NCBI RefSeq assembly: GCF_037975245.1
Contig: NC_092572.1
Span: 25,081,989-25,145,988, forward strand
Origin: Apostichopus japonicus
Lineage: Eukaryota; Echinodermata; Holothuroidea; Aspidochirotida; Stichopodidae
Direction: 5' to 3'
Length of the DNA: 64,000 nt
Position numbers and translations under genes: made by a program. Shown in pieces: positions 1 to 64,000 of the stretch. How positions within the stretch are numbered: the stretch's first letter is position 1; each line of letters starts with the position of its first letter. Under the pieces are notes generated by a model. The model ran no database searches and had not been told where the DNA came from. It was given only the letters and a program-made list of their open reading frames with translations.

Positions 1-1150
1 TCCACAGTAATAACAAACACTAAGGATTGTCAAAAACAATAGGCCTATTGGAAACGTTTTATTTCCATCCTGTTTTCCTTGTTTAGATCGACATGACAAA
101 CTGCATTTTGATTGTGTGATATATCATCGAATTCATATCACTATAATATATATATTAGTGGTGCTAAAGACCAAAGGCCAATGATTTCATATATATATTC
201 ATTGAGAATGTATACGCCTGATGTAGGCCTTTAATGTGCCTGGATGTCTTGTTCTTGTTATGCACCTGATTTTGCTTTGCTAGTGAAAAAACATCTTTAG
301 TAGTATACACAAGTGAACTGTCAGCTTGTGGTGTAGTCCCATGATTGATAAATGTAAATGCTATGAATTTAAAGATCCCAGCACTCAATAATTAATTATA
401 TTTCAGGGGTGTAGCTAGAATTTTATTTTCAGTGAGGTCAAATGGTTATCTAGTGTTACCTTTGAAATATTAATAAAATGCTGCTTGGTTTCTTCTTCTT
501 TAGGTGGGGGTGGGTTTGATTCGGGTGGTGTAGGGGAATAATAGGGTTTGGGTCGGTTGGGGGATTAAGATGGGGTTGGTGGAAAATATGTGGCGGCCTA
601 GGCCCCATTGTGCTCCATAAGTTGCTGGTATTGCTTTTCTTTGACAACTTTTATTGGCATTTTCAGTGGATACGCTCATTGCTAACATTAATCTGGATGC
701 CTTAGCTACCTGGCTAGATAATAAGGGTTGAATTTGACAGCAGCTACTATTCTTTACAGTTATTAACTACATATTGGTGATCTGTCTACTTTTTCTAACT
801 TATGATTGATTTCAGTATATATACATTATGATGAAACAATGCATGTATGCATATGAGTATGATACTTACATATATTGAATGATATATACGTTGTTTACAG
901 CCCTTGTAAATTTGTATTACTTTATTGTAGGTTATATAGTGATGATGAATGCATAAACAGGCCTATCACAGATTTAACAAAATGATGGGCCTGTGAATAT
1001 CTTTAATGAGTGGTGAGAAGTATTATATTGTTTGTAGGTGTTTACTTGCGACGCCTTGTACCCATCTGCAATTATCATAGTACATATACTTAAAAGAAAA
1101 GAAAATCTGAAATGTCAATATCATTAATTTACATAAATGAATGAAGATAC
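1..1150. other. No confident gene
   Basis: AT-rich sequence with only short open frames. None has a convincing acceptor and donor pair. It is probably intron of the minus-strand coiled-coil gene whose last visible exon starts at 1151. Confidence 0.5.
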
Positions 1151-1276
1151 CTTGTCTAAGCTTTCTTTGTACTCGTTTCCCTTTTCTTGCTCCCTTGAAA
1201 GTTTTTCCTCAAGTTCTGTCTTCTTCGACTTCAGTTCATGCAGTTCATTTGTTAGTTCTTGAAATTCCGTAGTTTT
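1151..1276 (-). CDS. Coiled-coil exon (42 codons), left gene
   Basis: Reading the minus strand, an AG acceptor (positions 1278-1277) precedes exactly 42 codons and a GT donor (1150-1149), phase 0 to phase 0. The peptide starts KTTEFQELTNELHELK and is almost entirely E, K, L, Q and S with heptad-like spacing of L and hydrophobic residues, so it is a coiled-coil segment. Length and phase match the 126-bp coiled-coil exons of gene C at 58.7-62.5 kb on the other strand. The gene continues beyond the left edge. I do not recognise a named family. Confidence 0.65.
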
Positions 1277-1740
1277 CTTTGAAAGAGTAATCAATCATCA
1301 GTTACCAGACTCATTTGATAATCTTACACATTGTTCCATGTCGTGAGAGTATTTTAAGTATTATATTACAATATTATTGCAAAGATATTATAACTAATAT
1401 CCTATGAATGATTTCACTTCCGACGCTGGGCATGATGTTATATATTCAAGAATATACTGTACCATGGCAAAGAATTCACTTAGACTTTGCAGAAATTAGT
1501 TAGCTTTAGTTAGAGTGCTCCAAGTTGTCATTTTTGGATCTAGTTGTATCTAAACGTTATCCAGTAGTTCGATTACATTAAATAAACAGCTGCCTCTTTC
1601 CACATCTTTCTTTTTCATAACATGAAGTACCTCGTTTACATTCAACATTGGTTCTTTAAGCTTTATAAAATATCCACGAGGGGCAGGGCGATATAAGAAT
1701 TGGCAGCATGTAAACATACAATGTCAAGAATGGAAAGTTG

Positions 1741-2410
1741 GTACAATGATATCTTTTAATGGATTATATTCATATAGGGGTTGGGCCGGATTTAACATCC
1801 AACATCCAACATTGAGAAAATGTGATTTATCCTCAACCATATAGGATAGTATGTAAAAATTACAATGCATATGATGTTTGATCATTGAAATGGCTGCAGT
1901 GTCAGTTTTTTATAGCAGTTGAATTAATATTTGGCAAAAGTATACCTTAGAGCTAATGAGTCCCTCGTTTTTGTTAAATGGAATGTATTCATATATTAAT
2001 GGTTGAGTTGTACGTAATGTAAAAAGAAATTAGTTCTTGTCGAACGATATGGGATAGTAGGTTCATATTTGGTATACACAAGATGCTTGATCACTGAAAT
2101 CATTTCAGTGCAGGTTATGTTACTTCCTAAATATTTTTATTTATACTCTATCAGAATTGGTAAAAAGTAGCTTGGAAACATGATATGTTGAGTTCATACT
2201 TGTCACAATGATACACCACCGCCCAGATGGGGTCGGTATTTTATTAAATGGACTGTATCCATATTAATGGTGGCGGACTTGATCTGAAAAAGGGAATTCC
2301 TTCTTAAACAGATTTGATAGACACTTCATATTTGGTATCGGAATGATGCTTGACCATTGTAGTGTATTTAATGCCAGTTCCTTTGGTTGGGCAAATATTC
2401 ATGAGATATC
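1741..2410. repeat. Diverged tandem triplication, ~250-bp period
   Basis: Three degenerate copies start near 1745, 1970 and 2235. Each holds a 'taaatggantgtattcatat...taatgg' segment followed, at similar distance, by 'gatgnttgatcantgaaat'. Copies are clearly related but well diverged, so the duplication is old. It lies in the intron between coiled-coil exons. Confidence 0.5.
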
Positions 2411-4045
2411 AAAATCGTATGTGATGACTTCACGTCGTCACCATTCTAATGTTTTCTGATGATGACTTTTGTACAAATAAGCTGAAACAAAATTGGAAAG
2501 CCTACAAATATATGTGTTTGTACATGTTGATATCAAATTGGACACACATATATTAACTTTGACACTTCACTTTTATCGACATTTATAACGTTTGGCTCTC
2601 CGTACATTTGGAATGTATAGTTAACTGCTGGTAATATACTATTATTTGGAGTTTTCCCTAAACTGAACACTGAGCAGCAATATCTTCTGTGGATAAATGA
2701 CTTCTACAAATGTACAGAAAACAAATACACTTCCAGCCAAACTGCCAATGTGGCATCACATACTTTGCTGCTGCTATGGAACTTCATGGACCTGTACAAA
2801 ATATTGACAATACTTTCACAGCATTTTTAGAAACACTCATCTGCTGCAATGTGAATTTCACTTGAGTTATGAAGATATGATCTAAAACTGTAAAGAAAAA
2901 CAAAGACACACACACAAACAGTGAATAACTCGTGGTGATGCCTTATAGCAGATAGCTGCTTAAATATACGTACTAATACATGTGTGGCCCCTATTGGGCG
3001 TTACTTCGATAATTGCCATTCGGACCCTGTTAATGTAGAGACATTTCATATCTTCAAAGTTGTTTTAACTTCATGAAACTTGCCATACAGGTCCAAATAC
3101 AGCCATTTTTGTGAAAATGTTGGGTACTTTATTTTATTTGAATTTGAATTGTCATGATATGACATACCTTTTATGAAATATCGAATCCAACTATTCCATA
3201 AATACAGAATAACTATAACGATGACATACACATGCTGCATGTTTTTGCCCTACACTTCTTTTCTGTGCTTCACCCGTCCAATACGTTGCCATACACTGTC
3301 AGCATTATCATCCCCAAGGTTATTCATGAAGTCACAACTACTTAACAAAAAAATACCTGTTTTTGTTGTTTGTGTTGTTGTTTAAAACATATATTTAAGC
3401 TAGACGTGCACATAAGAAATACATTACAATGCCAGACCTTTCTGAAATCTATTTGATTCTCATGGCAAATGCTTGTGCATGTACTGTACAGGCTTACGCA
3501 AGGATTAAAGTAACTACAACTTGAACTGCAAACATTTGGTTATAGTATTTATCATCCTAATGATACATTTTACAGTTAAATACAATCATAGACGTTCTTA
3601 ACTTAATCTTTATTCCATTAAGTCTACCTCCTTATAACTTAACCTCTCTAAGTAGGCCTTCATCAAACCTTCTTCACCGCGCTAATGAATTCAGTGTGTT
3701 TATTAACGTTTGTTCTCACTCTAATACTCTCAAGGACAGTGAACTACATATTCAGGTTTATTTTACATGTCTCGCAGCTTATTTCTGGCGTTTACCGTAC
3801 TACTTGTAAATCTTTCCTCTACCATCAATACTTAGAACTTGTAATCCAGTAAATGTAAAGGTAATATTCATATGTTCTTAAGGAATCGAGAGATCGAATG
3901 TCATCGTTCACACATGTCATTACTTAAATATCGCGCCCCTTGATTAGTTATTATATATACATGCATTGTTAACAGTCTTACACTTAAATAAACTCAAAAT
4001 CATCGCCTACACTACACAAATATGTTCTGATAAATAGTGTCTTAC

Positions 4046-4159
4046 TTTAGTTGACGATATTTCTTCACGGACTGCTGCAGCCACGCCCTCGTGAATAGTC
4101 TCTTGGTCATTTTCATTGGGTTTTGTAATTCCCTGTAGTCTTCTTATTCTATCCTTGAT
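4046..4159 (-). CDS. Coiled-coil exon (38 codons), left gene
   Basis: Minus strand: acceptor ending ...ATACAG at 4161-4160, 38 open codons (IKDRIRRLQGITK... to ...REEISSTK), then a GTAAG donor at 4045. Phase 0 on both sides, so it joins in frame to the exons at 4978-5118 (upstream) and 1151-1276 (downstream). The composition is charged and alpha-helical with a break around a GITKPNEND loop. Same gene as its neighbours; function unknown. Confidence 0.6.
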
Positions 4160-4199
4160 CTGTATAAGAAGTTATGTATGAGAGACAATTACGGACAAC

Positions 4200-4709
4200 C
4201 AGTGGCGGACTGGCCACACGGGCATTTGAGTAATGCCCGGTGGGCCGGTGGGCTGCGGAGCCAGGTAAAACTTATAGCCCATTTTCACAGTAGTAAATAG
4301 AATACAGACGGGCTGTATAGAATATATTTTTAACTGTTGGAAGCAGCTCATTAAATCACCATGTTAGTTAGTCTTTTAGTTCGTAACAAAAGAACGTGCT
4401 ATTGGCAACCCGTCAGTGATAATGAATTTTTTTTAGTTTTTTTTTTCATTTTTTTTCAAGCATGTTGTCACGAAATGCTTGAAAAACTAAATAAAATCCA
4501 GTCTAAATCAAATATTTTTGTCTATATTTTGAGAAGTATATCACCATTTTTCATCTAGGCATTCCTTAACTTAAACAAAAATCGCAATAGACCCCTTTGA
4601 CCCCTCCCCCAAGACGGCGATCACTATGTAAGTAACAAATCAATGAATAATAGGCCAGTCTAGATGAAAAGTACCCGGGCTGGTTTTAAAACCCATTCCG
4701 TCCCTGCTG
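4200..4709. mobile_element. Short non-autonomous DNA transposon (hAT-like ends)
   Basis: The element starts CAGTGGCGGACTGG and ends with a related inverted end (CCGTCCCTGCTG). A 5-bp duplication ACAAC lies at 4195-4199 and 4710-4714. CAGTGGCGGA-type termini are common on hAT elements. At about 510 bp it cannot encode a transposase, so it was mobilised in trans. It sits in an intron of the left coiled-coil gene. Confidence 0.55.
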
Positions 4710-4977
4710 ACAACTACATATACCACAAAATGTAATGCAATACTAAAGCAATATATATTTTACCACGAGTTGAAATTGCCAACCGCAATTCCATAAAATA
4801 TTCTACGGACGTGAACCTCAACTCTTTGACACTAAATTTTCTTTCCGAAATCATTTTGAAAACTTGCGAAGCTCTAAAGTTTTCAAATAAGTCGAATATA
4901 CGAGCATAAAATGTCTGAGATTCCTTCACATACTCACATAATCTATCCCATGTATTTGTTTTTCCCCTTAAACTTAC

Positions 4978-5118
4978 CGACAGTGAAGACGTTAGCACTT
5001 CCTCGTCTGAATTTCCCTCTGCCCGCAAACGTTCTTTTAATTCCGTCATTTTGTCCTCCAGTGTCGTGTTACGTTCTTCAACTGCCTTCAAATTTGTCAC
5101 AACCACGTGTTTCAGTAC
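4978..5118 (-). CDS. Coiled-coil exon (47 codons), left gene
   Basis: Minus strand: acceptor ...GTGTTTAG at 5120-5119, 47 codons beginning VLKHVVVTNLKAVEERN, then a consensus GTAAGT donor. Phase 0 at both ends. The middle (AVEERNTTLEDKMTELKERL) is a clear coiled coil; the C-terminal part is acidic and Ser-rich. It is the most 5' confident exon of this gene in the window; I could not place its start codon. Confidence 0.65.
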
Positions 5119-7172
5119 CTAAACACGTGATTTTTCTTCACAAATTCCTTTTCTTGATCCAAATGCTATTTAAATTTCTTCTGTTTAATGTTGGTTTTCC
5201 TGCTCATAACCACTGGTACTTTTGTGCTTTCCATTAACTGCAAAAATTGGTAATAATAATGATGAAAATGAGATAACAAAATGGTTACAAAATGTGAGTG
5301 AGAAAAGCATCCGATTTCTCTTGATTTAAGTTATTCACATTGCGCATATCAGCATAATGTGAAGCTTCAATATTGTTTTGCATTATGTTTGCTTCAACAC
5401 AAAACAAAACAATTTGAACTGTTCATTTTCATGTCTAATTTGTATATTCAACGAATTACTTCATATTCTGAACTTTATTTATATTTCATATATTAACGGA
5501 TAAACTACAATAACTCCCTCTTAACTATTGCTTAAATTTGTCTCTAAAGTTGGTGCATCTTCCCTTTTCAGATACATCTTTTATGATACATTACAATTTC
5601 CTTTCTGAAATCGTTCGGACAGAAGAAAGTCTTGGCTATTAGTTCATATTACAAATCATTGGTAGCTATCATGGTAAGCACACTTCATGAACTGAAAATA
5701 TCTTTAATAGTATGACTTTATAGCTGCATCAGTAATTAATTAGATGATTCTGAAAGATTCAATTCTAATATCATGGTACTTACAGGTGAGGCTTCCGTGT
5801 AAATTCATCCATTTTGTGATGACATAGGTAGAGGCACAGTAAAAAGGGATTTGCGAAGAATTCGAAATCTAGACCAATGAGAAATTTGAAACTATTGGGC
5901 TTTATACTTTTGAAAACCAAGGTTAAAAAGTGTATAGATGTTCTTTTTAAAACTATCAATATTATTGGCAAGTAATTGCTGCAGCCATGAACCTTAGATA
6001 TACCAGATTGATTACAATAAACCTTGGACATATCTTAGATGTATCTGTGACTTTGATGTAGACATTAACCCCAGATGAATCCTAAGACTGCCATTCGACA
6101 AGCAAATGCTCATCATAAATGAAAGAAAGACTAATGTAACTGATGGATAACAATGATTGGGATTTGTGTGATAACGTATAGTTTATCACACAGAAGTCTC
6201 CACAGAGCAAGAAACAGTTATTTCCATTTTCTTTTTACCTTTACCTGTACATTGTTTCACGTATCGAAACTTCATTAATTTGACATTATTCACTATTTCT
6301 CCTCCTATCCAGCCATTCTTTAAAAGCTGGAACCGAATATTCTTAATTTTAATGCTAGTTCTCACCTCATTTGCTAATAAGTGGTTATTATTATATATGG
6401 TGGACCGATTACAGTTTGCTTTTTTCCTTAACTATAAGCTGTTACAGTATCCTTCGAACCCTTATTCTTCTATAGCATTATGTGATAAACTATGTAGAAC
6501 ACAAACGAGTTTGAGAAATATCATACTTACACCAGGAGCTTGTAGTTAGACAGCTGCAAAGAAACTTCGGACTCTAAAACTTTAAAACTATGAAAATGAA
6601 TGATTTATAGAAAGTGACACCGATGTGAATCTCTTGTCACTTCAATCACAAGGTACATGCGAAGCTCGGTCAGACACACAAGGAACAATTTATTGATCAG
6701 ATCAAAGTCTGTTTAAGTTGGCAACTAACAAGAGTATTAAAATAAACAATACATTGCCTGGCCTTGATCAAATCTCTGGAATTGCTAGACATGTAACCTT
6801 TGTTCATGTCGGTATTTGCCAAAGAAAAATGTTGTTTTGATCGTTCTCACGACACGTATTCAACACTCATCCTTCCACCCGTATTAGCTTAGAAGCCATT
6901 TTGCAAATAATTGTATCAAAATCGATAACTATTGAAACAATAATTGCAATTGATCTCGAACTCTTCAAGATGATTTCACCAACTGAAACTTAAGTATTAA
7001 ATCGTCTATTTTTGAGAGAAAGAAGAAAATGTTAACAGAATGGGTATCTATACTGCGATAAAACTGCATCACTATATATGTTATTTTGATGGACCTAGCG
7101 GAAGTTTCATAAGAGGCACACTGGAATGAAACAACCAAAGAACACGTTAATATAGACAAATGAACAGACAGT
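5119..7172. other. No confident gene
   Basis: Non-coding as far as I can tell. Possible small minus-strand exons (5785-5813 and 6532-6554) have good splice signals but no connection I can prove. Confidence 0.4.
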
Positions 7173-7660
7173 CGAACGGTCGAACGGTCGAACGGTCGAA
7201 CGGTCGAACGGTCGAACGGTCGAACGGTCGAACGGTCGAACGGTCGAACGGTCGAACGGTCGAACGGTCGAACGGTCGAACGGTCGAACGGTCGAACGGT
7301 CGAACGGTCGAACGGTCGAACGGTCGAACGGTCGAACGGTCCAACGGTCCAACGGTCCAACGGTCCAACGGTCCAACGGTCCAACGGTCCAACGGTCCAA
7401 CGGTCCAACGGTCCAACGGTCCAACGGTCCAACGGTCCAACGGTCCAACGGTCCAACGGTCCAACGGTCCAACGGTCCAACGGTCCAACGGTCGAACGGT
7501 CGAACGGTCGAACGGTCGAACGGTCGAACGGGCGAACGGTCGAACGGTCGAACGGTCGAACGGTCGAACGGACGAACACTCGAACACTCGAACACTCGAA
7601 CACTCGAACACTTGAACACTCGAATAGTCGTACAGTCGAACACTTGATACACCTGATACA
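7173..7660. repeat. 8-bp minisatellite in homogenised blocks
   Basis: Unit CGAACGGT repeats about 21 times (7173-7340), then variant CCAACGGT about 19 times (7341-7492), then CGAACGGT about 10 times to 7572, then CGAACACT copies decaying towards TTGATACAC by about 7660. An 8-bp unit cycles through all three frames every 24 bp without a stop, which creates long spurious open frames on both strands. Confidence 0.95.
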
Positions 7661-8558
7661 CTTGATACATGTAAACACTACAGTAACATTAGAGACATTA
7701 AAGGAGAGTTAAGATGGAAGCGAATAGAGATATTTCTCGTATGATGGATATTCTCGTCTCTTTTTCTCTGCAGACTGCGAGACACTCATTGGGAGATACA
7801 ATAACTTCACAATGTAAGCTGACACTTCCATCGTTAATATCTTAAGCAAACTCTAGATATCACTAAGAGGATATACCACTGTCAGAAAACGTGATACTCA
7901 CTGAAACAGCCAAAACATTCCAATTTTTACAAATTTACAAACCCGATCAAAATATGTTGTTGAAAATCTACTATTTATTATTTAAAGGTTCCTTCAGACA
8001 ATTTGACACTCATTGGAAAGACAAAAACATTTTTACAGTGTGTTTGTGCACTTCAATTTTTTTTGCAACCACCTCCTTTTCAAACTGTTTGGATAGTTTG
8101 TGTCCCCAATGCCTACATACAAACACTTGCCAAGGTTCCTTAACTTTCTTTACTTCAAAAATCCCCCACATCAACCAAATATCCTGACACCCACCTCACA
8201 TTCACCCAGATATGTGTACTTACGTTGCTTACTACAAAGCGTACATAGTGACCAAGGGATGAGATAATTTTTGGAAATTACTCACTTCGTCAATTGAAAT
8301 TTAAATCGACATTTTCAAGCCACTTTGTTAAGTCATCTTTGAACTGATCAGCGTTGTGTTCAACAATAGTTTACCAACATATTGGGGGAAAATCGTCACT
8401 AATCACAAGAAATAAACAGCAAGACAAGTACACAGGTAAAAATGCATTTTGTTTGAATGAAAGTTGCATCTTTTTTATTTCATCGAACGAAATGAAGCGA
8501 AAACATGACAACTCCATCTGTTTATAAAATCTATTACACAGAATAACCACTCTTTATA
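7661..8558. other. No recognised feature
   Basis: AT-rich non-coding sequence; nothing with coding or repeat structure that I could support. Confidence 0.4.
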
Positions 8559-18099
<9,541 letters not shown>

Positions 18100-18760
18100 A
18101 AAACAGAAAGAAGAAATGACCTTTCTTACATTACATACACTAAAGATAAATATGAAAAAAAGTTAAATTGCGTACAGTTTCGAGCTATTACGACCGTAGG
18201 GGTTTCTTTATAGAAATCAATTAAATTTAACATCTTTCGTCAACACTGTCTGTCAATGCTTTGAATTGCATTGTCCTAAACATAAAACACGTACCTGGAA
18301 TTAAGACACTGAGTATAGCTTTGACTGTGCCCTTTTAGTGTCACTGTCTACATAATGAACTTTGACACGCCATAAATTTTTCAATCGGGCCGGCTGTAGC
18401 CCATTACCTTGGTAGTATAAATATAACCTTTATTACTTAACAACTTTATGTTCTACGTCGTCAAAATATAATTGAAAGGTTTATAGCTTTAGCTTTCGCG
18501 TTCTTTACAATGTACCCACCTTTAGATGAAAAAAGTATCATAAAACTACCTTCTGTACATTACATACACTGAAGAATTAAACAAAAGAGGTAAAACTGCT
18601 TACAGTTTCGACATCTTAAGTGTTTTTTCTTTCTTTATAAAACTCATTTGAAAGTGAAATTCACATTTCGTCGATACTGTCTGTCGATACTGTGAATTCC
18701 CTTTTCGTCAAACAAAACAAGGTACCTGGTGTAACAACAATGACGAGCTTCGACTCTTTA
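18100..18760. repeat. Diverged tandem duplication, ~430-bp period
   Basis: Two related segments (about 18120-18310 and 18545-18735) share 'ttacattacatacact', then 'acagtttcga', then 'actgtctgtc', then a GTACCTGG near the end. Part of the unit recurs once more around 25440-25520. On the minus strand the second copy reads ATGTCGAAACT followed by a GTAAGC donor, which could be a tiny first exon; the ATG is absent from the other copies. Confidence 0.5.
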
Positions 18761-19574
18761 GAATGAACCATACATTTTCAACTGGGCTGACTGGATATAT
18801 GGCTATTGACTAATCACAGTGCATCTTTAAAGCAAAGCACCATATTTACTCGGTCTAGTATTATATTTCTTGAACAAAAATTGTATGCTAGTAAAATCAT
18901 TTAAAAAACTAAAAATGAATTTTAAGTTTGGATTTATATAAACAAAATTACACGATTCTGGACATGTTATAGCTGAGATAATTCTTCATAGTAGTGCAAA
19001 ACAAGCAGAAAGCAGTGCTGTAGCGAGTCCCCCTTTAGTTGGCTCTAACTGTAGTCGTGTCACAAGTCCTGTCAAACCATTCCATATTTAGCCCAAGGGA
19101 AGTCAAGTGAGGCACACAGTCGAGTTAAGTCACCATATTAGTTAAGTTAAATTACCTTTATTTATGTCTAAATAACAGCAAACAGGACATTTCTAAAGTA
19201 TTTCAAGACACTAAATAATCGATGGATGTAAGTTATTTGGGCAACAAATTAGACACTTTGTTTAGGATTATCTTACATCGCAATAGGTATGAAAATCTAT
19301 CATAATTGATTTACATATCTTAGATGCAATTTAAAGACTGAATAATGTCAGTGTTACTATGAACGCCGACCATTTTATTTCACAGCATTTTACACCAAAA
19401 AGTCCTCGTTAGAATGCAAAATATTCTTCACTTACAGCAGATGATTTTACGCATTACCATCATCAGCATATTTGAAAGATCAAGAAACATATATTTACTG
19501 TAGTGTGTATTAGTTACACATTTAGGACAGCGACCCACCATTTGTATGTTTACATCCAAGTCGTTTTATGGAAA

Positions 19575-19746
19575 GCAGGCTATCAGTTGACTCGATTCAA
19601 ATGGGTCCTGACAGAAGCATCTCTTGGTTACATTAAGAAAACAAACCCTAAAGAGATCACGCAGGCTATCAGTTGACTCGATTCAAATGGGTCCTGACAG
19701 AAGCATCTCTTGGTTACATTAAGAAAACAAACCCTAAAGAGATCAC
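19575..19746. repeat. Exact 86-bp tandem duplication
   Basis: GCAGGCTATCAGTTG...GAGATCAC at 19575-19660 is repeated immediately at 19661-19746 with no difference that I can see. Perfect identity implies a recent duplication (or an assembly artefact). Confidence 0.95.
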
Positions 19747-20055
19747 ACATGTCCACCATGACGGGTGAGATTTTCGTTTTCATGCTTTCCTGATGAACAC
19801 TATATGGATATTATTACGTACCAACAAATACCGTAACAATGTCTCATCACGCTCCCGATCATGGATTTTGTCTAACCTTTATGAATTTGCTCGTGAAATA
19901 GGCATTTACAGGTGTCATGATTATGACAAATCCTGGCACTTTCCTGAACATTGCAGTTTGGGCATTTATGTATTAGTTTCCGAATTGACTCCTTCACTAT
20001 TTTGAGTACACATGTCATCACCAAACTGAATATACTTCATAACACAAGCACTTAC

Positions 20056-20103
20056 CTCTCTTAGGTAATCTGTATGCGTCATTTTGTTACCTTCACACAT
20101 ATC
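20056..20103 (-). pseudogene. Relic exon matching gene A exon at 28628-28666
   Basis: Minus strand: 16 codons (DMCEGNKMTHTDYLRE) between an AG acceptor and a GTAAGT donor, phase 0 to 0. It occupies the same order and phase position as the gene A exon ERYGKQAMTYEKE, sharing the G-K/N-x-x-M-T core. Part of a three-exon partial duplicate. Confidence 0.45.
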
Positions 20104-20477
20104 CTACGGGAAATGAAAACATACTTGGTGTAATCAATTTTAGCCCATGCAATTTATTTAACACATACAACAACAAAATAGTTATGCTTTCAGTGCGGAT
20201 ATAGTGACGGGATGTTTCAAGAAATGGATCCATATTCTCTAACAATAACATATTGACAGTTTTAACGAATACAATAAGGGCTACAGCTTAAGAGTGAATT
20301 CACATGTTTATGAGGTTATAAATAAGTCACTATCGGAAGGTCCATGATGTCGAGAAAAAACATGTTATTATTTATAACAGAACATACATATGGTAAGATG
20401 ACTTCCATGTATGTAATGAGAAGAATGTTACAAATTTACAAATTCCAATAATAAACGCTGCAGAAAATATCACCAAC

Positions 20478-20533
20478 CTCCCGGTGGCTCAAATCTCGAA
20501 GACGGTACCATGTACCAACAGGTATCCAAGTAA
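20478..20533 (-). pseudogene. Relic exon matching gene A exon at 29008-29063
   Basis: Minus strand, 56 bp, exactly the length of the gene A exon. It encodes TWIPVGTWYRLRDLSHRE against LWIPIAKWFILDSTGQWN in gene A. The shared WIPxxxW core and identical phase (1 to 0) show common descent. The donor is GTTGGT, weaker than consensus. Confidence 0.6.
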
Positions 20534-20652
20534 CTGAAAGGAATAAGACATACAGTTTACCAAAATGACCAACGTTTGGTTATGTGTGTATTATCATACT
20601 TCTAATCGCTGAATGGACATGAAATAATTCACAATAATTGCATCACACTTAC

Positions 20653-20729
20653 TATTGATATTTGTTTTCCTCAATCGATTAAAGACATATTTGTCTTCAA
20701 GTTGGTAAGGAAGTTAGCAACAGTCGAAT
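20653..20729 (-). pseudogene. Relic LRR-like exon with in-frame stop
   Basis: Minus strand, 77 bp, the same length and phases (2 to 1) as the gene A exon at 29338-29414, with the same opening (F-D/E-C-C) and ending (N-I-N). The fifth codon after the split codon is TAA where gene A has TTG, and the middle no longer matches. With that stop, this copy of the NLR tail cannot be read through. No NACHT exon is visible upstream of it. Confidence 0.65.
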
Positions 20730-21509
20730 CTGAAAGTTATAAAAAGGTAATTAGAAAATTATTATTACAATAGAGGAGCGCAGTTCTTTTAAAGTATTTG
20801 CTTTTCATTTGTATCAGGGCAGCTTTTGTAGTTGATGTTCATCATTGCTTGACTTTCTTTCTTCTTCATTCTTGATTTGTTTTCAAATGGATTTTTGGGT
20901 GTAAGTAAACTGGTATGAGAAATGTTTCTGGGGAGGAGATGTGGGAAATATCAGTCATATTCAGTAATCACTAGTTTGGTACTTTACAGGACAATGCTAT
21001 CCGAGACCATGTGTATCACAAAAGGAAACACACGTTTCCATAACAATCTAAATTTTTCATATTGAAAGTCATAGCAACACATTTTGTAAATAACATTATG
21101 AATGTGTTAAAGATGTCATATTACAACCATTATAAAATCAAGCTATAGATTTCCAGTCACAATAAAAGCTTGTAACCATACAAAATAATACATCAACTGC
21201 AACAGGAGTCATGTCATCATGTACCACCCTTCCATTGTCAACATAGCTGTGAAATTTCTGTCTATCCAATATCATATGTATCCTGGAGCATCAAGAAGTA
21301 ACTCATTTACTAAATTCTTCTTTTATCTTACAGTCTTTGGTCATTGCCTCAAGTGTTGTAAAGGTTCATGTAGTTATAAAACATCATTCACACGACTGCA
21401 ACGTTTGGAATTAATCGCAGCCTGAGGTAGCGTTGAGTTAAAGCTAACAAGATAGTATGTGTTTGTTAAGCTATTGCCAATAAAGAAGTCCTCAGTAGAA
21501 GGACATCGT

Positions 21510-21752
21510 GGGAGTGTTAGCTCAGTGGTTAACGCCGGTGCCTTTCAATCATAAGGTCCCGAGTTCGAGTCACTCCAAGATTAATGCATGTCGTCCAGAT
21601 ACAGAGTTGTTGACAATTGACAATTCATAATCATGGACGTTAAAATATGAATCTAAGAGACTGACTTCGGTCAGCCTGCGGCTTTGGTAAGCCAACGATG
21701 GCTTCTTTGCGAGTTCCTGCTTGCAGGAGGATCTAAAATACATACATACATA
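21510..21752 (+). mobile_element. tRNA-derived SINE
   Basis: A tRNA-like head (A-box TAGCTCAGTGGTTAACG at about 21518, B-box GAGTTCGAGTC at about 21559) is followed by a ~150-bp body with small hairpins and a (CATA)n tail. The 3' half of the T arm and the acceptor stem cannot both form, so it is a SINE and not a working tRNA gene. Confidence 0.75.
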
Positions 21753-23776
21753 GAAAGGGAAATAATTCACTCTTTTGATTTCGTAAATGTGGTTTTAGCT
21801 TTAGCATTCACTACTTAAAGTTTGCTATTATGTATCCCTTTATTTCTTAATATCATCCATTTTCTTGCAAACAACCTCTGACCTCTTCAAATTAAACAAT
21901 GGTTTTGTCTGTATCTTTGTTTTTGTTTGAAATACATTAAGCGCTCCTATACACGAGTTAGGTTTGCTTGCTCAATATTTGGGTTTACAATGAATGCATA
22001 CCAATGTTCGTGTTCAACATATATATTTTATGTTTGGCTTGTGCATAAGTTTTACAAAACGATTTGTTGAGTTTTGAATAGTTTAAGCACAACCTAATTT
22101 TATAATCCAGATTGACATGGGTATATCAGCAGGGCTGTAGTCAAGTGAAGCAGATTCGAGTAGTTTTTTTAAAACCTATTTAGGTTTTAAGACGATCCTC
22201 AATTTTTTCTGACTTCAAATGCCGGAAATGTTGTATTAATATCGTTATATTGCTTTTAATAGTATTCTCTTTTTGAGGTGTACACTTTCTTTTACTCGGT
22301 ATGAGTTTTAATAATATTGTCCCATTCAATATGCGGTACACATTTTATCTACATGTTCGTAACTTTCTACTAGTCTAAATTTATGCATTACTTTATAAAC
22401 GTTGTCCAACTAATCTTGCAATATACAAAATGTCGTATCAGATATTACATGTACAACACATATTGATTAGTTTCCCTTAAAATATATTATGAGGTAACTA
22501 CATATCTGGACTATTTTTTTAGAAAAAAATAACGTTATGAACTTAATATTCTTCATACGTGATGCGTTACAAATATTTATATCACATGTGTTAGTTGAAG
22601 AACTACTGTTTAGCTAATCATTTATTGCGATAGGCTTTACTATATTATAAAACATATTGTATTTGAATCACCTAGCATCAAAAGTACCACACCACTTTGT
22701 TGTTCAGAGTGTTCAGTGGTAGAATCCAAAATATCACTTCACTTGTTACAATCATTTTTTTAACTGAGGATTCCTTCAGACCAAGCCTGTCAATATATAA
22801 TATCTATATATTTGTGTTTTTTTTTTCTTTGGTATGAATTTAATCATGATGTTAATAGTCGTTTTTATCCACCTGAGCTGATCTGCAGGTCCGTTCTGCT
22901 AGAAGTTTTCAAAAGGTACTTCCCCAAGATGACTTCATGTACCAGGGAGGTAAATTTCCTCCATGGTGGTTATAAAAAGTGTTTAAGAATTTTGACCACA
23001 GTTAACCATATTTGAAAATCTAGCATATCTGGGGCCAATACAGTATAACTTTAAGAAAGCACAATAATTGTGTCCGCGATAATTGAAATACCCTTAAGAT
23101 TGATGTAATCCATGGTTTACCTTCAATGAAGGACGCCACCTTCAATATGATCTATTAAGATATAATGAACTTTATGTCAACCTTAACAAGCTATGTAATC
23201 TGGAGAGCTTCAAACGGTTGCTACCCTAATTACTGATATGAAACGTAAGTCAATATTTACACAAGATAGAAATCACTATAGGTCTACGTTATAATCCTAT
23301 CTTCCCTGTTCTATGGTCGCATTTTCTTTTCCATCGAGTATCGTAGACAGTTCACGAACCTGATGCACACATAGAACACAGTACCTACTGTAAATCTTAA
23401 AGTTCTGTAGCACAGTAAAGACTGGATCGTGCTGTTATATCGATAACATGTGATATTATGATTGTGTAACCCCAACAATTCAATTTTCTTGAGTTTGTTG
23501 GAATTATACATCTCCTCAGTTCTTACTGTAATCTTAATAGCACATGCTACCAATTTATCAGCACAATCCAGTTTTTATTTTGGGAAAAAACTTAAAAATT
23601 TACAGTTGGTTACTGTATTCTCTGTGTGAATTGGTTGCTTCATGCATGAAACGTCCTAACACCTATTTTTTTTTTCTACGGCATGAAACATGACATGAAC
23701 CATACTTGTACTAGTCTTACATTCATCTGAAGAAAAAAATATTGAAGTAGTTATTATCAGCATGTCCTTACTTTTC
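21753..23776. other. No recognised gene
   Basis: AT-rich non-coding sequence between the SINE and the TIR element. Confidence 0.4.
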
Positions 23777-23780
23777 CATA

Positions 23781-24183
23781 GGCAAGCCACCCGTAAATAA
23801 TAAAGTGAATGTGTAGCAAGTGGTATGACAGGTCAATTAAGAAAATATAAAAACAGTGGTAATGCTGTGTAACTCGTCAGATTCTAAAGCACTAGGGTTG
23901 CACTTTGTACAATCATAACAATAATAGGTAAAACGCCCTCATTAACAGTTATTCAAAGCCCGTTTACACGAATTCACGCCAGTAGAATCAATGTGATCGA
24001 GTGGTACGGACTTTGGTCTGTGGCACAAGATCCGAGGTTCCATTCCTACCTTCGCCTGATGAGTCCCAAAAAGACGAAACCGGTCGTGAAGTGGAAATTG
24101 TTCTGGTGTGTTGATCTTTATTTATTATACATCTGTCATACCACTTGCTACACATTCATGTCTTATCTACGGCTTGGCTTGCC
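23781..24183. mobile_element. TIR element with internal tRNA-like promoter, copy 2 (complete)
   Basis: About 50-bp terminal inverted repeats: the left begins GGCAAGCC and ends GCAAGTGGTATGACAG; the right is the inverse, ending GGCTTGCC. A 4-bp direct repeat CATA flanks the 403-bp element (23777-23780 and 24184-24187). The interior carries a tRNA-like A-box (GATCGAGTGGTA) and a degenerate B-box, about 23995-24045. A partial repeat of the interior (about 24191-24260) follows directly. Confidence 0.8.
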
Positions 24184-24260
24184 CATAACAAAGTGGTAAT
24201 GCTGTAAAACTTGTCAGATTAAAAAGCACCAGGGGTGCACTTGGATAATACGCCCTCACA

Positions 24261-27070
24261 GTCATGATAATCATAGAACAAAGCACTAACATGTTCTAGG
24301 GGATAATTTCCAAGACCAGAAAAATAAGTAACAGTCATGGCTGCTATATATAGACAACATTGTGATCGATATTAAAATGTTTCAGTGACGTTTAATAATT
24401 TCTAGAATTGTCGAGCGATGATACTTTCATCATGTTCGACACTAGTGGAGACTTGAAAGAAGGTAGAGGGGAGGCTGTGCGTGGGTGCAACGTAATTAGT
24501 GTGTTGTGCGGAATAGTCATGCTAGAGTTCCAAGACATTTGTGTGGTCTGTGCAACTTCCAAGCTGCAGAAGATCTTGAGGTGTTCATTGACATCTCATG
24601 ATATGATAATACTTTATAAGCGTATATTATGTTCAAGTAGTGAACGTTGAACAGACACAACAAATGCACATTTAGGGAGAAATCCAACCACGGCATGGAC
24701 TAACTCTTTATGTTGAACGACAATATTTTGTTTCGTTGAGCATTACAGAAGCATATGGAATTGCACTTATATGCTATGAAAGGATATTGGGAATGCTTGC
24801 TTTGCTACTCGAGTTGACCCCTTCATAGCCATGTTAGAGCCTGTACATGCAAAGTATCTAAAATATACGTTTAACCTCCTTCATAATCAGAGATACTTTC
24901 GTTGAAGTTCATATACTTCTTTTGACGAGTATTTTATGCATTGCAATACAAATAAGATTTATCATTGCTACATGCTTGTTGATGGTAACTATAGTAGTAA
25001 TTAAATTTCACATTCTCAGACCTTACTAAAACGCAAACTCCATTACTAAATAAAAACAAACTTGGTGATTGAAAGCAAATATAAGGAAGTGCCATTTCGT
25101 AATACGACCATCCTCTTCCACCTAAAGGAAATATAGTTAGAGTGGTCAATTTCGAGCGGAATTCATCTCTTGGCACTGCATCTTTTCATTTCAGACAATG
25201 AATACAAGAAAACATATGACACATATACCTCTACTATAGTTTTTATAAGGTCTTACAATATGCTCCCGAGGGTACATCACGTTATAAATAGCAATTAGCC
25301 ACGACAATACAAGCCAATTGCTTGCCATACATTATATTTCAATTCAAAGAAAAGAAAGAAAGCAAAGTTTTGCTTTCACTTTAGCGCTTTTAATGATTTA
25401 CTCAAAATAAACTGAAAGCAATGAAGTTTCTATTGTATATTTAATGCACCAAATATAAGACAAAAAGAAGAAAAATGCTTACAGTTTCGAAATCTCGGGC
25501 GTAGTGTCTTTCAAAACCAATGGAAACTGAATATTATATGTACTTGAATATGATACATGTTATAAACTTAAGTGTACATTGTTAACTGTAAATCATGGCC
25601 ATTGAGTATTATTACAATCAACTTTGGAATGAATTATTCTATTCAAGATAGCTTTATAAAGTAAGGTAAATGTCAATCACCACCAGAACATCGATATGAA
25701 TGTGTGCTCAACGAATACTTTGGCCCACTCATCAATGAAACTCTCCATGGATCTCTGTAATCCCGAAATATTTCACATTCCCATAAACGACTTATTCTTT
25801 CTTTGATTGGTATTTTCACTTTGATTTGCTAGCTAGAGTTTCATTCATTAGCATGCCAATGAACGTACAAAGGGTAATAACATTTCCAAACGTTAACGAT
25901 TATAAAAGTATCACTATCATAGTTAATTAACTATCAAACTAGTTGATTTCTGATATTAATATTCGCTTTGAATTTCATGCCACCTTGATTCTACTAATAT
26001 CTACATTTTAAGATTACACGCTTCGAACAAATTCGTATCAAATAAACGTTGATGAAGTTAAGATAACAATCCGTTGCTCTGGAAAGCATTTAAACCGTCT
26101 TCTATTCTAGTATACGCTATATAGGCAATATTAAATACTTTTAACTTCCAATATTATGTATTTCCAGAAATGTTTCAAAAGAAACTAAAAATTATTTTTT
26201 CACGGTTAACATTTCTCGTGGTATTTTTAAGGAAATGTTCAAAAAGCTACAAGAAACAAGATACTTTATGTTCATATTTTAATAATTAAATATAAACATA
26301 GGAAGAAATGAGCATCCGATATTTTACAAGTGAAATCTGTTTTCCGCTTGCATCTTTAAAATTGAATAGTTCGATTGCCTAATCTACAAAACATTGACTT
26401 CACGACCCCTTACTTTAGATTAACAAAGGTTAGTTAATCATACATTTTGATAATTATTAACAACTGTTCATTTATAAGCAGATGTTAATAAGACGTATGG
26501 TGTGATATAGCAAAACGAAACTAAAGAAACCTGATAACGTATCAGTTCAACAAATGTTCTTATCCGATTTGGTAAACATCAATTAATCGAGTTTAGCGAG
26601 AACACACGTAATGTAGGTAAACGACATTCCTCTAGCCAAATTTGGTTATGCAAAGAATTACTACTGAAACTTGAATGAGGAAATATTCATAATTTCCTAA
26701 ACCATATGTGACATACACACTGGAGTCTACTGACCGTTCCCCTTTCATTTACTTCCTAATTGCATATCCTCACCTTCCTACTTAAATTTTTGTATTAAAC
26801 TGTAAATTATTATATAATAACTTTTTTTCTTCAATTTTTTTCTCCATGCATCTACAATGATTAAGCTAATGGCAAACATTAAACTGCAATACAATGCATT
26901 CTGGCGAAACGGAACAATATAGCTGTATATTATGTTGTTCATTAACGCTGGTGAGGCTGTCTTTCTCTATGAAGATGAAGTTTGCCAGCTCGTGTCACTA
27001 AAAGAAACGAATTTTAAATGAAACATGTTGTTACAAATGGACCTATAAAGGTTAGTTTTTCAGTAACGAA
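24261..27070. other. No confident gene
   Basis: Contains the third partial copy of the 18.1/18.6-kb repeat (about 25440-25520). An open plus-strand stretch at 24410-24650 has exon-like borders but no recognisable domain. Confidence 0.4.
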
Positions 27071-27087
27071 TATAAATAAATAAATAA

Positions 27088-27174
<87 letters not shown>

Positions 27175-27184
27175 CACACATACA
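27071..27184. repeat. (TAAA)n/(TA)n microsatellite
   Basis: A short TAAA run passes into TA repeats with TG interruptions, adjoining the 3' tail of the minus-strand SINE. Confidence 0.9.
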
Positions 27185-27400
27185 ATTGTAGTGAGTTAGA
27201 CATTCCAGAACAGTGAAAATACTTCCACAGGGACTCGAACCTGGGCCTTCCGCTTTATATGCGGACACCCTAACTACTAGGCTATGGACCCTGATTAAAT
27301 TCCCAGAGGTTCGAAACATGTAGGCTTTTGTCACCTGTATCAAACAATACTAGTTCTGTTTTGATGACATATTTGCCTTACTCTAGAGATCAAACATAAT
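27185..27400 (-). mobile_element. tRNA-derived SINE (same family as 52248-52500)
   Basis: Reverse-complement match to the 52.4-kb copy over about 200 bp. The tRNA-like head has B-box GGTTCGAGTCC and A-box region TAGCCTAGTAGTTAGG on the minus strand. Its outer part overlaps the end of a minus-strand open frame (27383-27646). Confidence 0.75.
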
Positions 27401-27655
27401 GCAAGCCAACTCGAAATAATTTTTGGACAAATCAATCACTGCCAGCATCTCATCCACGGTTTCTCGGGAAAAAGACCAGGAGGGCAAATATAGAGGTGAA
27501 TAAACATATAGCGGTATATAATAAATCTTGCGCTCGAAGCCTAATGGATGTCCAACCATGTGAATTTTATTTGCGCAAATCACTGTTTCAGCTAAATTAT
27601 GAGCAAAAAACAAATCAGAAAAGGGATCCGGCAAGTATGGGGCATGTGCTAATAT

Positions 27656-30600
27656 CTACCTGAAATAGTTAATTGTACAGATGGGAGTATTTATTATTCA
27701 TGTTATACTGAATAAAGTTACGTAAGAATTACATCGATGTCTTAGAGAAATGTCATAACACAGTATCGCATAGACAAACATATAATAAAAAAGCTCATTT
27801 ATCATGTCTTGAAATGTGTTCAAAATTTTGAAGTATTACATTTTTACCTAGTAAGTATTCATCTACAACATTCAACAATTTTCTGTATATTTTATAATAA
27901 AACAAGGAAACTTGATACATGTTTTGCTTACATACAAATATAAACACTATTAGTAACAGGAAATAACAACACGTATTTTGCTAAATTAAAGGTCAAATGC
28001 TTGTGTTATCTCTTCCTCGACTCGTGGTATATCAGGACAAATTAATAAAAATGGTAGTAAATGGATAATTTAGACATCCTTTGCTTGGTGAGCTGAATAC
28101 TTTGAACGATTGCATACGTATTAACTATAGCTAATACAGAATTTATAATATGTGTTATAGACAACATTCGATGCCAACAATCGGCAGTAACATTAGTTAA
28201 TCTACCTACCTCCATTCTACGCGAAATTCCTGGACCTGTGTGTAAAATATAGATTAAATAACTAAAAATTGTTTGAAAAAAATTGTAGACACTTTTCTAG
28301 ACAGTCAGGAATACATTAAGTTAGATTGAAAGTTAGTTACACCGAACATTCCAACCCCTGAATTAGGTCATTAACCCCCTTTATATTGTTGTCAGAGACC
28401 TTTATATGATACATGATTTCTTGTCAAGATATTGCGTTTAATATGAAGTTGTATAAAAGTAAAATATCGTATGTTCTTTAACATATGTGCTCTTGTAACA
28501 ACATTATGACAAATCGATATTTTATTACCCTAATAATTCCGGACTCGGTATCTAACCGCTTCTGTGTCCTTTAATATACTATGTGCAATTAAAAACACCA
28601 AATTTAGCGATTTTTATTCATACTTACCTCCTTCTCATATGTCATTGCTTGTTTACCATATCGTTCCTGAAATTAAAGTTGACATATTGTAAAATGCCAA
28701 AATATCGAAGTAAATGATTACACATATAGTGCCCAATGTTGAATGCAATCTCACACAAATACAACTAATTTATTCTACATTGTCTGAGGACGAATTAAAT
28801 TATTTAATCTTTTAGTTCCCAACATAACGTTGGTTTGTATAATATTAAAACCTCTTGTTTAGAAAATAGTTTTGATGCATGGTAAAACAAGTTATTCCAG
28901 CAAGAGATAGAAAAAGGTGTATATACAATAGTTTTGCAGCATTGAGCCGCGTTCTTATCTTGTCTTTACATTTTTTATTCAACTAAAAATATACATAAAA
29001 TACTAACGTTCCACTGGCCTGTTGAGTCAAGAATAAACCACTTTGCAATAGGAATCCAGAGCACTGAAACAATACAAGAAAGTGTTATGTCATAATACAT
29101 GATATTGATTAACTTTGTTTGATTGCTATTTGTAATGACATAATACAAATTGTTAACATCAATTTGAAATAAATGTTATTAAAACGCACACACACGAAGC
29201 TTTTTAAAGTGTGATAATATTTTATTTCATTTAATCAGTGATTATAATGGGAACATAAACGTTAATATGGCTATGACTATGGCATCGTTCACGTGACAAA
29301 TTGAAAGATACCATTTCTTGGTTACTACACAACTTACCATTGATATTGTTTATTTGTATTTCGTTTAGCAGGTGACTGTTCTGCAAAGATGGTGGAAGCA
29401 AGCAACATTCGAACCTGCAAAACAGTATAGACCTTAGTTAATGAGTTTCTGTTTATATTATTTCAGTTTTGATTGCGTATAACTTTAAAATACACGGCAC
29501 CGTTTTGGGGGGTCTCTTAAAAAAATTATCGGAAGACTTCAATTTTTAAGTTATTTATTAACTTTTTCATGTTTTATTAAAGATTGACCTCAGAACTGGA
29601 ACAATTATAATTATACTTGAAGATACAGATAATTAGAATTACTTACGATATATTTTTTAACCGGTCGCATGTAAGGGAGTATTCTAAAATACCTTCCAGC
29701 TCATCTTTTGAAATCTCCCGGCCCATTTCAGTTATCTTCAATTCATCGACATAGGATAATTTTTGGACTTGTAAACCAGAAGTCAGCGAAATGCATTTTG
29801 TACTTCGATGAGCAGAACTAAAGCAATTTTCGAATTGAATGCAAGTGACGGGAATCTGCATAAAAGGAATCATTAACGATTTCATATGAGAAAAAAAAAT
29901 AGTGAAGCGAAACACATCAAATCAACCCTACCCACAAAGAACATATTAAATTATAAAAGAAAACATGAGCCTAGGACCTAATCACTGTCTTCGTCCAGCA
30001 TAATTACTTTTAAAATAATCTGCTTCATACTTTGTTAATGAATGCAATGAAAATAACTAAAACAAAACTTGCCTCAGCCTTTGATGCAATCGCAACAAGC
30101 TGTAATGATGACTTTTGAAGTAATCTGCTGTCCGCTGAACTTATTGTAACACAATTCAGGCAAAGTTCCTTCAGGCTCTCCTTGATTTCAATAAGCTTTC
30201 CAGTACTTTCCAGTACACATAAAATTGCCAATTTATGACCGGTAAGATATGTGATTATCGTCTCAGCAGATTTAGAGTTGATTCCACAAGCAAATCGATA
30301 CACATACTGAAAATTAAACGGATCTAACTTTTGCAGAGTTCTTTTTAGATCAGCCATGGGTGTATTTTGGGTATATTTGGCTAAGTAATTAGCCGCGTAC
30401 CATTCACAAAAGAGTGGATGAAAGAATCTAACAAGAGTTTTGTTTGTTATGTCCTGTAAGTCTGTTACACCTGCACTACTAATAGTTTTCATACCTTCTT
30501 CTTCTACTAGAATACCGACTCTAATATAATGATCATAGAATTCCTTTCCCAGTTTTTCAAGCATCGCCTTCTTGTTCCATTCAATGCTTCGTCGATTACC

Positions 30601-33600
30601 CATGAGACCATCGAACGCCAATTTATCTAACTTTTCGTGCTCTCTCTCCAAGCTTTTGTAACGCTTGCTGATTTCAGCATTAGCCTTATTTCTAAGATGG
30701 CTGTGAAAACAAGATACTACACAGCTAAAGAAGCTTGTGACAGTTTCAAAATTTGCATCGATTTTTCTGTGATGTATTAGATGTGCAAACATAACAAAGA
30801 ACAGAGGAACTTCGCAAATCTCCCAGAGAACTGGGTTCTGATTTATTCGTTGCATTAATGTTTTCGCTGCTTCAGGATCATTTGGAACTATAGCCTTTTT
30901 TATGTATGCATTTTGGGCTCTTTCATTAAACCCGGTTAACCTGACTACGACAGATTGTGGTGCAATTGTTTTCGGCACCACTTGTGTTCTGGTGGTTAGA
31001 ATTACTACGAACTGTTGAAACATATTTCTTCGGATAATGTGTGTGATGTCATTACTTTCACTTAAGTCTTGATCTGGGTATTCATCGTAACCATCTAGCA
31101 GCACCACAACAGATTTACAGTAGTGCATGACAGCTTTGATATCTTCTGGTGTTAATAAAGAGTCGCGAGGGAGTACAGTTAACTTAACTGCTTCATAGAA
31201 TGACTGAACACCATCCAGCTGCCTCAGTCGAAGGCTTATGAACAGTTCAATGTTCAGCATGGGTGAACACGAAGCTTTGTTACACCAGTCATATGCAAAC
31301 TGCAGAGCAATTGTAGATTTCCCATGACCAGGGTCTCCCTCTACGAGACGTATAGTAGAGTTAACAAGGGGATCTTCTAAGATGCTGTGATAGGAATCTA
31401 AAGCAGTCCATGTATCTTTAACAGTTTTGCGACCTATCGAAGTCGCCAATTGAATGCCACCATCTACAAAAACTTCATTAACACAAAAAATGCTATCGCT
31501 CAGAAATGGTATAGGTTTAATAGCGTTGTATTGGTTTTCATAGGTACCTCTTAACTGCTTTACCAACTCTCGTTTTATAGCTGTGGGAAAAGATGAAACA
31601 CATGGTAACTTTTAATAAATCAGAAATTGTGCCTTTTGAAGTTTTTGCAGTAAACTTCGTCAACTATTGATGTCAGTTTCTATTGATTGTGTAGCAATAA
31701 CATGGCAAATGTGTGTAGATTCTAAAAATGCAACTACTAAAACTGGGAAACTCACAGCAGATATATTGTGATTGGTTATCATTTATTACTACCATCATTA
31801 CCTTCAAGTTGGTCAGTGTTAGGATCAATCCTATTCATCAGCAGGAACTTCTAGAAAGTAAAAAATAATCGAGCATTATAATAAGGAAAATGTATGTTCG
31901 TGCTATACATACTGCATGGGTTCATGATTACGTTACCAGTAAAGGGAACTCGTTTTATTTGTCAAAGTACAGGCATATATTGAAGATAAACACTTTTGCA
32001 AACTGTATTATCATAGATATTAAACATTAATGAATCAGACAGTTGTTGTCTACTTTCACCTGATGGTAAGGAATACCTTTTACTCGTATAACTTTAGATG
32101 TTAAACTCTTTATGTCTTACCTCTTCCTGCTCGTTTTGCCTTCCCAAGGTGTCAACGACACCTTGACCTGTCAGCTGGCGTTTTCTGTTACGGGCTACAA
32201 AAAAAGTACAAAAATATTCCCTGAAATACGTAAGTGTAGAGTAAATGTCAAATTAAGCGATAAACATCCATACGGCCGTTTGAGAGCGCTTAATTGAAAC
32301 CTCTTTAATATGTCTCTTATATATCTTTAATATATTATTATACAAAATGTGTAAAGATAGATAGCGGTGTCGAGACCATATATGCTAATGACCTCTTGTG
32401 CTTAGAAGAACACTAGACACTGAAACTGATGTTTTTATACAATAATTTGAACAAAAAGAAACACGGTCTACCTGAAGAAGAAAATGAGTAAATTTTTCAT
32501 CTGATTACTATGAACTGCGAAACATTTGAACTATTTCTCTTTGAATTGTATTCAAAACGGTATTTTAAAGTTCATAATGTGAATTATGTTTGAAATGACA
32601 TTACCTGATTTAAGAATCAAATACATAACAAAAAACACGATAATAAGAAGTCCAATCAAAGGCACGCCGATAGCTAGAAATATCTTCCTTTTCCGGTCAG
32701 TGGAAATGACGGGGCTTTGTAAGTTAACTTCAGTGTTTGACTCTGGTTGTAAATGACAATAAAATACGTTAGTTTTAAATGCCACACTGTTTCACAGATG
32801 AAACACTCAATATGATATTGGAATGTTACTTACATGAAGGGCTGGAATCAATTTTAGGACATGCAACAAGGTCAAAAGGCAATCGAGTGTGGTGTTTTGT
32901 TTACATTTTAACAAAGGATGACAGTAAATATGTATATACACACACACATGTATATATATAAATATATACAGTAAATTTACAGTATGATGCAATACAAATA
33001 TTTCATTCATGGCTATCAATGTGTTATACGTGTAGTTATGGTTGTTTCTAAAAGAACAGATTGTAGAGGTATTTTAAACTGGAAATGGCAGTAACGTTGG
33101 ACTCATAAAAGAAAACAACGTACCCTCATGGAAAAATAGTTCAAACTTTTTCGACATCTCAAACAGATCAGCATATTCCCCATATGTTTTACACTCGAAC
33201 CTGATTCTATCTTTATACGTGTGCAATCTGTACTTTGTCTTAAGAACCACTTCATATGTGTCTCCGTTGCTGGTCACGACAGTTTCTTCATTTACCACGG
33301 TTATCATCAAAGAATCGTCGAAGGACAGAGTAACCAACTTTAGACGCACCACTGGACGTACTCTATGAAGAGAACATGTCAGAGTTCCTTCTTGTTCAGC
33401 TTCGATGATGCAGTACTGATTTTCATCACAGCCACTCATGATAGGATATGGAGGATCTGGGATAACTGGTTGTCAGAAAGGAAAACAATTACACAACTGG
33501 CTTTTTGACAAGTCTAGATGTAGAAACAGAGATGGTTTGAGGTTCTTAACACCAGCACTCACACTTAACGTAATAAACAGCACAACCTTGCGACTAGACG

Positions 33601-36600
33601 TAATTATAGTCTTGATTCATAGTCTAAATATGCCCTGAAATTAACATATTGACGTATTTTTTGAGGGGGAGGAAAACCCCAAACACCGTACATGGGAGTC
33701 AGCTTCCACAACCCCAGACCGAACCCGCCTTGATAACTCCTGGATCTGCTGATGTAATTGATTATTGTATGATTATTTCGTAGAAACTCTACAATGCCAG
33801 TTTTATTCCATTATACCAACTCAAATGACGGGAGAAAAAAAAACGTACTTATTGACTTACCATAAACTAAAACATGATAGAAATTTGTCATATCGCTGTC
33901 ACCATCATTGTAATTGCAAGAGTACAGACCATCTTGGTTAGGATTTATATCAATCAACTTCAACGATCCATTAAAGCCTACCTCAACAGTTTCTGACATG
34001 GAATTTCTTATGTTATCTTTAAGAAATATTGCCCATGCTACCTGCTCAACTGTGTTTTCGTGAAATTTCGTCCAGACTAGGTAAAATAATTCACCTTGTG
34101 TACAATGAATAACTGTGTTTGATCCTTTCTCAACCAAACGTCTTTCGGAACTTGAATATTCTGGTCTAAATCTGTAATATTGTTGTACCAGCAACACAGA
34201 TTCTTCAGACTTAAGAAGCTTTGGTAATGTACTACCTTTGCACACCAGAAGTAATAATTGTCCTGGGTTTAAAGGTTGGCTTATCATAACAGCATATGAA
34301 GAGAAAGTTATGTTGCCGTTTACGACGCCCTTTTCTTGTGATACTATATCGATTTCACCTTCAGCAATTCTCCTGGACCAGAAAATATCAACTGCTGGTC
34401 TTGCGTTTTGAACAGCGCAAGTGATTGTTAAAGCGTTCTCGATTGGAAGAAAACATATCCTTGTTTTTTCACTGCACTGGTCTATAACAGGGAAAGGTTT
34501 ATCTGGCCTTACTATGAACAAAGAGTAAAGAAATTAAGATATGAATATGATATATACCTTGTTTATATGTATTAAAATATATCTTGTTATTATCTTATAA
34601 TTTTTTATAATCAAGCTGTGATTACTAAACAAAATGGAATCTTTATGCCAACTTATTTAAGTAATCTTGCCGACAAATTTCCAAAATTTATTATTGTTAC
34701 CGTATTTCTGTTTCTACTGTTCCTTTAAGTTTGTATTTTGTATCAAAGTCTGCACTACAAGCCCCAGAATTGTTGCGGACATTCTATATCTTATTGTACA
34801 CTAACAAAGCATTATCAATGCGCTTTAAAGATACTTACCGATGACGTACGCAGTCGCGACATGACGTATTGGTATAGCAGACTGTGTATGGAAAAGTAGT
34901 GCTGTGAAATTGTGCTCGTGGTCTATTGAAACATTTGTCACTACAAGGGAACCGTCAACCTCAATCTCGTATTCTCCAGAGTTGTCAGCAGTTTTGACAC
35001 CTTCTGTTATGCTTATGATAGGTATAGCTTGAACTGTATCATCTGAATCATACCAATATACCCCGTAAAAGTTATCAGAGAATGAACAATTTATGATGCC
35101 ATTCTTTCCTAACTCTAGGAATTGTGTTACATGATGTATTTCTGTTACCAGTCCACCTGCAATGAAATGTAAAAACATACTTCATGGTGAGATCATTCCA
35201 TTGCAAATAGATGTACATACTGTAACCGAACTTGCGTAGTGTTTAAGCTTTGAGGGTTATTCTTTAAGCTGTATAGACTGTTTAAGTGATGTAATGATTC
35301 TATGTCGGGAAATCCCCGTTAAGTTGTTTACTATGACGTAAGTAATCGTGCACCTGGCCTCTCGGTCTCCGGAAGTCTGGTGACTGCAACACTAAGGCGG
35401 TGCTCTTTGAAGTAGTAACTTTCTCACGCGCGTAAACTTAAGCCATTGTTCAGGCTAGTATAAAAGGAGCTGTTGGTACGTGCAGCGAGGGACTCTTTGC
35501 CAAAATATCACAAGACGTCTACGTACGGTACGTTATCATATCATTTACTATTATCCAAGTTGGTAGGTTTCTAATACCACGGCACCGTGTATAACTGTTC
35601 TTAGATATTGTAAGCGCTCAGAATATTATTGGATACATTTGTGAGTTGTATAAATTGTTAGCAAACTGCACTATTGCACTGAGGGAGATTACGCCCAATT
35701 ATTTAGGAGTAACGTTATTGACCGATTGTTATCATTTTACGTTATTCAGTAGCGCTCTGAACTACGTGACAATGTGTGTACTTTAGTAGAGATCAGTATT
35801 CTGCCGTGATTGTATATTTTTCAGTTAGTCCGTAAGTAGGAACATAAGTGAATAGCCTAGGTCAGATATCAGAAGATACGTTACTGCCATTTAGTCAATC
35901 GATTGGTTCTTAGTATATTTGCATCTGTTAAAGGTATTGCAGACACCGTTTAGTTAACCCTATAGCTTTGAATCTGTTTACATATTTAGAACCTGCGTTT
36001 GGCGTTCCGTTTATCGCCGTGTTATACGTTGCGTTATACGCTGCGTGTGGCGCCGCGTTGGACGTTGCGTTGGACGTTGCGTTGGACGCCGCGTTTTACG
36101 TTGCGTTCCGCGCTGCGTTGGGCGCCGCGTTGTGCGTTGCGTTATACGCTGCGTGTGGCGCCGCGTTGGACGCTGCGTTGGGCGCTGCGTTTAGTGCCGT
36201 GTTCTGCGCTGCGTTTAGACGCCGCGTTTAGGAATTGCGTTAACCTTTACGTTATGCGTAATGCAAAGATAAGCACTAAGTAAGAACCTTTAATGAACCT
36301 AAGTGTAAGAACACGGAGGTCTGAATAAACGGTACCACTGTGCCACGGGCACTTTATCATCCTCTTCATTGTCATCTTTTTGTCGAGACTCTCTTCCGCC
36401 AACCCCAGTTTTAAAGACTGCCCCACCAGACAGGGAAGTGACGTTACATTGGTGGCAGCGATTGGGATTTGTATCACGTGCTGACTGTTGGTGAACTGGG
36501 CGGCGACAAACCAGTCCAAGATGCCTGGGGTTAATCCCTTTGACGACAGCCTAAGTAGCGACAGGATGGCCTGGGCTTTACGGGGAGAAGAACAGCCGGA

Positions 36601-39600
36601 TGAGAGTCTGTCAGGATGGTCAGAGGAGGGGATGTTATCGTGGCCAGCACAGTGGTGTCGGGACAGAGAAACTGCAGGACGGTGCCCTGTCGGACTGGAC
36701 GGCTACACGGAGGATGGCGGTCGGACTAGCAAGGGTGAAGGTGGACCAGAAAGGGAGCCCTTTCGAGGAGGAAGAACTTGGATTCCGGTGGCTAGTAGTG
36801 TCGAGCAACACCAAGGATTTAGCGCTGGCGTCAACTCACGAGGTCAGAGAGAACGGAGAGACTCGAAGAGGAAAGATGCGCCAAACAGTGGCCCACCAGC
36901 GTTGAACAGTGGAAACCCATTCCTCGGCGACATGCGGCCGGCCGATGAGAGACACTTCGACGGGAGAGAACCCCACGTGTACGGCGACGGTGGTGAAACT
37001 AACATAGGTAAGAATAACTTACTTTTTGCAGGTGCTGACAGAAGATTGCCGCAGATGCCGATAGGTAACACTCACAGGGCCCCACCTCCTACCTTTGACG
37101 GTTCAACACCATGGAAGGATTACTTGGTACAGTTCGAGCTAATAGCTGAACTCAATGGATGGGACGAACGCTGTAGATCTCTGCAGCTTGCTGCAAGTCT
37201 ACGTGGTCCGGCGCAAGCAGTTCTGGCCGATTTGGAACCAGTTCGGAGACGGAGGTTTAATTTACTGGTTGATGCCTTGGAGCAGCGATTTGGAAAAAGG
37301 AATCAAACAGAAGTTTTCAAGGCAATACTACGAAACAGATCCAGGAACCCGACAGAGACCCTGCCTGAACTAGCACACGACATCAAACGGTTGCTTAGCC
37401 GTGCCTATCCAGATGCCTCATTAGAGATGAAGGAGACGCTGGCTAAAGATTTCTTTATCGACGCTCTTGGAGACAGTGACATCAAATGGAAAGTATACCA
37501 AGCACGCCCAAGATGCTTAGAAGACGCCGTGACTATAGCAGTAGAGCTTGAAGCTTTTGGCCTAGCTGAGTCAAAGAAATCTTCGTCCCGAAAACTAGCG
37601 GTACGTACTGTTGGTGAAAAAGTCGAGCCGAAGATGAAACCGGAAGTGGGTGATGAACTTGCGAAAACGCTCATGACTGCACTGGAGAAGGGTTTCCAGA
37701 CTTTGACTCAACAGTTGTCACAATTGCAAACAAGTAGACTGAATGGGCCAGGTGGATACAGAAGGAAGATGAACGACGGGAAGTGCTGGGAATGCGGTGA
37801 GACGGGTCATTTTAGTCGAGACTGTCCAGAGCGCAAGAAGGGACAGACTTTCCCAAGAGAGTACAAACGACAGGGAAACGAGCAGTAGCCAGCCTCGAAG
37901 GGCAGAGACTGGCTAGCAGCAATGACACGCCCACAAAGATAACGTTGAAAAGTAGAGCATTGTCGGTAGGGCAGAACGGACTCTATGTGACGGGAAGGCT
38001 TGAAGGTGTCCAAGTGAATTTCCTTGTAGACACTGGAGCTAATATCACTTTGATAAGTCCTGAAGTCTACATGACGCTACCAGAACAAGGAAGACCAGCT
38101 TTAACAGACGCTTCTCTTGAGATGAACGTAGCAGATGGCAGACCCCTTGTTTTTCACGGCAGAGGCTATTTTCAACTAGAAATCAGTGGTGTGAAAGTGA
38201 AACACGAAATCTGGGTGGCTAATATCGACACAGATGGCTTATTGGGATATAAGTTCTTGCAGATGTACAACTGTACCATAGACGCTGGAAAGGGTCAGCT
38301 AACTATTGGTTGTGAGCGGCAACAGGACAACAAGGAGAAGCCAAGGGAAGGCTGTTGTAGGGTTGCGCTTGGGGAAACCGTAGTGGTGGCACCAGAGAGC
38401 GAACGAGTGGTGACAGGGAGGCTTACAGAAGAGGAACGATATCGAGGACCGGCTGTGACGGAGTACAGCGAGAGGTTCCTGAAGCGTCATGGACTGATGT
38501 TGGCCAGGGTTGTGGTGGATACTTCAGAGGAAGACGTGCCATTACGGCTATTGAATCCCAGTGCGATGCCAGTCACTATTTACAAAGGTACGATGGTTGG
38601 CTCGTGTCATGCTGTGAATGTAATTGATGATAACACGGATAGGATATCAGGATGCCGATCTGTATCGGAATCTTCGGGTTCAAGGCGGTCGTCCGGAGCA
38701 ACAAGACGAATGGAGCTGGCGGAACACGTGCGGGATCTAGCCGAAAGAAGCTGCTGCAACCTGGACACGGCTCAACGGGAGCATGTAAAGGAGATGCTGG
38801 CTGAGTTTGCTGACGTGTTTGCAAAGTCTCCTGAGGACCTGGGACGCACCAACTTGGCGAAGCACCGAATAGACATTGGCAACGCAAAACCTATTCGACA
38901 GGCAGCTAGAAGACTCCCAATTCATCAGAAAGCAGAAGCGCAAAAGGAAATTAACAGGATGTTACGTGAAGACATTATTGAGCCTTCATCTAGTTCTTGG
39001 TCCTCTCCAGTGGTATTGGTTAAGAAGAAAGATGGCTCTACTAGATTCTGCGTAGATTACCGGAAGCTGAACGCCGTCACTACGAAGGATTGTTATCCCC
39101 TACCCCGTATTGATGACTCTCTGGATACACTGGCAGGTTCGAGGTGGTTTTCCACATTGGATCTGGCCAGTGGTTACTGGCAGGTAGAAATGGAGGAAGG
39201 AGACCGACCGAAGACGGCATTCGTGACCTACAGTGGCTTTTATCAATTCAAAGTATTACCTTTTGGGTTATGCAACGCTCCCGCTACGTTTGAGAGATTG
39301 ATGGAGAGAGTGTTGAAAGGGCTACAGTGGCAGACGTGTCTGTTGTACTTGGACGACGTCATAGTCTATGGAGAAACATTTGAGAAAGCGCTACTCAGGC
39401 TGACCGAAGTGTTGGGTAAACTACGGGACGCCGGACTAAAACTTTCTCCCAAGAAGTGTAACCTGTTTCAGAACCAAGTAACCTACTTGGGCCACATCGT
39501 TTCCCAAGATGGCATTTTACCAGATAAGGACAAAACACAAGCTGTAACAGATTGGCCAACTCCATCTTCCACGACGCAGGTTCGTAGCTTTGTAGGACTC

Positions 39601-42600
39601 TGCTCTTATTACCGAAGGTTCATCCAAGGATTTGCCGAAATATGTTCTCCTTTGCATAAGTTGACAGAGAAAAATGTGAAGTTCAGATGGACAAAAAACT
39701 GCGAGAGAGCCTTTCAAAAACTGAAACGAGCCCTGACGTCAGCACCTGTGTTAGCATACCCCATTGACGATGAAACGTTCATCTTGGATACGGATGCTTG
39801 TGACGTAGGAATCGGCGCTGTACTTTCGCAGAGGCAGCCAGGCAAACAGTGCGAGAGGGTGATTGCATACTTTAGCAGGTCTCTTTCGAAGACAGAAAGA
39901 CGCTACTGTGTTACTCGGAAAGAATTGCTGGCTGTTGTTGCCTCAGTAAAGCATTTCCATCACTACCTATACGGAAGAAAGTTTTTGTTGAGAACGGATC
40001 ATGCAGCACTCAGATGGCTGACGAACTTTCGAAATCCTGAAGGACAAGTGGCGAGATGGCTGGAGACGTTCATGACGTATGACTGTGAAATACAACATAG
40101 ACCCGGAAAACAACATGGAAATGCTGATGGCTTATCACGAAGACCTTGTGAAGACTGTACCTACTGCGAAAGGGTCGAAGCCAGAGAACAAGTTGGTGTT
40201 AAAGAACAACTATCTGATATTACAGCACCAGGACTATACACGTTAACGGGAAAGGAAGAGGACAATGTTATCGAAAACCCAGAGACTAACAGTGAACTAG
40301 GTACACCGCCCGAGGAGAAGACGAACTCATGGATTCGGACCAGAACGAACAAAGAATGGAGGGACATACAAGTTCGTGATAAAGATGTTGGACTTATCGT
40401 TCTTTGGAAGCAGATTCAGAACTCGAGGCCAACGTGGGAACAAGTCGCATCCGAGAGTCCCACTTTGAGAAATTACTGGACACAATGGGATCGGCTCCAG
40501 TTGCGAGACGGAGTCCTCCACCGCTGCTTCGAGTCTGGAACAGGAGCAACGCAGTTATGGCAACTTATAGTACCACAGGAACTGCAAGAAGAAATACTGG
40601 AAAATGCTCACAACCATCGTCTGTCTGGTCACCTCATGGGAAGGAAAACGCTAGGTAGAATACGTGATCATTTCTACTGGAGCGGGTACCGTCGAGCTGT
40701 GGAGAAGTGGTGCAAGAATTGTGATACCTGTGCGTCACGAAAGGGCCCTATGAAGAGACCGAAGGGGAAAATGAAGCAGTATATCTCCGGTGAGCCTCTA
40801 CAAAGATGCGCTATGGACATAATGGGTCCACTTCCAGTGTCAGACAGGGGCAATAAGTATGTGCTGGTGATAGCAGATTATTTCAGCAAATGGACGGAGG
40901 CTTATGCTATGCCGGATATGGAGGCAGGAACAGTTGCGAATATATTGGTAGAAGAGTTTTTCTGTCGCTTCGGAATACCAGGGGAAATTCACACAGACCA
41001 AGGACGAAAGTTCGAGTCCCAATTGTTCCAACAGATGTGCAAACTTCTTGACGTCAAAAAGACCAGGACTACACCATTTCATCCGCAATCAGACGGGATG
41101 GTGGAAAGATTTAACAGGACGCTGGAGGCGATGCTGTCTACGGTCGTAAGCGAGAATCAAAAAGACTGGGATTCCTGGCTTCCCTTTGTTATGATGGCAT
41201 ACAGATCAGCCGAGCACGAGAGTACAGGGTATTCCCCCGCTGAACTTTTGCTAGGGCGACAAGTCATACTACCGTTACAATTTCACCTCCCGAAGACACC
41301 TGATGAGACGACTAAATCGCTTAACCAGTACGTCGAGGAGCTCGAACGGCGATTGAGGACAGTACATGAAAATGCAAGGAAACATCTCAAGATGGCGAGT
41401 AACAAACAGAAGAGATTACATGACAGGAGAGCCTTTTGTCATACCTATCAGGATGGAGATCTGATATGGCTCCTGAATACTACCAGGAAGAAAGGCATCT
41501 CCCCTAAACTGCAGAGACCCTGGGTAGGACCAGGAAAAGTACTCAAGAAACTGACTGACGTACTCTACCGTGTTAAGATGGGGCCAAGAATGCGACCAAA
41601 AGTGGTACATCATGACCGATTGAAAGCTTACACGGGTGACGATCCCCCTCTATGGATCCTAAAACGAGAGCCGGAGATGGAAACCAAAATAGTCTCCACA
41701 ATGTCAAAGTTATCCTAATGTTCTTCTTTCTCTTTTTATTTTTCAGAAAATGGAGAAAGATAAGTTCGAGGTTCAGTACTGTTGTACAGGCTGCAGTAAG
41801 AAGTTCTCAAAGAGGGTCGATCTTGAAAACCACTACAAGGAGAAACACGAGAGACCTCGACGACAGTTCACGTGCCAGCATTGTGATTATTCTTCTGACA
41901 GGAGATTCGACATCACACGTCACACTGCCAGCCGACACACCGAGAATGCCAAACCGAAAGACCCTTGCACTGTTTCCACCGAAACTTACGAATTAGAATC
42001 AGGACATGGATCAAGAAAACGGCAAAGCAACGGCGTTAAGACACCTCCGAAGGTCAAGAGGAGGGAAAATTCATGGCCATCACTGGATTCCCTACTTGGA
42101 TCTCCGATCAAGGACATTGGTGGACCGAATGACGGGAAGGACAAGAGGGAGGGCAAAGATCGCCCGTCCCCTCCGCCTACACCACGAACGACACCGGCGA
42201 AGAAAAAGAACTGTGAGAAAACTTCCCCCGTTATCACCAACCCACTGGCCAAACAGTCAAACCGGCAATCCCCTCGATCGGCCCTGTCCATTATAGGAGA
42301 GGATAAAGTTGACCTGGAAGACGACAGCAAGTTGGAACAAAGGGTGACCACTAACGTATTCCCAGATGGACGAATCAAGGTCGTGGTTGAAAGATTCCAG
42401 AGGAACGACGCGTGGAACTGAACCAGTTGTTTATATAAGTTTGTAAATATGTTTATAATGTAAATATGTTAATATTTTCTGTGTTATTGTGTTAAGATAA
42501 CGAGAGTGGTAGCCGTGTTATTCTAACGTAGGAAATTTGTTTAAAGTAATAGTTATTCTCAAGTAAGTAAATGCGAGGACGCATTTGGAGCTAAGGTGGG

Positions 42601-45465
42601 AGGTGTGTAACCGAACTTGCGTAGTGTTTAAGCTTTGAGGGTTATTCTTTAAGCTGTATAGACTGTTTAAGTGATGTAATGATTCTATGTCGGGAAATCC
42701 CCGTTAAGTTGTTTACTATGACGTAAGTAATCGTGCACCTGGCCTCTCGGTCTCCGGAAGTCTGGTGACTGCAACACTAAGGCGGTGCTCTTTGAAGTAG
42801 TAACTTTCTCACGCGCGTAAACTTAAGCCATTGTTCAGGCTAGTATAAAAGGAGCTGTTGGTACGTGCAGCGAGGGACTCTTTGCCAAAATATCACAAGA
42901 CGTCTACGTACGGTACGTTATCATATCATTTACTATTATCCAAGTTGGTAGGTTTCTAATACCACGGCACCGTGTATAACTGTTCTTAGATATTGTAAGC
43001 GCTCAGAATATTATTGGATACATTTGTGAGTTGTATAAATTGTTAGCAAACTGCACTATTGCACTGAGGGAGATTACGCCCAATTATTTAGGAGTAACGT
43101 TATTGACCGATTGTTATCATTTTACGTTATTCAGTAGCGCTCTGAACTACGTGACAATGTGTGTACTTTAGTAGAGATCAGTATTCTGCCGTGATTGTAT
43201 ATTTTTCAGTTAGTCCGTAAGTAGGAACATAAGTGAATAGCCTAGGTCAGATATCAGAAGATACGTTACTGCCATTTAGTCAATCGATTGGTTCTTAGTA
43301 TATTTGCATCTGTTAAAGGTATTGCAGACACCGTTTAGTTAACCCTATAGCTTTGAATCTGTTTACATATTTAGAACCTGCGTTTGGCGTTCCGTTTATC
43401 GCCGTGTTATACGTTGCGTTATACGCTGCGTGTGGCGCCGCGTTGGACGTTGCGTTGGACGTTGCGTTGGACGCCGCGTTTTACGTTGCGTTCCGCGCTG
43501 CGTTGGGCGCCGCGTTGTGCGTTGCGTTATACGCTGCGTGTGGCGCCGCGTTGGACGCTGCGTTGGGCGCTGCGTTTAGTGCCGTGTTCTGCGCTGCGTT
43601 TAGACGCCGCGTTTAGGAATTGCGTTAACCTTTACGTTATGCGTAATGCAAAGATAAGCACTAAGTAAGAACCTTTAATGAACCTAAGTGTAAGAACACG
43701 GAGGTCTGAATAAACGGTACCACTGTGCCACGGGCACTTTATCATCCTCTTCATTGTCATCTTTTTGTCGAGACTCTCTTCCGCCAACCCCAGTTTTAAA
43801 GACTGCCCCACCAGACAGGGAAGTGACGTTACAATACATTTGCATACGGTAAATAATCAAAATGGCTCAACTGCATTCCATTATAGCATTATCTACCTTT
43901 TTTTATCGATACTTGATGCATTTTATACTCCTTTATCTTGCTACTTTCAGATGCAAAACTCACCAAATATAATTTAATGTTTATATGAACAATTTTCATT
44001 TTATATTTGCATATTATTAATACTAACATTAAATCTCTCTCGGCGATTTGATTCTACTTTTAGTTTGAATAACAAAATCATTTTTAATCGATACTTTGGA
44101 GGAAATATCTTACTGAAGACAGGCTCCATTACTGTCTAGCTTGTATTAGCATAGGACTGTACTTCTCGAATTTCTATTTGCATATGAGTCCAAAGTCGAG
44201 TCTAACTTGGAATATAGGACTGAGATGTTCGTTTTCGTGAACCCTTTTGAACCGTCTGAGAGGTTAGATTGAACCATCAATAATTTAATCTGTGAGAGTC
44301 ATATGGTTTAGGTTAACATTCTCAATATTGCTGTAAAACCACTTTTTTGTTTTTCGAAAATGCTACAGAATTGGATGCTGATTTTAAGCCAAAATAAATT
44401 TTGATATGAATATTTTATACATTTCATAATACTTCTGTATACTACAATACAATATAAGTGTGTATGGCTTTTTATTCCGCGTAACAAGTTAGTGTTCATA
44501 TTTGATATCCCATAGGAGCCCATGTACTGAACTCGAACTACCTGCTGTGTACTCGGACGTTTGAGCTCGGACTAGTTAGACGCGGGCTTGCCTCTGAATC
44601 AGATCTACTCGATTGATTTTAAGCATGTCTGATATATCTCTCCAAAAGCATACAACTGTTTGAAGATCTAATAAGAAATTAACTGTTACTCTAAAATCTC
44701 ATGCAGGGCCTTTTCTTGAATTATTAACTGGTGGAAGAGGGGAGGGGTGGAATTCAACAAGATACCTTTGCTTCAGTAATAACACCAGATTCTTTAACGG
44801 GTATTTCTATTGTTTAGTGGTCAAAAGGGGACGGGTATCACTTTCGCATACTAACTGTTTTCTACATAGTAAACTATCATGAGCTCCAAGCACCAATAGG
44901 TTAGAAAGAGGAACCACTATTATATTTCTTTTTAACATTTCGTTAGACCTCGCATTGAGCCCAATTCCGAAAGCCTCAGTAATTTAAGATATAAATACTT
45001 TCCACACAGGGATTTTAAAATTCAACTATTTATAGCAGAGAGATAAATTTCTATGACATGTGATCGCAATGTGCATTTTTCTTTATTCTCTGTTTCTTTT
45101 CCGCACATTGTTGAGTTTTCAAGAATCCCCTTACGACCACCCTCTCCTATCTAGGTTCAAATGTATTTAGGGTTAAAAACAAGAGAACTCAAAACTAGTC
45201 AAGAAAAAAGAAGAAGGATACTTTGCTCTCATTTTTTCCTAATAAATCAGCCATATTTGTTTGGGACCAGACAGGAGGGGATATGGTGAACAAGATGGAT
45301 CTATCTAGTAACTTACAAAGAAAAAAGGGTTTTATTTCCAGATACATGAATAATCCGGGTCGTCATATCTGTTACATTGTCAAAACTATCACTCACCTGT
45401 TATCGAAAGCATTAGGAGAGTTCCAAACAATGTTACGGATACATCCATGACAAGACCAGTTCAGA
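27656..45465 (-). CDS. Gene A: Ig-transmembrane-NACHT-LRR receptor (spliced)
   Basis: Predicted type I membrane receptor of about 1180 residues, assembled from 14 exons whose phases all agree. Order: signal peptide (about residues 1-18), Ig1 (to 123), Ig2 and Ig3 (to 340), Ig4 (to 454), transmembrane helix (about 475-498), basic linker, NACHT ATPase with Walker A GDPGHGKST (about 623-631) and Walker B LLDGYDE, sensor TTRT, then a leucine-rich tail. NACHT proteins (NLRs) are normally cytosolic sensors that oligomerise on ATP binding; Ig ectodomains normally recognise extracellular ligands. Both in one chain implies membrane-anchored NLR signalling (inference). Intron 1 (about 10.2 kb) holds a full LTR retrotransposon in antisense. 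The first exon has a splice acceptor before the ATG, so a 5' UTR exon exists upstream. The C-terminus is the least certain part. Confidence 0.8.
28210..28235 (-). CDS. Gene A exon: probable penultimate exon
   Basis: 26 bp, phase 0 to 2, encoding VQEFRVEW plus two bases, between ACACACAG and GTAGGT. If spliced to the acceptor at 27660, the next codon is Arg followed at once by a TAG (27656-27658), ending the protein. An alternative is splicing from 28628 directly to an open stretch at 27383-27646 whose stop lies in a SINE. Confidence 0.4.
28628..28666 (-). CDS. Gene A exon: short charged exon
   Basis: 39 bp, phase 0 to 0, encoding ERYGKQAMTYEKE between TTTCAG and GTAAGT. After this exon the reading frame totals exactly 1171 codons. 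Confidence 0.55.
29008..29063 (-). CDS. Gene A exon: WIP motif exon
   Basis: 56 bp, phase 1 to 0, encoding LWIPIAKWFILDSTGQWN. A homologous exon lies at 20478-20533. The donor GTTAGT is somewhat weak. Confidence 0.65.
29338..29414 (-). CDS. Gene A exon: leucine-rich tail, part 2
   Basis: 77 bp, phase 2 to 1, encoding FECCLLPPSLQNSHLLNEIQ and INNIN. With the preceding exon it forms an LRR-like unit. A decayed copy is at 20653-20729. Confidence 0.75.
29647..29855 (-). CDS. Gene A exon: leucine-rich tail, part 1
   Basis: 209 bp, phase 0 to 2. The acceptor TTTTATGCAG begins IPVTCIQFENC; the end (LEGILEYSLTCDRLKNI) has LRR-like spacing and continues in the next exon. Confidence 0.75.
30073..31580 (-). 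CDS. Gene A exon: NACHT ATPase
   Basis: 1508 bp, phase 1 to 0. After IKRELVKQLRGTY, the pre-NACHT segment reads IKPIPFLSD...VNEVFVDGG, typical of NLRs. Walker A GDPGHGKST, then FAYDWC; Walker B VVVLLDGYDEYPD; sensor ILTTRTQ; then winged-helix and superhelical segments (VRFFHPLFCEWYAANYLAKY; FQYVYRFACG). All ATP-binding residues are present, so the domain looks active. The donor is GC (GAG then GCAAGT), the accepted GC-AG variant. Confidence 0.93.
31802..31850 (-). CDS. Gene A exon: short linker
   Basis: 49 bp, phase 0 to 1, encoding KFLLMNRIDPNTDQLE between a TTTCTAG acceptor and a GTAATG donor. It joins in frame to the NACHT exon. Confidence 0.65.
32121..32194 (-). CDS. Gene A exon: basic juxtamembrane linker
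   Basis: 74 bp, phase 1 to 0. A strong polypyrimidine tract and TGTAG acceptor precede codons for RNRKRQLTGQGVVDTLGRQ, ending NEQEE before GTAAGA. The basic start fits the cytosolic side of a membrane anchor. Confidence 0.7.
32605..32742 (-). CDS. Gene A exon: transmembrane helix
   Basis: 138 bp, phase 1 to 1. A short polar stalk ends in DRKRK, followed by about 24 hydrophobic residues (IFLAIGVPLIGLLIIVFFVM...). The basic residues before the helix are unusual for the outer face, but the next exon supplies RNRKR on the inner side. Donor GTAATG. Confidence 0.85.
33124..33465 (-). CDS. Gene A exon: Ig domain 4
   Basis: 342 bp, phase 1 to 1. It repeats the layout of domain 2 (C-x5-C-x10-C, then RPVV), with a second sheet Cys in IRFECKTYG, but the core Trp is replaced (RLKL). 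The acceptor AACCAG and donor GTACGT are both good. Confidence 0.8.
33861..34511 (-). CDS. Gene A exon: Ig domains 2 and 3
   Basis: 651 bp, phase 1 to 1, encoding two Ig domains without an intron between them. Domain 2 has C-x6-C-x11-C (QCSEKTRIC...TITC), then RPAVDIFW and a later LLLLVCKGS. Domain 3 has IHC, core W (YLVWTKF) and the canonical DGLYSC. Several N-x-S/T sites. The donor is GTAAGT. Confidence 0.85.
34839..35156 (-). CDS. Gene A exon: Ig domain 1 (one canonical Cys missing)
   Basis: 318 bp, phase 1 to 1, the usual phase class of Ig exons. V-type features: first-strand Cys (GIINCSF), core Trp (VYWYD), and D-x-E-x-N-F where D-x-G-x-Y is usual. The expected second Cys is Ala (NFTALLF), so the disulphide cannot form in the normal way. 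Acceptor ATTGCAG, donor GTAAGTAT. Confidence 0.8.
35221..36448 (+). repeat. 5' LTR
   Basis: 1228 bp. TATA box TATAAAAGG at 35459-35467, AATAAA at 36324-36329. A CpG-rich, 6/12-bp periodic tract occupies about 35990-36235. If transcription starts about 30 bp after the TATA box, the R region is over 800 bp, long for an LTR. Confidence 0.95.
35459..35467 (+). promoter_or_regulatory. TATA box of the 5' LTR
   Basis: TATAAAAGG, 239 bp into the LTR; the start site is expected near 35490. The same site in the 3' LTR is at 42844-42852 and could drive read-through towards gene B. Confidence 0.8.
36449..36468 (+). promoter_or_regulatory. Primer binding site, tRNA-Leu type
   Basis: Directly after the LTR comes TTGGTGGCAGCG then ATTGGGATT. 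TGGTGGCAGCG is complementary to the 3' end of eukaryotic tRNA-Leu (...CGCTGCCA plus CCA), and the following bases also match with one extra base. The tRNA identity rests on remembered tRNA-Leu ends. Confidence 0.75.
36521..37888 (+). CDS. gag: Gag polyprotein
   Basis: 455 residues from the first ATG after the primer site. The N-terminal 150 residues are charged and Gly/Arg-rich. The middle carries a capsid-like region (about 190-330: DYLVQFELIAELNGWDE..., LVDALEQRFGKRNQTEVF), typical of Ty3/Gypsy Gag. The C-terminus has one CCHC zinc knuckle, CWECGETGHFSRDC (about 422-435), for RNA packaging. The frame could extend upstream only with a non-ATG codon, so I chose this ATG. It ends three codons after a slippery heptamer used to reach pol. 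Confidence 0.93.
   Translation: MPGVNPFDDSLSSDRMAWALRGEEQPDESLSGWSEEGMLSWPAQWCRDRETAGRCPVGLDGYTEDGGRTSKGEGGPEREPFRGGRTWIPVASSVEQHQGFSAGVNSRGQRERRDSKRKDAPNSGPPALNSGNPFLGDMRPADERHFDGREPHVYGDGGETNIGKNNLLFAGADRRLPQMPIGNTHRAPPPTFDGSTPWKDYLVQFELIAELNGWDERCRSLQLAASLRGPAQAVLADLEPVRRRRFNLLVDALEQRFGKRNQTEVFKAILRNRSRNPTETLPELAHDIKRLLSRAYPDASLEMKETLAKDFFIDALGDSDIKWKVYQARPRCLEDAVTIAVELEAFGLAESKKSSSRKLAVRTVGEKVEPKMKPEVGDELAKTLMTALEKGFQTLTQQLSQLQTSRLNGPGGYRRKMNDGKCWECGETGHFSRDCPERKKGQTFPREYKRQGNEQ
37873..37915 (+). promoter_or_regulatory. Probable -1 ribosomal frameshift signal between gag and pol
   Basis: The heptamer GGGAAAC (37873-37879) lies in the gag frame as G GGA AAC, the X XXY YYZ pattern. After a 6-nt spacer comes a stem TAGCCAG (37886-37892) pairing with CTGGCTA (37909-37915), 16-nt loop. 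The gag stop is within the stem. The pol frame is open from 37816 and is -1 to gag, so a slip here gives Gag-Pol. Confidence 0.8.
37879..41718 (+). CDS. pol: Pol polyprotein (protease, RT, RNase H, integrase)
   Basis: About 1280 codons, reached by -1 frameshift; there is no ATG near the 5' end. Protease: FLVDTGANITLIS (nt 38023 on). Reverse transcriptase: KKDGSTRFCVDYRKLN, then the catalytic YLDDVIVYG (about nt 39346-39372). RNase H: DTDACDVGIGAVL, RKELLAVV, LRTDHAALRWL. Integrase: H-x3-H type zinc finger (HNHRLSGH...CKNCDTC), catalytic D (AMDIMGPLP), D (IHTDQGRKF) and E (MVERFNRTLEAML); a GPY/F-like segment (RPWVGPGKVLKKL) follows. All catalytic residues are present and there is no internal stop, so the element may be active. 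Confidence 0.95.
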   Translation, partial: RAVASLEGQRLASSNDTPTKITLKSRALSVGQNGLYVTGRLEGVQVNFLVDTGANITLISPEVYMTLPEQGRPALTDASLEMNVADGRPLVFHGRGYFQLEISGVKVKHEIWVANIDTDGLLGYKFLQMYNCTIDAGKGQLTIGCERQQDNKEKPREGCCRVALGETVVVAPESERVVTGRLTEEERYRGPAVTEYSERFLKRHGLMLARVVVDTSEEDVPLRLLNPSAMPVTIYKGTMVGSCHAVNVIDDNTDRISGCRSVSESSGSRRSSGATRRMELAEHVRDLAERSCCNLDTAQREHVKEMLAEFADVFAKSPEDLGRTNLAKHRIDIGNAKPIRQAARRLPIHQKAEAQKEINRMLREDIIEPSSSSWSSPVVLVKKKDGSTRFCVDYRKLNAVTTKDCYPLPRIDDSLDTLAGSRWFSTLDLASGYWQVEMEEGDRPKTAFVTYSGFYQFKVLPFGLCNAPATFERLMERVLKGLQWQTCLLYLDDVIVYGETFEKALLRLTEVLGKLRDAGLKLSPKKCNLFQNQVTYLGHIVSQDGILPDKDKTQAVTDWPTPSSTTQVRSFVGLCSYYRRFIQGFAEICSPLHKLTEKNVKFRWTKNCERAFQKLKRALTSAPVLAYPIDDETFILDTDACDVGIGAVLSQRQPGKQCERVIAYFSRSLSKTERRYCVTRKELLAVVASVKHFHHYLYGRKFLLRTDHAALRWLTNFRNPEGQVARWLETFMTYDCEIQHRPGKQHGNADGLSRRPCEDCTYCERVEAREQVGVKEQLSDITAPGLYTLTGKEEDNVIENPETNSELGTPPEEKTNSWIRTRTNKEWRDIQVRDKDVGLIVLWKQIQNSRPTWEQVASESPTLRNYWTQWDRLQLRDGVLHRCFESGTGATQLWQLIVPQELQEEILENAHNHRLSGHLMGRKTLGRIRDHFYWSGYRRAVEKWCKNCDTCASRKGPMKRPKGKMKQYISGEPLQRCAMDIMGPLPVSDRGNKYVLVIADYFSKWTEAYAMPDMEAGTVANILVEEFFCRFGIPGEIHTDQGRKFESQLFQQMCKLLDVKKTRTTPFHPQSDGMVERFNRTLEAMLSTVVSENQKDWDSWLPFVMMAYRSAEHESTGYSPAELLLGRQVILPLQFHLPKTPDETTKSLNQYVEELERRLRTVHENARKHLKMASNKQKRLHDRRAFCHTYQDGDLIWLLNTTRKKGISPKLQRPWVGPGKVLKKLTDVLYRVKMGPRMRPKVVHHDRLKAYTGDDPPLWILKREPEMETKIVSTMSKLS
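41713..41746 (+). promoter_or_regulatory. Strong splice acceptor before the third ORF
   Basis: A branch-like TCCTAAT, a long run of T and C, and TTTTTCAG end at 41746, three bases before the ATG of the zinc-finger ORF. This suggests a spliced subgenomic message, as used for env genes. Possible donors lie in the leader and in gag (GTAAGA at 37008). Confidence 0.55.
41750..42421 (+). CDS. Accessory two-zinc-finger protein of the retrotransposon
   Basis: 223 residues. Two C2H2 fingers near the N-terminus: CTGCSKKF...HYKEKH (about 13-32) and CQHCDYSS...HTASRH (about 44-63), each C-x2-C-x12-H-x4-H. The rest is a basic, Ser/Pro-rich linker (KRQSNGVKTPPKVKRRE) and a folded-looking C-terminus (RVTTNVFPDGRIKVVVERF). 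It sits where an env gene would be but has no signal peptide or membrane segment. A nucleic-acid-binding role (regulation or targeting) is inferred. Confidence 0.8.
   Translation: MEKDKFEVQYCCTGCSKKFSKRVDLENHYKEKHERPRRQFTCQHCDYSSDRRFDITRHTASRHTENAKPKDPCTVSTETYELESGHGSRKRQSNGVKTPPKVKRRENSWPSLDSLLGSPIKDIGGPNDGKDKREGKDRPSPPPTPRTTPAKKKNCEKTSPVITNPLAKQSNRQSPRSALSIIGEDKVDLEDDSKLEQRVTTNVFPDGRIKVVVERFQRNDAWN
42593..42605 (+). promoter_or_regulatory. Polypurine tract
   Basis: AAGGTGGGAGGTG directly before the 3' LTR is the expected plus-strand primer; two T residues interrupt it. Confidence 0.6.
42606..43833 (+). repeat. 3' LTR
   Basis: 1228 bp, same length as the 5' LTR at a constant offset of 7385, and I found no difference by reading. 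AATAAA at 43709-43714. The same CpG-rich periodic tract is at about 43375-43620. Confidence 0.95.
43838..45396. other. Intron 1 of gene A, distal part
   Basis: AT-rich, with no exon that I could identify. It lies between the retrotransposon and the signal-peptide exon. Confidence 0.5.
45397..45465 (-). CDS. Gene A exon: 5' UTR end and signal peptide
   Basis: Minus strand. An acceptor (...TTTTTCAG) at 45467-45466 precedes 17 nt of leader and the ATG at 45448. It encodes MDVSVTLFGTLLMLSIT, a short hydrophobic signal peptide, then a phase-1 GTGAGT donor. Phase 1 matches the first Ig exon, whose acceptor at 35157 completes a Gly codon. The intervening intron contains the retrotransposon. Confidence 0.75.
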
Positions 45466-45509
45466 CTGAAAAATGAAAAACAGTAAGCCCTGCAAATTCG
45501 TAAAGTAAG

Positions 45510-45510
<1 letters not shown>

Positions 45511-45562
<52 letters not shown>

Positions 45563-45575
45563 TATATATATATGT
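45511..45575. repeat. (TA)n microsatellite
   Basis: About 65 bp of TA, just upstream of the gene A signal-peptide exon. Confidence 0.9.
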
Positions 45576-48487
45576 ATGGATTAACATAGCTGCTTTGAAG
45601 ACAATCAATTTGTATTTAGTCGAGATGCCAATGGAATCAAATTCCTGTACCTATAAAGCACATTGTACAACACTTAACATTTAGAGGTGATCAAAACATT
45701 TTGGAACAGAACAAGTTAAGTCTTATATTCGTTATACTACTTCGGTACTCAAAGTTGGTGCTAAAGTAATCACTTTTCAACGCTCAAAGTATACTTGCAG
45801 GTACGTTTGTTTTCCAATTGTTATGCAAGTATAGAAGGTATCGTATGAAGTGTATAGCTGCTATCAATCGAGAATATGACATAATTCTACAACATTGTGC
45901 CCAGTTTACGAGTTTGACCGGATATTAACAAGTTATCCTGTTTAACAAAATAACATGCTTATAAAGAGTGACAAGTCCTTTTGTTTCTATATTTCTTTCA
46001 ACATAAGTTATGACAAATTGCATTTAGATTGCCTTGATGTTTTACTCTAATGAGATATTAATGAAATAATAAAACATCAACTTTATCGTGTCAATTACTG
46101 TGAAGTCATAATAGGATGAACCGTCTCAACCAGAAGTTGTTCCTATTGAATTGAAGGAGCTTACTAAACTACAGAATTGCATTACAGGATTGATTATTAC
46201 ACAAAATGAATGAACTACTAACCGTTTACGTTATTGCGATGGATAAGTCCTTTACTAAACAATGATATCAGAATACGTCTTTCGCCTGAAAATCCACTAC
46301 AAACTTAAAAGAGATAAACATAGAAGAAACCAGAATGTGTTGCCTGGTAAATGGCGCCAAGTTTACAGCAGTTCAGTTGCGTGATTAACTCAGCTCACTG
46401 TTGAACCTTGATCTTTGAGATAAAATTACATATTGGAAATATATCTCAGCAATGCTTGTGCCTGTAACTTATGGATGACTATGTACACATGGCGACTGAT
46501 AACATCAAATACAAGAAGGCAAAGAGCAATCTGTTCTTAAAAAAAGGTTCACGCACTTTTAAACTAGTCCCTTTTAATCTTTGCAAATACCTGTCACCCC
46601 AAGCATCATAAAGGCTTTCATTTAAAATATCTTTAAATCATGACAAACGTTTAGTAGTGAGTCGTCGTATTATTGCATCATTTATCAGGATGTTTAACTA
46701 TCATCAAGGATGAATTTCATGGAATACAAGTCGTTCATCTGTCCTGCTTATTACTTACGATCTTAGGCCATATATTTGAGAAAATCAAATTGAAATTCTT
46801 CAACCAACTCATCGACATAGCTCCTATATGTTTGCAATGAATTGAAAAAAAATCATTTTAGTAAAAAGAAATTCAGCCCTCTGAGTGTCTATAACCTTAA
46901 GCATAGACCCAGGCTCCTATTCGAACATATGCTACTAAAGTCTCATAGACTGAGTATGGCATTCACTCCCATCATACAATACGCGCTAGTTTAACTGCAT
47001 AAATGGCAATGGGACTTGTATTGCTAAGGAACCTGTTGTCTACTTCTCACGTCTATGCAACTTTTTGTACAATCCTGATATATGCTGCGTGCGTTCCAGC
47101 AGCTGATACCAGGATTGTATGAAGAAAAAAAAATAATCAAAATGGCAGTTTTGGAACTGAAAAGTAGCTAGAGTCCTTTGTTCACGTAGTTTCACCAGGA
47201 ACGTGGTAGCTATGAGTTCGGGACATAATTTGTTTATGACGTACACATTCAATGAGTAATATAAGAGTTGAGTGCTACAAGGGAGCACTTCACGTGACCC
47301 TTCGTGGTTGGTACGTTTTGTTGTTGTTTTATTTTGGCGCGTCTCGTCATTGCCGTAGTCGGTACAGTTAATTTGTACGCCGATGTTAGTGATCCCATTA
47401 TTGAATGACTGAATCAAGTTATTATATGTAACGTTCATTTTCCGCAGTAAACATTGCTTAACACGCGAGGACGTTCCATTGACGTAAATGGTGATGAGGA
47501 TCATGTGTTTTACATGTGTCTTAATTGTATATATTATACATACATTATCACAGTACGATCTAAACATAGACATTTCAGCAGGTCTTATTGCAAGAATATG
47601 TTGACCGAAATTTTTGAACGATCTATTAGCCAATTTGTTCAGAGATCGAGTTGAGTATTGTTCAAAGCAATATATCAGTAGTAAGGCAAGAGTATAATGT
47701 AAATTAGCTGAATAGTAGCCCAAGAAAGTTAAAATAGTTTGAATAGCCTCTTCTCCAATGTACCATGTCTCATTTACAACTAAACATCTTTACTACGGAA
47801 AGTCATATTCTCCTGAGCTTGCGACATCTCATTCAAGCCCATCTTTATCTTATAAAAGTAAGTATTATCTAGGAGATGCTATTAATGAGCAACTCCACCC
47901 TTAAAGCCACCTTTTCAAATTAATGTCTAAGCCAACATCAATACATATTAGTAGAAAAAAATAGTTGCAGTAATCCTTTTGTTTATGAACTTTGAAGGTG
48001 AGGATGTTAATCGGCTACTAAAATTCACTTATACATTAATCGATTAACTCCCCACTTTCCATCAACATGTTGCGAAAATGGTTAACTCTTCAATTTGTTT
48101 CCATAACATCGAGATTTTTAATGGAGATACAATTGTAAGGGAGCGCTTTGTGTTGAGAAAAAAGCTGGGTTGAATCAAAAGTAAACGCAAAAGAGTCCAA
48201 ACTAACAGTACATTGAACGTTTATGCTTTGTCTTTCACTGAAATTGTGTGCATTGGTTTGTTTCTATCTAAATTGATCCAACTCTTTGTTTTCGAGGGAA
48301 GCGAAAGTATATTCAAATCAGGAAGTATATGTCGACATAAAAGAGTACAAACATCAAGTTCATCACATGCTGTTCTGTAAGGTTCATTTTCTCAAAACTC
48401 AGGAGATGATACATCAATTTAAATAAATTTTCCTTACTGGAGGGGGCTTATTTGAGAAATGCGAATAGCAACTGGCACCTGGATTTA
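45576..48487. other. Intergenic region between divergent genes A and B
   Basis: About 2.9 kb between two Ig genes read in opposite directions. It must hold the upstream non-coding exon and promoter of gene A and the promoter of gene B. No TATA box or other site stands out. One orphan open frame lies on the minus strand (next entry). Confidence 0.45.
47040..47573 (-). CDS. Orphan open frame, 177 codons
   Basis: Open from an ATG at 47573 (the frame extends upstream to 47723 without an ATG). Several N-x-S/T sites, a few Cys, and a Phe-rich patch encoded by an A/T run. No domain recognised and no flanking splice signals that help. Unusually long for AT-rich DNA by chance, but it may be a decayed repeat. 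Confidence 0.2.
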   Translation of the reverse strand: MSMFRSYCDNVCIIYTIKTHVKHMILITIYVNGTSSRVKQCLLRKMNVTYNNLIQSFNNGITNIGVQINCTDYGNDETRQNKTTTKRTNHEGSREVLPCSTQLLYYSLNVYVINKLCPELIATTFLVKLREQRTLATFQFQNCHFDYFFFFIQSWYQLLERTQHISGLYKKLHRREK

Positions 48488-48532
48488 ATGCATAGAACAA
48501 CTCTCTCTACATATATATTCTATACGAGGAAA

Positions 48533-48857
48533 ATGTGGGTAGCTTTCAATTTGCTAACAATGACCACCATCTGCTACATAAGTAAGTCAGCAGCCACACA
48601 ACAGCCAGATTTCATCCTTCTCAACAGTAATTTAACCCTGCCGTGTCATGAGCTTTCAACCGGTGACAAACAGTGGAAACACGGAGAGAATGTTCTATTC
48701 TATAATAAAGCAATCTTGGATATAAATCTTGACCCACGAGTAAGCCTTGGAGATGATTACTCTTTGTCCATATCGAAGGTATCCCTATCGCACGAAGGGT
48801 CTTACCAGTGCCTTCAGGGGACACACACAATTGCTCAGTATGCACTGAGTGTGCAAG
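48533..48857 (+). CDS. Gene B exon: signal peptide and Ig domain
   Basis: From the ATG at 48533: MWVAFNLLTMTTICYIS is a signal peptide (an in-frame ATG at 48488 would add 15 residues). A V-type Ig domain follows: LTLPC, core W in KQWKHGE, then LSISKVSLSHEGSYQC with the canonical E-G-S-Y-x-C. The exon ends in phase 1 before GTTTGT, a weak donor. Unlike gene A, signal peptide and Ig domain share one exon. I could not find a transmembrane exon, so it may be secreted, incomplete or decaying. Confidence 0.6.
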
Positions 48858-49339
48858 GTTTGTGTTGTAAACTTTTTTCACATACTTTACCGATTATTCT
48901 TTGTTGAACTATGATTAGCGTCCAATTGTCTGGATATATAGTCGACGTTCGAAAACACTTCAATCAACTGCATATATGGTAGCTTAAACATTAGTTTATG
49001 TTTATAATATGCATATTGTATTCCCAAAGAAACCATGGTTCATCATGCATTGCCCATTAATTGCAAATTTCTCTTCAAATTAGAAAGTGTTACAATTGGA
49101 TGACTTTGTTATGTATATTGGTCGTAAACTGAAAATACAAGCAAATCCATCATAGTATCCCCTACTTTATGTATTCTATTTGCAATTGATGAAAACGCGT
49201 CTTCAAAAAAAAAATAATAATAGTTCAAAGAATGAAGATATATTGCGTCTGCTCTGAGGAAATACTGCGAAACTTATATGGCAAGTAATTAATGTAGTTT
49301 CTAGACATTTGGAGAGTGTTTTGATGAATATGAATGGGA

Positions 49340-50070
49340 AAGAAACTACTTACAGATAATTTATTACACCAAAGATGTAGTTTAGCATGATGTGAATATA
49401 GTATTAGAATTAAGGATGAGAATGCAGATTAAATGTAAAACAGAAATTTCGACAACTTATAAAACTTAGATTTGCATGTTCCATTCCATAATTGTACTAC
49501 ATTTTTTATCAAAATGAAGTTTACAGACGGAGAATGATTTGGAATTCCATACACATTTGTAATTTCTTTAAAAAAATTATAGAATGTGTTTTCGTTGAGA
49601 ATAAGAACTTTATACCAAAAATGATGTTTATCATATCAATATAACATTGGATCGAAAACGGATATTACAGATTGAGAGTAAGACAAACATTCCGACGACT
49701 TATAAAAGAAGTTAAATTTCACATTACGTCCAATTAGTGGATTGTTCATTCTTCTTTATCAGAAATATTACAGAAAAACTTGAAAACGAAACTTAAAATA
49801 CATGTAATTCTTCTTCAATATCATATCTAATCATTTGTTCAAGCATTTAAGAAGATATAAGAAATTAAAGAAACATTTTGCAATATTATCAATAAAATTT
49901 ACACCCAATGATCAATTAATTTATAGTTTGTTTCTTAGTATATTTATTAAAAGTATATACTTTATAGTATATTTTTTTAAACAGAAATTACAATATGGCT
50001 TGAAAATGACACTTAAAATGTATGTAAGTCTTTTCATTGGCATATAGTCATTTGTTTGAGAATTTAATAT
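49340..50070. repeat. Diverged tandem repeats, ~210-240-bp period
   Basis: Segments near 49775-49850 and 49990-50065 align (CTTGAAAA-GA-ACTTAAAAT--ATGTAA, then CATTTGTT-GA/CA--ATTTAA), and an earlier pair near 49455 and 49700 shares CTTATAAAA followed by similar AT-rich text. Old and degenerate. Confidence 0.4.
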
Positions 50071-51195
50071 GTGCAGGACTTATTTTGCACTTTTAAATAT
50101 AAAATTTACACCGGTCCATAGGGACCTTATTGTTTAATTATAACGTTGCTCAAATGTTACAAATCTCTGAATGAGTATAAATAGTGTAAGTAATAGTGAG
50201 TTTAATGTCCATGCCTATATCCCTTTTCCAAACAGTAGAATATGTACTAAATGACGTTTGCATGCTGATTACTTCTTTACGGAATGTCTGGTGATCTTAT
50301 TTACTTGTGCGGTTTTGGCGGACAGTTCTTATCAAATGTTCTGGAACGATAAAAGTGGAAATGCAATAATATTTAACAACGTGTCCTTGTGATAATAGTG
50401 TCGAAAACTCAATTTGTTCTTCTTTTTATTCGTTAGAGATATGTTATATATCAAAATGCTTTGCGTAAAGGTTTTAATACATATTAACATTTAGAATACG
50501 AAGAACCAGATTATGAATAGAAAATCTAAATTTGGAGATAAGATGTCCAAATTTGACATACGGACGTAACATGAATAAAAAAATTAAAATTGTTTAAGCA
50601 TAATTAGCTAGAATTAAATTGAATCCATTTCATTACTTATTGTCCGTCATTCATTACTTATTCATAACTCAGTGTTCTTCAGTGACTCTTGTTTGTAGAA
50701 AAATAATTGTGTGAATGTCAGCATATCTGACTATGCGGTGCCGCAAGTGAACACGTTGCCCTTCCTCTAGACTGGTTTCTAAACCATGCCAAAAGCCGTG
50801 TTGTATTTACAAAAACAAGCATGATTGTAAAAGTAAAAATTCCAGTTCCTTTCCTGTTCAATTTATGGAAAATCTAAGACATTTACCACCAGCGGAAACT
50901 GTAATCCAGGAAATTTAAATCGGTAATGTTTACAATGAAATAAATTATGTTTGTTTCCCGTTGGGGAGGGGGGACTAATGTACCCTATTTTGTAGAAATA
51001 ATAACGATTTTCTGATGTTGCATCTGATGTTGGAACTACTACTTTAATGGCGGTGGGGCGGAGTGGGAGACCGGTTCAAGATAGAGTTCGTTAATCATTG
51101 GACTTCACGTTTATGAGTACTATCAATGTGGTAGGTGTGTACTCTGAACTTTATAGATCTCTAAAGAACAGTCTTGATAAGATATCCAAACGAAT

Positions 51196-51283
51196 ATGAA
51201 AATAAACATTAAGTTCAAAACTGTTCCATTTATCATCTTGTTTACATTTATCTGTGTTTTCCTCTTGTCTACTGCATTTAAAG
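51196..51283 (+). CDS. Candidate signal-peptide exon
   Basis: ATG followed by KINIKFKTVPFIILFTFICV and FLLSTAFK, a strongly hydrophobic leader, ending in phase 1 before GTGCAC. Phase and design match the signal exon of gene A, and a phase-1 Ig-like relic follows at 51938. The donor is weak. Confidence 0.4.
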
Positions 51284-51937
51284 GTGCACTATATATATAT
51301 CATTGTTCTTGTTCGTTTTACTGTTTTTTTTCTTTTATCATATTTCACAAAATGTGCCATTTAATGTCAACGGTTTTATACCTATTCAAAAGTAATTTAG
51401 AGAATCACGCTATGTAGTTAATACTTCAATTCAATATGGCAACGATGAATATATTTAGTTTAACTTCAAAAAGTAAAAACAATTAAATTACAGTATTTTG
51501 AACTCTGTACCAAAGATCACCGGGCAACGTTTCTGTCCATGAAAACAAAATCGTTTGTGTTAGTCTTCTTGATCAGCGCCTGGTGCATTGATCAATCAAG
51601 CAACAAATACATTTGTATATAAATTCTACTAGCCAACTAAACAACAGCATCAACCTATGTCTGTAATGGTGCAATTCGAAGACTATATTTAATGCACGTA
51701 GATACTCAAACATATCTAAGATTGAATTCTTATACAAACACGTCAAAATATTTACATTACTTTTTGAACAATCAGATAAAATATAAACTAAAAATAGTTG
51801 GTCATAGTCCAGGTGAATATCTTTGTAAGTATGTGATTGCTCTTGCAGACTGTTAGCTCTTTCATCTAGCCACAAACCATTGTTTGAACCACAGTCACCT
51901 TGGCATCATTGATATTGTGCATACTTACATGTTACAG

Positions 51938-52199
51938 GCTCGGCCACATTCTCGGGACGATTTATTGCAGTATTCGGCAATCAATTCTCTAATGTATTAA
52001 AGCTGCGTATAAGGTAATGTCCTTTCTTATTCATATCAATTAGAATGGTAAGACATTGACTGCTTCCATCATTATAAATGTCAGCAAAGTGTTCAAATAG
52101 CAGCAGCATCTTGGCTTAATTCGATTGATGGTGGTCACTACCTGTGTAACCTTTTTGACAGGAGTACTTTTAACAGACTTTATGTTTATGATATTAAAG
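51938..52199 (+). pseudogene. Decayed Ig exon
   Basis: After a good acceptor (ATGTTACAG) the phase-1 frame reads GSATFSGRFIAVFGNQF and stops at 52015. From 52052, in another frame, comes an unmistakable Ig C-terminal half: KCQQSVQ, ASWLNSIDGGHYLCNLFD, then RLYVYDIK. The donor after it is lost (TCTG where GT is needed). A frameshift, a stop and a lost splice site make this a relic. Confidence 0.65.
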
Positions 52200-52247
52200 T
52201 CTGTTTAAAGTATCTCTTTCAAGATCGGGCTTTAGGAATCACAAATG

Positions 52248-52500
52248 ATTTTCGAGTTGGTTAGCATTATGTTTGATCTCTAGAGTAAGGCAAAATATGT
52301 CACCAAAAACAGAACTAGTATAGCTCGATACAGGTGTCAAACGCCTACAGTTAAATTACGACCTTCCTTACCGGTTTTGAACCTCTGGACATACAATAGG
52401 GGCCATGGCCTAGTTGGTTAGGGTGTCCGCGTACAAAGCGGGAGGCCCGGGTTCGAATCCCGGTGGATGCTGGAAGTTTTATCACAGTTCTGGATTTTCC
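52248..52500 (+). mobile_element. tRNA-derived SINE (same family as 27185-27400)
   Basis: Shares 'gcattatgtttgatctct' and the following ~200 bp with the minus-strand copy. Head about 52404-52475 with A-box TGGCCTAGTTGGTTAGG and perfect B-box GGTTCGAATCC. The acceptor ends do not pair, so it is not a working tRNA gene. Confidence 0.8.
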
Positions 52501-52558
52501 TTCTCATTAAGTTTTCATTTATATATATATTCATTTGCCTCCATTCCATTGACATATA

Positions 52559-52621
<63 letters not shown>

Positions 52622-52642
52622 AAATATACATATATATATATG
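52559..52642. repeat. (TA)n microsatellite, left of the TIR element
   Basis: TA repeat that continues in kind on the far side of the 2.5-kb element, so the element split one tract. Confidence 0.9.
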
Positions 52643-52655
52643 TGGGCGATTCCAT

Positions 52656-54753
52656 GGTAACTCGCATTACACTTTTTCCTGTTTTTTTTTTATAATCAAA
52701 GTGCTGTGGCTTGAATATGGGTTAGTGTAACTCCTCAATTTTCATTCATAGCTACAATATGAAATTATCAAGAATTATTATTCTGTTCGCCTTAATGTAT
52801 GGTGCTCTTCCAAATATCGGTAACTCGCATTACGGAAAAAGGACACCTGAAAATTTGACACCAGTACAAAATGGCACTGTGCTCAAACAAAGAATGATTT
52901 CTTCAATTGCATACATGTACAAGATATCTACCCTACTTATGTTCATATATCAGCAGTCAAAAATATGAAACAACTTCAGGTGTGGTATGGAGGGGGGAAA
53001 GTCTGGTAACTCGCATTACGGTAACTCGCATTACACTTTTTCCAGTCATCGATTTTGCTTTTTATTCATCAAATTCTTTGAAAGAAATGTGCTCCAAAGC
53101 CATTTTTGAAACACTTGGAAACTCTTAGAAACTGTAAAACTCTTTCCAAAACTTTTAACAACATTTTAACAACGATTAGCAAAACATCCTGACAATTATA
53201 TCAATAATAATCGAAGCAGATTGAACCAGAAAATTCAACTGTAAGAATTTTTGACTAACAAGATTGCAATGTACGCTCTTGAATTATCAATCCAAATTTT
53301 CAATCAAGCTAATCCAAGCAAAACTGGTACCTCTCCTCTTCCATTTAATATCTCAAAACATGTACTGAAAGTTAAACAGGTTCACAGCTTATAGTGAATT
53401 ACAAGAAAGTTTCTTTAGCATGTTGATTAGTGATTGGTCCTTTGAAAATTGGTACTTAGGGTTCTTAGGAAAAGCATGAAACTAATAAAAAAATCCTTGT
53501 CCCTAATTCTATCAGTATAATAACATGATAAAAAAAAAAAACACAATAGATGTATCATCATGCGGTATGAGGGCATGATGGTAGGCAATTCTAGATAACC
53601 TTGAATGGATGGTGTTTTGTATCAAATTAGAATTTGATGCAAACTTGAATTGGCTACGACTATTAGCAATCAAAGGCTTTCCCAACTTCTTGATCATCTG
53701 GCTCCGTCAATAGAAAGTTTTGTCTCCCTGGGATTCGGCCATTTCCAGTTATCGATTGTTCCCGTGAAATCCTGTGCACCATGGCCTGCTCTATTTTGTG
53801 TAATTTTGGGATTTGAAATGCTTTGGAGTAAAGGTTGATTTTTCACATTGTAGTGACATACAGTAAGACACTCATATTGGGGAAAGGGGCTTGCACATCA
53901 TGATATTTGGGGAACACACATTTGACTTGGTAAACCACACCAATCTATCCCAACTGACCAAGCCTCCGCAACCCTGCCCCCCCCCCACCAGCGGCCCCAG
54001 TCCTCCCTCTGCAAAATCCCTGTCCGCCCCCTCCCCTCTGTCCACCCCACTGATTCCGAGGTGGCAGCATCAGTTTTCATATCAAGACTAATTTCCATCA
54101 AGATGTTAGGCACATTTTAATGGTCATGATTTACAATATTTGCCCATCCTAGCACATACTAGATTACTATGTGATAGGCTACTGACTATTATAGCCTAAG
54201 GTCTCATAATTTGTCCTAAATATTGTATTAAGCAATTAATATCCCATGAAAAAATGCTAATGTTAAAATGGAGAAAGAATATGCTAACTTTACTCATTTG
54301 ATGATGTCACAGTTGAATGCAACTTAGAAGGTCTGTGATTCCACAAAGGTCAGGTGATACAATTATCAATGTCTGTTGCAACTGTCCTAAGGGTCACATG
54401 TGATGTAATGGAGGTTGCAGTGCATTCTGGGTACAGGAAGTACCTACTGTGCACACCCTATAGAAGTATATGTTGGGCTCTATTGTTTTGTTGATCAGTA
54501 GTACTGCGAGTGTGCTTTGTGAGATTGGAATAATATATGGTAACTCGCATTACAGCGGTAACTCGCATTACTGGTAACTCGCATAACAGTTTTCAATGGC
54601 TCTTAATATCTATATACTAGGTACATTTCTAATTCTTTCAACTATTATTGTACTCTTTACTTTGACTAGAAGCATAATATGAAATGGTAGGATATTATCT
54701 GCTCTAGTGAAGAAAAAAAATTAAAAACTTGGTCTCTCGGTAACTCGCATTAC
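52656..54753 (+). repeat. Eight copies of GGTAACTCGCATTAC
   Basis: Copies at 52656, 52819, 53005, 53020, 54539, 54557, 54573 (last bases differ: CATAAC) and 54739. Two are exactly adjacent and two are followed by the same ACTTTTTCC. All point the same way. The motif holds a small inverted repeat GTAA...TTAC. Confidence 0.95.
52759..52968 (+). CDS. Small open frame inside the TIR element
   Basis: 69 codons from an ATG: a hydrophobic start (MKLSRIIILFALMYG) followed by GNSHYGKR, where GNSHY is encoded by one copy of the 15-bp motif. It looks like a leader plus a dibasic site, but such a start arises easily in AT-rich DNA. Confidence 0.15.
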   Translation: MKLSRIIILFALMYGALPNIGNSHYGKRTPENLTPVQNGTVLKQRMISSIAYMYKISTLLMFIYQQSKI

Positions 54754-55124
54754 GCTCTCAAATCAGCTCTGTGTCGTTACAGCCAAATATGCCTACAAAC
54801 CAAAAATCTTTGGGGGAATTGTGATTATTATTTTAATATATAACTAATGGCACTACCAATACATATATATCAAATTTATTTAGGGTGCTTTCAAATATGG
54901 ATATCTGAGACTTTGAAATATCCATACTATTTCCTCAAATATTCCTTCAAAAATCAACATTAGTCATGCATTCACATTTTTTGGTAGACGAACATGGTAA
55001 AGTTGGAATTAAAAGTACATAACCCAGACCCTAAATGTGTTTATAGTATTTTAGAAGCAAAAAATGGCTGCAGAAATGATTTTGAAAATTTGGGGTCATG
55101 TCCCTGTTTTCACGGAATCGCCCA

Positions 55125-55133
55125 TATATATAA

Positions 55134-55196
<63 letters not shown>

Positions 55197-55212
55197 TATG
55201 TATAATATATAA

Positions 55213-55262
<50 letters not shown>

Positions 55263-55314
55263 CATATTTACATATATATATATTTATATATATAGATATA
55301 TGTATGTTATATAT
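55125..55314. repeat. (TA)n microsatellite, right of the TIR element
   Basis: About 190 bp of TA with scattered AAATATA and GATA interruptions, immediately upstream of gene C. Confidence 0.9.
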
Positions 55315-55526
55315 CTGACACCAAAGTATGCATACGGTTTTTTAAGTAACATATCTTTAATAAGCCATGGTATTCGTGGTATAGAGGGATCGATTAATCA
55401 ATCCTTCTCTGAATGTCAAAACGCTACCATATTTGTCCATTGTTTTATGATAAATTTACTTTCTTTCAAATTTTAGCCTACACTCAAAGGTTTGCTTTGG
55501 TCCTTAACTTACACTTAAACTAAATC

Positions 55527-55555
55527 ATGGCCGAATCATCTTTAACACAAAAGAC
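55527..55555 (+). CDS. Gene C exon 1 (start codon)
   Basis: ATG, then nine codons and two bases before a consensus GTAAGTA donor (phase 2). The next exon starts with the one base needed to complete a Thr codon. Confidence 0.65.
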
Positions 55556-58500
55556 GTAAGTATATTTAGATACTTTTAAGTGAAAGATAATACCAATTTA
55601 CATAGAAGGTCGAGTTTTACACCAAATAGCTAGACATGTTTATTAAATTTGCGTCAAAGCAATACAATCATATGCATTTTATTTAAAGCAATAAATGAGT
55701 CTTGGAGCCACAGCATTATTATTTCATGGTTTTAGTCAATTGAGCGTACTTAGATAAAGAGATCAGTTAGCATTCACAACATAAACATTCGTTAAAGCAT
55801 TTATTTCAAAGTGCACAAATGAAATAAAAAATGAAATTACGCCATGTTTTGTGTTTTACAGTTTACCCTTCACTTCAGGCGACACGGATGCAGAAGAGAC
55901 AAAGACCATCGACGATATTGCAATAGGGCCTTCAAATGAACTTGCCATTTGTGGACACATAGGTGTTGTGCCTAAGGCATTTATCAATGTCCTTGATCAT
56001 GATTTTGGACAAAATATCTATTTCTACTATAAAACCATCCAAATTGTACACTCGAATCCTTTGTCCTGCAAGTTGATATATTGGAGAGATAAAAAGACCA
56101 TCGTTCTTTACGTTGATAGATCATTGCATTATTACAACATAATCGATGGGACTTTATTGAAGTCAACATCACTGAATTGGACTCCAATATGTTTGTGCTT
56201 CTACAAAGAAAAGTTGTTTGCAGCCTCAGCTTCATCAAAGATATTGGTTGACGAATATTCAGAAATGAAAAACTTTAAGGAAATCCTCTTGAATGACTTG
56301 GAAGATGACTCTCCTTCAGATATGGTGGTAGTAAACCAAAATGTGTATATTTGTACGAGGTCGAAGGGGCGAGCACTAGCCTTTACATTTAATGGAAAAC
56401 TGTGTATGGAATTCGGACATAAAGCTGACGTCAACGACAAAGCGGGAAGTATATGCGTTCATGAGAGAACTGAGCTCGTCTTTGTTAGCTGGAATGCGAC
56501 GAATTTGAAAATTTACTCAAGTACTTCAGGTCAAATGGTTCGCTCTGTAGATGTTACAAAGGTGTATAAACTACGTATTACCGAGGAAAGTATTTTAGTA
56601 AAGATAAACTCGTCAAAGGATGGTGTTAGTAGTTTTGACATGGTGAGTTTTTAATTGGTTTGAACAATACCGATATTTCCGTTACAACTGTATAGTACAA
56701 TGCTAGTATTTCAATTAGAATTATATGAATGCATTGTTTAAAGCGCACGACCATCTGCCAATGTCATGTACGATATGTTATTATGGAAGATTAACAGCAA
56801 TCGTACGGAGATCTCTTTTCGTTTGGTCACAAAAAAATCTTACATATTCCTGTTTTAAGTACCCAATAGAAAGGGGAAAAATGCAATATTATATAGAAAA
56901 ATACTGCACGAGTTACACAGAAAAGTTGTTGTTCTGCTTCTAGTGACACATATTCGTTTAATAGAACCGCCATCCTAAGAGTGATCTGTGACGTTCAAAA
57001 ATTAAAATGACACTACGTGATCACAGTTCGACGTACGAAACACAGTACTTGAAATATTTCAGCTTCGGTTACCGTAATTAGCAACTACAGTGACGTGCAT
57101 ATTACTGTAAAGGATGGCGACCACTGATTTATTTAAAGGAGCTGCATCTTGTTGGAAATACATTGAAGCTTTTGTAAAGGAGGGATGCTCCCCTTGATTC
57201 GATGAAACGGACCAATTCTTTCGTTAGATCATTTATTTCGATCCCTCTCTTTCACTTTAGAATCCAGTTGTCAATTCGACCACATTTTATCAGTCATTAA
57301 AGTCAGGGTGGAAGCAAAATCATCCCAAGCTAGATGAAGACAGACACCGTAATGAAATATGTTTTACTGAGGTGACCAATTTGTATGCATCAGAGTCTTC
57401 CGAGTCTTCAGCGGAATTGTCAAAAGAGTGTAAGCTATTTTTATTTTAAGTATTTTCTTAAATGTTAAGGAAATTTGAGGTGTGGAGTAATTAAAAAGTA
57501 ATACATATGATACCTTTTAAGACCATATTCTTTTCCATGTAGTTGTTTTAATATTTGTTTAGATCATTTGAAGCAGACTATTCACATTATCATATCAACT
57601 AAATGTTGTATATGAATCGATCATAACAACAGTTGAAGGGGTCAGCTTGCCCATCAGTTTTAAACTTGGAGAGGGCCCATGAACGCTTTGCTCGTAAGAT
57701 TTGACGACATGCGAGGTACTTCCTATTGCAACAATACATACTTCTGCCAGGTGCATAAAAAGTTTAGACAGTGGCCTGAAATATTATTATTTAGTGTGAA
57801 ATTAACCTACCCTACAACTTAGCCTTCTTGTTTGGGGACATTATGTCCTATAGTACATCCCAAGGACTACATTTTCAAGGACATTTTGGTTGATCAACCA
57901 TTGCTACTTTATTAACTTTTGTCCGATTTTTCAGCAGAAGTTAAACTATAGTGCTACCAAACTGTCACACACACTGTTCGACTGGTAAAATGCGTTATCC
58001 TGTCAGCATTCATTCATTATTTGTACAAAATGAAAGTGTGAAATGTATTAATCATAGCACAAGGTTATAAACTACTCTTGTAACCATGGATATACCATAT
58101 ATTGCTCAAATGTTGTTCACATGAGTACAAGTGCGTTCACATTTTTATACATTTCTACACACTGACATGGGACATGCATGACTGAAGTTCTTGCATTGTT
58201 TCTCACTTACCTCTTATCTCGTTTTTATTCATGTAGATGGAAACCACGTGAAAACAAGCGAGCACAATAAAGATTTGGTAAGTCAAGAGGCGAATTTACT
58301 TTTAAAAAGAAAAGCAAAGGGAAATTGTATAAATCCGTCCACGCAGGGCACTGCAATCACAAACAGGCTATGGTGTGCTACGAAGATCGTATTAAGCAAT
58401 GATCCTGACGTAGATCTGAAAGGCAGCTTCTTACGTTAATTTCACTTGTTTTTAATGTAATTAACTTCTGCATTAACATAAGAGTGTGATATATAATAAT

Positions 58501-61500
58501 GAATGTTCATTAATCTTTTATTTACAATAATGAAGTATTGGTAAAATGTTGTATTTTTCCACTTTGCTGTTTTCATTTAATTAATACCGATGGAATCACG
58601 GAGAAATGTAGAATTAGTACAATCGACGTTCGGTGACAAAGAGAATAACATGCACACAATTTCAGAGGAAATGTTGATTTCTATTATCTTTCCAGTTAAA
58701 TATGAAATTAAAAGAACTGGAAGACGAAAATAAGAAAATGAAACAAGACAGGAAGCGTCTAAATGAACAATTTGCAGAAGAAAGCAGAAAACTTCGAGAG
58801 AAGGAGAAACGCATATCAAAAGTAAGTGTATGAAACAAATAGTTACAACTTTATTCTACCATAAACATACTAAACTGAGTTTAAATATAAGTTATGACGA
58901 TAATTTCTACCTGTTTCATTGGTTTGCTTCTTATATTAATCATATACTTGCTTTACACATGCGGTTTTCCACACATTGTTTACACAAGATGTCCAAAAGG
59001 TGTTTAAGTTAAAACGGTACTGTCTTTGTGAAGAAAGCTTACAACCATATCCAAATCTACTAGTATGATAAATGTTCGGAGGGTTTAGAGTCACCTCATG
59101 ATGTTACAATTTGTAATTGTAGACATACCCTTTTTTTACATGGCATGTTTGCAACTTTTCCCGCCATTTTCATTTTAATATTGGTATTACTATACATGTA
59201 TCTGTTACGACAACTGATCTTTACGGAATTCGTTGTGCAACATGGTTTATAAACTAGATTATTAACACAACAGTTTTACACTGAGACCTTTTTCTGACCT
59301 AATGAACTGCATTACTTCAAAGGGTAGAATTTCCCGTGTGTGATCGTATTTAAATTTCCCCATATTTCTGTTCTACGACTTATCGTACTGTCAACAACGA
59401 TTCGATTGCAACCTCCCTACCCAGCTGATATTTACGTTGAAGAAGTGAAGCCTTCCAAGTGTCATCTCTGGTATTAATCAATTCTCCAACACTTGTTCAT
59501 TGAATCATTCAATAGATGTGTCTTCACCTGCTAGTCCCGTCCCTGCCATTTTATGACATTGCACCGTCACTTCCTCAAGTTATAATATTTCTGTCTTTTA
59601 TTTTATACACAGCTAAATTCAGAAGCTTACATTTTTCTTATTAGATTGTCTCTGAATAACGGATGATGTGATTGGAATTTCATGGTGTTCTAATAATTAA
59701 CCAAGTTCTAATATTTTGCCTTTAAATAAGTGTGCATCTTACTGCTGGCAGATCCCTTTCCTTTAATTTTAACCTGACAAACATTTGAGAGAGGACCACG
59801 CTTACAATAAAGTGATAAGGAATGTGCCACGAGGATTAAGCCACAATGAAGTACTTATTATTTTCTCCTCAAATTTGGGCAAAGTAGCTATATATATATG
59901 ACATCCTTGTTGAAATATACTTATCAATGAAACCTATAATAAGTTTCATATACTTTATCATCCAACTTGTAATAATTGAGTTGGTAACAGAAGTATCTAC
60001 TTTTTTTGGTCACGAGCGGTGAACATTTTTTTACCCGTGTTGTAAAATTATTTTATAGATAAATTCAACCATTACAAGTTTGGAAGACAATAAAAGCCGT
60101 TCAAAAGTCGAAATGACAGACTTAAAACTACTCTACACCAATAAGACAGAAGACGTGTGGAAACTAGAAGAATCTATAAGCACGGTGAGCTAAACCTCTC
60201 ACAATTCTTTAACGCATAATTTGAATACTTTAGCACAAAAACAGAAAAATCAAATGTAAACAGCAAGGAAAATGCTTCCCAACTAAGTATGAAAAATCAC
60301 TTCTGCATATTTTAAACAAATATCGAATAATTCGTTTTAAAATTGTGGAGTGTAACCTTGCCTTAAAAACTAACATTTCTTTAACAGAACACTACGGAAA
60401 TACATCACCTACAACTGAGAGAACAAATAGTGGATGAGAAAACATCTCAATTGAAGGACATTCTTACATCTAATGACATTCGTGCAATGTCAGTAACAAA
60501 TGAACTTAACGTGAGTATGATATTTCTCCCCAAAAGGGAATAGGTTTTAGAAATTTTGAGCTTATGTTACATCTTTGAAAAGGAAGAAAAAGATCCTAAT
60601 GACATAAAAAAGATTTCAATATTAGATTTGGAGAAGCATTTAAAGTACTAGATCATATCAAAATGCGTGTAATGTTGTAATTGCAGCTCAATATACTACA
60701 TTTCAGAAAGTTTGGCATTATATCCAAGTAAATGAACTTCCTTGGTGCAAACTATATTGTGCTGTTGTGGCTATACCAGTGAGCGAAATGCCAATAATAT
60801 ACATAATGATAATGGAAACATTATTGGACATATTCTTTTTAAGACAAATCGAATCTTCATTGCAAGTCTACAACTACGAATCTCATCCTTGGAAACAGAG
60901 AAATTGACACTGCAGGACCAAATTAAAGCTGAGAAGAAAGAGGCAGAACAATACCAATTGTCACTGCTGAAGGTAATTTTGTACACCTTCTTGAAAGGAT
61001 TAGGCAATATCCAAGTTTTTAAAACAGTCATTGAATATTACAATAAAATAAAAAAAAACTTAAATGTCCATTTTCTATTATAAATACAGTTATATATACG
61101 GGAAAAATATTTAACTGGGTACGTTATAATATAGTATTTTCATGTTGGCTTATGTGAAATCGAAGACACATCATTCCAGAAGGTAACAGAAGCTACATCC
61201 AGTGTTATGACATAAATGTCCTCCTATACCTTAGATTGAAACCACGTTATTACCTTTCGAAATGTGTATGTTAATTTTAGTTTCCCTCAACTACTTTGCT
61301 TGAGCAAAGTGAATAGTATTTTCATATTACTTTTTTTCTACAACACTTCGTTCGTTACAGTTAAGCTTCTTTTTGTCTCAATTCTCAGACAAAGAAAGAG
61401 TTGGAGCAAGTTAAGCAGAATATAGAAAAACTTCGTGAAAAACAAGAACTGCTGCAAGGGAACATAAACCGAAAAAGACAGATGAATAGGGATCTGAAAT

Positions 61501-63970
61501 TCGAACTGTCAAATGTAGGTTAACTTTGTAAATGCGTTGAAAGGCTGTCTGCTACGATTTAGTAACGGGTTCAGGGTATTTAACATATTAAACATTGTTA
61601 TTTATACTATTGCACGAACAAGAGTACAGTTTTCTTTGAAATGAACGATGCAAGTCCAACATTACCCATATTGGTGTAGAAAATGATGTACAGCTTCGAA
61701 CAAAGTATTTATTCAGGTCATTAATATATTAAAATGTATTTTAATTTAACACATTGTCGAACTTAGATGTATGTTACTGCTATTTTTTAATATGTTTAAA
61801 ATCTCCGTGTAATTGTAAAAAAAGAAAAAAAGTGAAATAAAGGAAATTATAAGTTTTGATCTTATTTCTTTTCGGTTAGTAAGGGCGGAGATGTAGGAGG
61901 GTTCCATAGAAACTCAGTGTACATTTTAAAGTGGAAAAACGTTTAAGGTATAAACCTGATTAATATTACAATCTACTGTATGGAGACGGATTAATACAGA
62001 TAACGAAACAATAAAAACCAATGGATACGTTGCAAAGTTCAATGAAGTTAACCAAACATCTTAGTATGTTGTTCACTTACCCTAGAGTAAATGCCATATG
62101 AAAATATCCTGTTAAAGATGTAGCATTTTGAATTTAAATCTATATTTTAATTTATTTACTATAGGCTAAGAAACTCATCGAGAATTTACAAAAAAGGACG
62201 CTGGTAGTAGACGAAATTCAAACAGTGGATTTGGAGAGAGTGCATCGTATGGATCATTTGCAGGAAAAAGTTAGTACCGCCTTTCGTCTTGCAAAACACG
62301 GTTTGTTTCTACCATCATTGTCAATTAATTTTCTTAGGTAAACAGTTGCTAAACCCTTTAAGTAAGCTCCTAGTCATATTCCTTCTTGTAGATAATACAA
62401 CATGAAACGCTTCTGAAAGAACACGGTGACTCACTCAGAAAAGAAGAGGAATATCTGACAGAACGCATCGGAGCTAATCGAAAGTCGTTGCAGACGTTAC
62501 AGAAGTCGATACGGACAGTAAGTGCTGAAAAACGTATGGAGTTCTTGTAGAAATGTTTTGTTTGGTTGAATCATGGTAGTCCGGATCCTTCAACTATACA
62601 GAAACTGCATTGCAGATGAATTTTTTTAATCCTTATTTTAGGTCTCTCCTAGTAAATGTGTATGAAGTAATGGATACAGTTCATAGCATATGTAATTAAG
62701 ACCTTCAACGTTAACATAGCTATCTATGGATATATTGAATCAGCACCATACTCGAGTGTATAATGAAAAGCATTTGTCTTAATATAACAGTTACATCAAA
62801 CTACAAATCTGGAAATGGAACGATTGAGTTTAAGTTATGTTGTGTTTTACTATACATTTCTATATAATGAAATGAAACATTCCACGACGAATTGATATAT
62901 CAGTTATTCATTCTCTGAATTAGTTGACTGCGTAATGAATGTGGCAGCGCCGTAGTAATCGATCAGTTAGTTAGCTGTTTTACCACGCTAAGTACATACA
63001 TGTCTATCAGGGAGAAGCTAAATGGCAACTTACACTTCATGTCTGGTGGCTATCCAAATAACAGTTTTAGCTGTTTGCTCATATTAGCATACCTAGCTAT
63101 TTAGCCTAAGCAGTTCTGTGTGATTTATAATGTTAGTATCATAGTCTGCTCCCTTCAGTGGCTACTTATTTACGGGACGAAAAGTTACAATGGTCACTTT
63201 AAATATTAATGCACAGTAGTTTAGGTTTGTTTATTCCACTTATTGTAGAATATCATAAGACGAAATTTAATGTTGTTTACCTTTCATAGAGAATCAAAAA
63301 TAAGCATGCCTAATAGTATTATCCGCACCTACCTTCTGTAAGAAATACAGAAGTAAATATAGAATATTTCCAAACTAAACATCCAAGGCAACCCGAGTCA
63401 AAACAAACATTGAAACTGCAGCTTTGTTATAATCATAAGCAGCTAATCTTATCTTGTAGTATGTACATTAATTATACTGTTTGAAAAGTTGATGAATGTA
63501 ATTATGAGGCATTGCGCTAGTTGAGCTGACAGAAAATGATTTTTTTTTATGGAGAGAGGGGTGATAAAATGTGTGATCACTTACTTTAGGGTGCAGTGTG
63601 ATATAAGAGGATATACTTTCTCGACGTGAACATAAAATTGTAACCAATTGAAATAAGAAGGTAACTGGTGACTACTATTATCATCATTAGCCAATTTGTC
63701 TGAAGAAAGTACAATAGGCGTTAGATAGTTTGAATTCATCTTTTTTTTATTCCCAGATTGATAATACATATCAACAAAGGGATCAACACATACCAGGTAA
63801 AACAAATTGAATTGATTTGTATTTCCCTTTGATTCCATTCCTATGTTAAGGCGAAGACTACTATACACACCGTTTGTTCAAAGCATTGTTATCCATCTTC
63901 AGTTGGACCACGCTCTAATAATGAAAGAAGAAAAGAAACTCACCAAAGTAGCTGCAGCATATCATGTTAA
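55527..63970 (+). CDS. Gene C: beta-propeller-like and coiled-coil protein (spliced)
   Basis: Predicted intracellular protein of about 662 residues from 13 exons with matching phases. Start MAESSLTQKT; no signal peptide. Residues about 20-270 look like propeller blades (repeats of the type LAICGH..., KLFAASASSKILV, NVYICTRSKGRALAF, LVFVSWNATNLKIY), as in NHL/WD-type propellers of TRIM-like proteins, though no RING or B-box is present. A Ser-rich linker (SESSESSAELSKE) leads into about 300 residues of coiled coil. Scaffold or oligomerising role inferred. The last two exons are uncertain: skipping 63757-63796 would give a different coiled-coil end, possibly beyond the window. Confidence 0.7.
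55862..56642 (+). CDS. Gene C exon 2: propeller-like domain
   Basis: 781 bp, phase 2 to 0, one long open exon with GTTTTACAG acceptor and GTGAGT donor. It begins LPFTSGDTDAEETK and contains repeated beta-rich blades with hydrophobic-aromatic strands (NVYICTRSKGRALAFTFNGK; SICVHERTELVFVSWNA). Propeller assignment is by pattern, not by a diagnostic motif. Confidence 0.75.
56643..57260. other. Gene C intron 2
   Basis: A CAG near 57061 could be an acceptor, but every frame after it meets a stop or breaks phase, so I read the region as intron. Confidence 0.5.
57261..57429 (+). CDS. Gene C exon 3: linker
   Basis: 169 bp, phase 0 to 1. Excellent acceptor (CTCTCTTTCACTTTAG); encodes NPVVNSTTFYQSLKSGWKQN and an acidic Ser-rich end before GTAAGC. 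Confidence 0.65.
58237..58277 (+). CDS. Gene C exon 4: short exon
   Basis: 41 bp, phase 1 to 0, encoding GNHVKTSEHNKDL before a consensus GTAAGT. If unspliced, the frame runs on to a stop at 58439, a possible short isoform. Confidence 0.55.
58696..58821 (+). CDS. Gene C exon 5: coiled coil, 42 codons
   Basis: 126 bp, phase 0 to 0, CTTTCCAG acceptor and GTAAGTG donor. LNMKLKELEDENKKMKQDRK and onward is a textbook coiled coil. Confidence 0.85.
58822..60058. other. Gene C intron 5
   Basis: 1.2 kb, AT-rich, nothing recognised. Confidence 0.5.
60059..60184 (+). CDS. Gene C exon 6: coiled coil, 42 codons
   Basis: 126 bp, phase 0 to 0, TTTTATAG acceptor and GTGAGC donor; INSTITSLEDNKSRSKVEMT and onward, heptad-like. 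Confidence 0.8.
60388..60510 (+). CDS. Gene C exon 7: coiled coil, 41 codons
   Basis: 123 bp, phase 0 to 0, CTTTAACAG acceptor and GTGAGT donor; HHLQLREQIVDEKTSQLKD core. Confidence 0.8.
60844..60972 (+). CDS. Gene C exon 8: coiled coil, 43 codons
   Basis: 129 bp, phase 0 to 0. I chose the TTCTTTTTAAG acceptor because it is the one that keeps frame; LQLRISSLETEKLTLQDQIK core; donor GTAATT. Confidence 0.75.
61389..61514 (+). CDS. Gene C exon 9: coiled coil, 42 codons
   Basis: 126 bp, phase 0 to 0, ATTCTCAG acceptor; TKKELEQVKQNIEKLREKQE core; donor GTAGGT. Confidence 0.85.
61515..62164. other. Gene C intron 9
   Basis: 650 bp of AT-rich intron; nothing recognised. Confidence 0.5.
62165..62269 (+). 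CDS. Gene C exon 10: coiled coil, 35 codons
   Basis: 105 bp, exactly five heptads, phase 0 to 0; AKKLIENLQKRTLVVDEIQT core; donor GTTAGT. Confidence 0.75.
62392..62517 (+). CDS. Gene C exon 11: coiled coil, 42 codons
   Basis: 126 bp, phase 0 to 0, TTCTTGTAG acceptor and GTAAGT donor; LLKEHGDSLRKEEEYLTERI core. Confidence 0.85.
62518..63756. other. Gene C intron 11
   Basis: 1.2 kb, AT-rich, no exon seen. Confidence 0.5.
63757..63796 (+). CDS. Gene C exon 12 (tentative)
   Basis: 40 bp, phase 0 to 1, TTCCCAG acceptor and GTAAAA donor, encoding IDNTYQQRDQHIP. Coiled-coil character ends here. Confidence 0.45.
63903..63970 (+). CDS. Gene C exon 13, possible last exon
   Basis: Acceptor CATCTTCAG. 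In phase 1 (after exon 12) it encodes about 22 polar residues and a stop at 63968. In phase 0 (skipping exon 12) it reads LDHALIMKEEKKLTK, more coil-like, to a stop at 63996 or on into exons past the window edge. Both are possible. Confidence 0.4.
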
Positions 63971-64000
63971 ACTCTTTGATGTCAGCTCATTATATTAATC

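Follow-up and report, generated by a model that had tools for sequence, protein, structure and literature searches.

The locus described here raises the question of whether a run of minus-strand exons encodes a single receptor, in which an immunoglobulin (Ig) ectodomain is joined through one transmembrane (TM) helix to a NACHT module, or two neighboring genes. If the chain is single, it must also be asked which of its parts faces outward and how the receptor would act. Such an architecture unites two immune toolkits that are normally separate. Throughout, the window means the whole 64,000-nucleotide stretch of Apostichopus japonicus DNA that was analyzed, to which all positions refer.

Gene model and domain composition

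Joined in phase, fourteen minus-strand exons spanning 45448 to 27656 give a reading frame of 1180 residues with no internal stops (Table 1). Donors are GT in 12 of the 13 introns and GC in one (GCAAGT, after exon 8), all 13 acceptors are AG, and translation continued past the donor into any of the introns runs into a stop within 1-35 codons. Intron 1 measures 10,240 bases and introns 2-13 together 4,010 bases; no intron is shorter than 217 bases. Every intron flanking the Ig exons is in phase 1, the customary phase in Ig genes. The stop codon TAG lies at 27658-27656, with AATAAA 87 bases past its first base, and the receptor gene runs complete from its start codon through to a polyadenylation signal.

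At the TM-to-NACHT junction, exon 5 leaves in phase 1, exon 6 runs from phase 1 to 0, exon 7 from phase 0 to 1, and exon 8 enters in phase 1. The three frames of exon 8 contain 40, 45 and 0 stops, and it is open solely in the joined frame. The matching phases that the earlier note had read along the minus strand thus hold for all 14 joined exons, this junction included.

Table 1. Features of the receptor gene and of the retrotransposon in its first intron
Feature	Position	Strand	Phase and support
Exon 1: start codon and signal peptide (MDVSVTLFGTLLMLSIT...)	45397..45448	-	phase 0 to 1, donor GTGAGT; first 18 residues identical in P0001 and P0121
Exon 2: N-terminal Ig-type domain, single cysteine	34839..35156	-	phases 1-1; tblastn to relatives; family profile against CEACAM V-domain chains, 5vst E 2.9e-6
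Exon 3: Ig domains 2 and 3	33861..34511	-	phases 1-1; Pfam on ORF: ig 1.2e-4, V-set 1.4e-4
Exon 4: Ig domain 4	33124..33465	-	phases 1-1; cysteine positions; C2-set_2 match here in relative P0004 (365-440)
Exon 5: stalk and single membrane helix (residues 475-497, 32615-32683)	32605..32742	-	phases 1-1; hydropathy peak 3.06
Exon 6: basic juxtamembrane segment (RNRKRQ...)	32121..32194	-	phase 1 to 0; in P0001 and P0121
Exon 7: linker	31802..31850	-	phase 0 to 1; in P0121 (NILLMNRINPNTDPLE), missing from P0001
Exon 8: NACHT module (nucleotide-binding, helical, winged-helix regions), GC donor	30073..31580	-	one open frame; PF05729 5.8e-13 (ORF); NLRC4 8fvu E 4.8e-20 by family profile
Walker A GDPGHGKST, residues 623-631	31312..31338	-	G....GK[ST] here in 67/71 relatives
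Walker B VVVLLDGYDEY, residues 699-709	31078..31110	-	D[GD].DE here in 66/71 relatives
Exon 9: start of family-conserved C-terminal tail	29647..29855	-	phase 0 to 2; tblastn to P0004, P0005
Exon 10: tail	29338..29414	-	phase 2 to 1; in P0001
Exon 11: tail	29008..29063	-	phase 1 to 0; in P0001
Exon 12: tail	28628..28666	-	phase 0 to 0; in P0001
Exon 13: tail	28210..28235	-	phase 0 to 2; in P0001
Exon 14, coding part: completes last codon, stop TAG	27656..27659	-	splice site is the sole support; outside NCBI models
LTR retrotransposon (Gypsy type by eye), intron 1	35221..43833	+	LTRs 35221-36448, 42606-43833

The protein begins with a hydrophobic leader, judged to be a signal peptide from hydropathy and by eye, followed by four Ig-type regions whose bounds are our own (residues ~23-123, 124-236, 237-341 and 342-456). 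Domains 2-4 carry cysteines at the positions of the Ig pair (155/214, 260/322 and 371/432), which presumably form disulfides, whereas the first has one cysteine and resembles a CEACAM V-type domain in the family profile. In the joined protein, Pfam recognizes NACHT clearly (PF05729, 2.3e-12) and the Ig domains weakly (V-set 1.6e-5, just under the cut-off; ig 2e-4, just above it). The four Ig domains claimed previously therefore stand as four Ig-type regions, the first with one cysteine and Pfam support for Ig in this protein being weak. The hydropathy peak of the membrane helix covers residues 475-493, and the helix is followed by a basic juxtamembrane stretch, a linker, the NACHT module and a tail of 136 residues (1045-1180). 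Signal peptide, Ig ectodomain, a single TM helix and a NACHT module with both Walker motifs are thus all present in the joined protein, as had been proposed.

The best solved structure for the family profile, and for the NACHT module here, is vertebrate NLRC4. A winged-helix histidine motif is present in this protein (FFHPLFCEWYAA), and the family profile (FyHklFcEWYAA) aligns to FFHKSFQEYTA of NLRC4, a match that is weak by itself (i-Evalue 0.0055). The winged-helix histidine has a role with ADP. The tail had been called leucine-rich, a description that is not supported: leucine makes up 11.0% of it versus 10.7% of the NACHT module, it has no LxxLxL, and no LRR family occurs among the Pfam matches up to E 10. 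The tail is nevertheless shared by relatives. Pfam found no CARD, PYD or death-fold here, and none is included in the 22 families that 38 relatives match at 0.01.

Two NCBI models cover parts of the locus, both of them partial predictions from one A. japonicus assembly. BSL78_11538 (P0001) matches our model in three pieces, residues 1-525 (97.9%), 628-903 (93.5%) and 1037-1179 (93.7%); it uses exons 1-6 and then part of exon 8 onwards, leaving out exon 7 as well as the first part of exon 8, where Walker A lies. Judged from these matches, it is a partial model of this gene. BSL78_14634 (P0121) matches at 96.3% over residues 1-541 and comprises exons 1-7, exon 7 included. The present locus therefore contributes a family member whose NACHT exon is intact, Walker A having been lost from the public model.

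The length of intron 1 includes an 8.6-kb LTR retrotransposon between exons 1 and 2. Its two LTRs of 1228 bp are identical, ATAC stands on both sides, and gag- and pol-like ORFs, named by eye, lie at 36485-37888 and 37816-41718. The element is a very recent insertion.

Other features of the window were noted in passing. At 20053-20737 on the minus strand lies what is left of the final exons of a P0004-like paralogue, in pieces 67-88% identical and with an in-frame stop; no NACHT exon belonging to it was found within the 64-kb window. A plus-strand ORF at 48410-48907 has a weak Ig match (Ig_3 2.9e-4, below the cut-off), with a hydrophobic stretch ahead of it by eye, and is perhaps the first exon of another Ig receptor. 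A second plus-strand ORF (55785-56654, 289 aa) has no significant Pfam match, the best being ANAPC4_WD40 at 0.037. tRNA-like sequences at 27220-27291 and 52398-52472 were called Tyr and Cys (anticodons ata and aca); since the ORFs across both share the peptide RVSAYKA, they are perhaps tRNA-derived repeats. A tandem repeat at 6965-7712 is open in several frames on both strands.

Relatives and the continuity of the chain

A search of ~5.8 billion proteins, with candidates limited by length and shared words, returned 177 matches. The best 120 comprise 44 from A. japonicus, 50 from Holothuria leucospilota and 26 from the 'lgn' source, perhaps an assembly of public reads, all of these being database entries, mostly gene predictions, that include isoforms, partial models and P0001 itself, and not a count of genes. 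The two sea cucumbers named among the matches carry many copies. When aligned with our model, 71 of the best 120 are filled to 60% in NACHT and in each of the four Ig regions, 20 fill no Ig region and the remaining 29 have these regions filled in part. The 71 have a helix at the same place in 68 cases, with three lacking one by hydropathy, Walker A in 67 and Walker B in 66. Pairs of Ig and NACHT domains, which the earlier note had proposed to seek in holothurian proteomes, are thus frequent among the best 120 matches. Among 38 near-full-length relatives chosen from the best 120, Pfam at 0.01 finds NACHT in all 38 and V-set in 34.

Identity to P0003-P0005 is 38-39% over 97-98% of this protein. 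In a tree made with FastTree only, used for gene position and species mixing, 34 of whose 113 inner branches are open and some long, the gene groups with P0001, P0004, P0005, P0009 and P0111 (SH-like 99). A. japonicus and H. leucospilota interleave on the tree, the fewest species-label changes being 6. P0001, P0005 and P0111 are BSL78_11538, 11535 and 11531, and since each is on a contig of 724,112 bases, this suggests that they form a gene cluster. P0002 and P0003 have a second Walker A ~630 residues past the first and, on that ground, are probably Ig-TM-NACHT-NACHT receptors with two NACHT modules.

The 'lgn' relatives bear on whether the junction is spliced. Of these 26, 22 cover at least 93% of the query, and the spare bases beyond coding on the contigs of those 22 number at most 1,500 in 15, at most 1,000 in 10, at most 700 in 6 and at most 200 in 2 (P0013 and P0026, whose contigs are almost wholly coding). 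Because 15 contigs could not hold the 4,010 bases of introns 2-13, paralogues very probably do have transcripts spliced across the TM-NACHT junction, unless the introns of those relatives are much smaller or the copies lack introns altogether. As the 'lgn' source includes genomic contigs, it is the shortness of the contigs, not their source, that carries this argument. A 275-residue protein, P0123, continues into intron sequence at either end of exon 3 and departs from that exon at 3 of 216 residues; by this resemblance it is exon 3 of this gene or of a near copy.

With the ectodomain alone as query, in the length range of NACHT-less proteins, 2 matches were obtained among 5811 candidates, and a six-row profile gave 3 among 5891. 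Within the searched length range and word filter, the ectodomain thus appears to occur only rarely without NACHT. Of these matches, P0121 is one of the two partial NCBI models and P0123 the exon-3 piece. P0122, a protein of 499 aa and 30% identity on a 2,729-base contig, ends just past the helix and may be a NACHT-less relative or isoform. Transcripts that end after the TM exon or begin at NACHT, with none across both, had been named as the finding that would speak against a single chain; P0122 is the sole sign of such a case.

Could the locus instead hold two neighboring genes, one for an Ig-TM receptor and the other for a soluble NACHT protein, whose phases agree by chance? The 20 Ig-less NACHT relatives among the best 120, some of them maybe partial models, would suit such an arrangement, as would P0122. 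However, P0001 and P0121, predictions from one assembly, both continue past the TM exon into linker exons, and P0001 beyond them into NACHT; a single chain is predicted in 71 of the best 120 relatives; and nearly the whole chain is found on 15 contigs that could not accommodate introns of the size seen here. On these grounds we reject two genes as scarcely credible, and the earlier proposal of one protein, not two neighbors, is upheld. A different concern is that the copy is damaged or silent, given that a young retrotransposon with identical LTRs cuts the signal-peptide exon from the rest and that the decayed paralogue 3' end at 20737-20053, with its in-frame stop, indicates that copies die here. 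This is unlikely, as the coding sequence is intact and the element is intronic and on the opposite strand. Long introns containing elements are commonly spliced. We therefore continue with the gene as an intact, single-chain receptor.

Orientation and action at the membrane

Two features of the family distinguish the sides of the helix. In the model and the 71 relatives, N-glycosylation sequons in the ectodomain number 516 versus 266.8 expected from shuffles (1.93), whereas in the cytosolic parts 242 are observed versus 261.8 expected (0.92). Lysine plus arginine is higher on the NACHT (C) side of the helix in 63 of 69 clear-helix proteins and lower in 1. Because of the sequon excess in ectodomains and the basic excess on the NACHT side, this is the signature, as predicted across the family, of Ig outside and NACHT inside.

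This single-pass plan disagrees with the published topologies of two A. japonicus receptors, AjNLRC4, drawn with two helices, and AjNLR-new, drawn in reverse. A second TM at 776-795 is described for AjNLRC4 in the accessible text of PMC8699970; here that place is a stretch of the NACHT module. The matching stretch (~792-810) is aligned by the family profile to the soluble NLRC4, and we therefore think that it is not a membrane helix. Across the 71 relatives, residues 781-815 have a mean hydropathy peak of 1.54, reaching at least 1.6 in 26 and at least 1.8 in 8. Insofar as AjNLRC4 is known by its published coordinates, its 'second TM' would be part of the NACHT module, because the profile places that stretch within soluble NLRC4.

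Action at the membrane has been described for AjNLRC4. According to the accessible text of PMC8699970, its Ig part binds bacteria, LPS, peptidoglycan and mannan; the receptor forms a dimer after Vibrio splendidus challenge and is internalized; its recombinant ectodomain forms oligomers; its inner (NACHT) part binds beta-actin with a Kd of 5.87 uM; and knockdown lowers phagocytosis. What that text reports is ectodomain oligomers and a post-infection dimer, not nucleotide-driven NACHT assembly. The same group, in the accessible part of PMC11932488, links internalized AjNLRC4 to caspase-1 and MLKL cleavage and has the Ig domain bind caspase-1, which fits a lumenal Ig domain poorly.

We propose that the present protein is probably a type I Ig4-TM-NACHT receptor of the AjNLRC4 kind. 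Its Ig ectodomain on coelomocytes would most likely bind microbial surfaces, binding would cluster the receptor chains, and the cytosolic NACHT, anchored through a single helix and a short basic linker, would be the inner partner, acting as a nucleotide-dependent assembly unit, an actin platform or both, whereupon the microbe would be engulfed. By analogy with AjNLRC4 we infer bacterial binding, dimerization, actin binding and phagocytosis for this paralogue, presumably with a ligand of its own, and nucleotide exchange would presumably be used. There may plausibly be a direct link from extracellular recognition to NACHT oligomerization, as suggested previously, and the retention of both Walker motifs across almost all of the 71 relatives favors a working nucleotide step.

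Two alternatives concern the protein itself. NACHT might lie outside and Ig inside, as published for the paralogue AjNLR-new, for which the accessible text of PMC13133943 gives localization, antibody and binding experiments. Against this stand the signal peptide, the Ig cysteine positions, a sequon excess confined to the Ig side and the more basic NACHT side, and we regard an inverted topology as very improbable. PMC13133943 used TMHMM, and its main text never mentions a 'signal peptide'; the AjNLR-new model may have been reversed through a signal peptide read as a helix. More evenly poised is the possibility that NACHT is an actin-binding scaffold only, all clustering coming from the Ig ectodomain with no nucleotide switch. 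The oligomers of recombinant AjNLRC4 ectodomain and the binding of beta-actin by its inner part, both from the accessible text of PMC8699970, agree with such a role, but a mere scaffold would need neither of the Walker motifs kept in 67 and 66 of 71 relatives, nor a winged-helix motif that aligns to NLRC4. We hold a pure scaffold to be possible, though short of probable, and retain the Ig4-TM-NACHT receptor with clustering and NACHT as inner partner.

A bolder extension, offered tentatively and in our view rather doubtful, is that sea cucumbers possess a large set of one-chain receptors in which the outside Ig works the inside NACHT without an adaptor, the published two-helix and NACHT-outside topologies being misreadings. 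If true, a STAND machine that elsewhere senses the cell interior would be fired from outside.

Comparison with known receptors

The earlier note knew of no characterized receptor of this design. That claim is mistaken, since a membrane receptor with the Ig-TM-NACHT layout, AjNLRC4, had been characterized in A. japonicus in 2021 (PMC8699970); its accession, MN607598, is quoted in the accessible part of PMC11932488. Its published layout (Ig-like 31-132, Ig 251-353, helix 483-503, NACHT 600-757) runs close to that found here (~23-123, 237-341, 475-497, 620-770), and neither protein has an LRR or a CARD. Because the coordinates differ, AjNLRC4 is taken as a paralogue of this gene, compared by coordinates and primer peptides. 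With at most 3 mismatches, the first of its ectodomain primer peptides fits 28 of 124 proteins (on average 5.6 after shuffling), with 21 of the 28 fits at residues 24-33, and the second fits 47 of 124 (on average 1.7 after shuffling), with 22 of the 47 fits at 343-356. The peptides of its intracellular, qPCR and siRNA oligos match nothing beyond chance in the 124 proteins: FGPGGPPP, MGQRPNLP and KANLEEQ occur in none, and other such peptides occur less often than in shuffles. The kinship therefore rests on the ectodomain peptides and the published coordinates. Exact primer peptides failed to pick out AjNLRC4 or AjNLR-new among the matches; by length, mass and pI, P0042 (1197 aa, pI 5.15 versus 5.34 published) is a possible, unproven candidate for one of them.

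AjNLR-new (PIK48001.1) is, by the description in the accessible text of PMC13133943, a protein of 1197 aa with Ig, helix and NACHT, and in this is like the present one; as drawn there, with Ig inside and NACHT outside, it is the reverse of the topology here. PMC13133943 was the sole match in a literature search using phrases for membrane or Ig-NACHT NLRs, and the accessible portions of PMC13228809, PMC9646362 and PMC11508797 describe no further Ig-TM-NACHT protein. In another sea cucumber, Chiridota heheva, NLRs with an Ig V-set domain are counted within 6 NLRs 'with other domains', and sea-urchin NLRs are said not to have yielded any of this type (accessible text of PMC8913654). By description, these carry the same domain pair.

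This protein shares with the canonical NLR (NACHT, LRR and an N-terminal effector) the NACHT alone. NLRC4 is cytosolic and has a CARD and LRR, neither of which was found in the present protein; this one has an ectodomain and a helix, even as the NACHT modules align. What the analysis adds is family-wide evidence on topology from sequons and charges, relevant to two published receptor models, and an indication that in the collection searched the ectodomain rarely occurs without NACHT. The signal peptide, Ig domains, helix at ~475-500, Walker A and B motifs and full-length kinship of the holothurian Ig4-TM-NACHT kind are all found here; that kind is already known, with AjNLRC4 as its one characterized member, and this locus is a further member of it.
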